A stretch of DNA of 64,000 nt from positions 558,001 through 622,000 of the forward strand of contig NZ_CP077941.1 in assembly GCF_019722725.1 (NCBI RefSeq). Direction: 5' to 3'. A program made the translations under genes and the position numbers. This document shows positions 1 through 64,000 of the stretch, in pieces (position 1 is the stretch's first letter; every line of letters begins with the position of its first letter). Source of the stretch: Vreelandella profundi. Lineage in GTDB: Bacteria > Pseudomonadota > Gammaproteobacteria > Pseudomonadales > Halomonadaceae. The notes below the pieces were generated by a model. It saw only the letters and a list, made by a program, of their open reading frames with translations. It was not told the origin of the DNA and searched no databases.

Positions 1-1
1 G

Positions 2-349
2 CTGCGCGACGGCATGCTGCATACGCCGGAAGTAACGTCGTGCCTGCAGGGCATTACCCGGGATAGTGTGATTCAGTTGGCGCAGAAGGTGCTGGGCATT
101 GAAGTGCGTGAGCGGCGGATTACTCGCGATGAGCTATATACCGCTGATGAAGCGTTCTTAACCGGCACCGCCGCTGAGATACTGCCGCTGCGCGAGTTGG
201 ATGGGCGGCGTATTGGCGCCCGCGCTGGGGCGCCACCGGCCAATGAACCCATCCTCCCGCGCAGCGTGACGGCTCAGCTGCAGGGCTTATACCGTCAGGC
301 GGTGCGTGGCGAACTGGATGATTTTAGACATTGGCTAACGCAGGCTTAA
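2..349 (+). CDS. ilvE: Branched-chain amino acid aminotransferase, C-terminal part
   Basis: The reading frame enters from before the window, so only about 115 C-terminal residues are present. They read like the end of fold-type IV PLP transaminases of the IlvE family: a VTS...GITRDSVIQLA stretch (new helix of the large domain), then TADEAFLTGTAAEI and a LRELDGRRIG segment, ending in a WLT tail. IlvE transfers the amino group between glutamate and branched-chain 2-oxoacids in the cytoplasm. The stop overlaps the stop of the convergent hisC-type gene within a TTAA palindrome. The family is clear; the exact substrate cannot be decided from this fragment. Confidence 0.85.
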   Translation: MRDGMLHTPEVTSCLQGITRDSVIQLAQKVLGIEVRERRITRDELYTADEAFLTGTAAEILPLRELDGRRIGARAGAPPANEPILPRSVTAQLQGLYRQAVRGELDDFRHWLTQA

Positions 350-1449
350 GCGGTAATCGCAGCCTCTAATGCCGAGAGCTTTCCTGTCTCCAGCGCTGCT
401 TGTACGGCGGTAATACGAATGATATTGGCAAGCGCCGGGTGTGCTAAGCGCGCAACTAACACGCCTTCGGCGAGCAGCTGCTGATGCACCTCGGCGGCAA
501 GCTCCGCGCTGGGTAAGCGAATGCCAACAAAGTTGGTGGCGCTGGGTAGAACGTCCGCCCCTAGGGCGCGAAAGTGTGCTGCCAGCTGCTCACGGCGCGC
601 TTTTACATCGGCCACGTGCTGGTGAACCTCGTCAGGATGATCGAGCACCACTTCCGCGGCCGCTAGCGTTAACGACGACACCGCATAGTGAATGCGCACT
701 TTCATCATCATCGCCAGCACGTCAGGGTCCGCGATGGCATAGCCAATGCGTAAGCCCGCCAGGCCATGAGCTTTTGACAACGTACGCAGGCGTATCACGC
801 CGGGCAGCGCCTGAGCCGCGAACTCGCTGTTAGCATCGTCGCGAAAATCCCCATAGGCTTCATCCAACAACAGCCAGCAGGTGTCGGGCAGCGCTTCGCG
901 CAGCTTAACAATCGCGCTGTCGCTGTGTAAGTGACCGCTGGGGTTGTCGGGATTGGCTAGGTACACCAGTCGTGCATCTTCGTTATGCGCCGCGGCAGCC
1001 AGCGCTTCCAAATCGGGTGCCAGCACGCCAGTTGCCTCAACGTAGCTGGGCTCAACCAAGCGGCATCCCTGGCCAAGCGCAAAATAGCCAAAGGTGGGGT
1101 AGGTGCCGGCGGTGCAAATGACGGTCGCACCGGGTTCACAGGTCGTGCGCAGGGCCAGCGCAATAAGGCTGTCGGCACCGGCATCGACCAGCAGTGTTTC
1201 AAGCGCCATGCCATGCTGGGTACTCAGGCGCTGGCGCACGCCGAGCGCTTCGGCATCGCCGTAGCAGTAAACGTGTTCGGCTAGGGCATCGCCAAAGTGC
1301 GCGCGCAGCGCACGGTGGGGCATGTCCAGGCCTTCGTTAGAGCCCAACCGATGCGGGATCTCCTTTCCAATGCGGCGCTCTAACACCTTGATGCCAGGAA
1401 ACGGATTAACAGGGCCTTCACTGGTTAAGTGCTCGGGGTAGCGGGGCAT
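346..1449 (-). CDS. HisC-family aminotransferase (histidinol-phosphate type)
   Basis: This is a 367-residue fold-type I PLP aminotransferase. Visible signatures are NPDNPSG near 166-172, the PLP-binding Asp in LLLDEAYGDF (about 196), and the Schiff-base lysine in TLSKAHGLAGLRIGY (K226). Length and motifs match histidinol-phosphate aminotransferase and its close relatives, which convert imidazole-acetol phosphate plus glutamate to histidinol phosphate. It is not in a his operon, so a paralogous role (aromatic or other amino acids) is possible. An AGGAA ribosome site sits 5 nt before the ATG. It converges on ilvE with a shared stop palindrome. Confidence 0.8.
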   Translation of the reverse strand: MPRYPEHLTSEGPVNPFPGIKVLERRIGKEIPHRLGSNEGLDMPHRALRAHFGDALAEHVYCYGDAEALGVRQRLSTQHGMALETLLVDAGADSLIALALRTTCEPGATVICTAGTYPTFGYFALGQGCRLVEPSYVEATGVLAPDLEALAAAAHNEDARLVYLANPDNPSGHLHSDSAIVKLREALPDTCWLLLDEAYGDFRDDANSEFAAQALPGVIRLRTLSKAHGLAGLRIGYAIADPDVLAMMMKVRIHYAVSSLTLAAAEVVLDHPDEVHQHVADVKARREQLAAHFRALGADVLPSATNFVGIRLPSAELAAEVHQQLLAEGVLVARLAHPALANIIRITAVQAALETGKLSALEAAITA

Positions 1450-1507
1450 AGCGGTTCCTAAAAGCGATGTCTAAAAACAGTCGTAATGATCAGCGTTGGG
1501 CTTTTCG

Positions 1508-2887
1508 TTAAAGCACTTTACCGCGATTCAATAGGTTGAGCGGGTCTAGCGCTTGCTTGAGAGTCTGCATCAACTCGATTTCGGCGCTGGCGCGGCAAGT
1601 GCTTAGCCACGGGCGTTTTTCCAGGCCAATGCCGTGTTCAGCGGACACAGAACCGCCAAGCGCGGTCAGCGGCTCATAAACCATGGCTTCAACTTCACGG
1701 CGAATCTCGATGGCATCGTTGCCGGTACTCACGGAAATATGCAGGTTGCCATCGCCTAAGTGGCCAAACACCACTAGCCGCGCCTCTGGCCAGCGCTGGG
1801 TTAGCTGCGTTTCCAGCGCGACGGTGTAGCGCTGCATATCGGCAATCGGCAGACTGACATCAAAGGTGAAAACCGGTGACATGCCTTTGACCAGTCCTTC
1901 AATATCTTCACGAATGGCCCACAGCCCATCGCGCTGGGCGTGGGATTGCGCGATCACCGCATCGACAATCAATTCACTCTCTAGCGCGCTTTCCAGCGCT
2001 TCGCTGAACTGGCTGGCATTGCGCTCGGCATCGCTGCCCAGTGACTCAATAATCACATAAAAAGGGTGTTCGGTAGCAATAGGCGGCGTATGGCGCCCCA
2101 TGGTTTCCGTCAGCAAACGGTAGTAGTTTTGCCACATGACTTCAAAGGCGCCCAGGCTTCCGCCTAGCGCTTTGCCCATATGGCTGAGCAGGCCGGTTAA
2201 CGCTTCAAATGAAGGGCAGGCGACCATCGCCGTCTGCTCGCTGGGTGTCGGGGGCTGCAGGCGCAGCACGGCGCGCGTCACAATGCCCAGGGTGCCTTCG
2301 CTGCCAATAAACAGCTGCTTTAAATCAAAACCGGCATTATTTTTGAGCATGCGATTCATCGAGCTGACCACGCGGCCATCGGCCATCACCGCTTCCAGGC
2401 CGAGCACCTGCTGGCGCATCATGCCGTAGCGAATCACCCGCACGCCGCCTGCGTTGGTGGCGATATTGCCGCCGATCGTACAGCTGCCTCGGGCGCCTAA
2501 ATCCAGCGGAAACTGCAGGCCGACTTCTCGCGCTGCTTCTTGAACCCGCTGCAGCGGTGCTCCGGCTTGAACGGTGAGCGTGCCGCCGATCTGGTCGATC
2601 TCTTCAATGGCCGTCAGACGCTCCAGGGAAATGACCAGCTCGTCAGGGCTTGCCTCCGCGCCGTGTACTAATCCGGTTAATCCGCCGTGAGTGACTACCG
2701 GCTGCTGCACCTCATAACAAGCGCGCATGACCGCCGCTACCTGCTCGGTGTCCGCGGGGCGAACAATCGCTCCAGCCTGGCAGGGCGCACCGGTCATCCA
2801 GTCCACGCGGCGGCCATGCACATCGTCACCCGTTAATACGTGGGCCGGGCCAACAATGGCGCGCAGCGCCTCCAGGGTTATCTGCAT
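1508..2887 (-). CDS. FAD-linked 2-hydroxyacid dehydrogenase (GlcD/D2HGDH type)
   Basis: The 459-residue protein has the FAD_binding_4 (PCMH) fold followed by the FAD-oxidase C-terminal domain. The FAD-binding part shows THGGLTGLVHGA (about 65-76) and the segment GARGSCTIGGNIATNAGG (about 131-148). The C-terminal metal/substrate region shows FGHLGDGNLH and SAEHGIGLEKR. Such enzymes oxidise D-2-hydroxy acids (D-lactate, glycolate, D-2-hydroxyglutarate), passing electrons to quinone, ETF or cytochrome. The substrate is not readable from sequence. It lies between the hisC-type gene and the ABC transporter operon, with separate spacing from both. An AGGAACCCTC ribosome site precedes the ATG. Confidence 0.85.
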   Translation of the reverse strand: MQITLEALRAIVGPAHVLTGDDVHGRRVDWMTGAPCQAGAIVRPADTEQVAAVMRACYEVQQPVVTHGGLTGLVHGAEASPDELVISLERLTAIEEIDQIGGTLTVQAGAPLQRVQEAAREVGLQFPLDLGARGSCTIGGNIATNAGGVRVIRYGMMRQQVLGLEAVMADGRVVSSMNRMLKNNAGFDLKQLFIGSEGTLGIVTRAVLRLQPPTPSEQTAMVACPSFEALTGLLSHMGKALGGSLGAFEVMWQNYYRLLTETMGRHTPPIATEHPFYVIIESLGSDAERNASQFSEALESALESELIVDAVIAQSHAQRDGLWAIREDIEGLVKGMSPVFTFDVSLPIADMQRYTVALETQLTQRWPEARLVVFGHLGDGNLHISVSTGNDAIEIRREVEAMVYEPLTALGGSVSAEHGIGLEKRPWLSTCRASAEIELMQTLKQALDPLNLLNRGKVL

Positions 2888-2981
2888 GAGGGTTCCTTAG
2901 CTCATCTTTTCAGTTTGCTACATTAGTGTTTTGAATATTAGTTTTTAACTATTCGATTATGAACGACACCACTTTGAAAAC

Positions 2982-4613
2982 CTACGCCGTAGCCGCTACG
3001 GGAGCCACACGCCCTGGAATCGCTTTGAGCAGGGCCTGAGTATATGCCTCGCGGGGAGCAAGAAAGATCTGCTCAGCGCTGCCTTGCTCGACAATGCGGC
3101 CATGCTGCATCACCACAATACGATCGCAAATATGCGCCGCCACCCGCAGGTCGTGAGTGATAAAGAGCAGCGACAAAGAGAGGCGTTGCTTCAGTTCTTC
3201 CAGCAGCTCCAACACCTGAGCCTGAATGGACACGTCCAACGCTGAGACGGCTTCGTCCGCGACGATCAACTCTGGGTTCAATGCTAGCGCTCTGGCAATG
3301 CCAATCCGCTGGCGCTGGCCCCCGGAAAATTCATGCGGGTAGCGCTCTGCCGCCCCGGCGCCCAAGCCGACCATGTCCAGCAGTTCACCTGCCTGCTTGA
3401 GCGCCGCCGCTTTTGATGTGCCGTTGGCAATCGGCCCCTGGGCGATCGCCATGCCCACTTTGGTGCGCGGATTGAGCGAGGCGTAAGGGTCTTGAAAAAT
3501 CATCTGCACTCGGTGGCGTTCGCGGCGCAGCGCATCGCCTTTAAGCTGTGAAAGATTCACGCCATCCAGCAGCAGTTCGCCGCTGTCAGGATGTTCAAGG
3601 CGCACCACGCAGCGGCCCAAAGTAGATTTTCCAGAACCGGATTCACCCACAATACCCACCGTTTCACCCCGCGCCAGGGTAAGCGATACATCCTCAAGGG
3701 CACGGACTTCTCGGGAGGGTTTAAGCCAACCGCCCCTGGAACGAAACACTTTATTGAGCTGCTTGATCTCCAGCAGCGGGGCTACTTGGCTGGTCTCGCG
3801 GTGAGGCGGTACCGCATTGCTGGGAATCGCTGCGATCAGCGCCTGGGTGTAAGCATCTTGAGGATTCTCCAGCACCGCTTTCGCATCACCTAGCTCCACT
3901 ATTTTTCCGTGGCGCATCACGCAGACGCGATTGGCTATTTCAGCGACGACGCCAAAGTCGTGGGTGATAAACATCACCGACATACCGCGCTGGCTTTGCA
4001 AATCGCGAATCAGTTCCAGAATCTGCGCCTGGGTCGTTACATCCAGCGCCGTGGTGGGCTCATCGGCAATCAGTAGAATAGGTTCCAACGCCAGTGCCAT
4101 GGCGATCATCACCCGCTGGCGCTGTCCGCCGGAAAGCTCGAATGGATAGGCGCGAATGGCTTTTTCGGGCTGTGGGATGCCGACTTCAATTAATAGCTCC
4201 AGCGCTCGTGCCTGGCGCTCTTTTGCGGTGAATTGGCCGTGGGCCTCAAACACTTCGGCAATTTGTGCGCCTACCCGCATCAGTGGGTTAAGAGCGGTCA
4301 TTGGTTCTTGGAAAATCATGCCGATTTTTAGCCCGCGTAGGGCGCGATGCTGTTTTTCTGTCAGGGCGAGTAGGTTTTGCCCCTCGAACATTATTTCGCC
4401 CTGAGTGGCGTTGACGCCCTTGGGTAGCAATCCCATTACGGCGTTGGCAGCCATCGATTTTCCGGAGCCGGATTCGCCGACCACGCACATAATTTCGCCG
4501 CGCTTTACGTCGTAGCTAACATTCTCCACCGCTAGGGCGCGATCGGCGCCTTTAGGTAGCGCAATGCTGACATCGCGAATGCTAAGCACGCTTTCTGTTG
4601 ATGCTTCATTCAT
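2982..4613 (-). CDS. Peptide-type ABC transporter, fused double ATPase
   Basis: Two complete ATP-binding cassettes lie in one chain of about 543 residues, equivalent to DppD plus DppF (YejF-like). Each half carries Walker A (GESGSGKS, seen twice), the Q-loop (MIFQEP and MIFQDP), the ABC signature LSGGQRQR or FSGGQRQR, and Walker B (LLIADEPT and LIVADEAV). It powers oligopeptide/dipeptide uptake with the two permeases upstream in the operon. An in-frame ATG 18 nt upstream is possible, but the chosen ATG has GGAG 8 nt before it. It is the last gene of the operon. Substrate class is inferred from the subfamily only. Confidence 0.88.
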
Positions 4614-4640
4614 AACAAGCACTCCAGCCATAACAAGCGC

Positions 4641-5474
4641 CTAGCGCTCGCGGGAAAGTTTAGGGTTTAGCGCATCATCTAAGCCTTCACCGACAAGGTT
4701 TAACGCCAGCACGGTAAGCAGAATCGCCACACCAGGGAAGAAACTCAGCCACCACGCTTGGCGAATCACCGTGCGTGCCGCGCCAATCATATAGCCCCAG
4801 GACATCACGTTAGGATCGCCCAAACCAAGAAACGACAGCGCCGATTCCAGCAAGATAGCGGTGGCCACCATTAATGACGCCAGTACGATAATGGGCGACA
4901 GCGTATTGGGCAGAATCTGGCGCAGGATAATGGTGCTATTGGATTGGCCAATTAAGCGCGCGGCCTCGACATATTCACGGTTGCGCAGCGACATAAACTC
5001 AGCGCGCACCAAGCGCGCCACCGGCGGCCAGCTGACAATCGCAATCGCCAGCACGATCGAGGTAATGCTGGGCTGCATAATCGCTACCAGCACTATCGCT
5101 AGGGCAAAGTTGGGGATCGTCTGAAAAAACTCGGTAAAGCGCATCAGAATGTCGTCAACTATCCCGCCGTAGTAGCCGGCAATCGCGCCCAATGGCACGC
5201 CAATTAGTAGCGCCACGCTGGTCGAAACCAGCCCGATCAATAGCGATACCCAGGCGCCGTGCATTAAGCCTGAAGCCACGTTGCGGCCCATGGTATCGGT
5301 GCCTAGCGGAAACCCATCTTGCGAAAGTGGCGGCAGAAAGGGTCGCTGCACCATACGCCAGGGCGATTCAGGAAACAGCAGCGGGGCGAGTATGGCCATG
5401 ACGATAATCGCCAGTAGAATAATCAGCCCTATCAGGGCGCCACGGTTTTGCGCGAAGCGTGCGAAAAAGCTCAT
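4641..5474 (-). CDS. Peptide-type ABC transporter permease (DppC/YejE-like)
   Basis: The 277-residue inner-membrane protein has an N-terminal membrane segment (ALIGLIILLAIIVMAILAPLL) and a DppC-type N-terminal domain ending in FPLGTDTMGRNVASGLMHG. The permease domain carries the EAA-like loop EAARLIGQSNSTIILRQILPNTLSPIIV. It forms the heterodimeric channel with the neighbouring DppB-like subunit. Its start overlaps the stop of that upstream gene (ATGA), so the pair is translationally coupled. The next gene in the operon is the fused ATPase. Confidence 0.88.
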   Translation of the reverse strand: MSFFARFAQNRGALIGLIILLAIIVMAILAPLLFPESPWRMVQRPFLPPLSQDGFPLGTDTMGRNVASGLMHGAWVSLLIGLVSTSVALLIGVPLGAIAGYYGGIVDDILMRFTEFFQTIPNFALAIVLVAIMQPSITSIVLAIAIVSWPPVARLVRAEFMSLRNREYVEAARLIGQSNSTIILRQILPNTLSPIIVLASLMVATAILLESALSFLGLGDPNVMSWGYMIGAARTVIRQAWWLSFFPGVAILLTVLALNLVGEGLDDALNPKLSRER

Positions 5475-6457
5475 GCGGCCCCCTTCTTGATGCGTGGATC
5501 AGCCAAGCTGTACACCACATCAGTGATGATATTGAAGACGATGACCAAGGCCGCTGAGAAGAAGAAAATACCCAGCAGCAGGTTGTAGTCGCGCTGCTCT
5601 AGCGCTTCGAACATCAGGCGCCCAATGCCGGGCCAGGCAAACACGGTTTCGGTCAGAATGGCGCCGCCGACCATTTGCCCCGCCTGCAGGCCTGCCAAAG
5701 TGATGATTGGCAGCAGCGCATTACGCAGCACATGGCGACGCTGAATAATGCTCGGCTTTAAGCCCTTGGCGCGGGCGGTTTTTACGTAGTCCTGCTGAGC
5801 GGCATCGAGCATCGATGTGCGCGTCATGCGGGTGTAAATCGCCATAAAAAACAGCGCTAAGGTGGTCGCAGGAAGCACCAGATGTTTAGCGACATCAAGC
5901 GCCAGCGCAAAGCCGGTATGGCCTGCGCCCACGGTGTAAAGGCCGTAGGCCGGCAGCCAGCCCAGGTAAACCGAAAACACCACCACTGACATCAGTGCGA
6001 TCCAGAACAGCGGCGTGGCATAAAACACTAGCGCCAGCGCCATAATGATCGAACCAGAGGGCTTTTTAGCTCGTGCCGCGGCCATGGAACCCGCCACAAT
6101 GCCAAGTACTAACGAAAGTACAAAGGCCGTGCCGGTCAGCAGTAGCGTGGCGGGCAGACGCGCCATAATCAGATCAAACACCGGAACGCCCAGGCGATAG
6201 GAGTAGCCGAAATCAAGCATGGCGATGCCCGACACGTAGCGCCAGAGTTGAACATACATCGGCTGGTCGAGGCCGAAGCGCTCGCGCAGCTGATTGAGGA
6301 ACTCTTGGTCAGCAGCGCCCGCTTGGCCAGCCAGAATAGACGCTGGATCACCGGGGGCCAGCTGAATCAGTAAAAAATTAAAAATGACGATTAAAAACAG
6401 CACGATAACAGCTTTAAAAAGCCGCATGAGTATTAAGCGAGCGTAAACCATGGGCAC
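5471..6457 (-). CDS. Peptide-type ABC transporter permease (DppB-like)
   Basis: The 328-residue integral membrane protein starts with a typical DppB N-terminus (membrane helix, then LIQLAPGDPASILAGQAG). The coupling loop reads KTARAKGLKPSIIQRRHVLRNALLPIITLAG, the EAA motif of binding-protein-dependent transporters. It has about six membrane segments. It pairs with the DppC-like permease just downstream, overlapping it by 4 nt. A strong intergenic hairpin lies between this gene and the binding-protein gene, which could lower permease expression relative to the binding protein. Confidence 0.88.
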   Translation of the reverse strand: MPMVYARLILMRLFKAVIVLFLIVIFNFLLIQLAPGDPASILAGQAGAADQEFLNQLRERFGLDQPMYVQLWRYVSGIAMLDFGYSYRLGVPVFDLIMARLPATLLLTGTAFVLSLVLGIVAGSMAAARAKKPSGSIIMALALVFYATPLFWIALMSVVVFSVYLGWLPAYGLYTVGAGHTGFALALDVAKHLVLPATTLALFFMAIYTRMTRTSMLDAAQQDYVKTARAKGLKPSIIQRRHVLRNALLPIITLAGLQAGQMVGGAILTETVFAWPGIGRLMFEALEQRDYNLLLGIFFFSAALVIVFNIITDVVYSLADPRIKKGAA

Positions 6458-6478
6458 ATTCCTGACGTAGCTGAAACG

Positions 6479-6506
6479 CCCACCCAGCGCGCAACGCCTG
6501 GGTGGG
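6479..6506 (-). terminator. Intra-operon hairpin (partial terminator or RNA stabiliser)
   Basis: A perfect 9-bp stem, CCCACCCAG paired with CTGGGTGGG around a 10-nt loop, lies in the gap between the binding-protein gene and the first permease gene. There is no clear U tract. Similar hairpins in ABC operons set the excess of binding protein over membrane subunits; that role here is inference. Confidence 0.5.
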
Positions 6507-6525
6507 GCTAGGCATTTGCTAACAA

Positions 6526-8082
6526 CTAGCGGTCTAGCCAGGCATCCTTAAAGCCGTCGTTAACGCCAACGCTGGACGTCACCAGGTTTTTCACATCACA
6601 GCGGTATAGCGTCGGGAAGCCCAGCTCCATCAGCCAGCCAACGGGTACATCTTCATGGAGAATTTCTTGGACTTCGCGGTAAAGCGCCTCACGTTCTGCG
6701 TCAGGAAAGGCAGTGGCTGCTTCGTTAAACAGCTCGTCAACGCGTGCATTTTCGTAGCCTTCGACGTTATTCCAGGGCGAGCCTTTGGCAATGTTGTCAG
6801 AAAGATAGGTACGTGAAATGCCCAGTGCCGGGTCGCCGTATTGGTATAGGTAGGTGAAGGCCAGGTCATAATCCCAGTCGCCCAGGCGCTGGTTCCAACC
6901 GCCTACATCGGTAGCTTGAGTGCTGACGTTAATGCCCACTTCGCGCAGGTTCTGCTGTACGGCTTCGGCCCAACGGGTCCAGGTTTCACCGTAAGGCAGT
7001 GGGAGAATGGTGATTTCTTCGCCGTCGTAGCCCATTTCCTCTAGCAGCTCACGGGCACGGTCTGGGTCGTAGTTGTAAGGTTCCAAATCTTCATTCTGGA
7101 AGCGCGCGTTCGAGCCAAAGGCAGAAAGCGGCACTTTGCCCAGACCGTTCCACAGCACATCACGGGCGAACTCACGGTCCATGGCGTACATCACCGCTTG
7201 GCGAAAGCGCTTATCTGCGGTGGGGCCTTCGCGGTTATTCATCCATAGCATCGAATAGGGGCTAAAGTACTCGTGGCCTTCTTCGGTCATGCAAACGTTA
7301 TCCATTTGCGCTAAGCGAGGAATGTCGAAGTTTTCGACGGTGCCGCTAGGCAGCACATCGATACTCTCATTTTCGAATGAGATGGCGCGGGAAGCGCCGT
7401 CAGGAATGATGTGCCAGTTAATGCCGTCCAGGTAGGGAAGGCCGTCTTCGTAATAGTCTTCGTTTTTCACTAGCTCGATAACCGTGCCGCGTTCCCAGTT
7501 AGCGAACTTAAACGGGCCAGTGCCAATCGGGTGGTCGTTGTGTTCGTTATTGCGGAAATCAGTGCCGGCGTAAAGGTGCTCGGGCACCATGGTGAAGGTG
7601 CCCGCTTCAAACGAGAGCAGGAACGGGCCAAAGGGTTGAATCAGAGTAAAGACCACGGTGTGGTCGTCGGTGGCCTCAATGCTTTCAACGTGCTGTAACA
7701 CGGCCCGCGCGCTGGGATTTAACTCGCGATGGAAGACATCGGCAGAGAAGACAACGTCATCTGCGGTGAAGGCTTCGCCATCGTGCCAGGTAACGCCTTC
7801 GCGCAGGTGGAAGGTGTAGGTACGGCCGTCTTCACTGACGTCCCATGACTCTGCCAGCTGCGGCATCGGCTCAAGATCAGTGGAGTAGCGTATGAGCCCT
7901 TCGTAAATATTGCCCGCTACGGTGCGCGTGGGGGCATTTTGAACCATACCCAGCACCAGGCCTGGCGGCTCTGGCTGAATAATCGTGTTAACGGTTCCCC
8001 CTGCTTTGGGGTCTTCGGCCAGGGCGGCAGAGGTAAAGGCGAGTGCTGCAGCGGAAATAGCCAACGCTAAAGTTTTTTTCAT
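6526..8082 (-). CDS. Peptide-type ABC transporter substrate-binding protein
   Basis: This 518-residue periplasmic protein starts with a clear Sec signal (MKKTL..., hydrophobic core, ...AALAED). Family 5 solute-binding features follow: NIYEGLIRYSTDLEPMPQLAESWDVSEDG and YTFHLREGVTWHDGEAFTADDVVFS. It would capture a peptide or peptide-like ligand and deliver it to the two permeases encoded downstream. It is first in a four-gene operon divergent from the GntR regulator gene. The downstream acetyl-amidohydrolase on the other strand hints at an acetylated or amidated ligand, but this is inference. Confidence 0.9.
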   Translation of the reverse strand: MKKTLALAISAAALAFTSAALAEDPKAGGTVNTIIQPEPPGLVLGMVQNAPTRTVAGNIYEGLIRYSTDLEPMPQLAESWDVSEDGRTYTFHLREGVTWHDGEAFTADDVVFSADVFHRELNPSARAVLQHVESIEATDDHTVVFTLIQPFGPFLLSFEAGTFTMVPEHLYAGTDFRNNEHNDHPIGTGPFKFANWERGTVIELVKNEDYYEDGLPYLDGINWHIIPDGASRAISFENESIDVLPSGTVENFDIPRLAQMDNVCMTEEGHEYFSPYSMLWMNNREGPTADKRFRQAVMYAMDREFARDVLWNGLGKVPLSAFGSNARFQNEDLEPYNYDPDRARELLEEMGYDGEEITILPLPYGETWTRWAEAVQQNLREVGINVSTQATDVGGWNQRLGDWDYDLAFTYLYQYGDPALGISRTYLSDNIAKGSPWNNVEGYENARVDELFNEAATAFPDAEREALYREVQEILHEDVPVGWLMELGFPTLYRCDVKNLVTSSVGVNDGFKDAWLDR

Positions 8083-8211
8083 GTTTCCTGCTCCTCAGTT
8101 ATTAGCACGTAATGAGTTTACGTAGTCGTTAGGCGAGCGAGGCGTGGCGTTTAAGGCCCAGTTGTAGTGTTTGTTAGAGACCTTCTTTGAAAATAGCAGC
8201 ATGTGGTAAAA

Positions 8212-8243
8212 CTGTCGACAGTCGGCAATCGTTCGTCGACAAG
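8212..8243. promoter_or_regulatory. Candidate GntR operator: two GTCGAC half-palindromes
   Basis: In the divergent intergenic region, the palindrome CTGTCGACAG and a second GTCGAC-containing site (TCGTCGACAA) lie with their GTCGAC cores exactly 21 nt apart, two helical turns. They are upstream of the gene for a GntR-family regulator and of the divergent ABC operon, so autoregulation and operon control are plausible. This is a pattern-based inference. Confidence 0.4.
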
Positions 8244-8297
8244 GAGGTTTTTTTCGTCATACTGAAGAAAACGCGTCATACCCCATGAGTAACGTTT

Positions 8298-8987
8298 ATG
8301 GTCTCATCAACGGTGCCTCCTAAGGCCTTTATTCAACAGCAAAACTTAGCCGAGCAAGTTGCCGACTACTTGACCCAAGCGATTGTTAAGCAGCATTTTT
8401 TACCCGGTGAACGGCTTTCAGAAGTGCAGCTTTCCCGCGACTTGGGCGTTAGCCGTGCACCGGTGCGTGAGGCGGCGCGCCTGTTGGAAAGCCGCGGGCT
8501 GCTGATATCAAAACCCCGGCGCGGCTTCTTTGTGAGGGCGTTGAATGCCGTTGAACTCGAAGATGTCTTTGATTTTCGGCTGTGCCTGGAGCGTCATGCG
8601 ATCCACCGCCTAGTCGGCCGCTATACCGCCGATGCCGAGCGCGCGCTAAAGCAACAGGTAGAGGTGCTCTGTGAGGCCGCCATCGGTAACGACGGCACGC
8701 GCCGTATTGAAGAGGATCTGCAGTTTCATCGTTTAATGCTGCACTACGCCGGCAACGAGCGGCTGCTGCGCGCCTTTAACGACTTGAGTCACGAGCTGCG
8801 CTTATGCATTACCTTAATTACCAAAACGCATGAAGCCCCCGACACCATCGCGACCAGCCACTTCAAACTGCTCGATGCGCTGGATAGCGGCAGCCCTGAG
8901 GCTTGCCGCGAGGCAATTGACTACCATATCGGCGTGGCCCGCGACTCCGTAGTAAAGGGTGTGGGCGAAATAGCGGGGGCATACTGA
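8298..8987 (+). CDS. GntR-family transcriptional regulator (FCD domain)
   Basis: The 229-residue protein has an N-terminal winged helix (LPGERLSEVQLSRDLGVSRAPVREAARLLESRGLL, about 35-70) and an alpha-helical FCD effector domain. The FCD domain shows FDFRLCLERHAI, then DLQFHRLMLHYAGN and a late ...YHIG, residues that bind metal and ligand in this family. It probably senses a metabolite related to the peptide-type transporter encoded divergently. Its stop overlaps the start of the downstream amidohydrolase gene, so the two are coupled. Two GTCGAC elements upstream are candidate operator sites. Confidence 0.85.
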   Translation: MVSSTVPPKAFIQQQNLAEQVADYLTQAIVKQHFLPGERLSEVQLSRDLGVSRAPVREAARLLESRGLLISKPRRGFFVRALNAVELEDVFDFRLCLERHAIHRLVGRYTADAERALKQQVEVLCEAAIGNDGTRRIEEDLQFHRLMLHYAGNERLLRAFNDLSHELRLCITLITKTHEAPDTIATSHFKLLDALDSGSPEACREAIDYHIGVARDSVVKGVGEIAGAY

Positions 8988-10009
8988 TGAAAACATTCTT
9001 TCACGCTGAGCAACTGCTCCATCAGCCGCAAACCTACTTCTCCCGCGGGAAAATGCGCACGCCCCAGGAAGTGCCCGAGCGCGCCACGCAGCTATTGGCA
9101 GCCGCTCAACGTCTTGGTTTTGATGTTCAAGCACCCGCTGATTACGGCGTGGCGCCGCTAAGGGCGGTCCATTCGTTTGCCTATCTGGGTTTTCTTGAAA
9201 GTGCCTATCGGCGCTGGCACACGCTTGACGAAGACTGGGGGGAAGAGGTGATCTCCAACATCTTCGTGCGCTCGCCCAACGCCCTGCGCGGCATATTGGC
9301 AGAAGCCGCGCGCTACCTAGCAGACGGCAGCGCACCGGTGGGGCAACATACTTGGCAGTCGGCATACTGGTCAGCGCAAAGCGCGGTGGCCGGTGCCGAG
9401 GCCTTGCTGGCGGGCGATCAGTTTGCCTATGCGCTATCGCGCCCGCCGGGTCATCACGCAGGCATCGACACCGCCGGTGGCTTTTGCTTTCTCAATAATG
9501 CCGCCATTGCCGCGCAGCATCTTAAAACGCGCTATCCGCGCATCGTGGTGTTAGATCCCGATATGCATCATGGGCAGGGTATTCAGGAAATCTTCTACCA
9601 GCGCGACGATGTGCTGTATATCTCGATTCACGGTGATACCACCAATTTTTACCCCGCAGTAACCGGCTTTGAAGACGAGCGTGGTCAGGGTGCGGGGCTG
9701 GGCTACAACCTCAACCTACCGATGCCTCACGGTTCGCCGGAATCGGTGTTTTTTGATCGCATGGAACAAGCCTGCCAGGCCATTCGGCTGTTTGAACCCG
9801 ATGCGATAGTGCTAGCGCTGGGATTCGACATTTACGAGCGAGACCCCCAAGCCAAGGTGACTGTTTCAACTTCAGGGTTCGCTGAGCTAGGCCGCAAAGT
9901 AGCCAGCTTGAACGTACCCACGCTAGTGGTGCAGGAAGGGGGATATTATCTTGAAGGATTGGAAGCCAACGCGGTGAGTTTCTTTGCAGGGTTGCTGGGC
10001 ACCGCTTGA
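8987..10009 (+). CDS. Histone-deacetylase-family amidohydrolase (acetylpolyamine type)
   Basis: The 340-residue zinc hydrolase belongs to the HDAC/acetoin-utilisation superfamily. The active site is complete: RPPGHHAG with the tandem histidines (H156, H157), the zinc ligands in DPDMHHGQG (D192, H194), and LGFDIYERDP supplying the third aspartate. Bacterial relatives of this size, with GGFCFLNNAAIAA, are acetylpolyamine amidohydrolases that remove acetyl groups from polyamines or similar amides. It overlaps the upstream GntR gene by one base and faces a divergent peptide-type ABC transporter, which suggests a pathway that imports and deacetylates a small amide. The substrate is not established. 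Confidence 0.85.
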   Translation: MKTFFHAEQLLHQPQTYFSRGKMRTPQEVPERATQLLAAAQRLGFDVQAPADYGVAPLRAVHSFAYLGFLESAYRRWHTLDEDWGEEVISNIFVRSPNALRGILAEAARYLADGSAPVGQHTWQSAYWSAQSAVAGAEALLAGDQFAYALSRPPGHHAGIDTAGGFCFLNNAAIAAQHLKTRYPRIVVLDPDMHHGQGIQEIFYQRDDVLYISIHGDTTNFYPAVTGFEDERGQGAGLGYNLNLPMPHGSPESVFFDRMEQACQAIRLFEPDAIVLALGFDIYERDPQAKVTVSTSGFAELGRKVASLNVPTLVVQEGGYYLEGLEANAVSFFAGLLGTA

Positions 10010-10132
10010 TACTGGTGGCAATGCCGAATCCAAACGCTCGATAAGAGTAAGACAAGCTATCAATGTGTCTGGCAAGATAGTCGCTTTCTTTGATCAGCAA
10101 AACGATTCGATCAGCAAACGAAAGGACACGGC

Positions 10133-13100
10133 ATGGCCCACCTGCTACGCATCGTGATGATTCACGGCCACCTGGAAGGGGTGGTGGAACTAAGTGTGGA
10201 CGGCCACACCAATATTTGTGGCACCAACGCCTCAGGCAAAACCACGCTGCAGCGGCTGGTGCCGGTGTTTTACGGCGAGCTGCCTAATAAGGTCGTGCCG
10301 AAAACGCGGATGAAGTTCGATGCGTTTTATTTGCCTCATCGTAACAGCTACCTGGTGTACGAATATCGTCGCGAAGCGGGCAATGTCTGCCAGGCGGTGC
10401 TCACCCGCAAAGCCGAAGGTGGGGTCGAGTATCGCTTTGTAGGCGGGCCCTATCAGCCGGAAGATTACTTGGTTGAAAGCGAGGCGGGCGTGGCCGCGTT
10501 AGATTACAGCCAGTGGGCCAGCGGCCTGCGTCGCAGCGGAACGCCGGTGTCGCCCAAGCTGGGCGCGACCTCTGAATTTCGATCGGTGATTCAAAACGAC
10601 TTTACCCAGCTGCACGGCAACAGCCGCGACGGCCTCAAGCTGCGCCAAATCGCCGCCCAGTTCAGCTTGGTTAAACCTGAGCGCCGCATTCGCCATATCG
10701 AAAAGCTGGTTTCCGCGGTGCATGCCAAAGAGGGCAAGATGGACACCCTCAAAACCATGCTGGCGGCGATTTTCGAAGAGGATGGCGTTGAGCTTCCGGT
10801 CACGCGCATTCGCAATACCAAGGCACGGGAGTGGATTGCCCAGATGCGCCAATCCATGCGCCTAGAGCCGCTGCAGGCATCGCTAGCTCGGTTGGCCGGT
10901 ATCGACCGGGAACTAGCCCATTTAGATGCCACGCTATGGCAGCTAAAGCCCCAGCTTGAAGATGACCGCCAGCGGGCAGAGCGGCGTATGGCCGATGTGG
11001 ATGCTGAGCTTGCTCGCCATCAGCGCGACTTTCAGCAGCGTGAAAGCGGCTATGCCCAGGCGCGCGATGAGCTTAATGATCGCCATAGCGAAGTGGTCAG
11101 CGATTTACAGCACACCCAGCGCCGCCTCAATGATCTACAAACTCAGTTTGAGCGCTACTCTGATGCGGACATGCCCGCCCTGGAGCGCGACATCAACGCG
11201 CTGCCCCAGTGGCGCGAACAGCGCGATCAACTGCTTGCCCACTTAAATGAAATGCAGGGCGCGGTGAAGGAGAGCCAGGCGCGCCTGGATGGCCGGCTGC
11301 GCGAACTCTCAGAGTCGTTAGCTCGCCAAACCCGTGAAGCCCAGGAGCTGATCGACGCCTTAGTGGAAGAAAAAGCCCAGCGCCGTGAACAGCAGTGGGA
11401 GGCGGAGCAAACGCTCAATGAGCGCTATCAGCAGGAGCGCCAGCGCCTTGAGGGCGAGTATCAGGCCCAGCTAGAGCTAGGCGTTGAGCAGCTAGCCGAG
11501 CTGAAAGCGCAGCTTTCGCTGACCAGCCAAACCACGGAAGAGGCCAACGAGACGAAGCTTGCCCAGGCGCGCTTGGACCAAGCCCAGCAGGAGCGCAGCG
11601 GGGCGGCCGCAACCCTAGACGGGCTACGCCGTGAGTTTGAAACCCGCAAGCGCGAACGCGATGCCGCTGAGCAGCAGCTGGTGCAGCTTCGCCAGCTGCT
11701 TGAGCGCGCCGAGCAGCGCAGCTTTGCGCTCTATCAACAGCGTGACCCCGAGCAGGGCAGCCTGCGCCATTTCCTGCGCTACCATCGCCCCGGCTGGGAG
11801 CAGCAGCTAGGCAAGGTCGTTGCCCCAGAGCTATTAGAGCGGCGCGATTTAGCCCCACGGCTTGCCGAAGGCGCTAGCGACGACCTGTTTGGATTGGGGT
11901 TAGACCTTTCTGCCATCGCCCTGCCGAGCTACGCCCAGGATGAAGCCAGCCTGCTGGCCGCGATTGAAGAGGCGGACACCGCCAAGCGGCGCGTGCAGAC
12001 AGAGTGCCAAGCGACTGAAAAAGCGCTTAAACAGCACAACGAGCGCGTACAGCAGGCCGATGAAGCTCAGGATCAGGCCCGCATGGCGCATCGGCGCGCC
12101 GAACAGGAAGTCGAGTTCGCGCTAGAGGCGCGCCGCCAGCAGCAGGAGCGCCAAACCAAGCACCAGCAGGAGCGCCGCGCCGCCCATCAGGCCGCGTTAG
12201 CCAGCCAAGAGCAGGCGCAAACCGCGCTGCGTGAGGAAAAACAGCAGGCGCTCGCGGCGCTTGGCGAAACGCAGCAAGGCCAGCTGCTGGAGCTAAAAGC
12301 CGACGGCCAAAGCCAGGTAGACAGCCTGGATGCCCAGCTGCGCCAGTATAAACAGCAGCTTAGCGATGCTAACGCCGAACACCAGCGCCAGCGCGCAGAG
12401 CTTGAAGACGCCTTTAGTCAAGAGCTTGCCGAGCAGGGCGTCGACCCGGCCCAGCTAAAAGCCACCAAAGAGCGCCTGGCGAGCCAGGACGAGCGCATCC
12501 GCACGACCGCCGCGCGGCAGGATGAACTCACCGACTACACGCGCTTTATGCGAGTGGAGTGGGGGCAGCACAAGCCGCAGCTTGTCGCCCAAGAGGCGGA
12601 GCTTGCGCAGGCCGACCAACAATTGGCACGCGATAAAGAGCATCTGAAAAACGACTTTCAGGCCGCGCGTAAAACTCACCAGGGAGCGGTGAGCGGGCTT
12701 AAAACCCAGCGTGAAAGCGAACACGCCTGCCTGGAAGCGTTGAAGCCACTGCTCACGCAGTTGGAAAGCCTAGCTATTGAACCTGATGGCCAAGTGCCAA
12801 CCCAAGCGCTGGGTGATGTGGATGAACGCATTGAGCGCGCCCGGCAGGCATTAGGCAACCGCCACCAGCATATTGAGCAGCTGCGCCGTGGCTGTTTAGA
12901 GGTCGAAAGCCAGCTGATTAAAGATGCCAGCAGCGGTTTTGCCGAAGCGTTGGAAAGTGAGCGCAGCAAGCTGCAAAGCGACAACCCACGCCTACAGCTG
13001 CCGCTACTGCGCGACATGCTCAAACTGCTCGAAGACCAACAGCAGCAGCTGATTCAGGAAGGGCGCAATCTCAGCGACGACCTGGATAAGTTCTTTACCG

Positions 13101-13798
13101 TGTTCCGCGATTTGAACCGGCGCATCAGCGCCCAAAGCCGAAGGCTCTCTGAAGAGGTTGCCGATGATCTGCGCCTGGAAGGCATCACGAAAGCCGAAGT
13201 GCGCATTCAGTCCACCATTGATGAACTCGGCTTCTGGGAGCCGCTGAAGTTGTTTGCCCAGCGCTATAAAGAGTGGCGCGAATCCGGCCAGACGCTGCCC
13301 AGCGACGACTACTTAAACACCCTGGCGGACGTGGTCGATTTACTGCGCAGCGACCAGCAGTACAGTTTTGAAAGCCTGCTGCGCCTGGAGCTGCATCTCA
13401 ACGAAGGCGGCACGGATCTGGTGATCAAAAACGACCGCCAGCTGTTGGAATCCTCCAGCCACGGCATGGCGTATCTGATTCTGTGTAAATTCCTGCTCGC
13501 CTTTACCCGTTTGCTGCGCGGCGATGCGGAAATCGCCATCCACTGGCCGATTGATGAGATTGGCACGCTGGCGTATCACAACGTCGAAAAGCTGTTTGAT
13601 GCCTGCGACAGCAATCGCATTCACATTGTGGGTGCCTTCCCCAACCCTGAATCGGACGTGCTGCTGCTGTTCGCCAACCGCTACTTGATTGATCGCGATG
13701 ATACTCAGCCCAACAAACGGGTGCTAAAGCGCATTGAGCCACGGTTAAGCCGCTTGGCCGAGCGGCTTCAAGAACGTCAGCAGGAGGTGACGGTATGA
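10133..13798 (+). CDS. SMC-like ATPase of a Wadjet/MksBEFG-type system (JetC/MksB-like)
   Basis: This is a 1221-residue SMC-type ATPase. Walker A is GTNASGKT (30-37), followed by a YLP motif (66-68), features I associate with the long DUF3584-type SMC family. A very long, Glu/Gln/Arg-rich coiled coil fills roughly 260-1010, probably with a central hinge near 520-600. The C-terminal head has the signature-like SSSHGM (about 1107-1112) and Walker B IHWPIDE (D1141, E1142). In Wadjet systems such an ATPase extrudes DNA loops and presents small circular DNA for cutting. It is the first gene of a four-gene operon, overlapping the next by ATGA. Assignment rests on domain pattern and operon composition. 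Confidence 0.82.
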   Translation: MAHLLRIVMIHGHLEGVVELSVDGHTNICGTNASGKTTLQRLVPVFYGELPNKVVPKTRMKFDAFYLPHRNSYLVYEYRREAGNVCQAVLTRKAEGGVEYRFVGGPYQPEDYLVESEAGVAALDYSQWASGLRRSGTPVSPKLGATSEFRSVIQNDFTQLHGNSRDGLKLRQIAAQFSLVKPERRIRHIEKLVSAVHAKEGKMDTLKTMLAAIFEEDGVELPVTRIRNTKAREWIAQMRQSMRLEPLQASLARLAGIDRELAHLDATLWQLKPQLEDDRQRAERRMADVDAELARHQRDFQQRESGYAQARDELNDRHSEVVSDLQHTQRRLNDLQTQFERYSDADMPALERDINALPQWREQRDQLLAHLNEMQGAVKESQARLDGRLRELSESLARQTREAQELIDALVEEKAQRREQQWEAEQTLNERYQQERQRLEGEYQAQLELGVEQLAELKAQLSLTSQTTEEANETKLAQARLDQAQQERSGAAATLDGLRREFETRKRERDAAEQQLVQLRQLLERAEQRSFALYQQRDPEQGSLRHFLRYHRPGWEQQLGKVVAPELLERRDLAPRLAEGASDDLFGLGLDLSAIALPSYAQDEASLLAAIEEADTAKRRVQTECQATEKALKQHNERVQQADEAQDQARMAHRRAEQEVEFALEARRQQQERQTKHQQERRAAHQAALASQEQAQTALREEKQQALAALGETQQGQLLELKADGQSQVDSLDAQLRQYKQQLSDANAEHQRQRAELEDAFSQELAEQGVDPAQLKATKERLASQDERIRTTAARQDELTDYTRFMRVEWGQHKPQLVAQEAELAQADQQLARDKEHLKNDFQAARKTHQGAVSGLKTQRESEHACLEALKPLLTQLESLAIEPDGQVPTQALGDVDERIERARQALGNRHQHIEQLRRGCLEVESQLIKDASSGFAEALESERSKLQSDNPRLQLPLLRDMLKLLEDQQQQLIQEGRNLSDDLDKFFTVFRDLNRRISAQSRRLSEEVADDLRLEGITKAEVRIQSTIDELGFWEPLKLFAQRYKEWRESGQTLPSDDYLNTLADVVDLLRSDQQYSFESLLRLELHLNEGGTDLVIKNDRQLLESSSHGMAYLILCKFLLAFTRLLRGDAEIAIHWPIDEIGTLAYHNVEKLFDACDSNRIHIVGAFPNPESDVLLLFANRYLIDRDDTQPNKRVLKRIEPRLSRLAERLQERQQEVTV

Positions 13799-14424
13799 TC
13801 GAACATGGCCCACTGCTAGAGCGCCTGCTGGCCGGTGAGTTTGTCTGCCCGATCAGCGATGAGAGCGGCTACCGCCATCTCACCAATGAAGAGACCCGGG
13901 AGGAGATCGATACCTACCTGCGGCCGCTTAACCGGCGGCTGGCCAGCAACGAAGACGGCAGCGTCTATTTTCTGGCTTGGCGGCAGTTGAACGACAGCGC
14001 TCGTGATCAGCTTTCGCGCCAGCTGGGCGATACGCTTAATAGTCTGCTGCCGCTGTTGGAATGGCTGCAGCTGGTTCAAGAAGCACTAGGCCGCGATACG
14101 CTGGCCGCCCCCGGCGATGTGCTGAAACCCGCTGAGTTCAGCGCCAAGTGTGAAGATAACCAAAGCCTGCGCGAGCGCCTGGAACGCCTAGCCACCGACA
14201 GTTTTTTTGGCTCCCAAAGCGACCAGCTCGATGCCCAGGTAAAGCAGGTGTTCAAGCGCTTGAAAGAGCACGGCTACCTGCTTCAGCCGCATTCAGAGCG
14301 ACAGGTTTTTGTGGTCACCGGCAAGATCGACTACTTAGTCGATCTGGTACGCTTTATCCGCGATGAAGAAAACCTGCCGATTGAGGCGGAGGAGGGCAGC
14401 GGTTCCCAGGAGGCGCTGCTTTGA
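13795..14424 (+). CDS. MksE/JetB-like kite subunit
   Basis: The 209-residue soluble protein has the size and pattern of MksE/JetB accessory winged-helix subunits: LLERLLAGEFVCPISDESGYRHL at the start, then EIDTYLRPLNRRL and VYFLAW, and a C-terminal winged-helix-like part (VFKRLKEHGYLLQP...FVVTGKIDYLVDLVRFI). Kite subunits dimerise on the kleisin in SMC complexes. It overlaps the SMC gene by 4 nt at its start and the kleisin-like gene by 4 nt at its end, so the three should be made in fixed ratio. The call depends on context as much as on sequence. Confidence 0.72.
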   Translation: MIEHGPLLERLLAGEFVCPISDESGYRHLTNEETREEIDTYLRPLNRRLASNEDGSVYFLAWRQLNDSARDQLSRQLGDTLNSLLPLLEWLQLVQEALGRDTLAAPGDVLKPAEFSAKCEDNQSLRERLERLATDSFFGSQSDQLDAQVKQVFKRLKEHGYLLQPHSERQVFVVTGKIDYLVDLVRFIRDEENLPIEAEEGSGSQEALL

Positions 14425-15692
14425 ATAAAAGTGTGAGCCTGAGCGTGAATAACAGTGCGAGTGAGCTAGAAAGCCGCCTGGTGAAAACCGGCAGCGAGCG
14501 CTTGGCGCTGCTGGGTAAGCATGCCGATGTATTAATGCAGGCCTACACCCGCGATGAAGTGCCGCTAGAATCGCTCAGCGATAGCGGGCTGCGTAAGCTG
14601 CTGGCCGCGCGCATTTTATGGCGGCCCGACGAACAAAGCGGCGTGAAGCTGGCGCCCAAGGTGCGCGAACTGATTGCCGAGATGCTCGCCGATGAAACCC
14701 GCCGCCATGTGAACGCCGACGTAGCGGAAACTCTGGAGCTGATTCGCGCCCTAGTACACAGCTACCGCGAAGCGCGCAGCCGTGGCGAGCACTGGCGGTT
14801 AGAGCAGCAGTTGATGCGCCTGCGCCAGGAGGTCGACGACCTTAACGGCCGCTTCGCCGATGCTATTGATAGCCTTTGGCAGCGGCTGAACAGTGATTTT
14901 GGTTTTGTCAGCCAGCTCAACGACAAAATCCGCGAAAACGACCGCGCCCAGAAGCAGATCGCTCGCCTGTTAGATGGCCTGGCGCTGATCGACTTCGACG
15001 AGCTGATTGAGCTAGTGGGTAGCGACGGCAGTCTGCGCAAGCTATTGATCAGCCAGCTTCAGCAGCAGTTAAGTAATCACTACACCGGCCTGCGCGAAGT
15101 GCAGCGGCGCTTGATCGAGCTGATGGCGCGCTTTCGCAAGCAGCAGGCGCGCAGCCGCTTGATCAGTGGCATGGCGGCGTTTATGCGCGAACATCCCGGT
15201 TTTGTACCCGGTAACTATGCACGCCGCAGCGACGTGCCCACGCTGGTTAATCAAGCCGCACCGCTAAGTGCCGCCGCCGCCCCGGCGCTGGATCGCAACC
15301 TCGACAGCCAAGCCCTGGCTGAGCTGCTGCACCAGCTACCCCAGCCGCGCCATACCACCCAGTCAGTAGAAGCCGCGGCCCCTGCTCAAGCCCAGCAAAC
15401 CAGCATAGCCGCCGCCCGCCAGCAGGCGCTCAAACAGGATGTCGAGCACTTCTACCTAAGCGTGATCGATCAGCCCCAGGCGGAACCGGTTAGCGCCCTT
15501 GCGTACCTGCAAGAAAGCCCGCTGGAGTGGCCGGATGAAATCTGGCTGTTCCAGGTAATTGCCGAGTACCAGAGCCTGCCGCGCAACGACCAGCGCGCGT
15601 TTCAGCTCAAACAGCAGGAAAGCCAGGCCAGCCGCTTCAATCACCTGCGCCTGATTCACGACGTTGAGCTACAGCTGGCTGTGCCGGTATGA
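14421..15692 (+). CDS. Kleisin-like subunit (MksF/JetA-like), TTG start
   Basis: This 423-residue, mostly helical protein has an N-terminal winged-helix-like region (LMQAYTRDEVPLESLSDSGLRKLLAARIL) and a long helical stretch (about 95-250). A low-complexity Ala/Gln/Pro linker spans about 285-345, and a C-terminal winged-helix-like region starts at VEHFYLSVIDQ. That layout suits an MksF/JetA kleisin, which bridges the SMC heads. The start is TTG, fixed by an AGGAGG site 7 nt upstream. It overlaps both neighbours by 4 nt. No catalytic motif is visible, as expected for a structural subunit. Confidence 0.68.
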   Translation: MNKSVSLSVNNSASELESRLVKTGSERLALLGKHADVLMQAYTRDEVPLESLSDSGLRKLLAARILWRPDEQSGVKLAPKVRELIAEMLADETRRHVNADVAETLELIRALVHSYREARSRGEHWRLEQQLMRLRQEVDDLNGRFADAIDSLWQRLNSDFGFVSQLNDKIRENDRAQKQIARLLDGLALIDFDELIELVGSDGSLRKLLISQLQQQLSNHYTGLREVQRRLIELMARFRKQQARSRLISGMAAFMREHPGFVPGNYARRSDVPTLVNQAAPLSAAAAPALDRNLDSQALAELLHQLPQPRHTTQSVEAAAPAQAQQTSIAAARQQALKQDVEHFYLSVIDQPQAEPVSALAYLQESPLEWPDEIWLFQVIAEYQSLPRNDQRAFQLKQQESQASRFNHLRLIHDVELQLAVPV

Positions 15693-16570
15693 ACCTGCCC
15701 AGCCGCGCGCGCACCGGGCTTAATGAAGTCGCCCGCTTGCTCTGCCAGCAGCCCACGGTAGTGAGGCCGCGCCGTCAGTGGGTAGACGACATGGTGGCCT
15801 GGTGCCATCAGCATGATATTGATCTAGCCGCGCGGCTAAGCGGTAAAACGCTACGCTTTGATGCCGTGCTGTTGGCGCAGATTAACGACGTACTCGAAAG
15901 CGCCAAAATAGCGCCACTGGGCCGCTCGCTCAGCGGGTTAACCAGCACCGCCCAGGCGAAAGAAGGCGTAGAAGAAGACAAAACCAGCCGCGAAAGCCCC
16001 CGCGCACGGCGGGTGTTAATCAGCCTACCGCCGGAAGCCTCGCCGTTGTTCGTACACGGGCTTGCACAGCCGCCGAGCACTATTCGCGATGTGGATATCC
16101 AGACGCTAAAGCTAAGCGCATTCAGCGCTTTAATTCAGGTCGAAAACCTCGACAGTTTCTATGCGTTTACAACCGATAGCTCAGCGCTAAGCGACTACGT
16201 TAATCCGCTGATCGTCTACCGCGGCGACAGCCACTACGGCGGTGGCTTCGCCTTGCTGGCCGAGGCCTGGCATAAAACCGGCAGGCCACATATTTATGCC
16301 GGTGATTTCGATGTTAAAGGCGTCACGCTAGCGCTCGATAGCAACGCCACTCACTTGCTCCTGCCCACCATCGAATGGCTCACACTGCATATCACGTCGC
16401 TGCATGTGCCTGCTGAGCAGTTTCCTTATCAGCGCAGGCTTCGCAAACACTTTGCTGCGCTGCCGTCCGCTCATCCATTGCGTGAGTACTTAACGCTGCT
16501 GCTGGAAAAGCAGCGTGGGTTAAAGCAGCAGTGGTTTGGTGGGAAGATGGTTTGTGTGGGGCTGGTGTAA
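15689..16570 (+). CDS. JetD/MksG-like TOPRIM nuclease (compact)
   Basis: At 293 residues this is shorter than the roughly 400 I expect for JetD. The C-terminal half has a TOPRIM-type metal site: the glutamate in IQVENLDSF (E152) and the DxD in YAGDFDVKG (D206, D208), resembling the VEN and GDIDTHG motifs of JetD proteins. The N-terminal part (about 1-110) probably forms the arm that contacts the SMC complex; it includes a Ser/Lys/Arg-rich linker. In Wadjet systems this subunit cuts extruded plasmid DNA. It is the last gene of the four-gene overlapping operon. Confidence 0.75.
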   Translation: MNLPSRARTGLNEVARLLCQQPTVVRPRRQWVDDMVAWCHQHDIDLAARLSGKTLRFDAVLLAQINDVLESAKIAPLGRSLSGLTSTAQAKEGVEEDKTSRESPRARRVLISLPPEASPLFVHGLAQPPSTIRDVDIQTLKLSAFSALIQVENLDSFYAFTTDSSALSDYVNPLIVYRGDSHYGGGFALLAEAWHKTGRPHIYAGDFDVKGVTLALDSNATHLLLPTIEWLTLHITSLHVPAEQFPYQRRLRKHFAALPSAHPLREYLTLLLEKQRGLKQQWFGGKMVCVGLV

Positions 16571-16614
16571 TTGCTTACCTATTTATCGCAAGCCCCCTGT
16601 ATTGTGCCCTTCGA

Positions 16615-16647
16615 CCGTAGGCGCATTGCTGAGTGATGCGCCTGCGG
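16615..16647 (+). terminator. Hairpin downstream of the SMC operon
   Basis: A 12-bp stem with one G-U pair (CCGTAGGCGCAT and ATGCGCCTGCGG, 9-nt loop) lies 45 nt after the nuclease stop. It lacks a U tract, so it may be a weak or Rho-assisted terminator, or an RNA-stabilising hairpin. Confidence 0.4.
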
Positions 16648-16726
16648 CAGTATGATTGAAACCGGCAAAACGCGCAGGCACGCGAATTTTGAATATACTG
16701 CCAAATTTTGCTTTGCTCTCAGCAGA

Positions 16727-16827
16727 AACAATGGGGTAGAGTCAATTTTCGGGGCAGCATAACCTCAATCAATGTGCCGTCGCGTTTATTGAGGTTATCT
16801 AGCCTTCCGTATAATCACTGTTATGCG
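16727..16827 (+). promoter_or_regulatory. Integron attI/Pc-like element, copy A
   Basis: This element of about 100 bp lies directly upstream of the first gene cassette. It holds an inverted repeat (CTCAAT...ATTGAG), a promoter-like TTGAGG (16789-16794) and TATAAT (16810-16815) with a 15-nt spacer, and then CACTGTTATGC, whose GTTATGC resembles an integron recombination core. A clearly related copy occurs at 27636-27729. It could be a cassette promoter with an attI-type insertion point. No integrase gene is present nearby, so the attI reading is an inference. Confidence 0.5.
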
Positions 16828-16865
16828 CCTCACTAATTTTACCGTGAAAGAATAAGAAGGAATAT

Positions 16866-18365
16866 ATGGCAGTATCACAACAAGTTTTGCACTTGATGAA
16901 GGTTAAGTTCTTAAAAAACTTAAAAGACCTTGAGATCTCTTTTGAAGGGTCTTCCGTTACTGCAATATTAGGCCCAAATGGAAACGGGAAGTCCACAATT
17001 CTACACGCTTTAGCTTGTTCGTTCTCACCAAACGAATTTGGCGAGGATTACAAGTTTAGCTGGTTTTTTCTCCCCAGCACTGATGCTCTATGGAATGATA
17101 GTGAGCTAAGTATTATTCATAGTTTTAGAGATGCTCAAGTAGTACATCAGAGCGTACCGAGAGAATATAAGAAAACACAGGTTCGGTGGACTCCACGATA
17201 CGCTAACAGACCAAAGCGAGACGTATTTTACATTGGGATTGATAAGTGCGTCCCCATGATAGAGTCAGAAAAAAAACAGGCTAAAATAAATTATTCAACC
17301 AAGGAAGTAAATGAAGATATTATCAACATCATCCTTGAAAAAGCATCGGTTGTGCTGAATCGAAACTATTCTGGCTACAACGTCCATACAGCATCCGGAA
17401 AGGAATTTATCGGAGTCGTTGTTGACGGTCTCAGATATTCTGCTCTCAGCATGAGTGCTGGCGAACAGAAAGTATTTTATATTCTTGAAAAAATATTTAG
17501 AGCGAATAAATACTCACTTATATTGATTGACGAACTTGACTTGTTGCTACACGACCAGGCAATGAAAAAACTTGTTGATGTGATTTTAGAGCGGTCTAAT
17601 GAAAAGAAACTTCAAGTTATTTTCACGACTCATCGAGAAAGTATTTTGGAGCTTGAGGATAGGATAAATATAAGGCATATCGTTTGCCGTCCCAACAAAA
17701 CTTTATGTTTTAATGAAACGAAACCTGATGCAATTAACAGGCTTACAGGAGTTCAGCCGACACCTATAGAAGTGTTCGTAGAAGACGACCTTGCGGCTAC
17801 TATCGTGAAGAAAGTTGCAGCTAAGCTTAGGATTGCAAAATACACGTCGGTAAGAAGATACGGCGCAGCCACCAATTGCTTTACAACTGTAGGAGGGTTG
17901 TTACTTGGTGGTGAAACTTGTGATAACTCTCTTTTCGTATTGGATGGAGATGTCTATCGAACACCTGAGGAAAAAGTTACCGCAGTTAATAGGGTGCTGA
18001 CTGGCCATGATCAAAATGTTCTACAGGCCAAATCAATCGCAATTTCTATTATTAAGCAGTTTATCTTGCCGGATGCTGTACCGCCTGAAAAGCACCTCCA
18101 CTCTTTGTTGATTAATATGGTGGAAACTGACAATGATGAATTTAATGAAATTATTGAAGTGGCCACAGAAATTATAGCTGTTGATAATGAGCATAAGTTT
18201 ATTAATGATATTATTCATAGGCTTGGCTGGGAAAGAGCAATAGGGCTTTCAAAAATAGTTGATCTTGCTGCCACATCTGGTGATTGGGATAACTATGTTA
18301 GTGAAGTTTTTGCGTGGCTTAGCTCTAAAAAAGATAACATGAGAGAGGAGCTGGCGGTCGCATAA
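16866..18365 (+). CDS. OLD-like ATPase with TOPRIM nuclease domain (cassette gene)
   Basis: The 499-residue protein combines an ABC-type ATPase with a TOPRIM domain. The ATPase has Walker A GPNGNGKST (36-44), signature MSAGEQ (196-201), Walker B LILIDE (D222, E223) and a switch histidine in TTH (256). The TOPRIM domain has VEDD (E306) and the DxD of VLDGDVY (D360, D362). This is the architecture of overcoming-lysogenization-defect (OLD) nucleases and of GajA-like antiphage proteins. No partner helicase (GajB) follows, so it may act alone. It is AT-rich compared with neighbours, has AAGGAA upstream, and ends inside attC1, so it is a mobile gene cassette. Antiphage function is inferred. Confidence 0.78.
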   Translation: MAVSQQVLHLMKVKFLKNLKDLEISFEGSSVTAILGPNGNGKSTILHALACSFSPNEFGEDYKFSWFFLPSTDALWNDSELSIIHSFRDAQVVHQSVPREYKKTQVRWTPRYANRPKRDVFYIGIDKCVPMIESEKKQAKINYSTKEVNEDIINIILEKASVVLNRNYSGYNVHTASGKEFIGVVVDGLRYSALSMSAGEQKVFYILEKIFRANKYSLILIDELDLLLHDQAMKKLVDVILERSNEKKLQVIFTTHRESILELEDRINIRHIVCRPNKTLCFNETKPDAINRLTGVQPTPIEVFVEDDLAATIVKKVAAKLRIAKYTSVRRYGAATNCFTTVGGLLLGGETCDNSLFVLDGDVYRTPEEKVTAVNRVLTGHDQNVLQAKSIAISIIKQFILPDAVPPEKHLHSLLINMVETDNDEFNEIIEVATEIIAVDNEHKFINDIIHRLGWERAIGLSKIVDLAATSGDWDNYVSEVFAWLSSKKDNMREELAVA

Positions 18366-18430
18366 CAAGCCACTTCACTCGGAAATTTTACTCGCTTTGC
18401 TCCCAAAATTCCGGTGAGTGGAGCGTTATG
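18361..18430 (+). repeat. Integron attC site 1
   Basis: The 70-bp imperfect palindrome begins CATAACAAGCCACTTCACT and ends GGTGAGTGGAGCGTTATG. The arms pair over CATAAC, CACT, CAC and CGG with unpaired extra T bases on one arm, the extrahelical-base pattern that defines attC polarity. It overlaps the stop of the ATPase-TOPRIM gene, as is usual for cassettes. Confidence 0.8.
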
Positions 18431-18446
18431 TTCTTCGGGAAAGCTC

Positions 18447-18938
18447 ATGGAAGCACTGATAGATACGTTTAGAAATTCACTGCTAAGCATAACGAATGCG
18501 CGCTTTTATGGAACAGAGCGAGGATTCCAAGGAGAGCTAAGTGCTGAATTGTGATCCAGGCTTAAGGCGCTTGAAATCGACGGTGCCATCGTTGAACAGG
18601 AGTATCAAAAACGAATGAGGGATCATGGGTTTCAAATTCGCCCTGATCTAGCAATTCACATTCCTTTTGAAGGCGCCGGATTCGAGAGTCGTTCGCAGGG
18701 TAATTTTGCGGTTGTTGAATTAAAGCGTCGAGCTAGCAGAAGTAGTGCTCGAGCTGACTATCAAAACCTTCAACGAATGTGCCAAGAGTTAGGTTACCCA
18801 TTGGCCATATTCATAAACATTGATAGCAATGAGACTTTCATTGATGAGTGCTCTCCGTCGGGCCACGGAGCTATCCATGCATTTGCGGTTAGGTTTATTG
18901 AAGGTGAGGTCCAAATCACAGAGCAATCCAGAACATAA
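18447..18938 (+). pseudogene. PD-(D/E)XK nuclease-like cassette gene with in-frame TGA
   Basis: One frame runs from ATG 18447 to TAA 18936-18938 and is broken only by a TGA at 18552-18554 (codon 36). Read through, it gives about 163 residues: GTERGFQGELSAEL, stop, then SRLKALEIDGAIVEQEYQKR, HGFQIRPDLAIHIP and GNFAVVELKRR. The D in RPDLAI and the ELK form a plausible PD-(D/E)XK metal site. Flanking attC sites mark it as a gene cassette. It may be a nonsense-inactivated nuclease-like gene, or translation could restart at ATG 18615 to give a 107-residue product. The protein family is not named with certainty. Confidence 0.65.
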
Positions 18939-19003
18939 CAAGCGCAATCACGCGGATCAAATTTCCGCTGCGCTTCAATTTTCCCGGTGTTGCGGGCGTT
19001 AAG
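18934..19003 (+). repeat. Integron attC site 2
   Basis: A 70-bp imperfect palindrome: CATAACAAGCGCAATCACG at the left pairs with CGGTGTTGCGGGCGTTAAG at the right (TAAC, GC, GCAA, CAC, CGG pair, with extra bases on the left arm). It overlaps the TAA of the preceding cassette gene. The central TTTCCGCTGCGCTTC is shared with sites 4 and 6. Confidence 0.82.
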
Positions 19004-19019
19004 TTTTATCGAGGAAGAA

Positions 19020-19376
19020 ATGCGAATTCTAATCGGAATCGCTTCCGGCATAGTGTTGGGAATGATTGGCTGCCTGTTTATTCTAGCTGGTTCATTTGTT
19101 TCATCAGCGTATGGAGCAAATGCTATAGGTATGGTATTAGCAATGCCGGGGTATATAATTATCGCTCCGGGGCTTCTTGGGGTGGGGCTAATCGACTATT
19201 TGCCAATGCATCTTATTTTCCCTAGCGGTGGTGCTTCAGGAGTTTTTGGTAGTATTTTGTTGCTTGCAATAATTTTCTGGTCGACCGTACTTAGTTTTCT
19301 ATCATCTAAGCGATATTGGCCGTACAAAACCTTAACAAAAAGCTCAAGCAAGGACGCCACAAGCGGCGCCGCTTAG
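19020..19376 (+). CDS. Small membrane protein (cassette gene)
   Basis: A 118-residue hydrophobic protein starts at ATG 19020, with GAGG just upstream. It shows three predicted membrane segments: IGIASGIVLGMIGCLFILAG (3-22), a central stretch through GYIIIAPGLLGVGLI, and SILLLAIIFWSTVLSFL near 87-103, then a short polar Ser/Lys tail. No family is recognised. Its end lies inside attC3 and it starts right after attC2, so it is a single-gene cassette. The function is unknown. Confidence 0.6.
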   Translation: MRILIGIASGIVLGMIGCLFILAGSFVSSAYGANAIGMVLAMPGYIIIAPGLLGVGLIDYLPMHLIFPSGGASGVFGSILLLAIIFWSTVLSFLSSKRYWPYKTLTKSSSKDATSGAA

Positions 19377-19387
19377 CTTGGCATTAG
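19331..19387 (+). repeat. Integron attC site 3 (short)
   Basis: A compact palindrome of about 57 bp: CTTAACAAAAAGCTCAAGC pairs with GCTTAGCTTGGCATTAGG through AAGCT, AAGC, GG and CGCC with unpaired bases on the left arm. The right core is CATTAGG rather than GTTAGG, so it is slightly degenerate. The preceding gene's stop codon lies within it. Confidence 0.7.
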
Positions 19388-19405
19388 GTGAGCACAGAAT
19401 CGAGT

Positions 19406-20227
19406 ATGGATAAGAAAGCGAAGAAAATATTATTCTCCACCTACTGGAAGAATGGATGGATTGACTCCAAAGATAGAGTTCTATCTGGTCAGAACTTTGA
19501 GTACGCTAAGTCACAAGATTTAATGTTTGATCCAATTTCAATTTCTCATGATGCGTGCATAGAAGCTATTGAAAATTTGGTTAGTGAAATATCACGAGAG
19601 AAAATTGCTAAAGGTTTTTTAAGTAGCCTGACATCTCGCCGTTTGGACTGGAGGTCTTCTTTATCTTCGTATTCAATTGCCAAAAAAATACCAGTGCATA
19701 AATATACACCAGTTATCACCGGCACTGCATATACTGATGGGAAGCTCACTTCACACTCTTATACCTGCGGGGTGTGCAGGGATTGCCAATACGGGGTAGT
19801 GGGCTGTCAGAACTATGATGATGCTGATATAAACGTATTGAATTTTGAGCGTATTAAATGGGGTGGTGTCCGTCATGGTGATATCTTGTACACGTACTTT
19901 GACTTAAGCCAATTTTCAAATGCAGATATCCCTGAGCCTGATGATGAAGATATTAATTGTTTCAAGGAAATATTGAAAACCATCGAGTTCTCGAAACCAT
20001 CAGATTACCCTAGTGCCCTGGAAAAAAGATTGGCTGGTGTCGTAAAGTCTAGCAAAGCGGAAAGACAGGTATTAATTGAAATTTTAGCCAGTATTGGTGT
20101 GTTAAAGCCTGGCAGCTACGATCGACCCGTTAAAGGTAGGAATGACTGGGTTTTTGTTGAATATTGGCGAGGTGAAGACAAATATTGTCATAAGGCTGTA
20201 GGTGAATATTTTGGGAAATATCTGTAG
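19406..20227 (+). CDS. Unknown Cys-cluster protein (cassette gene)
   Basis: A soluble protein of 273 residues (279 if the GTG at 19388 is used). I do not recognise the family. A compact cysteine group, CGVCRDCQYGVVGC (about 123-136), suggests bound zinc or a disulphide-rich loop. The rest is mixed helix and strand, acidic near PEPDDEDINC, with an aromatic C-terminus (NDWVFVEYWRGEDKY). Its position between attC3 and attC4 and its AT-rich codon use mark it as a gene cassette. No toxin, immunity or nuclease motif could be identified. Confidence 0.6.
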   Translation: MDKKAKKILFSTYWKNGWIDSKDRVLSGQNFEYAKSQDLMFDPISISHDACIEAIENLVSEISREKIAKGFLSSLTSRRLDWRSSLSSYSIAKKIPVHKYTPVITGTAYTDGKLTSHSYTCGVCRDCQYGVVGCQNYDDADINVLNFERIKWGGVRHGDILYTYFDLSQFSNADIPEPDDEDINCFKEILKTIEFSKPSDYPSALEKRLAGVVKSSKAERQVLIEILASIGVLKPGSYDRPVKGRNDWVFVEYWRGEDKYCHKAVGEYFGKYL

Positions 20228-20245
20228 CTACGAGCGTGGCAAATC

Positions 20246-20317
20246 ACCTGACAAGCGCATGTTGTCGGACTGCTTTTCCGCTGCGCTCCAAATCAGCTGC
20301 AAATGCGGGCGTTAGGT
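20246..20317 (+). repeat. Integron attC site 4
   Basis: A 72-bp palindrome from ACCTGACAAGCGCATGTTG to CAAATGCGGGCGTTAGGT, with arms pairing ACCT, AC, GC, GCAT, TTG and CTG and extra bases on the left. The centre TTTTCCGCTGCGCTCC matches site 6. The left core is CTGAC rather than CTAAC. Confidence 0.8.
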
Positions 20318-20342
20318 ATAAGTAAAAAAGGGATAGGGAAAT

Positions 20343-20714
20343 ATGGCTAGAAGTAACAAACCGATCGTCCGGACTTATAGGGGCAAACAGGCCGTAGCAC
20401 AGCGGTCGTTTCTGAACGACGCCGAGAAGCAAGAAGCTAAAGGTTACTTTCCAGTTTCCGAGAAATGGGAGCCGGGTTCGTATGGCTGTCTTGGGTTTCT
20501 GGTGGCACTTGTACTTTGCTTCGTGCTCATAGGGTTTTTAATATTCATATATATGGTCTTGGTGAAACCACCGGGCACGCTGACCGTTACTTACGAATAT
20601 CAGCCCGAGCAGCAAAAAATAGTAGTGGAAGAAAAAACGTGTCCCAAATGTGCTGAAAATGTCAAAGCCGCAGCGCTTGTCTGTCGGTTTTGCGGTCATG
20701 ATTTCGCTCATTAG
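20343..20714 (+). CDS. Zinc-ribbon membrane protein (cassette gene)
   Basis: A 123-residue protein with an N-terminal polar part, one strong membrane helix (FLVALVLCFVLIGFLIFIYMVLV, about 51-73), and a C-terminal zinc ribbon with two CxxC pairs (CPKC at about 100-103 and CRFC at about 115-118). It starts 6 nt after a GGGA-containing ribosome site. Zinc-ribbon membrane proteins of this kind have no defined function. It sits between attC4 and attC5 and is a single-gene cassette. Confidence 0.65.
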   Translation: MARSNKPIVRTYRGKQAVAQRSFLNDAEKQEAKGYFPVSEKWEPGSYGCLGFLVALVLCFVLIGFLIFIYMVLVKPPGTLTVTYEYQPEQQKIVVEEKTCPKCAENVKAAALVCRFCGHDFAH

Positions 20715-20733
20715 CAGCAAAGTCGGAAAATTT

Positions 20734-20836
20734 ACCCAACAGTACGCTGCAGTTGACCGCCCAAAGCGCTGCCGCGCTTTGGGTTCTCTCCACAGCCTTC
20801 GGCTGCTCCGGCGGCAACTGAGCTTAGGCGTTATAG
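20734..20836 (+). repeat. Integron attC site 5 (long)
   Basis: A site of about 103 bp. The outer arms CGCTGCAGTTGACCGC and GCGGCAACTGAGC pair, with the cores CCCAAC on the left and GCGTTATAGC on the right. An additional internal hairpin (CCAAAGCGC...GCGCTTTGG) fills the long terminal structure. Confidence 0.72.
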
Positions 20837-20846
20837 CTAATCAAAT

Positions 20847-21278
20847 ATGAAACTACTAGTACTAACGATGACTCTATTGTTATCAGGCTGTGTTGTTTAT
20901 CCAATAAACAAAACTCTTCAGCCTGAGGCTGAAATTCTCGTAACAGATGGGGAAGGAAAGCCCATTCAGGATGCTTGGGTGTCTTTAATATCGAGCTCCT
21001 ACCCTTATGGCCTTGAACAAAGCAGGATGATAGATAAAACCAGCTATAGAGGTGAGGCAAACTTTCCAAAAATTAAGGAGTGGCGTGCTGAATCATTAAT
21101 GATTCACGGCTCGCAGGTGTTCTTTTGGAATTGGTGCGTCGTAAAAGTAGGCTTTGAAACACACACTACAATGTGGGGTGGCGGTAATGACTTTCAAGCC
21201 CAATACGAAGTCATTCTTAATCCAGGGGAAAGCACGCCATGTCCAGAAGAGCCAAATAAAATTGGCCGCAGGCTATAG
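20847..21278 (+). CDS. Small lipoprotein (cassette gene)
   Basis: A 143-residue protein with a lipoprotein signal (MKLLVLTMTLLLSGC, lipobox LLSGC, Cys15). The mature part begins with a beta-rich segment of the kind seen in carboxypeptidase-regulatory or transthyretin-like folds (AEILVTDGEGKPIQDAWVSLISS). No enzymatic motif is seen and the family is not recognised. No clear ribosome site precedes the ATG, which is common in cassette genes. It lies between attC5 and the degenerate attC6. Confidence 0.6.
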   Translation: MKLLVLTMTLLLSGCVVYPINKTLQPEAEILVTDGEGKPIQDAWVSLISSSYPYGLEQSRMIDKTSYRGEANFPKIKEWRAESLMIHGSQVFFWNWCVVKVGFETHTTMWGGGNDFQAQYEVILNPGESTPCPEEPNKIGRRL

Positions 21279-21337
21279 CAAGCGCATGTTGCCGGACTGG
21301 TTTTCCGCTGCGCTCCAAGCCAGCCGAAAATGCGGGC
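21272..21337 (+). repeat. Integron attC site 6, degenerate and fused to an rnz remnant
   Basis: The body matches site 4 (AAGCGCATGTTGCCGGACT... and TTTTCCGCTGCGCTCC), and the arms still pair up to TGCGGGC. The left core is TATAGC instead of TATAAC, and the expected right core GTTAG is replaced by GAAAGCC. From that G onward the sequence follows the interior of the rnz gene. Confidence 0.7.
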
Positions 21338-21500
21338 GAAAGCCATCTTGGTTACCCATGTACACGGTGACCACTGCTACGGGGAACGTGAAAAATTAGC
21401 CCAACAGGGTTTTCTCGTAGCGCAATGGTGGGGTCAGTTGAAGCAAGGATTTGATATTGAGGTCGCGGGTGATCGATTACTGCCCCTAACCAGTGGATGA
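21330..21500 (+). pseudogene. In-frame deleted ribonuclease Z (metallo-beta-lactamase) remnant
   Basis: An ATG within attC6 opens a 56-codon frame that continues AKAILVTHVHGDHCYG, then jumps to EREKLAQQG and WWGQLKQGFDIEVAGDRL. These match residues about 56-70 and 159-189 of the intact Rnz at 23424-24386. About 88 codons are missing without loss of frame. It keeps the HxHxDH motif but lacks the rest of the active site, so it cannot be a working nuclease. It is either a decaying paralogue or a chimeric small ORF. Confidence 0.75.
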
Positions 21501-21566
21501 AGCCGACCGATACTGCGCTATGCTGCGGCAGCTTAGCGCAGTACGCTATGTGCTTTCGGGGAAAAA

Positions 21567-21983
21567 ATGAAAAAGTATTTACTAATAGCTCTCGCTGCCA
21601 TGTCGTTGTCAGCCGTTGCTGACGACGAGGAGCTTGATTGCAATAATATAATGAATACGCTTGAGACCAATCGGTGCGCGGCTATCGAGTTAGAGGCCGC
21701 CGAGGATGACCTCACCCACTATCTGGAAACGAGCGTTGAACATAACGCGGTTGACCCTGTGTTAGTCGATGCTATCCAGGTGGCTCAAAAGCAGTGGCAG
21801 GCGTATACCGCTGCCCATTGCGGCGCTGTCTATACGCAATGGCGCGACGGGACCATTCGAAACGTTATGACGATTTCTTGCAGAACCAGGTTAACGAAAC
21901 AAAGAACGCATGACATCTGGGAAGACTTCCTAACGTATATGGATAGTACTCCGCCGGTTTTACCGGAACCAGGTGTTGAGTAA
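21567..21983 (+). CDS. Secreted LprI/DUF1311-like small protein
   Basis: A 138-residue protein with a Sec signal (MKKYLLIALAAMSLSAVADD) and a mature domain with spaced cysteines and the pattern LDCNN...TNRCAAIELEAAEDDL...AQKQWQAYTAAHCGAVY...SCRTRLTKQRT. This is the DUF1311 / lysozyme-inhibitor LprI-like family, small periplasmic proteins of mostly undefined function, some of which inhibit lysozyme. It follows the rnz remnant by 66 nt and converges on gldA. Confidence 0.7.
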   Translation: MKKYLLIALAAMSLSAVADDEELDCNNIMNTLETNRCAAIELEAAEDDLTHYLETSVEHNAVDPVLVDAIQVAQKQWQAYTAAHCGAVYTQWRDGTIRNVMTISCRTRLTKQRTHDIWEDFLTYMDSTPPVLPEPGVE

Positions 21984-22091
21984 AGCCTTGATCATGTACA
22001 TAACAATCTTTTAAGAGGGATTCAAAGCGCGTGGCATTTTTACTATGCGCTGGTTTATGTGGGCTTGCCGCGGCTGGAAAAGTGAGACCAG

Positions 22092-22115
22092 GGCGGAGCG
22101 CCGAAGCGCTCCGCC
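22092..22115. terminator. Terminator-like hairpin between the LprI-like gene and gldA
   Basis: A perfect 10-bp GC-rich stem (GGCGGAGCGC / GCGCTCCGCC) with a CGAA tetraloop, followed by TTTC on the plus strand. It sits 10 nt beyond the gldA stop and may serve both convergent transcripts. Confidence 0.65.
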
Positions 22116-22124
22116 TTTCAGGCC

Positions 22125-23252
22125 TTACTCGCTCAGGCCAACTTTCTCCATAAACGCGCGCGCATGCACATCCACCGCTTTAATAGCGCTGACGATTTGC
22201 TTAGGCGTCAGTTCATACGCCAGATTATGGCTTGATTCGCCTTCCTTCAGTGCCGCCTCGGCTACACGATAAAGATCTTCCTCGCTGGCCTGGTCAAGCT
22301 TGAGTGCTTTCAAGGTCACCGGCAGGCCTAGCGCGAGGTAGAGATCCAGATACTCTTCCAGCTCCGCCTGGGGCGTTTGGTCGAGAATCAATTGTGCGAG
22401 CGTGCCGTACGCCACTTTTTCGCCGTGGGTTAGGTTGTGAATCTCGCCGTGCAGGGCGGTAAAGCCGTTATGGATAGCGTGAGCCGCCGCCAGGCCGCCA
22501 CTTTCAAAGCCTAAACCGCTGAGCAGGGTGTTGGCTTCGACCACTGCCTCGAACGAGGGCGTGACGATTTGTGCTTGGTTGGCCTGATAGGCCAGCATGG
22601 CGTGCTCGAAGAGAATTTCTTCGCACTTCTGGCCGATGGTCGCGCCCAGCAGGGTGGCCTTGCCGCCCGCCATATTGTTGGCGTTGGCGCGAATGGCGGC
22701 GCGTGCCTCGACCCAGGTGGCCATCGCATCGGCAATGCCGGAGGCCAAAAAGCGCGGCGGCGCCTTGCAGATAATGCCGGTATCGACCAGTACTAAATCG
22801 GGGTTCTTATTGTAGAAGCGATAAGATTCGAACTCGCCATCGTCGCTGTAAATGACCGATAGGGCGCTGGTGGGCGCATCGGTGGAGGCGGTCGTTGGCA
22901 GTATGGCACAGGCCGCTTCTAGCTTTTCAGCCACGCCTTTAGCGGTGTCGATGGTTTTGCCGCCACCAAAGCCAATGACGACCTTCGCCTGCTGCTTGCG
23001 GCCGAGCTCAACGAGACGATCGATTTCGCGATCAGAAGCCTCACCTTCGAACACAGCGCGCTCGAAACTCACGCCTTCGCTTTCCAGGCTAGCGCTGAGT
23101 TCCTTGCCCGCAATTTTCCAGACAACGTCGTCGGCAATAAGCAGCGCCGTTTTCCCGAGTGCCGAGACATAATGGCCGGCGCGTGCGGTTACACCTTCAC
23201 CCTGAACATAGCGGGCAGGGCTGATAAAGACTTTCTCGTTCGTGGCTTCCAT
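22125..23252 (-). CDS. gldA: Glycerol dehydrogenase
   Basis: The 375-residue enzyme is an iron-type (group III) NAD-dependent alcohol dehydrogenase that oxidises glycerol to dihydroxyacetone. The NAD-binding [13 protein letters not shown] lies near 93-105. The metal ligands are visible in [10 protein letters not shown] (Asp), AAAHAIHNG (His) and [11 protein letters not shown] (His). [16 protein letters not shown] is typical of GldA. No glycerol kinase or transporter gene is adjacent. It may also act on dihydroxyacetone or other small diols. Confidence 0.9.
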
Positions 23253-23423
23253 GGCAGATATTTCCTATACATAGAATGAGTTGCATGATCAGTGTAGTCA
23301 CTTATGCCACTGACGCGCCTGCGGTGATTTGACGCCTGTGCATGTTAACTTAGCTAACTGGCTCAGCGCCTTGGTCCCACGCGTGTGCACAAGCGATTAC
23401 GAACAACAGAGTATAAACAAGAT

Positions 23424-24386
23424 ATGAACATACTGTTTCTGGGAACCTCCGCCGGTGTCCCTACTAAAGCCCGAAACGTCTCCGGCGTCGCTTTGCGAGA
23501 GAGTAAAGGGAAGGGCTGGTATCTGATCGATTGTGGCGAAGGCACCCAGCATCAGGTCTTGCACACGAAGCTGTCGTTCCATTCATTGAAAGCTATCTTG
23601 ATTACTCACGTACACGGCGACCACTGCTACGGGCTACCGGGCATACTGGCGAGTGCGGCCATGGGTGGCCGAAAAGAACCGCTGACCATTGTGGCGCCCG
23701 CAGGCATCAAGACGTGGTTGGAGGCTACCTGTGAGGTCACGCAGCTTTGCTTGCCCTTCGCCGTGGAGTTTATCGCCTCGGCTGAGCTGCCCAGCGTTGA
23801 GTTTGAGAACATGGCGGTGGCTACGTTCGAGCTTTCGCACAGGGTGCCGTCCTATGCCTATGGGTTTACGGAGAAGAACGTCGACGCTGCTTTGGATATT
23901 GAGAAATTAGCGCAAAAGGGGGTTCCGAGAGGGCCGTTGTGGGGGCAGTTGAAGCAAGGGTCTGATATTGAGTTCGAGGGTGAACGGCTTAAAAGCCATG
24001 ACTACTTAATCTTCAAGAACAAGCCAAGGAAGGTGGTGATCGCCGGTGACAATGACCAGCCTGATTTGTTGGTGAATGCCTGCGAAGATGCCCAGGTGCT
24101 GGTGCATGAAGCCACCTACACAGAAGAGATGGCCCAAAAGGCCGGTGATGTCGGGCATAGCTACGCCAAGCTTGTTGCCGCGTTTGCTGAAACGGTACAG
24201 CTACCCAACTTAGTGCTGACGCACTTTAGCCCCCGTTACCAGCCCAGCCCCCATGCGTCGCCTTCCATTGAGGACATCCGCAAAGAGGCCCAAAGCGTCT
24301 ATTCGGGCTCGCTTTACCTAGCGCGGGATTTTGGCGAATACACGCTGGATAAGTCGGGCCAATTTTCTGAAGTGGCGGGCGAATAA
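23424..24386 (+). CDS. rnz: Ribonuclease Z
   Basis: A 320-residue metallo-beta-lactamase-fold endoribonuclease of the RNase Z/ElaC type, which trims tRNA 3' ends. The N-terminus MNILFLGTSAGVPT is the classic start of the family, so ATG 23424 is preferred over the upstream in-frame GTG. The metal site is complete: THVHGDHCYG (H62, H64, D66, H67), HRVPSYAYGF, IAGDN with its Asp, VHEATY and THFSPRY. It stands alone. A truncated copy of its middle part lies fused to an attC site about 2 kb upstream. Confidence 0.9.
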   Translation: MNILFLGTSAGVPTKARNVSGVALRESKGKGWYLIDCGEGTQHQVLHTKLSFHSLKAILITHVHGDHCYGLPGILASAAMGGRKEPLTIVAPAGIKTWLEATCEVTQLCLPFAVEFIASAELPSVEFENMAVATFELSHRVPSYAYGFTEKNVDAALDIEKLAQKGVPRGPLWGQLKQGSDIEFEGERLKSHDYLIFKNKPRKVVIAGDNDQPDLLVNACEDAQVLVHEATYTEEMAQKAGDVGHSYAKLVAAFAETVQLPNLVLTHFSPRYQPSPHASPSIEDIRKEAQSVYSGSLYLARDFGEYTLDKSGQFSEVAGE

Positions 24387-24426
24387 CCGATTTAATCGCG
24401 CCGCCCTTTGAGGAATCGCCGACAGA

Positions 24427-24819
24427 TCAGTTGCGGCAATAGCCTTCACCTGTTGCTACTACCAGGCAGTCTTCTTTTTCCGCTAGCCACTTCATGCCGG
24501 TGGCTTCGCCATCCCCCGCGCGGAGCAGCTGTTGTCCGTCATCGCGGCTGAAGCTGATGCCTTCGTCTGTCGCTTGGCCTTCGAACGTTCCGCTTTGCTC
24601 GGCATCCAGGCCGTACTGCATCTCAAGTAGATAATGGCCGGGGCCTGCAGGCTCGTCTTTGCTGATTTCCAGAAACAGCCCTTCGACCCCAGTCCAACGG
24701 CCGACCCATTGATCGGTTGTAGTATCTGAAGTAGAGGCGCTTGATGCAGGGGGCTCGCTCTCACTGCTGCACCCGCTGATGAGTATCATTGTGCTTAGGG
24801 CTAACGCTGTTTTGATCAT
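24427..24819 (-). CDS. Small lipoprotein, function unknown
   Basis: The 130-residue protein starts with a lipoprotein signal (TALALSTMILISGC; Cys16), then a Ser/Thr-rich linker and a beta-rich domain (QWVGRWTGVEGLFLEISKD, GHYLLEMQYGLDAEQSGTFEG, GISFSRDDGQQLL, CLVVATGEGYCRN). The repeating strand pattern resembles lipocalin-like or META-like barrels, but no family is assigned. Two cysteines near the C-terminus could form a disulphide. It converges on rnz with 40 nt between stops. Confidence 0.7.
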   Translation of the reverse strand: MIKTALALSTMILISGCSSESEPPASSASTSDTTTDQWVGRWTGVEGLFLEISKDEPAGPGHYLLEMQYGLDAEQSGTFEGQATDEGISFSRDDGQQLLRAGDGEATGMKWLAEKEDCLVVATGEGYCRN

Positions 24820-25014
24820 GGGTAGTGGTACCTGCTGTGGTTGAATGGCCGCCTTAAATTCAATCCTCTACTCGAAGCCCTAGGACGCGAATAAACTCAC
24901 CAAGGTTATTGGTTACCATAATCATTCTCCGGATATGCCATGGTCTGGGAGGGGAACGAGAGCAATTTAACCAGTCGCTGCTGTGGGGCAGGCTCTTCAC
25001 TGCTTCGTGACTCC

Positions 25015-25160
25015 TAGGTTTTGTACGAAAACTGCTTATGCTCGACCATACGGCGTTAAAAATAATCACAAAATACGCATTTACACATGTAAACTGCGTT
25101 TTTTCGCTTATTTTTTGCTTTGTCTGGCCTTCGTTCAGCGACTTTTCGTACAAACCCTAA
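25015..25160. mobile_element. MITE-like inverted-repeat element (about 145 bp)
   Basis: The outer ends TAGGTTTTGTACGAAAA and TTTTCGTACAAACCCTAA are near-perfect inverted repeats. The interior is itself palindromic (AAAATACGCATTTACA / TGTAAACTGCGTTTTTT) and carries no ORF of substance. The flanks CTAG and CTAA fit a YTAR-type target duplication as made by IS5-subgroup elements. It fills most of the gene-free stretch 24820-25272, of which the rest shows nothing recognisable. The parent IS was not identified. Confidence 0.65.
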
Positions 25161-25272
25161 GTTACCGCAAAGCTTAGCGTTTGCCTTGAGCGTTATCCAC
25201 AGCTCATCATCATGTTTAGAATAATCAGAGACGCTGCGTCTACTGATCTCGATTCAACTGCGAAAAATACCC

Positions 25273-25920
25273 ATGACGCCCTTACTTGATCGCCTGTACT
25301 CTTTTCGTCGCTGTCCCTATGCCATGCGTGCCCGTCTCGGCTTATTGTTTGCTGAGTTGCAGGTGGAGCTGCGGGAGATAATATTGAAAAACAAACCGGC
25401 CCAGATGCTAGCGATTAGTCCGAAAGGCACTGTGCCTGTTTTACAGCTTTCTGATGGTGCTGTGATCGAGGAAAGCCGAGAAATAATGGTGTGGGCGCTT
25501 GAGCAGCAAGATCCGCAAGGGCTGTTAGATGCCAAGGTTTTGACTCAGGCCAATGCTTTGATCGAGCAAAACGATAATGAATTTAAACATTGGCTGGATT
25601 GTTATAAATACGCCGATCGTCATCTCGAAATGACCCAGGCGGAGTACCGGCAACGGGGCGAAGCTTTTTTACAGGTGTTAGAGACGTTGCTGACTCAAAA
25701 GCCTTATCTTCTGGGGGATAACGCGACCATTGCCGATATTGGCATCATGCCTTTTGTCCGCCAGTTCGCCCATGTGGATCGCGATGTTTTTTACAGCCTA
25801 CCTTACCCGCACCTACAGCGGTGGTTAGAACACTGGTTGGAGCACGCATTCTTTCTGCAGGCTATGACCAAGTTTCAGCCATGGCAAGAGGGGGATGACG
25901 TGATGGTTTTTCCTTCTTAA
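25273..25920 (+). CDS. Glutathione S-transferase family protein
   Basis: A 215-residue cytoplasmic protein with an N-terminal thioredoxin-like domain (LYSFRRCPYAMRARLGLLFA, with Cys14 in a CPYA motif; SPKGTVPVLQLSDGAVIEESREIM around 49-72) and a C-terminal helical GST domain (LLGDNATIADIGIMPFVRQFA). The Cys in CPYA and the cis-Pro in VPVL fit omega- or GrxB-like GSTs, which often reduce mixed disulphides rather than conjugate. It is monocistronic and convergent to the CGNR regulator gene. Confidence 0.85.
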   Translation: MTPLLDRLYSFRRCPYAMRARLGLLFAELQVELREIILKNKPAQMLAISPKGTVPVLQLSDGAVIEESREIMVWALEQQDPQGLLDAKVLTQANALIEQNDNEFKHWLDCYKYADRHLEMTQAEYRQRGEAFLQVLETLLTQKPYLLGDNATIADIGIMPFVRQFAHVDRDVFYSLPYPHLQRWLEHWLEHAFFLQAMTKFQPWQEGDDVMVFPS

Positions 25921-25935
25921 ACAAAGCGCCATCTG

Positions 25936-26520
25936 TTACTTCGTGTCGGCTTTCTCACTCTTTCTAGCGCGATGCGCGGCCGCTTTCATTCTGTTTCCGC
26001 AAGACGCCATGCTGCACCAGCGGCGCCGGTGAGATTTTGTTTGATCGTGGAACAGAAGAACGCAGCCCGAGGCTTCGCACTGTTTAACGAGCTGCAAGTC
26101 TGCCTCGGTAAGCAACTTAACCAACGCCCGTGCGACAGGCTGCAACAGGCTCTCGCTTCCCATGCTTCGCTGATAGGTTTTTTTCTGAAATACCGACGCT
26201 GTTGACTGCCATTCGATCTTCTCAATGGGGTAACCCCGCTCCAGTACATGATTTACCACGGCGGGGTCCGCGGCTCGGCCCTGCTGGGCAGAGGTAAGAA
26301 GGTCCCGCATGTTGTTGCGTAATTCCCTAGCAAGTTGCGCTATCCCCGATGGTGGGCTTTCACGGTATTCGGCCAAAACGCCCGCCTGTTGAAGCCACGC
26401 AACGACACTGCTGTCGTCGTCCAGGCATTCTTGGCGCTCGTCTGCTACGCCAAATTGCGTGTTCATAAAGTCGAGGGCGAGATTGCTTGCGATAAACGGT
26501 GGCGCAATTTCTGATGGCAT
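25936..26520 (-). CDS. CGNR zinc-finger transcriptional regulator (ABATE domain)
   Basis: The 194-residue protein has an N-terminal ABATE-type domain (LALDFMNTQFG..., LARELRNNMRDLL) and a C-terminal CGNR zinc finger (CEASGCVLLFHDQTKSHRRRWCSMASCGNRMKAAAHRARK), with four cysteines and the CGNR motif. This family of stress or ligand-responsive regulators commonly sits divergent from its target. Here the divergent gene encodes an alpha/beta hydrolase, and the shared intergenic region holds four repeated GGTTA-type half-sites. Confidence 0.85.
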   Translation of the reverse strand: MPSEIAPPFIASNLALDFMNTQFGVADERQECLDDDSSVVAWLQQAGVLAEYRESPPSGIAQLARELRNNMRDLLTSAQQGRAADPAVVNHVLERGYPIEKIEWQSTASVFQKKTYQRSMGSESLLQPVARALVKLLTEADLQLVKQCEASGCVLLFHDQTKSHRRRWCSMASCGNRMKAAAHRARKSEKADTK

Positions 26521-26524
26521 GTCT

Positions 26525-26600
26525 AGTAACCTTTAATTTTCCTGTTGACAGGTTACTATTTTTTTGGATAACCTGCAAAAGGAGTTATTAATGGTTATCT
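26525..26600. promoter_or_regulatory. Candidate operator array between the CGNR and hydrolase genes
   Basis: Four related half-sites alternate in orientation: AGTAACC (26525-26531), CAGGTTACT (26549-26557), GATAACCTG (26567-26575) and GGTTATCT (26593-26600). The middle pair forms a palindrome, CAGGTTA and TAACCTG, around an A/T-rich centre. Placement between a divergent regulator and hydrolase makes them likely binding sites for the CGNR protein. Confidence 0.5.
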
Positions 26601-26612
26601 AGGGATTTGTCC

Positions 26613-27542
26613 ATGACATCTGAAAATATGACTAATACGCAGGAAGCACTCACAACCAAGGCTGGGCAGGTTCACTATCGTTTCGAGAAAGTGGGTGATG
26701 TCGACATCTTCTATCGTGAAGCGGGTGATCGGGCGGCACCGACAGTGTTGTTGCTGCACGGATTCGCTGCATCCTCGTATATGTGGCGCGATGTGATTGA
26801 AGCGCTTGCCCATCGATATCACGTAGTGGCACCGGATTTACCCGCCTTTGGCTTCACTCAATCACCACCAAGGGGGCAGTACGAGTACACCTTTGCCAAC
26901 CTAACCAAGACGATTGATCAATTTACCGAGCAGTTGAAGATCGATCGCTACGCTATTGCCGTTCACGATTATGGTGCACCTGTGGGCTGGCGGCTGGCGG
27001 TGGCTAATCCGTCAAAAATCACTGCCATCATTTCGCAAAACGGCAATGCTTATGAGGAGGGACTTTCAAAAGGGTGGGAGCCTATCCGGACGTATTGGAA
27101 CGATCCTTCCAAGGCGAATCGTGAAGCCCTTAGCGACTTTCCGACGCCGGCGTCAATAAAATGGCAGTACGTGGAGGGCGTTAGCGATACAAGTGCTGTA
27201 GCACCGGATGCCTATACGCTAGAAGGTGCTCAGATATCCCAGCCGGGGATGGCGGATATTCAGCTCGACTTATTGTTGGACTACGCCACCAATGTTGCGA
27301 AGTATCCTGAGTTTCAGGCCTACTTCCGCGAGTATCAGCCGCCCTTGCTCGCGGTATGGGGAAAGCATGATCCCTTCTTTCTACCGCCGGGAGCCAAAGC
27401 CTGGAAGCGAGATATTCCTCAGGCGGACATTCACTTTTACGACACGGGGCATTTTGCCTTGGAAACCCATGGCGATGTCATTATCCCGGTGATTTGTGCG
27501 TTTTTAGATGATCATCTGCAAGTATTATCAGGTGACAAGTGA
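26613..27542 (+). CDS. Alpha/beta hydrolase, haloalkane dehalogenase/epoxide hydrolase type
   Basis: About 309 residues, with the oxyanion-hole motif LLHGFAASSYMWRD (48-61), a nucleophile elbow VHDYGAPVGW with aspartate as nucleophile (D119), an acid in VWGKHDPFF, and the catalytic His in DTGHFALE. An Asp nucleophile points to haloalkane dehalogenase, epoxide hydrolase or fluoroacetate dehalogenase relatives rather than esterases. The ATG at 26613 is chosen because AGGG lies 8 nt upstream; a TTG at 26607 is less likely. It is divergent from the CGNR regulator and probably controlled by it. The substrate is unknown. Confidence 0.82.
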   Translation: MTSENMTNTQEALTTKAGQVHYRFEKVGDVDIFYREAGDRAAPTVLLLHGFAASSYMWRDVIEALAHRYHVVAPDLPAFGFTQSPPRGQYEYTFANLTKTIDQFTEQLKIDRYAIAVHDYGAPVGWRLAVANPSKITAIISQNGNAYEEGLSKGWEPIRTYWNDPSKANREALSDFPTPASIKWQYVEGVSDTSAVAPDAYTLEGAQISQPGMADIQLDLLLDYATNVAKYPEFQAYFREYQPPLLAVWGKHDPFFLPPGAKAWKRDIPQADIHFYDTGHFALETHGDVIIPVICAFLDDHLQVLSGDK

Positions 27543-27561
27543 TCGCTGTTCCCCACTGGGC

Positions 27562-27585
27562 GGCAATGGCAATGGCAATGGCAAT
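27562..27585 (+). repeat. Short tandem repeat (GGCAAT)x4
   Basis: Four perfect copies of GGCAAT follow the hydrolase stop, leading into a GC-rich hairpin (GGCGGC...GCCGCC, 27586-27611). A hexamer repeat keeps frame if translated, but no gene covers it. Confidence 0.8.
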
Positions 27586-27635
27586 GGCGGCGCTGCCCGC
27601 GCGAAGCCGCCGGAACGTTATTTTCCTAGAACTAA

Positions 27636-27729
27636 AACAATGAGATAGAGTCCTATCAGCAGCTCAATTAGTGCGCATGCTGATACGCTGATTGAGATTA
27701 TGTTGCCTTGCGTATAATCATTGTTAGCG
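27636..27729 (+). promoter_or_regulatory. Integron attI/Pc-like element, copy B
   Basis: This is the second copy of the element at 16727-16827. Shared blocks are AACAATG-G-TAGAGTC, CTCAAT...ATTGAG, GCCTT-CGTATAATCA and TGTTA. TTGAGA (27692-27697) and TATAAT (27713-27718) keep the same 15-nt spacer. It stands upstream of a lipoprotein gene and could be its promoter. The final GTTAGCG is a weak match to an integron core. Confidence 0.5.
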
Positions 27730-27751
27730 TCTTTTATATATAGAGAAAAAT

Positions 27752-28303
27752 ATGTTCCCTATCCGAACTGCTGCATTCGCTTTGATCATTTTACTTGCTG
27801 GCTGTAACCAATCGACTCCCAACCAGCAAGTCTCCGCACCGACAGAAGGTGCTCAAGCTGGGGCTGAATCCTCTTCGCCAGCCGACGCCAACGATCTCTA
27901 TTCACCACTTCTTAAACCCAAGGGAAAGGTCACGCTGAGTAGTTGTCGAATGGGCGGCTGCGCTTGGAATAAATGGCTTTACGTTAAGTCCATTAGCACT
28001 TCAGAGACAGAGCAAACACTAGAAGTGACGCTGCTTAGCGGTGACTCAAGGCTTAAGGACGGAGAGGATTCCCCCACGTCACCCGATGGCGTCGCGATCA
28101 ATTGGAACGTAGAACCCGAGGTTATCAACGTGACGTGCTCACACACGGCACCGTCAGTTTCTGGGGAAGCATTAACCTTAAATTCCGAAAGCGCCGTGCC
28201 CGGTGCCATGGAAAGCGCCGCTGAGCTGTATTTTGCGGCATGCCACTCCAACGTCGACGGTTATTCGAGTGGCATAGAGACTTTTTCCTACGATGTGAAA
28301 TAG
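27752..28303 (+). CDS. Lipoprotein, function unknown
   Basis: The 183-residue protein has a lipoprotein signal (IRTAAFALIILLAGC, Cys18), a disordered Ser/Ala/Gln linker to about residue 48, then a beta-rich domain with several cysteines (SSCRMGGCAWNKW, VTCSHTAP, AACHSN) that could form disulphides. No family is recognised. It starts 23 nt after the second attI/promoter-like element and has GAGAAAAAT before the ATG. It converges on the ubiF-like gene. Confidence 0.65.
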   Translation: MFPIRTAAFALIILLAGCNQSTPNQQVSAPTEGAQAGAESSSPADANDLYSPLLKPKGKVTLSSCRMGGCAWNKWLYVKSISTSETEQTLEVTLLSGDSRLKDGEDSPTSPDGVAINWNVEPEVINVTCSHTAPSVSGEALTLNSESAVPGAMESAAELYFAACHSNVDGYSSGIETFSYDVK

Positions 28304-28345
28304 GCAGGCATTGATGGCTGCGCTTTTAATCTTCCTCCATGCGAT

Positions 28346-29530
28346 TTAGCGCATTTTGAACGGGTTCAGCCCGTTGGCTTGCTGCATCATCATGCGCTTG
28401 GCCAGCGGGAAGCGCTCGGCAATCTGCAGGCTTAAATCACCTAGTTGGCGCAGGGGCTTGGCACCGGTAAACAGGTGGTGAAAGCTGTCGGTCGCGGCGA
28501 TCATGGCTTGATTAGCCACGCGGCGCTGGCACTCAAAGCGGAGCAGGTTGATCGGGTCGCCAGCGTCGCGGCCTTTGATGATGATCTCGGCTAGCGTATC
28601 GGCGTCGTGCAGGCCGATGTTTAAACCTTGCCCCGCCAGCGGATGCACCACGTGCGCCGCATCGCCAATCAGCGCTAAGCGTGTGCCGATATAGCGCTGC
28701 GCGTGCTGGCGCTTAATGGGAAAGCTTGCCCGTGCCACGATGCGAGTAATGCCGCCTAGCCGTTTGGGAAAGGCCGTTTCAATCGCCGTTTTTAGCGCGT
28801 CATTGTCTAACTGTTCGCGGGCTTTGGTGGTTTCGTCTCTGTCGTACCACACCAACGAGGCGCGCTGGCCGGGCAAGGGCAGCATCGCGAGCGGGCCGGT
28901 GGGGGTGAAAACCTGCCAGCTAACGTCTTGCTGGGGCAGCTCGGTTTCTACGTTAATAATCATCGCGCGCTGATGATAGTCGTAGCTTGTCACGCTAATG
29001 CCCGCCAGCGCACGCAGCGTAGAATTCGCACCGTCAGCACCGACAATTAAGCGCGCACTGAGGGTTGTGCCGTTATCTAGCTCCAGCGTGCGAGCATTGC
29101 TGGCCGTTCCTGTGCTAATCGGCGCGCAGTGGGTGTAGCAGCTAACGCTAGGCAGCTGTTCCAGCCGCTGCCATAGCGCGTACTGCAGCGTTTGGTTTTC
29201 GATAAAGATGCCGAAGTCGTCCATGCCGCTATCTTCAGCGGAAAACAGCGAATGGCCGGTGCCATCCTGATTGGCGACATCAATATGGCGAAAAGGGCAG
29301 CTGCGCTCTTGCGGCAGGGCGGTGCCGCTTGCCTTGATAAAGGCCAGCGAGCGCGCATTGAGTGATGAGATGCGCAGGTCATAATCGCCGCTGGGCTCGA
29401 TAGGCGCATCGCCTTGCTCCACCAGCCCAACGTTCAGCCCCGTATGGCCTAAGCGTGCTGCTAATGCCGCGCCCACCATGCCGCCACCGACAATAACGAC
29501 ATCATGGTTTTGTTGATCGGACTCTTGCAT
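28346..29530 (-). CDS. ubiF: FAD-dependent ubiquinone-biosynthesis hydroxylase (UbiF-like)
   Basis: A 394-residue flavoprotein monooxygenase of the UbiH/UbiF/VisC family. FAD motifs: DVVIVGGGMVGAALAARL at the N-terminus, LIVGADGANSTLR in the middle, and LALIGDAAHVVHPLAGQGLNIGLHDADTLAE toward the end. Segments such as VFTPTGPLAMLPL and SLVWYD fit UbiF, which hydroxylates the quinone ring during aerobic ubiquinone synthesis. ATG 29530 is chosen for its AAGGAG site 6 nt upstream; an in-frame start 45 nt further out lacks this. The exact ring position modified cannot be told from sequence. Confidence 0.8.
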   Translation of the reverse strand: MQESDQQNHDVVIVGGGMVGAALAARLGHTGLNVGLVEQGDAPIEPSGDYDLRISSLNARSLAFIKASGTALPQERSCPFRHIDVANQDGTGHSLFSAEDSGMDDFGIFIENQTLQYALWQRLEQLPSVSCYTHCAPISTGTASNARTLELDNGTTLSARLIVGADGANSTLRALAGISVTSYDYHQRAMIINVETELPQQDVSWQVFTPTGPLAMLPLPGQRASLVWYDRDETTKAREQLDNDALKTAIETAFPKRLGGITRIVARASFPIKRQHAQRYIGTRLALIGDAAHVVHPLAGQGLNIGLHDADTLAEIIIKGRDAGDPINLLRFECQRRVANQAMIAATDSFHHLFTGAKPLRQLGDLSLQIAERFPLAKRMMMQQANGLNPFKMR

Positions 29531-29626
29531 CAGACGCTCCTTAAAATGAGGTGCCTTTGCTCGTTGCGCGGACATTGGTTGTCGTACAGTATCGTTTACT
29601 TATATCAATATTGCCTAGGTGATCCT

Positions 29627-30502
29627 TTGACGCAGGCCGCAGAAAAAGTAACCAGCGTTGCTCAGATGGGTGAGGCGCTGGCAGCGTTTATACAGCAGCA
29701 CCCCAAACTGTGGGTGATTACCGGTGCAGGCGTGAGTACCGACAGCGGCATTCCGGACTATCGCGATGCGCAGGGGCAGTGGAAGCGCCCGCCGCCGGTA
29801 CAGCACAGCGACTTTATGACGTTTCACGGCGTGCGTCAGCGCTATTGGGCACGCGCGCTGATTGGGTTCAGGGCTATGCGTGAAGCGCAAACCAGCGGTG
29901 CGCACCGGGCGTTAGCCGCGCTGGAAGCGCAAGGGTACATCCAGCAGCTGGTGACGCAAAACGTTGACCGCCTGCATCAGCGCGCAGGCTCGCGCCGCGT
30001 GATCGACTTGCATGGCCGTGCGGACATGGTGAAGTGCATGGCGTGTGATTATCAAATGATGCGCCACGCGATGCATGCTGAAATGGCGCGCATGAATCCA
30101 ACGTTTGCCAATTTGCAGGCGGGTCACGCACCGGATGGCGACGCTGATTTAGAAACCGACTTCAGCGCCTTTCGTGTTTTCGACTGCCCGCGCTGTCGCG
30201 GCATCTTAAAGCCTGACGTGGTGTTTTATGGCGATGTGGTGCCCGCCGAACGGCGGCTGGCAGCGCAGGTGGCCATGGCCAAGGCGGATGCCGTACTGGC
30301 CGTGGGCACCTCGTTGATGGTGTTTTCCGGCTACCGCTTCTGCCGTGCCGCCCATGAACGAGGCATGCCGCTGGCGTCGCTGTCACTGGGCGTCACCCGT
30401 GCCGATGCGCTGTTAACGCATCAGTGGCGTGCGCCGCTAACGCCGGTGCTTGAACAGGCGGTTCGTTGTTTGCAGCCCACTTTGTCAGCGGGTGCGCGCT
30501 AG
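29627..30502 (+). CDS. NAD-dependent deacetylase, sirtuin (Sir2) family
   Basis: A class II/III-like sirtuin of about 291 residues. NAD-binding GAGVSTDSGIPDYRD, catalytic QNVDRLHQRAGSRRVIDLHGR, zinc-binding CMAC and CPRC pairs, then KPDVVFYGDVVP and VGTSLMVFSGYR are all present. It would remove acyl groups from protein lysines using NAD. The start is uncertain: a TTG at 29627 has AGGTGA just upstream, while the open frame extends further 5' over the divergent gene's start. Its stop shares a CTAG palindrome with the convergent glycosylase gene. Confidence 0.85.
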   Translation: MTQAAEKVTSVAQMGEALAAFIQQHPKLWVITGAGVSTDSGIPDYRDAQGQWKRPPPVQHSDFMTFHGVRQRYWARALIGFRAMREAQTSGAHRALAALEAQGYIQQLVTQNVDRLHQRAGSRRVIDLHGRADMVKCMACDYQMMRHAMHAEMARMNPTFANLQAGHAPDGDADLETDFSAFRVFDCPRCRGILKPDVVFYGDVVPAERRLAAQVAMAKADAVLAVGTSLMVFSGYRFCRAAHERGMPLASLSLGVTRADALLTHQWRAPLTPVLEQAVRCLQPTLSAGAR

Positions 30503-31137
30503 CGCGCTTTAGACACCCACGGGTTGTCTTCCAACCAGAAACGCCACGGGGCATCGCGGTGCTCGGGCTTGGCGTAGTCAATGCCCACGCGTGGGCCGCT
30601 AGCAACGGGCTCGTGATGCGACGCGGCGCTAATCCAGAGCTGATCGCGCTGGGTCATATCATGGCCATACAGCGCTTTATTAATGCTGAGCGCGCGCGTG
30701 AGCTTGCCAGGGCCATTGCTCAACTGTTTACCGGTTGCCTGGCGGATAGCGCGCATGGCGTCCTCGTTAGCGGTGGGTTCCACGGCGCGAATCAATACCG
30801 CGCAGGGCGAATCTTCCGGCTCCGTCACTACGTTCAGTAGCCAGTGCATGCCGTAAACGAGATACACATAGGCGTGCCCCGGCGGCCCGAACATCGCTTC
30901 CGTGCGCGGTGACCGGCGGCGATGGGCGTGGCAGGCAGAGTCTTCAGCCCCACAATAGGCCTCGGTTTCAACAATCCTCGCGGCCATCTGTTCGCCGTTA
31001 ATCTCACGCACCAGCCAGCAGCCGAGCAGGTCTCTTGCGACCTCTAGCGTGTCGCGGTTATAAAAATCACTGGGTAGGGGCGTTAGCGTACTGTTTTCAG
31101 TATTCGGCATGGTGGGCCATTGTTTTAACATCGTCAT
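30499..31137 (-). CDS. 3-methyladenine DNA glycosylase (AAG/Mpg family)
   Basis: A protein of about 212 residues of the AAG fold: FYNRDTLEVARDLLGCWLVRE, the catalytic RIVETEAYCGAEDSACHA, GPPGHAYVYLVYGMHWLLNVV, and NGPGKLTRALSI. It excises alkylated purines for base-excision repair. The open frame extends to 31212, but that part is antisense to a selO 5' remnant, so an internal ATG (31137, or 31131 or 31110) is likely. It ends overlapping the sirtuin stop. The region upstream is the left copy of a direct repeat also found before selO. Confidence 0.85.
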   Translation of the reverse strand: MTMLKQWPTMPNTENSTLTPLPSDFYNRDTLEVARDLLGCWLVREINGEQMAARIVETEAYCGAEDSACHAHRRRSPRTEAMFGPPGHAYVYLVYGMHWLLNVVTEPEDSPCAVLIRAVEPTANEDAMRAIRQATGKQLSNGPGKLTRALSINKALYGHDMTQRDQLWISAASHHEPVASGPRVGIDYAKPEHRDAPWRFWLEDNPWVSKAR

Positions 31138-31140
31138 CTC

Positions 31141-31277
31141 GGCGTTTATTTGACGAGTGTTAGGGTATTCGCTAACCACAGCCAATAGAAGCGGAGTGAA
31201 CCGTGCGCTCATTTGAGCATCGCGATGCCACCTTGCCCGAACCCCTCTGGATTAGAAGCCTGCAGAACCCGTACTAG
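31141..31277 (+). pseudogene. selO 5'-end remnant with its upstream region (left direct repeat)
   Basis: The sequence matches 38851-38975 along almost its entire length: ACCACAGCCAATAGAAGCGG, then a GTG start at 31203 and codons reading RSFEHRDATLPEPLWIRS. The intact SelO begins LSFEHRYATLPDPLWVES. After 24 codons the frame ends at TAG 31275-31277. This is a truncated copy of the selO start lying next to the glycosylase gene, about 7.7 kb from the intact gene. Confidence 0.88.
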
Positions 31278-31306
31278 TGCAGGCCGTGCGTTTTTTAAAG
31301 GGCGTT

Positions 31307-32227
31307 TTAACCGGCGACAGGCGCACCGTTAGCCGCAGCACTGTTAACGTGAATGGCATAGACACTGGTGGTCGCGGTGATCAGCAGTTCGTTGCCGCGT
31401 TGCCCACCAAAGGTCAGGTTTGAAACGGTTTCAGGCACCAGTATCTTGCCCAGCAATACGCCATTGGGATCAAAGCAATGCACGCCGTCGGCCGCCGACG
31501 TCCACACATTGTCGTGACAATCGACCCGGAAGCCGTCCGGTAGGCCTTGATCAAGCGTGGCAAAGTCGCGTCCGTTTTCCAGGCTATTGTCAGCACAAAC
31601 ATCGTAAACGCGGATAACAGCGGGCACCGTTTCGTCATGGCTACTACCCGACTCGGCAATATACAAGCGTTTCTCATCGCAGGAAAAAGCCAGGCCATTT
31701 GGCTGGGTAAAATCATCGCTAACCGATGACAGCTGCCCTGTCTCGGGATCAAGGCGAAAAACATAGCGGTGGCATTGTTGCGGTGTTGCCTTGTAGCCCT
31801 CGTAATTGGACAAAATGCCGTATGTGGGATCGGTAAACCAGATGCTGCCATCCGACTTGACCACAACATCATTGGGCGAGTTGAGACGTTGGCCGTCGAA
31901 CCGATCTACCAATGTCGTGATCCTGCCGTCATGTTCGGTTCGGGTAACCGAGCGTGTTCCGTGCTGGCAACTGATTAGGCGACCTTCACCATCTTGGCTA
32001 TTGCCATTGCAAAAATTGGAGTTGTCCCGAAACACATTGACGGTTCCATCGCACATCCAGCGATAGATTTTTTGTTTAGGGATGTCGGAGAATAGCAGGC
32101 ACTGATGGGCCGCAAACCACACCGGACCCTCGGTCCATAGATGGCCAGTAGAAAGCCGCCGCAAGTGGACATTCGCTAAAATAAGATCACGAAAACGCTC
32201 ATCGATAATGTCATAGGGTCCGTTCAT
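31307..32227 (-). CDS. SMP-30/gluconolactonase-family lactonase
   Basis: A 306-residue six-bladed beta-propeller lactonase. Family motifs: LWTEGPVW with the metal-binding Glu (about 32-37), FCNGNSQDGEGRLISCQHG, LNSPNDVVVKSDGSIWFTDPTYGI with the metal-binding Asn/Asp, and FTQPNGLAFSCDEKRLYIAES. These enzymes hydrolyse sugar lactones such as gluconolactone. It overlaps the upstream permease gene by 4 nt and is the last gene of a five-gene sugar operon, suggesting import and lactone-route oxidation of a sugar. Confidence 0.85.
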   Translation of the reverse strand: MNGPYDIIDERFRDLILANVHLRRLSTGHLWTEGPVWFAAHQCLLFSDIPKQKIYRWMCDGTVNVFRDNSNFCNGNSQDGEGRLISCQHGTRSVTRTEHDGRITTLVDRFDGQRLNSPNDVVVKSDGSIWFTDPTYGILSNYEGYKATPQQCHRYVFRLDPETGQLSSVSDDFTQPNGLAFSCDEKRLYIAESGSSHDETVPAVIRVYDVCADNSLENGRDFATLDQGLPDGFRVDCHDNVWTSAADGVHCFDPNGVLLGKILVPETVSNLTFGGQRGNELLITATTSVYAIHVNSAAANGAPVAG

Positions 32228-33222
32228 ATCCGATAGCCTTTTTTGTTAGCCAGTACCACCACCGAGACAATAATGACCCCGGTCAGGATCAGCCTTGCGC
32301 CGGCGCCCAGACCATAAGAATTAAGCATCGACACCATCAGGAACATAAACAGGGCAGCCGCCCAGATGCCGGGAACATTAGAATTACCTCCTGCAATGGA
32401 GGAGCCGCCGATTACCACCACGGCAATTGACATCAGTAAGTATTCCGTCCCCATATTCAGGTTGGCACCGCCTGAGAAGCTCGCCAGCATGAAGCCCGTA
32501 AGGCCTGCCAGACCAGCACAGCCGACATACACGCTAAAACGTACGGCATTGACCGGCACACCACTCAGTCGTGCGGCCCGGCTGTTTTGGCCAGTGGCCG
32601 ATATCCAGCGTCCTGCAATCGCTTTTTCCAGAACGATCCAGGCCACAATGGAAACCAAAAGCGCGACCAGAGCAATATTGGGAATACCGAAGGTGCCCCC
32701 GGTTGCGAAATCGGCAAGCAGCGGGGGTGGTTTGATGCGCAGCCCGCGGTTTGACCAGATCGCCAGTGACTGAAACAGGAATGATGAAGATAAAGTGGCA
32801 ATAATGGGCGGAATACGCAGCAGCATAATTAACAAAAAGTTAAATAAACCGCAGGCCAGTCCGACCCCCAGCGCAATTAAGAGCCCTGGCAGAATAAGAG
32901 CGCCATCCGTTGCCATGAATTTCAGTGCCAGGGTACCGGCAAGCGTCATGGAGGCAGGAATGGAAAGGTCTACATTACCCGGCCCCAGGGTAACCACAAA
33001 CATCTGCCCGACCCCGACGATCACCGCAAAGGAGGCGAAGGTGAATGCCGCATAAAGCAATGCCCCGGCACCGCCACTCGAAACCACTAGCAAGGTGGCA
33101 AGATACGTCGCCAAAGCGGCCAGCCAGGCCCATATCCATGGCTTGCGAGACAGCGTGCTCAACACAACTGACAGCCCGCTTTTTGAGTGTGGTTGTGGGG
33201 TGTTTTTGGCCAATATTTTCAT
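32224..33222 (-). CDS. Sugar ABC transporter permease (RbsC type), second
   Basis: The 332-residue inner-membrane protein of the BPD_transp_2 family has eight to ten hydrophobic segments. It shows VGVGQMFVVTLGPGNVDLSIPASMTLAGTLA and LIAGGSSIAGG-type glycine loops (VVVIGGSSIAGGNSNVPG), typical of ribose/xylose-type permeases. It overlaps both the lactonase gene and the other permease gene by 4 nt, so all are co-translated. Together the two permeases form the membrane channel for the periplasmic binding protein encoded first in the operon. Confidence 0.85.
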   Translation of the reverse strand: MKILAKNTPQPHSKSGLSVVLSTLSRKPWIWAWLAALATYLATLLVVSSGGAGALLYAAFTFASFAVIVGVGQMFVVTLGPGNVDLSIPASMTLAGTLALKFMATDGALILPGLLIALGVGLACGLFNFLLIMLLRIPPIIATLSSSFLFQSLAIWSNRGLRIKPPPLLADFATGGTFGIPNIALVALLVSIVAWIVLEKAIAGRWISATGQNSRAARLSGVPVNAVRFSVYVGCAGLAGLTGFMLASFSGGANLNMGTEYLLMSIAVVVIGGSSIAGGNSNVPGIWAAALFMFLMVSMLNSYGLGAGARLILTGVIIVSVVVLANKKGYRI

Positions 33223-34145
33223 GCCAGTGCCTCCCGCCGGGTAAACACAAGACGCAAGGCAAGAACGGCGATCAGGATGGCCCCTTGCGCGCCGATCTGC
33301 CAGTCGGATGAAAGGTGCAGGAAGGACAGAAAACTGGCCGCCAGTGTCAGCGTCAGCGCGCCAATCACCGCACCGATAGGCGAGACTCGCCCGCCGGTAA
33401 ATTCACCGCCGCCCAAGATCACCCCGGCAATCGATAACAGGGTATAGCGCAAGGCAATATTGGCATCGGCGGAGGTCGCTAAACCGACCAGCGCCATCCC
33501 TGCCAGCACACCGAACAGCCCGGCAATCCCATAGGCAACGGCTTTAAGCCCCAGTATAGACCAGCCTGAACGTTCGATGGCCTGTTCATTGCCACCCACC
33601 CCACGCAGTAACACGCCCAAAGAAGAGCGTTTAACCACGTAATGCATGCCTAGCCCCATCACCACAGGAGCAATAATCGCTACCGGCACAAACGGCGTTT
33701 TGGCGGTCATCATCGCGCGAAGCCACTCCGGCGCCGATCCGCCTGGGGAGGGAAGTACCAACACCGCCATGCCGGCCCAGAAAAAGGACATGCCCAACGT
33801 TACGACAATCGCAGGCAAGCCGCGGGCATGTATGATCGCGCCCATCCCGGCATAAACCAGGATGGCCGCCGATAAGATGGCATAGCCGATCAGCGGGTCG
33901 CTTTGCACGAAGGTTGCCGTCACGCAGGCGCAGAAACTGACAAAGGTACCAATCGACAAATCAATATCGTTGACCATCAGAATCATCATCTGGGCAATGG
34001 TTGCCAAGGCGACAGGCACCGCCAGATTAAACAGCAGATTCAGCCCGAAATAGCTCATGGTGCGCGGCTGCATATAAAAGACAGCGGCCAATAGAACTGA
34101 CAGCGACATGACCGGCAATAAAATTCGTAGATAATCGCGATTCAT
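33219..34145 (-). CDS. Sugar ABC transporter permease (RbsC type), first
   Basis: A 308-residue BPD_transp_2 permease with ATIAQMMILMVNDIDLSIGTFVSFCACVTA, the conserved periplasm-facing motif of ribose-type permeases, and LLSIAGVILGGGEFTGGRVSP near the C-terminal third. About eight membrane helices. It overlaps the ATPase gene upstream and the second permease downstream by 4 nt each. Having two different permeases rather than one RbsC homodimer fits several autoinducer/erythritol/xylose-like systems; the sugar itself is not readable. Confidence 0.85.
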   Translation of the reverse strand: MNRDYLRILLPVMSLSVLLAAVFYMQPRTMSYFGLNLLFNLAVPVALATIAQMMILMVNDIDLSIGTFVSFCACVTATFVQSDPLIGYAILSAAILVYAGMGAIIHARGLPAIVVTLGMSFFWAGMAVLVLPSPGGSAPEWLRAMMTAKTPFVPVAIIAPVVMGLGMHYVVKRSSLGVLLRGVGGNEQAIERSGWSILGLKAVAYGIAGLFGVLAGMALVGLATSADANIALRYTLLSIAGVILGGGEFTGGRVSPIGAVIGALTLTLAASFLSFLHLSSDWQIGAQGAILIAVLALRLVFTRREALA

Positions 34146-35620
34146 TGGACCGCCTCCTGCATATCAAAAGAGGCGCGCAGCATGTTCTCTTCGCTGATCT
34201 CATCGCCGCTCAGTTCGGCGGCAACTTCTCCGTCGCGGAAAACAAACACGCGGTCACATTGCAGAATTTCGTCGGTTTCGGTCGAATACCATAGGAAGGT
34301 GCGGCCTTTGGCGACTTCCTCGCGGATCATCCGGTAGACTTCTTTTTTGGTACCCACATCCACGCCTCGCATGGGGTCGTCCATGACCACAATGGGGGCT
34401 GATGATGCCAAGGCTCGCGAGAACAGCACTTTTTGCTGATTACCCCCGGACAGCGACAAAATTGAGTCGTGAAGATTATCTGTTTTTATGGCAATTTTGC
34501 GGTGCCATTCTTGTGCCAGTTTTGCCTCCGCATTACGGTCGACCAGAAAGCTTCGGCTGCATTCGACCAGTGTTTGCAAACTCAGATTCCGCATGATCGA
34601 CCAGAGGGGCATCACGCCATCCCGACTGCGGTCACCGGCGACAAATACGACCTGGGGGTTGCGTGTTGTCCGCCAATCCGAAGACCGTTCAAGAAAACAA
34701 TGCGCTAATGCCTCTGCCTGACCATGCCCGGCCAATCCGGCTAACCCGACCACCTCACCCTGGCGTGCATGCAGGCCGTTTTCCATTCTCAGTACTTCCT
34801 CCCCAAATGCTGTGTGCTGTTGGATCTCTTCCGCATCTACAGCATCGGCAACTACGTGGCCCATCGCATCAACAAGACTGTCACGGGTAAAGTGGCTGGC
34901 GTCGTCATTAGCTAGAACGCAGCCGTCTTTCATCACCACAATACGGGTGGCGACGTTAAAAATTTCACCCAGCATATGGGAGATAAAGATGATTGACCCA
35001 CCTTCGGCACAAAACTGCTTGATATAGTTAAGTAACTGGTCAGCAATTGCGCCATCAAGAGAGGAGGTGGGTTCATCAAGAATGACTAAGCGCGCATCAA
35101 TATCGCGCTGGGAAAACGCGATGGCAATTTCGACCATCTGGCGTTCTGCAATGGGCAGGTCGCCAACCAGACGATAGGGGTCTATGCCATTGCCGGGAAA
35201 AATTGTATCCAGTGCCTTGCGGATAGCCAAAACGGCTTTGCTGCGCCAGCTTTGCAGAGGCATGTTCCGGTACGGAATACGCAGATTTTCCAGCACCGTC
35301 AGGTTGGGACAAAGCGACAGTTCCTGAAATACGCTGCGTATGCCGGCATTTCTCGCCCGCTGGGCATTGCTCAGATCTGTCGTGGCCGCTTGGTCGTTAT
35401 AGCGGACATCCCCCTGTGTCGGAGACAAACGGCCATTAATCACATTGACCAGGGTGGATTTGCCTGCACCATTATGGCCAACCACCCCGAGACATTCGCC
35501 GGGCAGGATGGTCAATTTGACATCGCTGAGGGCCTTTACCACTCCAAAAGAAACGCTGACATCGCCAAGCGAAATGATCGGCACCTTCTCGGTGCCGATC
35601 AATATGTGGTTAGCATGCAT
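34142..35620 (-). CDS. Sugar ABC transporter ATPase (RbsA type)
   Basis: A 492-residue tandem ATPase. The first domain is canonical: GHNGAGKST (Walker A, about 49-57), Q-loop FQELSLCPN, LVILDEPTSSLD (Walker B). The second domain is degenerate in the usual RbsA manner: its Walker A position reads GLAGLAGHGQAE without the GK[ST], while LSLSGGNQQKVLFSRAL and VVMDDPMRGVD are kept. It energises the two permeases downstream. A short gap separates it from the binding-protein gene. Confidence 0.88.
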   Translation of the reverse strand: MHANHILIGTEKVPIISLGDVSVSFGVVKALSDVKLTILPGECLGVVGHNGAGKSTLVNVINGRLSPTQGDVRYNDQAATTDLSNAQRARNAGIRSVFQELSLCPNLTVLENLRIPYRNMPLQSWRSKAVLAIRKALDTIFPGNGIDPYRLVGDLPIAERQMVEIAIAFSQRDIDARLVILDEPTSSLDGAIADQLLNYIKQFCAEGGSIIFISHMLGEIFNVATRIVVMKDGCVLANDDASHFTRDSLVDAMGHVVADAVDAEEIQQHTAFGEEVLRMENGLHARQGEVVGLAGLAGHGQAEALAHCFLERSSDWRTTRNPQVVFVAGDRSRDGVMPLWSIMRNLSLQTLVECSRSFLVDRNAEAKLAQEWHRKIAIKTDNLHDSILSLSGGNQQKVLFSRALASSAPIVVMDDPMRGVDVGTKKEVYRMIREEVAKGRTFLWYSTETDEILQCDRVFVFRDGEVAAELSGDEISEENMLRASFDMQEAVQ

Positions 35621-35632
35621 GGTTGAATCGCC

Positions 35633-36706
35633 CTAGTTCGCCGATGAGATTAGGTTTTTTGCATCGTCCAGGGTGTATTCTTGATTCGCGACAGAGCCTT
35701 CGGGCGTTTCATTGAGTACTTCTTCTAGGTTGTCCTGATCAACGCGTAAGAAGGGGACGGTCAGGTCCTTAGCAACGTCCTGGCCATCAAGTATTTGTTG
35801 AGCCACCCAGAAGGCCAGCGAACTAACCCCCGGGGCAATCGACAAAGAGATGGTTTCATAACCGCTGTCGGCCTTTTGTTCCGCCCACCATTGCAGTTCG
35901 TCTTGGCGGTTGCCCATAATGATGGTCGGAATAGGGCGATCTGTAGCTTGGAAAGCTTGCGCAGTACCATAGCCGTCTCCCCCTTGGGTAACGACCGCTG
36001 TAATGTCGGGCAAGCTGGGTAGAATCCCCGCAACGGCTTTCTGCGCTACATCCTGGGCCCAGTCACCATGCACGGAACCGACGACCTCAAACTCGGTGTT
36101 AGCAACTTCTTCGTGAATCCCGGCACTGATTTCGTCGTCGACAAAAACGCCGGCCAGGCCACGGATTTCAAGCAGGTTGCCGCCGTCAGGGTAGCGACCT
36201 TCCAGGTATTTGACCTGGTCACGCCCCATTTGCTGGAAATCAACGGCAATGCGCCATGCGCAAGGTTCGGTGACGATGCCATCGAAAGACACCACAATAA
36301 TACCGGCATCGCAGGCTGTCTTAATCGCGCCGTTAACAGCCGTCGGCGATGCTGCATTGACCACAATGGCGTCATAGCCCTGCAGAATCATGTTTTGAAT
36401 CTGTGCAGCTTGTTCCGTTGCCTGATTTTCTGATGTGGTAAAGGCGTCAGCTGCGGCGATAGTCCCCTTCTCGACTTCCTCCTCAGCGACTTCCTCCCAA
36501 CTTTCCAGCATGGCCTGACGCCAGGAATTCCCTGCATAGTTGTTTGAAAGGGCGATGCGTTTGTCTGCAGTGTCGGCTAGGGCACTCCCGGACATTCCCA
36601 TCACTACGCCAGCCACAACGCTGAAAAGTATGGGTCTTAATGGAATGTTAGGGTGAAGACCGTGTTGGCGAGCAATAGTGTTGTAACGATTGGCTTTGAC
36701 GTTCAT
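35633..36706 (-). CDS. Sugar-type periplasmic binding protein
   Basis: A 357-residue type I periplasmic binding protein (Peripla_BP_4). ATG 36706 is chosen for its AAGGAG site 7 nt upstream; the open frame runs further but codes an unlikely extension. A signal segment (PILFSVVAGVVMGMSGSALADT) follows a long positively charged N-region. Mature motifs: RIALSNNYAGNSWRQAML, QIQNMILQGYDAIVVNAASPTAVNGAI, AGIIVVSFDGIV and VTQGGDGYGTAQAFQ. It is first in the sugar operon and divergent from the sensor kinase gene. Confidence 0.87.
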   Translation of the reverse strand: MNVKANRYNTIARQHGLHPNIPLRPILFSVVAGVVMGMSGSALADTADKRIALSNNYAGNSWRQAMLESWEEVAEEEVEKGTIAAADAFTTSENQATEQAAQIQNMILQGYDAIVVNAASPTAVNGAIKTACDAGIIVVSFDGIVTEPCAWRIAVDFQQMGRDQVKYLEGRYPDGGNLLEIRGLAGVFVDDEISAGIHEEVANTEFEVVGSVHGDWAQDVAQKAVAGILPSLPDITAVVTQGGDGYGTAQAFQATDRPIPTIIMGNRQDELQWWAEQKADSGYETISLSIAPGVSSLAFWVAQQILDGQDVAKDLTVPFLRVDQDNLEEVLNETPEGSVANQEYTLDDAKNLISSAN

Positions 36707-36908
36707 TTTATTCTCCTTGACGCGGCTAGGCAGTCCGTAGTCCACGTCGTAGTTTGTTTTATTTGTTATAAACTTGAGTGTCGGCAACCCTGCTAAAAGC
36801 GTAAAGAGTATTTGCCGTACTAATATTGCGGGTTCGCGCAGTTGTTTTGCGGGTTCACGCAAGGTCGTTAGCGGCTTCGCAAATGGGTGCTCCTAGGAGG
36901 TAGTCTTC

Positions 36909-38114
36909 ATGTCAGATCTTGCCCATTACTTGCGCATCGCCAATCTGCTGGCAGGCAACCTCGATATTGATTCAGCGCTGCGTTCCGTTAAAGCGGAAAT
37001 TGCCAACATCATCGAATTTGATCATCTTGATGTGTGCCTAACGGATACAGACAGCCGCTGGAATACGACCTACGAGGTTGGGCTACAGACCACCTGGGGC
37101 ACCTCTCGGTCACTTGTGGCGCTGTCTCCCGTTCGTGACATTCTTTTGGGCAAAGCCGACTATCTTCTTACCGGAAATGCCCAAAAAGATCCACGTTATA
37201 TGTTTCCCGGTGCCGTCAGCGCACCGATCCTTGATAATGAATTCCGCAGTCGCGTCAATGTTGCGATGAAAGTATTGGGCAAAGTCGTTGGATCATTGAA
37301 CTGTTCTTCTAAACAACAGAATCTATACACCCAGCAGCATGTTGAACAGGTGCGCAGCCTGGCCGATATACTGGCCCCGTATTTCTATGCATTGCGCGCC
37401 AATGAGAAAGCGAATAGGGAAGCCGTTTTTCGTGCTGAACTTTTGGCAAGAGAAGAAGGGCTTCGTCTTGGCGCATTGAATCTAACGGATACGCTGGAAG
37501 CTGAACGGCAGCGGATCGGCATGGATTTGCACGATCAGACTCTGGCGGACCTGACCCGAATTGCTCGCGATATTCGCCCTGGTATGACAGAAGGCCAACA
37601 TTATCGCTTACATCAACAAATACAAAATACGATACAGGATTTACGCGATATCATTGATATCTCTATTCCTTCAATCCTTGAGCTGTTTGGTTTTCGTCAC
37701 GCGGTTATTACGCATTTAGAGCGCGCCGTTAGCCGCGAGAGTTCTGTTTTTTTCACTGTCGAAGACTTGACCGAAAGCGCTGTTGATGGGCTACCTGAAG
37801 TCACCCGTATTGCCGTTTTCAGGATCTGTCAGGAGGCTATTAATAATGCCGTCCAGCATTCGGGTGCCGCGCATATTTTCGTCACTATCTACCATGATGA
37901 CGATAGCTATTTAACTATCCGAATTGCCGATAACGGCTATTTTCAGCTGTGCGAGTCCAGGCCGTGCAGCGGTCTAGCGCATATGAAAACACGTGCTCAT
38001 CTTATCGGAGCAAAATACGACATCGCCACTGAGAGTGGTACGCAGATCACTATCAGGTTGTCAGAAGCCTCTGTCATTGCCCAAAGAGCGAATCATGAAA
38101 ATACTGTTGGTTGA
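36909..38114 (+). CDS. Soluble sensor histidine kinase (GAF, HisKA_3, HATPase)
   Basis: The 401-residue kinase has no membrane segment that I can see. An N-terminal GAF-like domain (about 1-165) precedes the dimerisation/phosphoacceptor helix with EAERQRIGMDLHDQTLADLTRI (His in DLHDQ). The ATPase domain has RICQEAINNAVQHSGA (N box), IRIADNGYF and SGLAHMKTRAH (G boxes). This is the NarX/LuxR-type kinase class. It is divergent from the sugar transporter operon and overlaps the response regulator gene by 20 nt. It may sense a cytoplasmic signal or partner protein rather than the periplasm. Confidence 0.85.
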   Translation: MSDLAHYLRIANLLAGNLDIDSALRSVKAEIANIIEFDHLDVCLTDTDSRWNTTYEVGLQTTWGTSRSLVALSPVRDILLGKADYLLTGNAQKDPRYMFPGAVSAPILDNEFRSRVNVAMKVLGKVVGSLNCSSKQQNLYTQQHVEQVRSLADILAPYFYALRANEKANREAVFRAELLAREEGLRLGALNLTDTLEAERQRIGMDLHDQTLADLTRIARDIRPGMTEGQHYRLHQQIQNTIQDLRDIIDISIPSILELFGFRHAVITHLERAVSRESSVFFTVEDLTESAVDGLPEVTRIAVFRICQEAINNAVQHSGAAHIFVTIYHDDDSYLTIRIADNGYFQLCESRPCSGLAHMKTRAHLIGAKYDIATESGTQITIRLSEASVIAQRANHENTVG

Positions 38115-38829
38115 AGACGATAAAATGCACGCTGACTTCTTGCGTGAAATCGTTGAGGGCGCCCTCCCAGAATTTGAGCAAATTCTGATGGCGCAGGATG
38201 GTAAAGAAGCGGAAGCTTTGACTCAGCGCCACAATATTTCAGCCATCGTTATGGATTTGCGCATGAAGGAGCATAACGGTATCGAAGCGGCGAGAGCGAT
38301 TTGGTCCAGGCGGCCTGACGCCCGCATTCTTTTCTGGTCGAATTACTCCGATGAAGCCTATTTACGTGGCATTGCCCATATCGTTCCCGATCAAGCAGCC
38401 TATGGCTATGTACTCAAAACAGCCTCACAAGAAAGAATGCGTGTGGCACTGCGTGCCGTCTTGATTGAAGCGCAGATCGTGGTTGATCTTGAAGTTCACC
38501 AGCTACAAAACCAGCAGATCCGTTCACGCAGTACCCTAAGCGAGTATGAATACCTCATTCTGTTGGATGTCGCGCTGGGTCTACCAGACAAAGCCATTGC
38601 AACACGGCGCAATCTTTCACTGCGCACTGTGCAGAACAGATTGTTAGGCGTTTATGACAAGCTCGATGTCGCGGCCCTTGATCAGAATGATTTCGGCATT
38701 TTATTTAACAAACGTGCGCGTGCGGTTTCTAACGCCATTAATCGAAAAATTATTAACCGCGAGGGCTTAGAAGCAGCGGAGAAGGAGCTGCGGTCATGGT
38801 TTAGCAACGCATCAAAAAACGCTGACTGA
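38095..38829 (+). CDS. Response regulator with LuxR-like HTH
   Basis: A 244-residue protein with a receiver domain (MKILLVEDDKMHADF, phosphoacceptor Asp in AIVMDLRMKEHNG, Lys in YGYVLKTAS) and a C-terminal helix-turn-helix (TLSEYEYLILLDVALGLPDKAIATRRNLSLRTVQNRLLGVYDKLDV), as in NarL/LuxR regulators. A charged 35-residue tail follows. ATG 38095, internal to the longer frame, is chosen because the receiver domain begins there. It forms a pair with the upstream kinase and likely controls the divergent sugar ABC/lactonase operon. Confidence 0.87.
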   Translation: MKILLVEDDKMHADFLREIVEGALPEFEQILMAQDGKEAEALTQRHNISAIVMDLRMKEHNGIEAARAIWSRRPDARILFWSNYSDEAYLRGIAHIVPDQAAYGYVLKTASQERMRVALRAVLIEAQIVVDLEVHQLQNQQIRSRSTLSEYEYLILLDVALGLPDKAIATRRNLSLRTVQNRLLGVYDKLDVAALDQNDFGILFNKRARAVSNAINRKIINREGLEAAEKELRSWFSNASKNAD

Positions 38830-38850
38830 CTGGAGAGCGGGCCCTTCTTC

Positions 38851-38975
38851 GGCGTTTACTTGACTATAATGCTAGGGTATTAGCAAACCACAGCCAATAG
38901 AAGCGGAGTTAATCGTGCTGTCATTTGAACATCGCTATGCCACCTTGCCGGACCCCTTGTGGGTTGAAAGCCAGG
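38851..38975 (+). repeat. Right direct repeat (selO upstream region and first codons)
   Basis: This copy, matched by 31141-31260, begins at GGCGTTTA and includes the ribosome site AGCGGAG and the GTG start of selO. The two direct copies bound the block 31278-38850 that carries the sugar transporter, lactonase and two-component genes. Confidence 0.85.
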
Positions 38976-40378
38976 CAACGCCCGTGGCTCATCCTGAACT
39001 GATTGCTTTTAATGCTTCACTTGCCCATGTGCTGGGCGCAAACGACGTGCCTGACGTCGCAACGCTCGCCCAGTGGTTCAGCGGCAATCAGCCCATGCCA
39101 GGTGCTAAACCGGGCGCGTTAGGCTATGCGGGCCATCAGTTCGGCAACTTTGTGCCACAGCTAGGTGATGGCCGTGCGCTGCTGCTGGGAGAAGTAGTTG
39201 ATCAGAACGGCGTACGCCGTGATGTACAGCTAAAAGGCAGCGGCCGCACGCCTTTTTCCCGCGGTGGCGACGGCCGTTCACCGTTGGGGCCGGTGCTGCG
39301 TGAGTATCTGGTCAGCGAGTTTATGGCGGCGATGGGCATTCCGACGACCCGTGCGTTAGCCGCGGTCGCCAGTGGCGAGCGAGTGGCGCGCCAGATGTCT
39401 GAACCCGGGGCGATATTTACCCGCGTGGCGAGCAGCCATATTCGCGTGGGTACGTTTCAATTTGCCGCCGCGCGCCAAGATGAAGCGCTAGTAAAAGCGC
39501 TGGCAGATCATGTCATTGCCCGCCACTATCCGGATGCCGCCAATGCGGCAGATCCGTATCTAGCGCTATTAGAGGCGGTGGTCGCCCGCCAAGCGCTGCT
39601 GATTGCGCGCTGGATGAGCGTCGGCTTTATTCACGGCGTGATGAATACCGATAACTGCAGCATTGCCGGTGAAACCATCGACTACGGCCCCTGTGCGTTT
39701 ATGGAGCAGTTTGACCCGCAAAAAGTGTATAGCTCTATCGACCAAGGCCGCCGCTATGCGTTTGCCAACCAGCCCGCCATTGCTCAGTGGAACCTGGCTC
39801 GCTTTGCTGAAACGCTGCTGCCGCTGATGAATGAGCAGGGCGAAGCGGCGGTAGAGCAGGCCACTGCCGCACTTCGCCATTTTGATACGCTATTTCGTGA
39901 AGAGCAGCGCCGCTTGCATGCTGACAAACTGGGCCTCTCACCAGAAAGCGAGCAGGCAGTGCCGCTGATGGAAGGCCTTGAAAGCCATATGCATCAAGGG
40001 CGAATGGATATGACCGCGACCTTTGATGCGCTTACTCGTTACGCTGGCTCGCTGAGTGATGAAAACCGTGAGGCGCTGCTGGCGCTAACGACTCAGCCTA
40101 ACGAGCTAGCCGTTTGGCTAGAGACATGGCAGGCCGAGCAGAACGCCAGTCAGGATAGCCAGCGCCTTGCCGCGATGCGGCGTGCCAACCCAGTCATTAT
40201 TCCCCGCAACCATCGGGTTCAGGAAGTCATCGATGCCGCTTACGACGGTGACTTTGCGCCTTTCCACACTCTGTTAGCGGTCGTTACTCAGCCGTTTGAT
40301 GAGTCGGTTGAAGCCCGCCGTTTAGCGGCGCCTGCCACAGACAACGAGCAGGTTCTGAGAACATTTTGCGGCACCTGA
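38915..40378 (+). CDS. selO: Protein adenylyltransferase SelO (YdiU)
   Basis: A 487-residue pseudokinase-fold enzyme that transfers AMP from ATP to Ser/Thr/Tyr of proteins, linked in bacteria to redox stress. Family motifs: GYAGHQFGNFVPQLGDGRALLLGE (about 69-92), QLKGSGRTPFSRGGDGRSPL with the ATP-binding Lys/Arg, ALAAVASGERV, and HGVMNTDNCSIAGETIDYGPCAFM containing the catalytic Asp and DYG metal motif. Full length. The GTG start has GGAG 7 nt upstream, and the same start context exists in the truncated copy at 31203. Confidence 0.92.
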   Translation: MLSFEHRYATLPDPLWVESQATPVAHPELIAFNASLAHVLGANDVPDVATLAQWFSGNQPMPGAKPGALGYAGHQFGNFVPQLGDGRALLLGEVVDQNGVRRDVQLKGSGRTPFSRGGDGRSPLGPVLREYLVSEFMAAMGIPTTRALAAVASGERVARQMSEPGAIFTRVASSHIRVGTFQFAAARQDEALVKALADHVIARHYPDAANAADPYLALLEAVVARQALLIARWMSVGFIHGVMNTDNCSIAGETIDYGPCAFMEQFDPQKVYSSIDQGRRYAFANQPAIAQWNLARFAETLLPLMNEQGEAAVEQATAALRHFDTLFREEQRRLHADKLGLSPESEQAVPLMEGLESHMHQGRMDMTATFDALTRYAGSLSDENREALLALTTQPNELAVWLETWQAEQNASQDSQRLAAMRRANPVIIPRNHRVQEVIDAAYDGDFAPFHTLLAVVTQPFDESVEARRLAAPATDNEQVLRTFCGT

Positions 40379-40473
40379 GTCGGCGTTTTATCACTGTCGC
40401 CTTCGTCTGAGATCACCCGGGTGCATGCTTCGGTCCGTGATCAGCGCGGGGCTGCCAACGTGACGCTGGTTCA

Positions 40474-40816
40474 ATGCAATTCCGATGTGGCTATCTCATT
40501 GGCGTGCTCAGCCTAGATTTGCGCGGCGCGGTGATCGTTCCGGTCCTGACGCGCGACGCTCTGGCCGAAATTCATCAAGCCCGCATCATGCTGGAAGGCC
40601 GCGCCGCATTTGTGGCGGCAATCCACCGCAAAGCCAAGGATGTCGATGATGTGGATGCGCTGCGGAGCCATCCTGTCACATCTCCATGACGGTGGGGCAC
40701 CATTCAGCGACGTCAATCCCCACGTGAAACTGATCGAGGCCGTTCGCGCCAACGACCCCGACATGGCCCGCCAGGCGACGTAAGAAGATATCACCCGCGG
40801 CGGCAAGACGCTGTAA
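40474..40816 (+). pseudogene. GntR-family regulator fragment (FCD domain)
   Basis: The frame from 40474 reads LDLRGAVIVPVLTRDALAEIHQARIMLEGRAAFVAAIHRKAKDVDDVDALR, the start of an FCD effector domain. Continuing in another frame, HDGGAPFSDVNPHVKLIEAVRANDPDMARQAT is followed by a stop, then EDITRGGKTL, the typical FCD end. The DNA-binding domain is missing and at least one frameshift and one stop are present. The codon use is GC-rich and alphaproteobacterial in flavour. It probably once regulated the deacylase gene downstream. Confidence 0.65.
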
Positions 40817-40952
40817 AAGTGGGCCAATTGACCTGCGATCCCGGTGGCCTTGCTAAACCCAGCCCCACTATTGACGTCATGCCACAATTATTCGAGACTG
40901 ATTTCACATTGGCTCGCGTTACCGAGGCGCAGCAGTTTTTTGGGAAACTTCC

Positions 40953-42578
40953 ATGCAACGAAAAAACCTAGCCGCCGCGTTGATGTCATGCAGCGCATTA
41001 CTACCTATAGCGCTTCATGCTCAGACCAGCTCAACCGAAGATAGCCCTGCCGACGTGATTATTTCGGATGGTTTTGTGTACGACGGCACAGGAGCGCCTT
41101 GGATCAGGACGGACATCGCAATCGAGGGCGACCGGATCGTCGCCTTAGGCGATCTGGACGAGATGGAGGCCGGAAGACGCATTGACGCGACTGGGCTTTA
41201 CATCTCTCCAGGGTTCATCGACGTCCACAACCATGCCGGCGTCGGACTGGCGACGCCGGAGCTGTCGCACGGACAGCCGCTTCTCGCGCAGGGCCTCACG
41301 ACGGTCATGGTCAATCCTGATGGTGGCGGCGCAGTAGATCTTGCCGAGCAGCGTGAGACTTTTCTGAGCAATGGCATCGGCCTCAACATCGGCATGACCA
41401 CTTCCCACGGATCCATTCGCAAGGAAGTGATGGGTGAGGAAGATCGCCATTCCACCCCCGAAGAGCTTGACCAGATGCGCGACCTCGTCAGAGCTGGCAT
41501 GGAGAACGGCGCCTTTGGCATGTCGAGTGGTCTGTTCTACTCACCCGGCTCCTTTGCTGATATTTCAGAGGTTGTGGAGCTGGGAAAGGTCGTTGGGGAG
41601 TATGGTGGGTTATACACGAGCCATATTCGGGATGAGAGTGATTACTCGATCGGCCTCATCGCTGCGGTGGAGGAAGTCATCGAGGTCGCGCGCGAGGCCG
41701 CGATCCCGGGCATCGTGACGCATGTCAAGGCACTCGGTCCGCGCGTGTGGGGCTTTTCGGAAGCTGTCATCCAGCGCATTGAAGGGGCGCGGGCGGAGGG
41801 CGTGGAGATGTGGGTGGACCAGTATCCGTATGATGCGTCTGCACCGGGCCTGTCATCGGCTTTGATCCCCCGATCGGCTATGGTGGGCGGAAGCGAGGCG
41901 ATGTTGGAGCGGCTGGCGGACGAAACACAACTGACGGAAATTCGGCCACAGATCGTTGAAAATTTGAAGCGCCGCGGCGGTGCCGATCGCATCCAGATCA
42001 GAACTTTCGACCCTGATGCGACCTACGAGGGCATGCGTCTGAGCGAAATTGCAGAGGAACGCGGGCTCGATGCTGTCGAGACCACGATCCAAATGCTGGA
42101 TGAGGCTGGCGGAGATGTCGGTATCGTTTCCTTCAACATGCTCGACAAGGACATCTCCAACTTCATGCAGCAACCTTGGCGCATGACAGCGTCGGACGGC
42201 GATCTCGTCCCCATGGGAGAAGGCGCTCCCCATCCGAGGAGCTACGGCACATTCACCCGGATGCTCGCGAAGTATGCGCGGGATGAGAGTGTGGTTCCCG
42301 TATCGAAAGCTATTCATTCGATGACTGGGCTACCAGCAACCGTCTACCGTATCAAAGACCGTGGGCTGATTCGCGAAGGCATGATCGCAGACATAAATGT
42401 CTTTGATCTCGATGGATTGAATGAGGTCGCGACATTCACCGATCCTCATCACCTATCCGAGGGCGTCGTTTACCTGTTTGTTAACGGCGAGCTGGCGATT
42501 GATGATGGAGCGTTCACAGATATTCTGAACGGGCGTGTATTGGATAGAAATGGCTCAGATCACATGCGACCAAATTAA
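40953..42578 (+). CDS. N-acyl-D-amino-acid deacylase (amidohydrolase), exported
   Basis: A 541-residue enzyme with an N-terminal signal (NLAAALMSCSALLPIALHAQ). Amidohydrolase motifs: GLYISPGFIDVHNHAG with the HxH metal site (about 83-97), GMSSGLFYSPGSFADISEVVELGKVVGEYGG, YTSHIRDESD, VTHVKALG, HPRSYGTFTRML, and HSMTGLPATVYRIKDRGLIREGMIADINVFD. This is the D-aminoacylase group, cleaving N-acyl-D-amino acids. It is the only intact gene between regulator and transporter fragments, so it is probably a horizontally acquired enzyme whose accompanying genes have decayed. Confidence 0.85.
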   Translation: MQRKNLAAALMSCSALLPIALHAQTSSTEDSPADVIISDGFVYDGTGAPWIRTDIAIEGDRIVALGDLDEMEAGRRIDATGLYISPGFIDVHNHAGVGLATPELSHGQPLLAQGLTTVMVNPDGGGAVDLAEQRETFLSNGIGLNIGMTTSHGSIRKEVMGEEDRHSTPEELDQMRDLVRAGMENGAFGMSSGLFYSPGSFADISEVVELGKVVGEYGGLYTSHIRDESDYSIGLIAAVEEVIEVAREAAIPGIVTHVKALGPRVWGFSEAVIQRIEGARAEGVEMWVDQYPYDASAPGLSSALIPRSAMVGGSEAMLERLADETQLTEIRPQIVENLKRRGGADRIQIRTFDPDATYEGMRLSEIAEERGLDAVETTIQMLDEAGGDVGIVSFNMLDKDISNFMQQPWRMTASDGDLVPMGEGAPHPRSYGTFTRMLAKYARDESVVPVSKAIHSMTGLPATVYRIKDRGLIREGMIADINVFDLDGLNEVATFTDPHHLSEGVVYLFVNGELAIDDGAFTDILNGRVLDRNGSDHMRPN

Positions 42579-43235
42579 AGGGTTTAATAGGGTAACCGTC
42601 TGGTCGGCGCTGCCACGGCTACGTAGCGCCAGCCGCCGGCTTCGCCGCAGCCGCAAGTCGACAATCTGCCGGAACGTGATCTCAGGATTGCGGAACAGCA
42701 GAGCCGCGTTGCGCGGCATCAGCGCAACACCCATTCCAGCGCGTATCATGCAAAGCTAGCCGATGGTTGAATGTGCACGCAGCCGTGGGCGAAGGAAGTC
42801 TTCGGGCAGCAAACCGCTTTGCATTCAGCCCGATCAGGCACTTGGCCGGAATATCGGCCAAGTAGTGTTGCACATCCTATGCCGCTGATGGATGATCCGC
42901 GCGGCAGGCCATCCCGACCATGTCCTGCATGACTTCGCGCTGGCGCAGATCCGGCGAATGCTGTGCACGACCTGCAATTGCGATATCCAGCCGCCCGTCT
43001 GACACCATCAAGGCCAACTCCTCGGCAATATCGTTGTGCAGCATGCAGTCGATCCCCGCATGATCGCGCCCCAGTGGGATGATGGACGGCGGTCGAGTGC
43101 TGCGGTCAAACAGCGGTGCGCCGATCTGCGCCTCAAGCTGGCGGATCACCCCGGACAGGGCCGAGGGCACGACGCCAAGACTGGCCGCCGCGGCGCCGGC
43201 GGTGAAGCAATTATCGCCGCGCTCTCGCTCTTTCA
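42555..43235 (-). pseudogene. LysR-family regulator, fragmented
   Basis: The 5' part (to about 43235) reads FTAGAAAASLGVVPSALSGVIRQLEAQIGAPLFDRSTRPPSII, a LysR helix-turn-helix, then ...ELALMVSDGRLDIAIAG of the effector domain. The 3' part (42555-42790) reads EDFLRPRLRAHSTIG, a stop, then MIRAGMGVALMPRNAALL, the usual LysR C-terminal signature. Frames differ, stops intervene and roughly a quarter of the gene is missing. It is GC-rich like the neighbouring deacylase and belongs to the same decayed island. Confidence 0.7.
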
Positions 43236-43435
43236 GCTTTACACCGCAGGGGTGCAGCCTATGGGGCTGTTTTTCCAACGGCCCATTCATCTTGGCTTTG
43301 TCCTGGTTCTGTGTTTCCTGATTTATCCCGTCTTCGGTCGCGAACGGGCCGCTAGGGTGGATCATCGACAGCTCCTTGATCGTGATGGGGATCGTGACCA
43401 TCATAGTCGTGCTAGAGTCGGCGCTTCTTGTGATA
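43200..43435 (+). pseudogene. TRAP transporter fused-permease N-terminal fragment
   Basis: The plus strand reads AALSLFQLYTAGVQPMGLFFQRPIHLGFVLVLCFLIYPVFG, closely like the start of the intact TRAP permease at 56396 (SLFQLYSAGIQPLGLFYQRSIHLALIMMLAFLMFPVFG). After a frame change it continues DSSLIVMGIVTIIVVLESALLV. Only about 75 codons remain. It abuts the LysR fragment head to head, so both are remnants of one acquired uptake locus. Confidence 0.75.
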
Positions 43436-43468
43436 AGCTGTGTTTTTTTACAGTTAAAAGGGTAGCCG

Positions 43469-44515
43469 GTGCGCAAAATTATTCACTGCGACTGTGACTG
43501 CTTTTATGCAGCGGTGGAAATGCGCGATAACCCCGCGCTGCGGGACATTCCGATTGCCATTGGCGGCAGCGTTGAGCAGCGCGGCGTGGTCGCTACCTGC
43601 AATTACCCGGCCCGTAAGTTTGGCATTCACTCGGCCATGCCGATGGGGCAGGCGCTTAAGCGCTGCCCGCATTTGACCGTAATTCGCGGCGACATGGCCA
43701 AATATAAAGAGGTTGCCCGGCAAGTCTTCGCGATTTATCGCGACGTCACCGAGCTGATTGAGCCGCTCTCACTGGATGAAGCCTTTTTGGATGTCTCAGA
43801 CATCACCTTGCATCACGGTAGCGCTACGCTGATGGCTGAAGCAATCCGCGAGCGGGTAAGCCGCGAAGTCGGTATTACGGTCTCGGCGGGGGTGGCGCCC
43901 AATAAGTTTCTGGCTAAAATCGCCAGCGACTGGAACAAACCCAACGGGCTATGTGTGATCACGCCAGATGAAGTTGATAGCTTTGTGCAGCAGCTGCCGG
44001 TCAAGAAAATCCACGGCGTTGGCCCCCGCACGGCAGAAAAGCTAGCCGGGCTTGATATTCACACCTGTACCGATTTACGCACGCGCTCGCTGACCGAACT
44101 TGTCGAACATTTTGGCCGCTTTGGCCGGCGCCTGCATGAACTAAGCTGGGGGCGTGATGAGCGGCCGGTGAAAACGCACCGCGAGCGTAAATCGGTCAGT
44201 ACCGAGCAGACCTACGCACAAGACTTGCCTAATCTCGATGCTTGCCGCCGCGAGCTGCCCACGTTGATCGAAGATTTAGAACGCCGCTATGCACGCCTTG
44301 ACCCACCGCTGGCGGTGCGAGGGCTGATCGTTAAAGTAAAGTTTAGCGACTTCACCCAAACTACCGTCGAACACGCTGACCCCGCGCCTAATCTTGACCA
44401 GTTTGAAACCCTGCTGAAGGTTGGCTGGGCCCGCGGTGAACGCCCGGTACGGCTACTGGGCGTGGGGTACCGGCTGGCGGAAAGCAGTCAGGAGCATCAA
44501 CTGCCGCTATTTTAA
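43469..44515 (+). CDS. dinB: DNA polymerase IV
   Basis: A 348-residue Y-family translesion polymerase. Catalytic residues: the Asp in IIHCDCDCFYAAVE (D8) and the SLDEAFLDV pair (D103, E104). It also has the helix-hairpin-helix IHGVGPRTAEKLAGLDI and the little-finger domain from about 240. The extreme C-terminus QLPLF is a beta-clamp-binding motif. The start is GTG, with AAGGG upstream. It lies just after the decayed island and seems intact. Confidence 0.92.
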   Translation: MRKIIHCDCDCFYAAVEMRDNPALRDIPIAIGGSVEQRGVVATCNYPARKFGIHSAMPMGQALKRCPHLTVIRGDMAKYKEVARQVFAIYRDVTELIEPLSLDEAFLDVSDITLHHGSATLMAEAIRERVSREVGITVSAGVAPNKFLAKIASDWNKPNGLCVITPDEVDSFVQQLPVKKIHGVGPRTAEKLAGLDIHTCTDLRTRSLTELVEHFGRFGRRLHELSWGRDERPVKTHRERKSVSTEQTYAQDLPNLDACRRELPTLIEDLERRYARLDPPLAVRGLIVKVKFSDFTQTTVEHADPAPNLDQFETLLKVGWARGERPVRLLGVGYRLAESSQEHQLPLF

Positions 44516-44574
44516 TTAGCACGTTAACACTTAGGTGGATTGACGCTCTGTAAGGGGCAGGATAAAACAGACGT

Positions 44575-45453
44575 ATGATAGATGGCCTAGCCATCGCTGA
44601 CTTACTCTTATCGACGAGCCACGCCATGCCTGCTGAGACGACTTCACGCCCGCGTTTAGTGTTTGCCCATGCCAATGGTTTTCCAGGGCTAAGTTATCGC
44701 AGCCTGCTGGACCCGCTGGCAGAAACGTTTGATCTTCACCCTGTAGACCGTCTGGGCCACCATCCGGATTACCCCGTTAATCATAACTGGGGCAACCTAG
44801 TGGATGAGCTGCTTAGCTACCTGCCACAAGACGATACGCCGCTGCTGGGCGTGGGCCATTCTTTGGGCGGCACCTTGATGGCGATGGCCGCCGATAAACA
44901 GCCTGAGCGCTTTTGCGGTGTGATCATGCTCGACCCGCCGCTGATGCTGGGAACGGATGCCTGGGCCATGAAAGCCGCCAAGCGCTTCGGGTTTATTGAT
45001 CGCGTCACGCCTGCCGGTAAAACCCTGGGGCGGCGTACCGCGTGGCCCAGCCGCGAGATAATGGCCAGCTCGCTCGGTCGCCGTGGCCTGTTTCGCCGCT
45101 TTACCTCGGAAGCGCTCAACGACTACATTGAAGCAGGGACGCGCTTGTTAGACGACGGCAGCGCGGAGCTGACGTTTAACCCGGAGATTGAAGTGGAGAT
45201 TTTTCGCCATCTGCCCGATCACCTTTCGCGCCTGCCTAAGCGTTTAGGCGTGCCGGTAGAGCTAGTGGCGGGCAAAGAATCGCACTTGCTGACGGCTGCA
45301 CGTATAAAGCGTTTAAAGCGCAAGGGCCTAACGATCAGCGAGGTCCCGGGGACGCATATGTTCCCAATGGAGCACCCGGATGAAACCCGTGCCGCCATTC
45401 TGGCTGCCTGGCAGCGTTTATCTCGCGCCGGGAAAAATTCACATACTATGTAA
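44575..45453 (+). CDS. Alpha/beta hydrolase (serine type)
   Basis: About 292 residues (275 if the ATG at 44626 is the start; the family similarity begins there with LVFAHANGFPGLSYR). The nucleophile elbow is GVGHSLGGTLM with Ser, the acid is likely near VELVAGKESHLL, and the catalytic His is in PGTHMFPMEHP. It belongs to the Abhydrolase_6 group of soluble esterase-like or thioesterase-like enzymes. The substrate is unknown. It is followed by the small thiamine-binding-like gene on the same strand, 21 nt later, so they may be co-transcribed. Confidence 0.75.
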   Translation: MIDGLAIADLLLSTSHAMPAETTSRPRLVFAHANGFPGLSYRSLLDPLAETFDLHPVDRLGHHPDYPVNHNWGNLVDELLSYLPQDDTPLLGVGHSLGGTLMAMAADKQPERFCGVIMLDPPLMLGTDAWAMKAAKRFGFIDRVTPAGKTLGRRTAWPSREIMASSLGRRGLFRRFTSEALNDYIEAGTRLLDDGSAELTFNPEIEVEIFRHLPDHLSRLPKRLGVPVELVAGKESHLLTAARIKRLKRKGLTISEVPGTHMFPMEHPDETRAAILAAWQRLSRAGKNSHTM

Positions 45454-45474
45454 AGAACCATGTAAGGAGACGTT

Positions 45475-45723
45475 ATGTATCTTTCCGTACAGCTTAGCTA
45501 TTACCCGCTGGCCGATGATTTTAAGCCGGTAGTAAAAGAGGTCGTCAAACGCTTGGAAGCGACCGGATTAGAAGTGCACCCGAACCGCATGAGCACCCAG
45601 GTATTTGGGGAGTTTGATGCCGTGATGACGGCGTTGGGTGAGGTGATGAAGTGGTCGTTTGAGACTCACGGTAAAGCGGTATTTACGGCGAATTTTATTG
45701 AAGGCGATCGCCGGCCGCGTTAA
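45475..45723 (+). CDS. Small YkoF/MTH1187-type thiamine-binding-like protein
   Basis: An 82-residue ferredoxin-like fold protein: MYLSVQLSYYPLADDFKPVVKEVVKRLEATGLEVHPNRMSTQVFGEFDAVMTALGEVMKWSFETHGKAVFTANFIEGDRR. The strand-helix-strand pattern with a central NxMST matches the YkoF/UPF0045 family, whose members bind thiamine or related pyrimidines. It has AAGGAG 6 nt before the ATG and follows the hydrolase gene. A strong bidirectional terminator lies right after it. Confidence 0.7.
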   Translation: MYLSVQLSYYPLADDFKPVVKEVVKRLEATGLEVHPNRMSTQVFGEFDAVMTALGEVMKWSFETHGKAVFTANFIEGDRRPR

Positions 45724-45729
45724 AAAATA

Positions 45730-45754
45730 AATGCCGCCCGATTTGGGCGGCATT
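45730..45754. terminator. Bidirectional terminator
   Basis: A perfect 10-bp stem (AATGCCGCCC / GGGCGGCATT, 5-nt loop) with an A tract on its left and TTTG on its right. It can end both the thiamine-binding-like transcript and the convergent gabT transcript, whose U tract is the complement of TAAAAAATAA. Confidence 0.85.
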
Positions 45755-45774
45755 TGCTTGTACGCTAATAGCGC

Positions 45775-47052
45775 TTAGGTCAGCGACTCCAAGCAGGACT
45801 CAATAATATCCAGCCCTTCATTCAGCACGTCGTCTTGAATAGTGACGGGCATCAAGAAGCGGATGGTGTTGCCGTACATGCCGCAGGAAAGCAGGATTAA
45901 TCCCTCTTCGCGGGCTTTCTTACAAAGCGCCGCGGCCAGTTCGGCGTTAGGCGCCCGGTCTGTTTTATTCGATACCAGTTCGAACGCCGCCATGGAGCCC
46001 ATGTTGCGCACGTGGTCGATGCATTCGAACTTGCCTGCCCACTCGGTGAAGCGTTTCGAAAGCTTCTCGCCAAGGGCTTGGCTCTTCTCAAGAATGTTCT
46101 CTTCCTCAAATACTTCCATCACCGCCAGCGCGGCTGCGCAGGCGGTGGGGCTGCCGGTGTAAGTGCCGCCCAGGGAGTTAGGGCCAGAGGCATCCATCAC
46201 TTTATCGGTACCCACGATGGCAGAGATCGGCATGCCGTCGGCCATACTTTTGGCCATGGTCATGATGTCCGGCTCAACGCCGCTGTGTTCAATGGCAAAC
46301 ATCTTGCCGGTGCGGCCAAAGCCCGACTGTACTTCATCGATGATCATTAGAATGCCGTGCTCATCGCAGATTTCACGAATCTTGGTCAGAAAGCTGGTGG
46401 ATGCTGGGTAGAAACCGCCTTCACCGAGTACCGGCTCAAGCACAATTGCCGCGGTGTCTTTGGGATTAGCGTCCGTTTTTAGCGTCATCTTCAGGCCGCG
46501 AATGGCTTCGTCTTCGCTAACGCCGTGGTAAGGCACTGGATAAGGCGCGCGGAAAACGGTGCCCGGCATTGGGCCAAAGTCGCTTTGATAGGGCGCTACC
46601 TTGCCGTTCATCGCCATCGTGAAGAAGGTGCGGCCATGGTAGCCGCCGTCAAAGCAGATCACGTTGGAACGACCGGTCGCGGCGCGCGCGATTTTAACGG
46701 CATTTTCCAGCGCTTCGGCACCGGAGTTAGCCAGCATGACTTTGGCATGGCCACGTACCGGAACAAGATGGCTAAGCTTTTCGGCGACTTTTACGTAGCC
46801 TTCATAAGGCATAACCGTCTGGCAAGTGTGCATTAGCTTATCAAGCTGGGCTTTAACTGCGGCGACCACTTTAGGATGGCGGTGGCCGACGTTGAGCACG
46901 CCAATGCCGCCCGCAAAGTCGATAAAGCGGTTGCCGTCAGCGTCCCAAATTTCAGCGTTTTCAGCACGGTCGGCAAAGGCCGTCGCTGGGCTTGCGGCGC
47001 CTGCGGCGACGTATTTATGTTTCAGCTCGTTCAATTCGGCATTGCTGCTCAT
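45775..47052 (-). CDS. gabT: 4-aminobutyrate aminotransferase
   Basis: A 425-residue class III PLP aminotransferase. FANSGAEA-type motif MLANSGAEALENAVKIARAATGR (106-128), IIDEVQSGFGRTGK with the PLP Asp (D239), the Schiff-base lysine in TMAKSMADGMPISAIVG (K268), and GGTYTGSPTACAAA. It converts GABA plus 2-oxoglutarate to succinate semialdehyde plus glutamate, and close relatives act on 5-aminovalerate. No gabD is adjacent. A 5-aminovalerate role would connect to the glutarate genes downstream at 51-54 kb. Confidence 0.88.
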   Translation of the reverse strand: MSSNAELNELKHKYVAAGAASPATAFADRAENAEIWDADGNRFIDFAGGIGVLNVGHRHPKVVAAVKAQLDKLMHTCQTVMPYEGYVKVAEKLSHLVPVRGHAKVMLANSGAEALENAVKIARAATGRSNVICFDGGYHGRTFFTMAMNGKVAPYQSDFGPMPGTVFRAPYPVPYHGVSEDEAIRGLKMTLKTDANPKDTAAIVLEPVLGEGGFYPASTSFLTKIREICDEHGILMIIDEVQSGFGRTGKMFAIEHSGVEPDIMTMAKSMADGMPISAIVGTDKVMDASGPNSLGGTYTGSPTACAAALAVMEVFEEENILEKSQALGEKLSKRFTEWAGKFECIDHVRNMGSMAAFELVSNKTDRAPNAELAAALCKKAREEGLILLSCGMYGNTIRFLMPVTIQDDVLNEGLDIIESCLESLT

Positions 47053-47203
47053 ATAACTTACTTCCTGTTGATGAGGGTTGTTCTTTCAGCATAGTCGGTA
47101 ATAGAGCACGCATATAGTATGCACAATCGACAGGCTGGCTCTGTGCTCGCCGTTGATCACGATTGAGTCGTCGTTCACGCTGTTCGGTGGAAAAATTTGC
47201 CAT

Positions 47204-47240
47204 CAAAAAGATCGCCCCGGCTAAAGGGTCGGGGCGATCT
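47204..47240 (-). terminator. Rho-independent terminator of the PQQ dehydrogenase gene
   Basis: A 12-bp stem, GATCGCCCCGGC with its partner GTCGGGGCGATC (one mismatch), is followed on the minus strand by CTTTTTGATGG. It lies about 27 nt after the dehydrogenase stop. Confidence 0.8.
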
Positions 47241-47266
47241 CGTGTTACCGCAAGCGAAGTGGGCGA

Positions 47267-49822
47267 TCAGGAATCGCTTTGCTTCGGCAGGGCGTAGGCG
47301 ATCACGTAATCGCCGGTGGGGGTTTCCATAAAGTGGTGGCCCGTTGCCACGATCACCAGATACTGGCGGCCGTTGGCTTCATAGACCATCGGGTTGGCTT
47401 GGCCACCCGCGGGCAGTGCCGCTTGCCACACGGTTTCACCCGTTTCGATATCGATCGCGCGGATAAGATCGTCAGTTGCCGCCGCGATGAAAATCAGACC
47501 GCCGGCGGTAACGACAGAACCACCGTTATTGGGCGTGCCGATATCGATCGGTAGGCCAGAACGGATGCCCCAGGGGCCGTTGGCGCGAGCGGTGCCCAGC
47601 GGACGGTCCCACAGGGTGTCTCCGGTCGCCAGTTCGATGGCGCGGATGTGACCGTACGGCGGTTGCTTACACAGCATGCCGGTGTAAGGCACACGCCAGC
47701 CAGCGTTGACGTTGATGGCGTAGGGCGTGTTGGCCTGCGGATCGCCAGCACCTTCGGCGCCGCCGGTGTCTTCATCCAGCTCTTCACGCGGAACCCAGCC
47801 ACGCTCGTTGGCAACGTCTCGCGGGACCAGCTCGTTGTAGTTGGGCATGTCGTTGTAGTTGGCAATGATCACGCCACGTCGCGGGTCGATTGCGACACTA
47901 CCCCAGTCAGAGCCACCGTTGTAGCCGGTGTACTGGATCCACGGCTGCTCGGCGGTGGGCGGCGTATACATGCCTTCCCAGCTCGCCTGACGGTATTGAA
48001 TCCGGCAGAACAGCTGGTCAAAGGGCGACATGCCCCACATGTCTTTTTCGTCGATCTCCGGCTGACGCAGCGTGGCATAGAGCGAGTAGGGCTGCGTTTC
48101 GCTGCGCATTTCGGGCTCGGCGCCACCTTGGGGTACCGGACGCTCTTCTGCACCGCCGCCCAGCAGTTCGCCGGTTTCACGATTGAAGACGTAGATCTCA
48201 CCCTGCTTGGTCGGCATCACCAGCGCCGGCACGTTGCCGTCTTCGGTGGGGAAGTCGATCATCGAGGGCTGCGAGCCGGGATCGTAGTCCCAGACATCAA
48301 CGTGGGACGTCTGGAAGTGCCACACCGGCAGGCCGGTTTCCACGTCGAGGGCGACCATGGAGGCTGCCCACTCGTTTTCCTCTTCGCTACGCGAGCTACT
48401 CCAGTAGTCGCCGGCGGCGTTGGCCATCGGTAGATAGACCATTCCCAAGCTGCTGTCGCCAGCGGCAATGGTCCACATATTGGGCGAACCGCGGGTATAA
48501 ACGTCGTCACCCGTTAGCGGCTCGCTTTGGTCCGGGCGTGCGGCGTCCCAGGCCCAGCGCTGCTCGCCGGTCACCACGTCATAGCCCTGAATCACGCCCG
48601 AAGCGGGATAGCGGCGCTGGCCATCGAGCACCTGATGACCGGTAACGAGGACATCGTTGACGACCACGGGCGGGGAGTTGATGGCCACATAGCCCGGCGG
48701 TGTCTCGCCCATGTTGCGCTTGATATCGACCTGACCGTTGTCACCGAAACCGGTGCAGGGCTCGCCGGTGGCGGCGTCGACCTGAATCAGGCGGCCGTCG
48801 AGGGTGCCGGAGATGATGCGCGTGCGGCAGGCCTGATCGTCATTGGTGGCGACGGACGGCTGAGTCGGCGCTTCATCCTGTGGCGCGTTGTCTTGATCTT
48901 CCTCCTGCTCGTCATTAGCGGCGACCTGCTCACCCTGATTGGCAGCGTTGTCGTCAGCTTCAGGAGCCTGATCGTTCTCGGGCACTTCGTAGTAGGTCAC
49001 ACCCCGGCAAGCGGCGGTGTAGGGGATGGCGTCTTCGGAAACCACCGGATCGTAGCGCCAGTTCTCTTCACCCGTTGCGGCATCCAGAGAGACGAGGATG
49101 TTGCGCGAGGTACACAGGAAGACGTTGTCGCCCACTTTCAGCGGCGTTGTTTCGGCACCCCAGCGATGCTCGAGCAGATCGCCGGTACGGTATTCCCAGG
49201 CTACCTCGAGATCACCCACGTTATCCGGATTGATCTGTTCGAGCGGGGAGTAGCGCGTCGCGGCGGCATCACGCCCGTAGGCCGCCCAATCTCCGTCGGC
49301 CGGTGCGTCTGACGGCTGGGCGTTGCCCATGTCGGTGGCCAGCGAGCTCTCGGCCATCTCGGGCACGTCGGCGATGTGCTGGTAGCCACGCCCGGGAAGA
49401 AACGCTAACGCCCCGGCGATGATCAGACCCAGAACCATGACGCCCGCGACGGAGAAGCTGGCTTTACGGCCGGGGCCGCCTCTCAGGCGCGGAGCCGCCA
49501 AGGCGACGAGGATGGCGAGAATCAACACTACGTCCAGTCGGGGGATCCAGCGCCAGTAATTCAGCCCCGATTCCCATGCGGCCCAAAGTAAGGTGCCGAT
49601 AAAGACGAGGGCAAAAATGTAGGCGCCGGACATGCGCCCTCGAACCAGTTGAACCCCGGCGATCAGCATTGCCACGCCGGCGATCAGGTAGTACCAGGAA
49701 CCGCCCAGCGTCGCTAGATACAGCCCGCCGCCGCCGAGGGCGAGGCCGACGAGTGCAACGATAATCCCTACGAGTTTGGCGAAAAATCCGCCGGCACCGC
49801 GAGAAGTGGTGGAATGAGCCAA
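47267..49822 (-). CDS. Membrane-bound PQQ-dependent dehydrogenase (glucose/quinate/shikimate family)
   Basis: About 851 residues. The N-terminal 140 or so hold four to five membrane helices (LVGIIVALVGLALGGGGLYL onward). A periplasmic eight-bladed PQQ propeller follows, with DWAAYGRDAAATRYSPLEQINPDNV, TPLKVGDNVFLCTSRNILVSLDAATGEENW, GTANNGG-like GTPNNGGSVVTAGGLIFIAAATDD and MVYEANGRQYLVIVATGHH. Electrons go to ubiquinone. The substrate (glucose, quinate or shikimate) is undecided. A TTG at 49822 is chosen because AGGGAG lies 6 nt upstream. An acidic Asp/Glu/Asn/Gln-rich insert (about 292-337) interrupts an early propeller blade between two cysteines. Confidence 0.87.
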   Translation of the reverse strand: MAHSTTSRGAGGFFAKLVGIIVALVGLALGGGGLYLATLGGSWYYLIAGVAMLIAGVQLVRGRMSGAYIFALVFIGTLLWAAWESGLNYWRWIPRLDVVLILAILVALAAPRLRGGPGRKASFSVAGVMVLGLIIAGALAFLPGRGYQHIADVPEMAESSLATDMGNAQPSDAPADGDWAAYGRDAAATRYSPLEQINPDNVGDLEVAWEYRTGDLLEHRWGAETTPLKVGDNVFLCTSRNILVSLDAATGEENWRYDPVVSEDAIPYTAACRGVTYYEVPENDQAPEADDNAANQGEQVAANDEQEEDQDNAPQDEAPTQPSVATNDDQACRTRIISGTLDGRLIQVDAATGEPCTGFGDNGQVDIKRNMGETPPGYVAINSPPVVVNDVLVTGHQVLDGQRRYPASGVIQGYDVVTGEQRWAWDAARPDQSEPLTGDDVYTRGSPNMWTIAAGDSSLGMVYLPMANAAGDYWSSSRSEEENEWAASMVALDVETGLPVWHFQTSHVDVWDYDPGSQPSMIDFPTEDGNVPALVMPTKQGEIYVFNRETGELLGGGAEERPVPQGGAEPEMRSETQPYSLYATLRQPEIDEKDMWGMSPFDQLFCRIQYRQASWEGMYTPPTAEQPWIQYTGYNGGSDWGSVAIDPRRGVIIANYNDMPNYNELVPRDVANERGWVPREELDEDTGGAEGAGDPQANTPYAINVNAGWRVPYTGMLCKQPPYGHIRAIELATGDTLWDRPLGTARANGPWGIRSGLPIDIGTPNNGGSVVTAGGLIFIAAATDDLIRAIDIETGETVWQAALPAGGQANPMVYEANGRQYLVIVATGHHFMETPTGDYVIAYALPKQSDS

Positions 49823-50048
49823 TGTATTCTCCCTTGAATGACCTTGTTTGTTGTCTTCCCAAGACAAATACGTCGCGATGGAACCTAAGCGTGGTCGCCG
49901 TCACACTAAAAGGATAGTACACATTCATCTTAAATATATTTTGTAACTACTTGTCATTATCCATTTAGATTTGGGGTTCGTTCTCTACACTCTCCCTAAG
50001 CGTTGCGCGTAGGAGTGACGATGCAAGGATAACGTTGATTTACTGCGC

Positions 50049-50837
50049 CTATTGCTTGCTGCCTATTTCATTATTTAACCCAGCGAGTAGCGCGGTAATA
50101 TCACTGCCCAGCGAGTTAATGGCCGGCTTAGCAAAGTAATAGCCCTGCTGCTGAATAATGCCAGCACGCGCCAGCCATAGCGCTTCAGTACGAGTCTCGA
50201 CGCCTTCGGCGATGAGGGGTATATCAATCTCTTGGGCAAGTAATATTATTGCGTTCAGCAGTGCCTGGCGACGAGGATCACTATCACAGTGCATGACCAG
50301 TTCGCGATCGATTTTTAGCTTGTCAGGCGTCAGGTCGGTGAGTAGGTCTAAATTGGCGTAACCATTACCAAAGTCATCAAGCGCCGTTTTAAACCCCATG
50401 GAGCGATACGCATCAATGATATTGCACAGATGCTGCCGATTCTGGACGCGCTCAGTTTCGGTGATTTCGAAAATGAGCCGATTCGCTGGCCAACCAACTC
50501 GCGTTGATACCGCTAACGTTGCCTGGATACAGGCTTCTGGTTCATAAACAGCGTTGGGCAAGAAGTTGATCGAAAGGTTGGTTTGCATACCCAGCGCGCT
50601 GGCCATTTCTATCGCTTTCACCCGGCAGGCTTGGTCAAAACGGTAGAGCAAATCATTAGTGACTTGTGCAATGACGCTGGCGGCGGATTCCCCTTGCAAG
50701 CCGCGCACCAGGGCTTCGTAGGCGACGATTCGGGCTAGTGATAGGTCCACAATCGGCTGAAATGCCATGGTGAATTCAAAAGGTAAGTCGCCTTCACAGC
50801 GCCTACAGCTGCCGTTAACGCGTGCGCACTGGCTCAT
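50049..50837 (-). CDS. Stand-alone EAL-domain c-di-GMP phosphodiesterase
   Basis: A 262-residue single-domain protein. All EAL catalytic motifs are seen: YEALVRG (EAL), NLSINFLPN, EITET, ALDDFGNGYANLDLL, LKIDRELV, IAEGVET and QGYYFAKP, so it should hydrolyse c-di-GMP to pGpG in the cytoplasm. The N-terminus has three cysteines (C4, C11, C14) in CARVNGSCRRC, a possible metal or redox site. There is no membrane segment and no GGDEF partner in the window. Confidence 0.87.
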   Translation of the reverse strand: MSQCARVNGSCRRCEGDLPFEFTMAFQPIVDLSLARIVAYEALVRGLQGESAASVIAQVTNDLLYRFDQACRVKAIEMASALGMQTNLSINFLPNAVYEPEACIQATLAVSTRVGWPANRLIFEITETERVQNRQHLCNIIDAYRSMGFKTALDDFGNGYANLDLLTDLTPDKLKIDRELVMHCDSDPRRQALLNAIILLAQEIDIPLIAEGVETRTEALWLARAGIIQQQGYYFAKPAINSLGSDITALLAGLNNEIGSKQ

Positions 50838-51037
50838 TGCTGCTCCTGAGTAGAGATTTCTAGTGGCTTGTCTGGCGCCGCTAAGACTTACATTGAGAAA
50901 ACGTAATATCTATACGTGATACAGAAGCACCTTGCGATGCTTAGTTTAGATCTCAAAACATTGCGGGTATAGATTTTGTATAGCACTAATTCGCTGTAGT
51001 AAGTTTTATCCGTTGTTTCGGCAGGCACCCATAGGCA

Positions 51038-51063
51038 CAAAAAAAGGCGCCTGGTGAGGCGCC
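51038..51063 (-). terminator. Rho-independent terminator of the CoA transferase operon
   Basis: A 6-bp GC stem (GGCGCC / GGCGCC, loop TGGTGA) with seven U residues following on the minus strand (complement of AAAAAAA at 51039-51045). It lies about 45 nt after the CoA transferase stop. Confidence 0.8.
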
Positions 51064-51105
51064 ACAAAGGGGAAGATATTTCACGTCACCGGTGCTTAAT
51101 GCGGG

Positions 51106-52335
51106 CTAGATAATGCCTGCCTCACGCAGAGCGGTGCGCTGCTCGGGTGTAATGCCGAGCTCATCCAATACGTTTTCGGTATGTTCACCCAGGTGCGGTG
51201 GCGCCGTTGTGGCGCTCATTTGCTTACCGTTGAAGCGAATAGGATTGGCTACCAAATCCACATGGCCTGCCTGTGCGTGGGGCAGGGTTTGCCTAAGCCC
51301 GCGCGCTTTGACGTGGGGGTCGTCAAATACCCGGTCTAGCGTGTTAATCGGGCCGCAGGGCACGCCTACCGCTTCAAAGGCTGCGAGCCATTCATCGGTG
51401 CCGCGTTGAGCCAGTGCCGCTTCCAGCTGCGGAACCAGCAATACGCGCTGGTTAACCCGTGCGCCGTTAGTCGCAAAGCGTGGGTCTTCAGCCAAGCCTG
51501 GCAGTGACAACACGCTACAAAAGCGCTTGAACTGTTCGTCATTACCCACGGCGACAATAATATGGCCGTCCTGGGTGGCAAACGCTTGGTAGGGCACGAT
51601 ATTAGGATGAGCGTTACCTAATCGCTGGGGCACATTGCCCGAGGTTAGGTAGTTAAGCGCCTGATTGGCGAGCACGCCGACCTGCACATCCATGAGCGCC
51701 ATATCAATGTGGCAGCCAACGCCGCTATCACGACGCTGATAAAGCGCCGCCAGCACCGCGTTGGAAGCATAAAGCCCGGTAAAAATGTCGGTAAACGCGA
51801 CGCCGCTTTTGACCGGGCCACCGCCGGGTTCACCGTCTGGCTTGCCGGTCATGCTCATGATGCCGCCCATCGCTTGGATCATAAAGTCGTAGCCCGCGCG
51901 ATGGGCGTAGGGGCTTTCCTGACCAAAACCGGTGATTGAGCAGTAAATCAGCTTGGGGTTTAGCGCCTGCAGGCTCGCGTAATCCAGCCCGTAACGCTTT
52001 AAGCCGCCCACTTTAAAGTTTTCTATCAGCACATCCGACTGAGCGACAAGCTGCTTAATCACCGCTTGGCCTTCGGGCTTGGCCATATCGATGGTGACCG
52101 AACGCTTGCCACGATTCGCGCACAGGTAATACGCCGACTCTTCTGTGCCACCCAGCCAAGGAGGGCCCCAATGGCGGGTGTCATCGCCGCTGCCGGGTCG
52201 CTCAACTTTGATGACATCAGCTCCCATGTCCGCGAGCATTTGTCCGCACCACGGCCCGGCCAGCACCCGAGAAATATCGAGTACTTTAATCCCGGCCAGT
52301 GGTTTGGTTGGCTCGCTTAACAGGGGCTTGCTCAT
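51106..52335 (-). CDS. Class III (CaiB-type) CoA transferase, probably for glutarate
   Basis: A 409-residue family III CoA transferase. N-terminal GIKVLDISRVLAGPWCGQMLADMGADVIKVERPGSGDDTR, then NRGKRSVTIDMAKPEGQ, and the nucleophilic Asp in VAFTDIFTGLYASNAVLAAL (D183). Enzymes placed next to glutaryl-CoA dehydrogenase usually move CoA from succinyl-CoA to glutarate or hydroxymethylglutarate. It lies 61 nt downstream of gcdH on the same strand and precedes a strong terminator, so gcdH and this gene form an operon. Confidence 0.85.
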   Translation of the reverse strand: MSKPLLSEPTKPLAGIKVLDISRVLAGPWCGQMLADMGADVIKVERPGSGDDTRHWGPPWLGGTEESAYYLCANRGKRSVTIDMAKPEGQAVIKQLVAQSDVLIENFKVGGLKRYGLDYASLQALNPKLIYCSITGFGQESPYAHRAGYDFMIQAMGGIMSMTGKPDGEPGGGPVKSGVAFTDIFTGLYASNAVLAALYQRRDSGVGCHIDMALMDVQVGVLANQALNYLTSGNVPQRLGNAHPNIVPYQAFATQDGHIIVAVGNDEQFKRFCSVLSLPGLAEDPRFATNGARVNQRVLLVPQLEAALAQRGTDEWLAAFEAVGVPCGPINTLDRVFDDPHVKARGLRQTLPHAQAGHVDLVANPIRFNGKQMSATTAPPHLGEHTENVLDELGITPEQRTALREAGII

Positions 52336-52396
52336 AACAGCTGCTTCCTTGGCTGAATACGTTTAACGTTTATTGCTCAGGGTTCTATTAAGACTA

Positions 52397-53575
52397 TTAA
52401 AAGAACGACTGAATGCCCGTCTGCGCACGGCCTAGAATCAAGGCGTGCACGTCGTGAGTACCTTCGTACGTATTCACCGACTCTAAGTTGACCATGTGGC
52501 GAATGACGCCGTATTCGTCGGAAACACCGTTGCCGCCGTGCATGTCACGGGACTGGCGGGCGATATCCAGCGCTTTGCCGCAGTTGTTACGCTTGATCAG
52601 CGAGACCATTTCCGGTGCCCAGTTGCCGCTGTCCATCAGGCGGCCAACCTGCAGCGCTGCCTGTAGACCCAGGGTGATTTCGGTCTGCATATCGGCCAGT
52701 TTTTTCTGGATGAGCTGATTGGCAGCCAGCGGGCGGCCAAACTGCTTACGATCAAGCGTATATTGGCGCGCGGCGTGCCAGCAGAATTCAGCGGTGCCCA
52801 TGACGCCCCAAGCGATGCCGTAGCGGGCTTTGTTCAAACAGCCAAACGGGCCTTTCAGACCGCTGACGTTAGGCAGCAGGTTCTCTTCAGGAACGAAGGC
52901 GTTGTCCAGTACGATCTCACCGGTCGTCGAGGCGCGCAGCGATACTTTGCCTTCAATTTTGGGCGTGCTGAAACCGTCGGTTCCGCGCTCAACGATAAAG
53001 CCTTTAATCTGATTGTCGTGAGCCGCTGACTTGGCCCATACCACCGCGATATCGGCAATCGGGCTGTTGGTGATCCACATTTTGGCGCCGGTTAGGCGGT
53101 AGCCGCCGTCGACTTTTTCAGCGCGGGTAATCATGCCGCCCGGGTCTGAGCCGTGGTCGGGTTCGGTCAAGCCAAAGCAGCCAATCATTTTACCGCTGGC
53201 AAGCTTGGGCAGAAATTTTTGCTTCTGCTCTTCAGAGCCGTAGGTTTCGATGGGGTACATCACCAGCGAAGACTGCACGCTCATGGCTGAACGGTAGCCA
53301 GAGTCAACGCGCTCAACTTCACGAGCAATCAAGCCGTACGCGACGTGGTTAACGCCAGCACCGCCGTATTCAGGGGAAACGGTGGCGCCGAGCAGGCCAA
53401 GTTCGCCCATCTCGCTCATGATTTCACGTTCAAAGCGCTCTTCACGGAAGGCCGTTAGCACGCGGGGCTGAAGGTTTTCCTGGCAGTAATCATAGGCTGC
53501 ATCACGAATCTGGCGCTCTTCATCCGTCAGCTGTTGTTCCAGTAGCAGCGGGTCGTCCCAGTTAAAATGCGTCAT
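52397..53575 (-). CDS. gcdH: Glutaryl-CoA dehydrogenase
   Basis: A 392-residue acyl-CoA dehydrogenase. The flavin/substrate motifs are [16 protein letters not shown] and [18 protein letters not shown], with the catalytic base in [18 protein letters not shown] (E at about 371). The spacing and N-terminus ([20 protein letters not shown]) match GcdH, which oxidises and decarboxylates glutaryl-CoA to crotonyl-CoA. ATG 53575 is chosen because it gives the family's usual length; the open frame extends 27 codons further with an unlikely leader. It is probably regulated by the GntR protein encoded just upstream. Confidence 0.9.
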
Positions 53576-53738
53576 GGCGTGAATTCCTCGATTCGTTATG
53601 CAGGCGCTATAAATCGCCCACGGCAATGGATTGGCTGCAAAATAGCATAAGGCCAATGTATCGCCGTTAGTTTAAAATATCTACATTTTTTTAAAACGCA
53701 GAATTTATTTTGAGGTGGCACCGCTTAAATCGAAAGGT

Positions 53739-54518
53739 TTATTCGATGCCGTGCGCTTTGAGAACGCGGGTAATGATCGGAACCGGCGTCATCAGGTGGT
53801 CGCGCATCAGAGTGTCGGCCTGAGCGATGTCGCGGGCTAAAATGACATCCACCAGCGCTGAGTGCTCTTGGCGCTTAAGTTCTAATGCCTGGGGCGACAT
53901 CACGGTTTCTTGCAGCCATAGATGGCGGTAGCGCTCTACCTGATCAAATAGCGTGTTGCGCATCTGCAGCAGGTGAGGGGAGTTGCAGCCGCTGGCAATC
54001 GCGGTGTGAAAGGTTTTATGACGCTGATCCCAGAGTTCGAGCAGGTCATCGGGTGTATTGATGTCGGTGACTTTCGCTAATAGGTGAGCGGTGGCGAGCA
54101 CCATGGCCTCCCAGTCGTCGTCGCCGCGCTGTATAGCCAGGCGCAGAATTAGCCCTTCAAGCTGGGCACGGGCATCGTAAATATCATTGAGCTCGGCCAG
54201 CGACATCGGCGCGACGCGGTAGCCACGCTGGCTAATCGCCACGACTAAACGATCCGCCACCAGTTGGGAGAGCGCTTCGCGCAGCGGCCCGGTGCTAGCG
54301 CCGTAATGCTCTTTAAGGTGTGTCATTAATAGCTTTTGTCCCGGCGCATAGCAGCCGCGAATAATGTCATGCTTAAGCTGACGATAAGCGCTAATGGCTA
54401 AATTTTGGCGGGGACCGCTTGGCTCGCTAATGTTTTTTTCCTTAAGGGCTGGCGCTTGAAGATCGGATTCTTGAAGGTCGGACGCTTGCAAATCCGACGC
54501 CTTAACTTCGGGCTCCAT
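53739..54518 (-). CDS. GntR-family regulator (FCD) with repeat-bearing N-terminus
   Basis: About 259 residues. A winged helix (QLKHDIIRGCYAPGQKLLMTHLKEHYGASTGPLREALSQLVADRLV) precedes an FCD effector domain (LNDIYDARAQLEGLILRLAI, WDQRHKTFHTAIASGCN, late MRDHLM). The N-terminal 30 residues are unusual: pentapeptide-like repeats ASDLQ, ASDLQ, ESDLQ, APALK from a 15-nt tandem repeat. ATG 54518 is preferred because AGGAG lies upstream. It sits upstream of gcdH on the same strand and divergent from the TAXI-TRAP genes, so it may control both. Confidence 0.84.
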   Translation of the reverse strand: MEPEVKASDLQASDLQESDLQAPALKEKNISEPSGPRQNLAISAYRQLKHDIIRGCYAPGQKLLMTHLKEHYGASTGPLREALSQLVADRLVVAISQRGYRVAPMSLAELNDIYDARAQLEGLILRLAIQRGDDDWEAMVLATAHLLAKVTDINTPDDLLELWDQRHKTFHTAIASGCNSPHLLQMRNTLFDQVERYRHLWLQETVMSPQALELKRQEHSALVDVILARDIAQADTLMRDHLMTPVPIITRVLKAHGIE

Positions 54519-54860
54519 ATCAGTATGGCTCCTGGGCGAGTAGCGGTACATTGTGAGAGATTGTCAGCTATTATCAATAAATATTAACTATTTGGCAGAG
54601 GTAAAGAGATTACTAACGTATTTCCGCATTGTTGTCGGCGGATTATTTCTGATGACCAGGCTGACATTGCTCGCGGTCGTGGGCGTTGTGATGTCGTTAA
54701 ACGTTAATAATGGCCAATTAGCATCTAACGCTTAAGCCGTGCTAACTTCTTCTCCACCGCGCCTGATTGGCCGTTTGATTGCCAGGCAGGCGCTGGGGCT
54801 CCAAAACCTCCTTTATCGTCAACCATACCTATAAGTCCAAGCAGGACGGAGGAAATGCTC

Positions 54861-55832
54861 ATGCGAACTCTACGCTCTCTATATTCCACAGCAGCCGCTG
54901 CATCGCTGCTCGCGGTCGCGCTCCCCGCTAGCGCCCAACAACTTTCAATTGCGACCGGCGGCACCGGCGGCGTGTATTACCCTATCGGCGGTGGTTTCGC
55001 CGAAATGATCAACAACCATATTGAAGGTGCTCAGGCGACGGCGGAAGTCACCGGCGCGTCGGTTGAGAACATGGGGCTGATCATGCGTGGCGATGCGGAT
55101 TTAGCGCTGGCCCTGGCTGATACGGTCTATCAGGCGTACACCGGCACCGGTGACTTTGACGGGCGTCAGGTCGAAAACACCCGTGCGCTGGCCTCTGTGT
55201 ATCCCAATGCCGTGCAGCTTGTCACGCTAGCAGAGTCGGATATTAAATCGATTGCAGATTTGGCCGGTAAACGCGTTTCTGTGGGCGCACCGGGCAGCGG
55301 CACTGAGCTTAATGTGCGTGCGTTGCTTGAATCCAATGGCGTTGACTATGAAGACTTTACGCCTCAGCGCCTTAACTTCAATGAAACCGCCGATGCGATT
55401 CGCGATGGCGATATCGACGCGGGTTTCTGGAGCGTAGGGCCGCCCACCAGTTCAATTCTTAACCTAGCCGCCACGCGTGATATTCGCCTTATTGGCTTCT
55501 CTGACGAAGAGATCGCTAACGCGCAGGAAGAAGAAGCGGTGTTTGCACCGTATGAGCTAGCCGCCGGTATGTATGACGGCATGGATGAAGCGGTTCAGAC
55601 GATCGGTATTCCTAACGTATTGGTGGTTAACGCCGATATGGACGAAGAGTTGGCGTACCAGCTTACCCAGCTGCTGTTTGAAAACACCGACGAACTGATT
55701 GCTGTTCACCCTGCGGCGAATGACACCACCGTTCAGTTCACAATGGAATCTACGCCGGTGCCGTTACACCCAGGTGCGCTGCGTTATTTCGAAGAAGTTG
55801 GCGCTGACATCCCGGATCGCCTACGTCCGTAA
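54861..55832 (+). CDS. TAXI-family TRAP transporter solute-binding protein
   Basis: A 323-residue periplasmic protein with a signal (STAAAASLLAVALPASAQQ) and the TAXI motif region LSIATGGTGGVYYPIGGGFAEMINNH, then VENMGLIMRGDADLALALADTVYQAY and LAGKRVSVGAPGSGTELNVRALLE. It binds a ligand, often glutamate, glutarate or another acid, and feeds the TRAP permease. ATG 54861 is used because GGAGG lies 10 nt upstream, while ATG 54855 would be only 4 nt from it. It is first in a three-gene operon with DUF1850 and the fused permease. The 300 nt before it hold the divergent promoters and nothing else recognisable. Confidence 0.88.
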   Translation: MRTLRSLYSTAAAASLLAVALPASAQQLSIATGGTGGVYYPIGGGFAEMINNHIEGAQATAEVTGASVENMGLIMRGDADLALALADTVYQAYTGTGDFDGRQVENTRALASVYPNAVQLVTLAESDIKSIADLAGKRVSVGAPGSGTELNVRALLESNGVDYEDFTPQRLNFNETADAIRDGDIDAGFWSVGPPTSSILNLAATRDIRLIGFSDEEIANAQEEEAVFAPYELAAGMYDGMDEAVQTIGIPNVLVVNADMDEELAYQLTQLLFENTDELIAVHPAANDTTVQFTMESTPVPLHPGALRYFEEVGADIPDRLRP

Positions 55833-55850
55833 CGGCTAAAGGACACCACC

Positions 55851-56363
55851 ATGCAGTGGCAACATCGACTGGTGGCGCTACTGATTGCATGTTTACCACT
55901 CGCCGAAGTGGGGGCTTCCCCCGCTTCGGCGACGCCGTTTATGCGATTAGCAGTGACGACCGAGCAAGGCGACGTCTTGGTGGATGAAACGGTTCCTCTG
56001 GGCGGCCGCTGGTGTATTAAGTGGCAGCACTCCGTTGAGCACTTCACCGTACTGGACTGCTATCGCAATGTGGCAGGCGTAATGCAGTTAGAACGTAGCC
56101 ATCAACCTGACTTCGCCGCAGGGCTTGGGCATATTTTTGGCCGTGGAGAGCAGGTCTCAGACGGTGAGGGCGGTTACTGGATTAATGCGATTGACGAGCC
56201 TGTCGTCAATAATCGCTATCTATTAAGAGTCGGCTCGCCTGCCGTCAATCATCGAGTGGTTTGGCCAGACGGAGAGCATCCTCAGGTGAGCTTGAGTGCG
56301 CTCGCCGCTGGACAGCGCGTGACCGTTCAGCTAGCCGCTCCTCACGCCTTCCCGCGTGAATAA
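55851..56363 (+). CDS. DUF1850 protein of the TAXI-TRAP operon
   Basis: A 170-residue exported protein (signal HRLVALLIACLPLAEVGASPASA) with the DUF1850 pattern GGRWCIKWQHSVEHFTVLDCYR...GLGHIFGRGE. DUF1850 genes regularly accompany TAXI-TRAP binding proteins and permeases, and the protein may be an accessory small subunit. It lies 18 nt after the binding-protein gene and 32 nt before the permease gene. Its molecular role is not known. Confidence 0.82.
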   Translation: MQWQHRLVALLIACLPLAEVGASPASATPFMRLAVTTEQGDVLVDETVPLGGRWCIKWQHSVEHFTVLDCYRNVAGVMQLERSHQPDFAAGLGHIFGRGEQVSDGEGGYWINAIDEPVVNNRYLLRVGSPAVNHRVVWPDGEHPQVSLSALAAGQRVTVQLAAPHAFPRE

Positions 56364-56395
56364 AAACGACATTAGTTAACGCTTCCGAGGACTTC

Positions 56396-58414
56396 ATGAA
56401 CGAATCCAATCAACCGTCGACCGTAATACCGGGCGGTAATGTGATTCAACCCCGCATGGTGCTGTGGTTGATCACTATTGTGGCGGTGGGACTTTCCCTT
56501 TTTCAGCTGTATTCCGCGGGTATCCAGCCGTTAGGGCTGTTTTATCAGCGCAGTATTCACCTGGCATTGATCATGATGCTGGCGTTTTTAATGTTCCCAG
56601 TCTTTGGCCCTACCAGTAAGCGTGGCGTCGTTGGGTGGGGAGTTGATCTCGTGTTTTTAGCCGGGGCGATCATCACCGGCGGCTATCTAGTGTTCAATCT
56701 GGATGAGATTTTCAGTCGCGCGGGTTTTTGGAGCAGTACCGACATTCTGGTCGCCTGTATTGCGACCGTGACGGTGCTGGAAGCGAGCCGCCGCGCGGTA
56801 GGTTTTGGTATGACCGTGATCGGCTTGATTGCCATTGTGTATGCCTTTGCCGGGCCGCGGGGCGAGCTGCCGTGGCTGGGCGAATGGATGCCGGGCATTC
56901 TGGAGCATCGCGGCTATACCATTGACCGCGTTGCTGGCCAGCTTTACTTGGGCCAAGAGGGTATCTTCGGCCTGCCGCTCGGCGTGGCAGCCACCTATAT
57001 CTTTATTTTTGTACTGTTTGGCGCCTTTTTGGAATGCACCGGTGCGGGTAAGTTCTTCATCGATATGGCGTATGCCGCTACCGGTCGCCAGCGCGGCGGC
57101 CCGGCCAAGGCTGCGGTGCTAGCCTCAGCGGGCATGGGGTCTATTTCCGGCAGCGCGATTGCCAACGTTGTCACTACCGGCGCGTTTACTATTCCGCTGA
57201 TGAAAAAACTGGGCTACAAAGCCAAGCAGGCAGGGGGCATTGAAGCTGCTGCTTCAACCGGCGGGCAGATTATGCCGCCGTTGATGGGGGCGGGTGCTTT
57301 CTTGATTGCCGAGTACACCAATACGCCGTACTTGGACATTGTGAAAGTCAGCATTTTGCCGGCGATTATGTATTTCTCGACGGTCTATCTGTTTGTCCAC
57401 ATTATTGCTCTTAAGCAAGGCATGCAGGGGCTGCCGAAAGAAGAGCTGCCGCAGATGCGCCAAGTCCTGAAAGAGGGCTGGCACTTCTTGCTGCCGCTGG
57501 CCGTGCTGGTCTGGCTGCTGGCGCTGAGTATGTCGCCCATGCGCGTCGGCTACTATGCGGTGGTCACCATGGTGACAGTGGCGGTATTACGCTATGCGCT
57601 GTGGTTCTTCTTTGTGGCGCCGAGACAGGGGCAGCCGGTAACGTCGACTTCGATTAAAAACGTTATTCGCGCAGGTTTTGCCAAGCTGATTGAAGGATTA
57701 GAGCTCGGTGCACGCAATGCGGTGTCTGTCTCGATGGCCTGTGCGGTGGCCGGTATTATCGTTGGCGTTGTGGGCTTAACCGGTTTAGGCCTGAAGTTCT
57801 CGTCGATGATGCTGGCTTTCTCTGGTGGCAACATTCTGCTCGCGCTGCTGATGGTGCTATTGGCAAGCTTGGTGCTAGGCATGGGCCTGCCGGTCACGGC
57901 GAGCTACATCGTGCTGATTGTGCTAGTTGGCCCGGCGCTTACCCAGGAGTTTGGTATCCCGCTGCTGGTCGCTCACCTGGTGGTGTTCTGGTACTCCCAG
58001 GACTCTAACGTGACGCCGCCCATCGCCTTGGCAGGTTTTGCCGGGGCGGCGATAGCAGGCAGTAAGCCGATGGAAACGAGCTTCCAGGCGTGGAAATTTG
58101 CCAAAGGGCTGTACCTGATTCCGCTGTTTATGGTGTTCAACCCAGAAATCATCATGGGTGGCCCCGTGCCGGTGGTGATCTGGAACGGCGTCATCGCCAT
58201 CCTGGCACTAGGCGCTTTTGCAGCGGCCTTGGAAGGGTATCTGTTTACCCGTATGTCGTGGCTACCTCGCCTGGCGATTACGGCGGCGATTATTGGGGTG
58301 TTCTATCCTAACCTGATGACCGAGATTGCCGGTGTCGTGGTGATGGTTGTGGTGATTGGTGCCAACTGGCTGGCCAGTAAGCGCCAGCCGGAAACTCCCG
58401 CCGTTAATGGCTAA
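56396..58414 (+). CDS. TAXI-TRAP transporter fused permease (4TM + 12TM)
   Basis: A 672-residue integral membrane protein that joins the small DctQ-like and large DctM-like TRAP subunits. N-terminal SLFQLYSAGIQPLGLFYQRSIHLAL, then the DctM part with PAKAAVLASAGMGSISGSAIANVVTTGAFTIPLMKKLGYKA, GGIEAAASTGGQIMPPLMGAGAFLIAEYTNTPY, GMGLPVTASYIVLIVLVGPAL and YSQDSNVTPPIALAGFAGAAIAG. It is the sodium-driven transporter for the ligand captured by the TAXI protein. A fragment of a related permease gene persists at 43200-43435. Confidence 0.9.
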   Translation: MNESNQPSTVIPGGNVIQPRMVLWLITIVAVGLSLFQLYSAGIQPLGLFYQRSIHLALIMMLAFLMFPVFGPTSKRGVVGWGVDLVFLAGAIITGGYLVFNLDEIFSRAGFWSSTDILVACIATVTVLEASRRAVGFGMTVIGLIAIVYAFAGPRGELPWLGEWMPGILEHRGYTIDRVAGQLYLGQEGIFGLPLGVAATYIFIFVLFGAFLECTGAGKFFIDMAYAATGRQRGGPAKAAVLASAGMGSISGSAIANVVTTGAFTIPLMKKLGYKAKQAGGIEAAASTGGQIMPPLMGAGAFLIAEYTNTPYLDIVKVSILPAIMYFSTVYLFVHIIALKQGMQGLPKEELPQMRQVLKEGWHFLLPLAVLVWLLALSMSPMRVGYYAVVTMVTVAVLRYALWFFFVAPRQGQPVTSTSIKNVIRAGFAKLIEGLELGARNAVSVSMACAVAGIIVGVVGLTGLGLKFSSMMLAFSGGNILLALLMVLLASLVLGMGLPVTASYIVLIVLVGPALTQEFGIPLLVAHLVVFWYSQDSNVTPPIALAGFAGAAIAGSKPMETSFQAWKFAKGLYLIPLFMVFNPEIIMGGPVPVVIWNGVIAILALGAFAAALEGYLFTRMSWLPRLAITAAIIGVFYPNLMTEIAGVVVMVVVIGANWLASKRQPETPAVNG

Positions 58415-58451
58415 GGGCGATAGCCGCAAAGACGCTAAGTAAGTAATAAAA

Positions 58452-58482
58452 AAAGGCCCGGAGATATTCTCTCCGGGCCTTT
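58452..58482. terminator. Bidirectional terminator between the TRAP operon and mrcA
   Basis: A long stem, AAAGGCCCGGAGA paired with TCTCCGGGCCTTT around a 5-nt loop, flanked by an A tract on the left and TTTT on the right. It suits both convergent transcripts. Confidence 0.88.
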
Positions 58483-58520
58483 TCGCTATTGCGCCGTGGC
58501 GTAGGGGTTAGCCGCTAGCG

Positions 58521-61049
58521 TTAGAAGATTGACTCTGCGGTGCCTGAGCCTTGCGAGCCGCTGGCTTCTTCCAGCTCGCGACTGATACGGCGCTGCTGGT
58601 AGTCCGGCAAGTGATCGCGATGGAACAGCTCTGTGAGGCCGCCCGGCTGGTCGTCAGTTAAGCGACGGCCGGTATCCGGATCAACGCGCGCAGTCACAAT
58701 CGTATCAGGGCGATCTGGTACGGCCGGCGGCGTGCCTTCCAGCGCATCACCCATAAACTCTACCCAAATCGGCAGGGCGGCGCCGGCACCATACTCAGCG
58801 AGGGTTTCATTGCTGTCTTTGCCGACCCACACTGTGGTGACTATGTCGCTGTTAAAGCCCGCAAACCATGCGTCGCGCAGGCTGTTCGTGGTGCCCGTTT
58901 TGCCCACGATGTCTTCACGGTTCAGGCTTAGCGCACCGCGCCCAGTGCCCGAGGTGATAACGTCACGCAGCATGTCGCGCAGAATATAAACCGCGGCCGG
59001 ATCGGCTACCCGTTTGGCGATGGGGTATTCGCGGCCATCAATTTCTACCGTTTCCTGATCCTCTGCACAGCTTGGGCAAGCCACTTGAGGCGTTGCTTCA
59101 TCAATCAGTTCGTTATCATCGTTGCGGGTCACACGCTCAATAAACCAGGGTGCGACTTGGAAGCCGCCATTAGCAAGAACGGCGTAGGCGTTGGTCATTT
59201 CCATGGGCGTTAAGCTCGCGCTGCCAAGCGCTAAGGCCAGACCATGAGGTAAGCGGCCAGGTGCAAAGCCGAAGCCTTCCAAGTAGTTAATTGTGTGATC
59301 CAAGCCCATCGTCTGAAGGACGCGGATAGTCACCAGGTTTCGTGAACGTGCCAGCGCAGGGCGTAGTCGCATCGGGCCTTGGAAGTCACGGCTAGAGTTC
59401 ACTGGCCGCCATAAAGAGTTACTGCCGTCGTCAAGCACTACCGGTGCGTCATTGACCACGGTTGCAGCATTCATCTCGCCATCTTCAAGAGCCGCCAAGT
59501 AAATGAAGGGCTTGAAAATAGAGCCTGACTGGCGCTGAGCTTGTACCGCGCGGTTGAACTTGCTGGCGTTAAAGTCAAAGCCACCTTGAAGGGCGAGAAT
59601 GGCGCCGGTGCGCGGATCTTGTGCGACCAGCGAGCCTTCGGCGTCCGGGCGTTGAGAAAGACGCAGTGAGCCGTCTTCATTCTCAATCACACGAATCATG
59701 TCACCACGGACGGCAATTTGATCAGCCGAGCTGGGTGCGGCCCCACGACTGCGTGGGCTAAGGTACTTTTGTGCCCAGCTTAAGCCCGCCCAGGGGATCG
59801 TTTGTAGCCCACCGTTGCGGGTAAGTACTTTCATTTCCTGGCCGCTACTCTCTACCACGATCGCGGGCTTCAGCAGGCCGTAGTTGGGCGTGCGCTCGAG
59901 TACCTGAACCCAGTTACTGACGTCGCCATCAAACCCTTCCACTTCCGTTTGGCTACGCTGCGCGGCCTGGCGGGCGGTTTGACGAATTTCGGGCGACTCA
60001 GAAAGCTCCTCTTCAAGGCCTTGCGTCGCGGTTTGCTCTTGCGCTTCGACTAAGCTGGCAGCAATGTCACGCTGCTCTGGCCCGCGCCAGCCATGGCGCA
60101 GGTCATAGGCGGTCAGGCCATTGGCTAACGCTTTTTGAGCAAAGGGCTGTAGCTCGCTATTAATAGTGGTGTAGATGCGGTAGCCGCCGGTATAGGCCTC
60201 GTCGCCAAAACGCTCAACCGCATACTGACGCGCCATTTCTGAAACGTAGTCAGCGTCAACTTCGGTTTGCGTGTAGTGACGGCGGGCCGTCACCGGATCT
60301 TGAACCGACGATTGATAGGTGCTCTGGTCGATATAGCCTAATTCGCGCATGCGAAACAGAATCCAGTTGCGTCGAATGAGCGAGCGCTCTGAATTAGCCA
60401 GCGGGTTGAACGCAGAGGGCGCTTTGGGCAGCCCCGCAATCATCGCCGTTTGCGCGAGCGTCAGTTCAGCCAGCGGCTTGTCATAGTAAGTTTCAGCGGC
60501 AGCTGCGATGCCATAGGCACGGTTGCCCAAGAAAATCTTGTTAACGTAAAGCTCGAAAATTTCTTCTTTGCTGAGTACTTGCTCCATTTGCAGCGCTAGC
60601 AGGATTTCACGAATCTTACGTGTAAAGGTTTGATCCAGCGTCAGCATGTAGTTACGGGCGACCTGCATTGTGATGGTCGAACCGCCTGACTGAATAGACC
60701 CGCCGCTGCTAACCAGCTCCACCGCAGCCCGGGCTATGCCACGAGGGTCGACGCCGGAATGATTAAAGTAGTTGGTGTCTTCGGCCGCGACCAAGGCATT
60801 GACCATATCCTGCGGAATTTCATCGAAGTCGATCGCCATGCGACGCTCCTCACCGAATTCGCCAATCAGCTTACCGTCTTGCGTAAAGATTCTCAGCGGG
60901 GAGTGCAGCTCAAAGTCTTGCAGTTGACGCACGTCAGGTAAGCCTGGCGCAAAATAAATAGCCGCGGCCACCACGGCCAGCACGGTGGCGCCGACCAATG
61001 ACACAATGAGAAAAAATAGCGACACAATAAGGGTTCGAAGAAACGTCAT
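58521..61049 (-). CDS. mrcA: Penicillin-binding protein 1A
   Basis: A bifunctional class A PBP of about 842 residues. A membrane anchor (TLIVSLFFLIVSLVGATVLAVVAAAIYF) is followed by the GT51 glycosyltransferase with AAEDTNYFNHSGVDPRGIARA, GGSTITMQVARN and KEIFELYVNKIFLG. The transpeptidase has RQSGSIFKPFIYLAAL (SxxK serine), RSRNLVT (SxN) and VGKTGTTN (KTG). ATG 61049 is used; the open frame extends 32 codons upstream without family similarity. It is divergent from pilM, the usual neighbour arrangement in gammaproteobacteria (mrcA-pilMNOPQ). Confidence 0.92.
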   Translation of the reverse strand: MTFLRTLIVSLFFLIVSLVGATVLAVVAAAIYFAPGLPDVRQLQDFELHSPLRIFTQDGKLIGEFGEERRMAIDFDEIPQDMVNALVAAEDTNYFNHSGVDPRGIARAAVELVSSGGSIQSGGSTITMQVARNYMLTLDQTFTRKIREILLALQMEQVLSKEEIFELYVNKIFLGNRAYGIAAAAETYYDKPLAELTLAQTAMIAGLPKAPSAFNPLANSERSLIRRNWILFRMRELGYIDQSTYQSSVQDPVTARRHYTQTEVDADYVSEMARQYAVERFGDEAYTGGYRIYTTINSELQPFAQKALANGLTAYDLRHGWRGPEQRDIAASLVEAQEQTATQGLEEELSESPEIRQTARQAAQRSQTEVEGFDGDVSNWVQVLERTPNYGLLKPAIVVESSGQEMKVLTRNGGLQTIPWAGLSWAQKYLSPRSRGAAPSSADQIAVRGDMIRVIENEDGSLRLSQRPDAEGSLVAQDPRTGAILALQGGFDFNASKFNRAVQAQRQSGSIFKPFIYLAALEDGEMNAATVVNDAPVVLDDGSNSLWRPVNSSRDFQGPMRLRPALARSRNLVTIRVLQTMGLDHTINYLEGFGFAPGRLPHGLALALGSASLTPMEMTNAYAVLANGGFQVAPWFIERVTRNDDNELIDEATPQVACPSCAEDQETVEIDGREYPIAKRVADPAAVYILRDMLRDVITSGTGRGALSLNREDIVGKTGTTNSLRDAWFAGFNSDIVTTVWVGKDSNETLAEYGAGAALPIWVEFMGDALEGTPPAVPDRPDTIVTARVDPDTGRRLTDDQPGGLTELFHRDHLPDYQQRRISRELEEASGSQGSGTAESIF

Positions 61050-61239
61050 GAACAAAGAGCACCCTGGAGAGAATAAAAAGATCGGCGTCTGAACGGCCGC
61101 ATCATGTAATTGGCTGCCATTATAGGAAGCTGAGGCGGCGGCCACCAGTGTTGATATGTTGTAAGTTCGTCCGCGTGAGTCTTAAGTAAAAATAAGGTAA
61201 CCTCGATTCACGTGATCAGCAGGTGGAGCTGAACCTACT

Positions 61240-62217
61240 ATGAGCCTTATGAAATCCGATAAAGGGTTGATCGGTATAGACATTACGTCGGCGAACATAA
61301 AGCTGCTGGAGCTAAAGCAGTGTCGTGGTAGTTACCAGGTAGAAAGCTATGCCATTAAAACACTGCGCGAAAGTACGCTAATTGAACGTCGTATTCGTGA
61401 CATTAATGACGTTATCAGTACGTTGAAACGCGCTTTAGACCATGCGCAGCCCTCTACACGTAAAGCCGCCGTCGCCATCCCTGCGAGTGCGGCCATCACT
61501 AAAACGCTGAGCTTTTCTATCGAACTGCGTGAAGACGAGATAGAAGAGCGCATTATGGCCGAATCCGACCGCCATATTGCTTTTCCGTTCAATGACGTTG
61601 CTTTCGATTTTAAATGCTTGGGCCCAGCGCCGTTTGATAAAGGGCAGCAGCAGGTAGATCTGGTGGCCTGTCGCCAGCGCGACGTTATCCAACTTTCTGA
61701 AACGTTAGAGCTCGCAGGTCTTGAGCCTGCGGTCGTGGATGTTGAGACCTTTGCGCTGGCGCGCTCGCTGGGTGAATTACACGGCCAAACGCCCGCCGGT
61801 GATGCGGCTGTTGGCGCGGATACGGCCTGTGTTGGCGTCGTCGATATTGATACTGCAACGCATGGTTTATACGTCTTTCATGGCCAGCATATGGTCTATA
61901 GCCGCAGCGCGGCGTTTGACGATAGGTCGCTAACCACCTCTTTACTCGACGCCGTTGCTCAGCAGGCTATACGCGCCTTACAGCGTTATCACACCAAGGC
62001 GTACCAGCAGGTAATACAGCATATCGTATTGGCCGGTGTATCAAGCGTGATGCCTGGCCTAGCCGAGCGTATTGCTAACGATAGCGGCACGCCGGTGAGC
62101 ATCGCTAACCCCTTTCAGCACATGCAGGTCAATAAACGTTTAAACCTTCAAGGGCTGATGGATGATGCGCCGACGATGTTAACCGCCGCTGGCTTAGCGA
62201 TGAGGGTGAATCAATGA
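61240..62217 (+). CDS. pilM: Type IV pilus assembly protein PilM
   Basis: A 325-residue actin-like cytoplasmic protein: LIGIDITSANIKLLELKQC (phosphate-1-like), AVAIPASAAITKTLSF, VDLVACRQRDVIQLSETLELAGLEPAVVDVETFALARSL, and the C-terminal VLAGVSSVMPGLAERIA. PilM binds the N-terminal tail of PilN and links the inner-membrane alignment complex to pilus motors. It is first of the operon pilM-N-O-P(-Q) and is divergent from mrcA. In the segment near the phosphate-2 position, the protein reads GVVDIDTATHGLYVFH. Confidence 0.92.
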   Translation: MSLMKSDKGLIGIDITSANIKLLELKQCRGSYQVESYAIKTLRESTLIERRIRDINDVISTLKRALDHAQPSTRKAAVAIPASAAITKTLSFSIELREDEIEERIMAESDRHIAFPFNDVAFDFKCLGPAPFDKGQQQVDLVACRQRDVIQLSETLELAGLEPAVVDVETFALARSLGELHGQTPAGDAAVGADTACVGVVDIDTATHGLYVFHGQHMVYSRSAAFDDRSLTTSLLDAVAQQAIRALQRYHTKAYQQVIQHIVLAGVSSVMPGLAERIANDSGTPVSIANPFQHMQVNKRLNLQGLMDDAPTMLTAAGLAMRVNQ

Positions 62218-62227
62218 GGGTCTGCCG

Positions 62228-62767
62228 GTGAATATGAGCATTAATCTGCTGCCTTGGCGGCAGGCACAGCGAGAGCGGCGAACGCGACACTACTATGTCG
62301 CTGTGGCGATCATGCTGCTACTGGGCGTAATGATTGGGGTGCTTATCTCTCACTTTTATCAGCTTAAGCTGGCCGTTCAGCAGCAGCGCAACGCGCTTAT
62401 TAGCAGCCATATTGAGCGCCTGCATGCGGATATTGACAGCGTGTCGCGCGTAGAGCGCGATGCAGCGCGGTTAAATGAGCAAATAGGCGTGTTTCAGGCG
62501 ATGCAGTCTAGGCGTACCGATACCGTACACCTGGTTAATAACGTGGCGAATAGCGTCGTTAATGGCGTGGTCTATCAGCGGCTATCGAGAAGCGATAATA
62601 GCGTCAGCGTGACGGCGGCTGCGGACAGCGCTCGGCAGGTGTCCGAGCAGCTTCGTCGTATTGCCGCGCTACCGGGCTTGGGAGTGCCGGTGCTCTCTGC
62701 GCTGGAAAGTGAGCAGGACGGCGCGGGCCGCGTGTTTCATTTCGACGTTGAGCAGGCAGCGCTATGA
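62228..62767 (+). CDS. pilN: Type IV pilus assembly protein PilN
   Basis: A 179-residue bitopic membrane protein. It begins with the PilM-binding motif INLLPWRQAQRERR, one membrane helix (YYVAVAIMLLLGVMIGVLISHFY, about 25-47), then a coiled-coil and periplasmic ferredoxin-like domain. The GTG at 62228 has AGGG 7 nt upstream; an ATG two codons later is possible. It overlaps pilO by 4 nt. Confidence 0.92.
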   Translation: MNMSINLLPWRQAQRERRTRHYYVAVAIMLLLGVMIGVLISHFYQLKLAVQQQRNALISSHIERLHADIDSVSRVERDAARLNEQIGVFQAMQSRRTDTVHLVNNVANSVVNGVVYQRLSRSDNSVSVTAAADSARQVSEQLRRIAALPGLGVPVLSALESEQDGAGRVFHFDVEQAAL

Positions 62768-63423
62768 GTTTTCAGCGCGACTCCTGGGCCATGGAATGGC
62801 AGCGCTTGCGCGAGGTTGACTGGCGAGGGTTAGACGTTAAAGAAGCCGGTAGCTGGCCGTGGCTATTAAAGGTTATGAGCTGCGGTTTAACGCTGCTGGC
62901 GACGCTGGGCGTGATGCTATGGTTGACGGTCGGTGAGCAGCGCGATGCCTTCATGGCCGCGCAGCGCCAGGAAGTCAGGCTGCTAAGTGAATATCGCAGC
63001 CGAGTCTCTGAAGCCGCTTTCTTGCCGGAACGGCGTGATCAATTGGCAGCCTTAAAAGCGCAGGTGGCGCGCTTTCATACGATGCTGCCCAGCGATGCGG
63101 AAATCCCCTCGCTGCTTGATAGTATCAGTGATGCCGCGGCTGATAACCGCCTGATGATCGACACGATTTGGCTGCGCCCTTCGCTGGAGAAGCCGCACTA
63201 TATAGAGCAGCCGCTGGATATTCAGGTGCGCGGCGGCTATCACCAGTTGGCGCGTTTTATCGCCGATATCGCATCGCTGCCGCGCATGGTGACCCAGCAT
63301 GATTTTACCTTAGCGCCCGTTGAGGGGCACGGCGACATGCTGCAGCTGTCGCTTCTTGCCCGCACCTATCGCTATGCCGAAGACAGTGATCTGCCGCTGG
63401 ATGAGGAGGCAGAAGTGCTATGA
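62764..63423 (+). CDS. pilO: Type IV pilus assembly protein PilO
   Basis: A 219-residue bitopic inner-membrane protein: a short cytoplasmic N-terminus, a membrane helix (LLKVMSCGLTLLATLGVMLWLTV, about 33-55), a coiled coil (AAQRQEVRLLSEYRSRVSEAAFLPERRDQLAALKAQVARF), and the periplasmic domain with YHQLARFIADIASLPRMVTQHDFTL. It pairs with PilN in the alignment complex. It overlaps pilN and pilP by 4 nt each. Confidence 0.92.
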   Translation: MSFQRDSWAMEWQRLREVDWRGLDVKEAGSWPWLLKVMSCGLTLLATLGVMLWLTVGEQRDAFMAAQRQEVRLLSEYRSRVSEAAFLPERRDQLAALKAQVARFHTMLPSDAEIPSLLDSISDAAADNRLMIDTIWLRPSLEKPHYIEQPLDIQVRGGYHQLARFIADIASLPRMVTQHDFTLAPVEGHGDMLQLSLLARTYRYAEDSDLPLDEEAEVL

Positions 63424-63977
63424 CGCCAAGCCAACAGCGACTCTTGAAGCGTGCTGCGCCGCTGGTGATGCTGGGCTCTGTGGTCTTGTTGTCTGGCTGT
63501 GCGGAGCCTGATTTAGACCCGCTGGCGCAGACGCTGGCTGATATTCGGCAGTCGCCGTTAGGCGAGCCGCCATCAATAAGCGTGTTAGCGCCAGAAAGCG
63601 CCTCGTTAGACTACTTGTATAGCGATCAGCGCAGCCCTTTTTTGGCGCCACAAGCGATAGCTGAGAGTGGCAATCAGCGCAACGACCGCGTGCCAGCGCC
63701 GAACTCGCAGCGCGCCTCTGAGCCATTAGAGCAATTCTCTCTGCAAGAGCTGCAGCTGGTGGGCACGATGACAATGGCAGGGCGCCGAGTGGCGTTAATT
63801 GCATCGCCCGATGGCGCCGTGACCAGTGTCAGAAAAGGTGACTACATGGGCACTAACAATGGGCGGATTGCGCAAATAGACGCGCAGGCAATTCATCTCA
63901 CCGAACACGTACTTACTCAACGCGAAGGTTGGCAGGAGCGACAGGTATCGCTCGTCATTAACGAAGACGACTCCTAA
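63420..63977 (+). CDS. pilP: Type IV pilus assembly lipoprotein PilP
   Basis: A 185-residue lipoprotein (signal ending VVLLSGC) with a long disordered linker (about 30-100) and a C-terminal HR domain: LEQFSLQELQLVGTMTMAGRRVALIASPDGAVTSVRKGDYMGTNNGRIAQID. PilP connects the PilNO dimer to the outer-membrane secretin PilQ. It overlaps pilO and is followed 14 nt later by a start codon that should be pilQ. Confidence 0.92.
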   Translation: MTPSQQRLLKRAAPLVMLGSVVLLSGCAEPDLDPLAQTLADIRQSPLGEPPSISVLAPESASLDYLYSDQRSPFLAPQAIAESGNQRNDRVPAPNSQRASEPLEQFSLQELQLVGTMTMAGRRVALIASPDGAVTSVRKGDYMGTNNGRIAQIDAQAIHLTEHVLTQREGWQERQVSLVINEDDS

Positions 63978-63991
63978 CTGGATAATAGCTT

Positions 63992-64000
63992 ATGACAGTG
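63992..64000 (+). CDS. pilQ: Start of next pilus gene (probably pilQ), cut by window end
   Basis: Only ATG ACA GTG is inside the window, 14 nt after the pilP stop. The identity rests wholly on the conserved pilMNOPQ gene order. Confidence 0.35.

Follow-up and report, generated by a model that had tools for sequence, protein, structure and literature searches.

A four-gene DUF3584/DUF7281 operon in Vreelandella profundi: a candidate second lineage of nuclease-bearing, Wadjet/MksBEF-like SMC complexes

The operon and its surroundings

The window, the whole stretch of 64,000 nucleotides analysed here, corresponds to bases 558001-622000 of the 3.64 Mb single-contig genome of Vreelandella profundi, whose near relatives are Halomonas/Vreelandella. 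Between positions 10133 and 16570 we found four genes, each reaching 4 nt into the next; an ORF check recovered all the frames and overlaps that the earlier note had described.

10133..13798, + strand: SMC ATPase, DUF3584 (PF12128), 1221 aa, ATG start (PF12128 profile, motifs, hhalign)
13795..14424, + strand: KITE subunit, MksE-like, 209 aa, ATG start (PF21980, NCBI names of relatives)
14421..15692, + strand: kleisin-like subunit, 423 aa, TTG start (predicted-structure match)
15689..16570, + strand: TOPRIM nuclease, DUF7281 (PF23947), 293 aa, ATG start (Pfam, motifs, fold)
16571..21983, no strand: AT-rich variable region, context outside the complex (GC drop, HEC-04 match, relatives)

Chance is excluded as the source of this arrangement, since 67 loci of related genomes have the identical gene set and order. 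The operon is GC-rich (windows of 58-62%) and, as had been claimed, differs in this from the DNA just downstream (41-48%). Scans for promoters and terminators across 9900-16900 gave no more signals than shuffled sequence did, and none of the four proteins had an NCBIfam match over the cut-off.

Upstream of the operon lie a GntR regulator and a histone-deacetylase-like gene, both common to many Vreelandella loci. The downstream region contains attC-like repeats, and its first gene (16866-18365) encodes a defence-like ATPase that matched the PADLOC model HEC-04 at E 2.9e-40. In 32 relatives, the stretch from the nuclease gene to an RNase Z-like gene was also AT-rich (1.4-6.9 kb, GC 0.34-0.51), with ORF layouts that mostly differed and a few close pairs alike (for example, L062/L063). 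When we searched ten larger proteins from these stretches, one from each of 10 of the 32 loci and selected by size rather than randomly, seven matched PADLOC families at E < 1e-40 (type IIG RM, PDC-M36A, LmuB, Drt, SduA, PDC-S25 and NsnA); one of the other three had a weak PADLOC match and two had none. The operon thus lies at the border of a candidate defence hotspot, a position that makes a defence role likelier without demonstrating one.

The adjoining defence genes, like the Wadjet-like composition of the four parts, favor an alternative in which the complex is a dedicated anti-plasmid defence that acts only with its nuclease, its nuclease-free relatives restricting in some other way or using a nuclease encoded elsewhere. 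The upstream genes, which are constant in many loci, argue against this alternative, as does the distribution of the nuclease described below, and we regard it as unlikely.

The four subunits and their order

Wadjet (JetABCD) and MksBEFG consist of the same four parts, an SMC protein, a KITE protein, a kleisin and a TOPRIM nuclease, and remove plasmids by loop extrusion and cutting. The first protein of the window's operon matched PF12128 at 738.6 bits (cut-off 31) over residues 8-1187, as a full-length DUF3584 SMC. It carries a Walker A motif (GTNASGKTT, residues 30-38), a signature motif (ESSSHGM, from residue 1106) and a Walker B motif (HWPIDEIG, from residue 1137) that gives D1141/E1142, all of which bears out its earlier description as an SMC ATPase. 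Compared with a profile built from 19 canonical JetC-position SMCs, it reached an hhalign probability of 97.1. PADLOC models matched less well: LmuB at E 4.9e-5 and JetC1 at E 6.6e-5, the latter with its best stretch in residues 1-42. A DUF3584 SMC is encoded in 30 of the 36 other genomes of the window's genus. As the window's genome also encodes an ordinary Smc (1041 bits), the reading of the complex as an accessory condensin fits.

The second protein passed the cut-off of PF21980 (MksE; 29.7 bits, cut-off 27), in keeping with the proposal that it is MksE-like, and many of its relatives carry the NCBI name 'condensin complex protein MksE'. Its match to PF13835 (DUF4194; 21.7 bits) lay under that family's cut-off, and its match to the canonical JetB profile was weak though colinear (hhalign 11.0).

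Sequence searches of the PDB with the SMC protein and with alignments of the KITE, kleisin and nuclease proteins gave no plausible relatives at E <= 1, and we therefore undertook a fold comparison. The third protein, which had no Pfam match over the cut-off, is predicted to have long helices, a weakly predicted linker at about 265-325 and a C-terminal helix/strand end. Its model, of moderate confidence, was nearest to chains of a MukBEF entry that we took as MukF, consistent with the claim that it is kleisin-like. Profile-profile comparison with 20 canonical JetA proteins gave an hhalign value of only 0.3, and the values for JetB, JetC and JetD were 0.6, 1.5 and 13.5. Nor did PF11855, the DUF3375 family of JetA/MksF kleisins, have any match in the window's genome at E <= 0.001. 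A few UniRef entries for relatives are named 'DUF3375 domain-containing protein'. The TTG start proposed for this gene is plausible but unproven, because relatives often start later, at lengths of 409-419 aa.

We found the order SMC-KITE-kleisin in all 67 near loci, one of them in Celerinatantimonas, in 36/36 loci of family f161, in the 13/13 loci fetched from a phylum survey and in six far loci with readable neighbours (L109-L113 and L115). The far loci came from 12 further regions, two of which (L107 and L108) were counted with f161 and four of which were left out (L114, an SMC fragment; L116, at a contig end; L117 and L118, below the cut-off). In contrast, 20 control loci containing DUF3375 (JetA) had kleisin and KITE first in every case, the SMC next in 19 and a detected nuclease last in 15, so that 15/20 displayed the canonical A-B-C-D order. 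Because near, f161, survey and far loci share one order, we conclude that this order is the property of a lineage, in agreement with the earlier proposal that an SMC-first arrangement marks a separate one.

Among 369 genomes of the class, which also supplied the control loci, DUF3375 had a match in 41, of which 37 passed the PF11855 cut-off, and PF12128 passed its cut-off in 10; both passed in a single genome (G305), at two separate places. In a phylum-wide draw, the DUF3584 cut-off was passed in 22 of 398 genomes, all of them in the window's class. An alternative is that the operon diverged from within one of the Wadjet types already described and simply had its genes shuffled. Such a view draws on the PADLOC labels of JetC1 and JetC3 ('DUF3584 domain'), on the weak matches of the JetC1 and JetD models, on the SMC and TOPRIM profiles that match canonical loci, and on the scope of our gene-order contrast, which covers the DUF3375 loci of Wadjet type I. 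Against it stand the confinement of the best JetC1 stretch to residues 1-42, the lack of any match to the JetA and JetB models, the failure of the kleisin to match the JetA profile, and the co-occurrence of PF12128 and PF11855 over their cut-offs in a single genome, at separate places. We consider a shuffled Wadjet very improbable.

The fourth protein matched DUF7281 (PF23947) at 51.3 bits (cut-off 27) and the canonical JetD-position profile with an hhalign value of 93.6, and it matched the PADLOC JetD models weakly (E 0.003-0.01). The residues E152, D206 and D208 were invariant in 39 aligned sequences and aligned with the Glu and DxD of JetD-position proteins; a simple motif search missed the Glu in two distant relatives (L209 and L233) and the DxD in another (L229). 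Together with the predicted fold, these results agree with the initial identification of a TOPRIM protein with these three residues. Models of the third and fourth proteins were both folded, and the structure predictions gave the kleisin-like and TOPRIM folds that had been anticipated for them. The nearest folds to the nuclease model, in a comparison outside the N-terminal domain, included Topo VI-A, Spo11, MksG and JetD, all about equally near.

The nuclease is also shorter than its canonical counterparts (293 aa, versus 389-493 aa for JetD-position ORFs). Its TOPRIM part begins near residue 102, compared with 206-217 in the canonical proteins, leaving it about 100 residues shorter at the N-terminus. 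Near the C-terminus, RLEQE or GLEQE occurs in 15/15 canonical JetD-position proteins; where JetD has RLEQE, the window's protein appears to have GLKQQW (LEQE to LKQQ), positions that we equated by the conserved Gln and by nearness to the C-terminus. Five distant DUF7281 proteins (L109, L111, L112, L231 and L233) have xxQE at this position. According to PMC10123090, mutation of the metal-binding residues E236 or D279 of MksG impairs cutting, and E349 and E351 of MksG/JetD are proposed as alternative nucleophiles. A nuclease that apparently lacks JetD's proposed catalytic glutamates would be useful for settling how such TOPRIM nucleases cut.

Loss of the nuclease and selection on the core

What interests us most in these results is that the nuclease was lost again and again while the core stayed conserved. 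Of the 67 near loci, 60 have an intact core (besides the window). The seven that were dropped lie at contig ends (L037 and L086) or have a broken SMC (L073, L076, L077, L084 and L085), in some cases with other genes broken and with sequencing error possible. An intact nuclease was present in 50 of the 60 loci and not in the other 10: six were without a nuclease, two held remnants (40 aa in one, 69 aa in the other), and in the last two the gene lay in a pair of fragments separated by several kb, which looks like splitting by an insertion. Two of the dropped loci (L076 and L084) run contrary to this pattern: there the SMC is broken and the nuclease intact. Breaks were found in the nuclease only in 10 loci versus the core only in 2 (length-based binomial, 1e-7; for 8 versus 2, 4e-6), a calculation that omits the three loci in which both are broken and takes no account of the exposed last position of the nuclease gene.

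Mapped onto a tree built from the SMC, KITE and kleisin proteins, the distribution required 8 nuclease changes, at least 6 of them forced by starred branches. A 103-row SMC tree gave 14 changes, 11 of them forced, with long branches meeting and with L113, whose fourth gene scores only 13.9 bits to DUF7281, counted as nuclease-bearing. In the window's genus, one genome without the operon (G035) retains the upstream genes and a broken nuclease relic, indicating that the operon was lost there rather than never gained. Two candidate explanations were set aside. Chromohalobacter loci L049 and L051 share one globin-gene replacement (94% over 500 nt), but a shared old loss of the nuclease was not adopted: L057, inside their group, keeps the gene, so that recombination is possible. 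Length differences between the window and relatives had also suggested an integration event where the nuclease gene ends (3'), an idea that was dropped because nuclease C-termini are conserved.

Losses were more extensive in family f161, where the SMC is present in 36 of 79 genomes and the nuclease is missing beside the core in 33 of the 36 loci. We divided these loci by identity to the query L107, not by tree. In the first group (25 loci, SMC at least 48% identical), the nuclease was found beside the core in 0/25; in the second (11 loci, 33-36% identical), three had a nuclease, one had an 80-aa remnant and seven had none. DUF7281, the one nuclease family searched for, exceeded its cut-off in just 4 of the 79 genomes, and 3 of these 4 matches lie at the operon itself. 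Both the 0/25 and the 4/79 count against an anti-plasmid defence that acts only with its nuclease. In the phylum survey, the nuclease was present in 7 and missing from 6 of the 13 loci fetched. Within genus g369 of family f213, L224 and L225 have the nuclease and L226 and L227 do not; in L226 the core is directly followed by a transporter gene much like the one behind the nuclease of L224.

All 43 nuclease-free SMCs (near and f161) retain the Walker A GKT, the Walker B DE and the signature. We then estimated dN/dS (Nei-Gojobori) for eight nuclease-free pairs. For four of them dS was saturated in every gene, and for L195/L196 it was saturated in the SMC; the three measurable pairs gave 0.008-0.07 in all core genes. 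The values were 0.07 (SMC), 0.008 (KITE) and 0.06 (kleisin) for L202/L203, about 0.03 in each core gene for L205/L206, and approximately 0.03-0.04 for L199/L200, which come from the f161 group without any nuclease and whose dS above 1 makes the estimate rough. As recombination is possible in L049/L051, it is chiefly the pairs from f161 that carry the argument from selection.

Where the nuclease is present, it evolved faster in seven near pairs (dN/dS 0.13-0.19, versus 0.04-0.06 for the SMC, 0.02-0.04 for the KITE and 0.04-0.07 for the kleisin). Medians over 589 pairs did not separate nuclease from core genes (TOPRIM, 0.171; SMC, 0.175; KITE, 0.113; kleisin, 0.164), which goes against any simple rule that the nuclease ranks first in dN/dS throughout; dS was high or unreliable for many of them, and we relied on the seven near pairs instead. 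In the 589 pairs the nuclease nevertheless had the lowest identity (66.6%, versus 80.6-85.2% for core genes) and the highest dN (0.244, versus 0.082-0.132).

The fast-evolving nuclease is a point in favor of dedicated plasmid defence, while the strong purifying selection on the f161 core genes, where measurable, is a point against it. The strong constraint on the core in the near pairs, the SMC's presence in most genomes of the genus, and the placement of Topo VI-A and Spo11 among the nearest folds would also suit a chromosome condensin with no defence role, whose TOPRIM protein serves chromosome maintenance, for example by cutting or untangling DNA at the complex's own loops. A maintenance nuclease, however, should be neither so often lost nor the least conserved subunit, and the plasmid-cutting MksG and JetD are about equally near in fold. 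We judge this explanation to be somewhat less likely still than dedicated defence.

From the repeated loss of the nuclease and the purifying selection on the core, we conclude that the core does something for which this nuclease is dispensable, and that this role is probably chromosome organization. We favor, at a probability of roughly 0.6, a MukBEF/JetABC-like loop-extruding complex with its own TOPRIM nuclease that belongs to a second, DUF3584/DUF7281 lineage. This reading builds on what was computed here: the four parts, the lineage-wide order, the intact catalytic motifs, the repeated nuclease loss and the purifying selection on the core. Loop extrusion by MukBEF and Wadjet, and circle cutting by Wadjet, are established for those systems. 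By analogy, an SMC dimer, a kleisin and a KITE protein would form a complex equipped with a TOPRIM nuclease of its own. After loading of the core onto DNA, ATP hydrolysis would drive loop extrusion. The chromosome would be the normal substrate, and a small circle, once fully reeled in, would be cut by a TOPRIM dimer, as in Wadjet, so that the operon may also defend against plasmids. In the many relatives that have lost the nuclease, the core would persist as a nuclease-free condensin. Such persistence suggests that loop extrusion is of use even by itself, the simplest use being to organize the chromosome beside Smc, a role to which the selection data and the nuclease-free relatives point.

More tentatively, and at somewhat less than even odds, DUF3584/DUF7281 would represent a second, independently organized nuclease-coupled branch of SMC complexes, in which chromosome organization and plasmid cutting are jobs of a single machine and the step from plasmid defence to housekeeping condensin was taken many times over. 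The same core, followed by the nuclease in some related genomes and not in others, offers a test case for how a defence machine becomes a chromosome organizer; given such sister genomes, the transition can be examined by setting complexes that are close relatives side by side.

Comparison with known systems

We found no description of a DUF3584/DUF7281 lineage in the literature searched, a search that most subscription journals lay outside. The matches to the Jet models of PADLOC-DB 2.0.0 in the window are weak or partial, with none to JetA or JetB, and surveys based on those models would probably overlook the operon. A 2023 review (PMC10586767) suggests that MukBEF and MksBEF derive from Wadjet, with nuclease loss as the route in P. 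aeruginosa, and calls the origin of MukBEF/MksBEF not resolved.

The operon resembles MukBEF/MksBEF in that its kleisin model is nearest to the chains taken as MukF and in that its relatives include many SMC-KITE-kleisin operons of three genes and no nuclease. It differs from MukBEF in its SMC, which is DUF3584: MukB (PF04310) was found in 0/79 f161 genomes at E <= 0.001. Smc was found in 73 of these 79 at E <= 1e-100, indicating that the DUF3584 core is generally no replacement for Smc. The gene order is also unlike the mksFEBG order given in PMC10123090. Unlike topoisomerase VI subunit A and Spo11, the window's nuclease sits in an operon with an SMC complex.

The resemblance to Wadjet type I and MksBEFG lies in the combination of SMC, KITE, kleisin and TOPRIM nuclease in one operon, in the SMC and TOPRIM profiles that match canonical loci, in the KITE protein that passes the MksE cut-off, and in MksG and JetD as near folds of the nuclease. 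The differences lie in the order (SMC-KITE-kleisin-nuclease, versus the canonical kleisin-KITE-SMC-nuclease), in a kleisin without a profile match to the DUF3375 JetA, and in a shorter nuclease in which the LEQE motif of JetD appears as KQQ. The earlier assignment to a Wadjet/MksBEFG type was sound as to the four parts and the separate lineage; recognition of the operon as Wadjet did not go beyond weak or partial matches. The assignment is right as an analogy and, as far as sequence comparison indicates, as a remote kinship of the SMC, KITE and nuclease. Since the operon lacks several defining Wadjet features, we place it beside that family rather than inside it; our reading is that it belongs to a second Wadjet/MksBEF-like lineage and is one of the members that carry the nuclease.

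Genes at and beyond the nuclease position in relatives

To the 3' side of the nuclease gene, the last gene of the operon, we found defence genes that differ by strain and lie at one chromosomal place in six loci of relatives (L025, L032, L034, L064, L065 and L088). The gene types at this place are a type IIG RM, Lamassu LmuB, a DRT reverse transcriptase, SduA, PDC-S25 and an NsnA-like gene. This place is likely a turnover site for such genes. In two Chromohalobacter genomes (L049 and L051), the expected position of the nuclease gene is itself occupied by a bacterial globin gene (15587-16009; family PF01152, assigned by test in L049).

An SMC-like gene in an apparently opposite gene order

Another genome of the same class carries, at locus L118 (7270-11910), a 924-aa SMC-like gene whose DUF3584 match falls below the cut-off. 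Genes of 426 aa and 199 aa precede it, and the gene order is thus apparently the opposite of that in the window's lineage; there is no obvious nuclease gene at 7270-11910.

The region after the window's operon

The following genes lie beyond the operon:

16866-18365, AAA/SMC-like ATPase, matching PADLOC HEC-04 (E 2.9e-40)
18615-18938, gene with a weak match to part of PD-Lambda-3_A
23385-24386, RNase Z-like gene

Two stretches, 21338-21383 (89% identity) and 21389-21475 (78% identity), match parts of the RNase Z-like gene within 23588-23986. These partial copies within 21338-21475 look as if they were left over from a copy of that gene that had been duplicated or replaced.

Three 60-nt repeats are found at 18939, 20252 and 21279, with a related start at 18361; they start with CAAGCGCA, or with TAACAAGC at two, and end with GCGGGCG. 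In shape the repeats look like integron attC sites, and the AT-rich genes of 18361-21340 may be gene cassettes.
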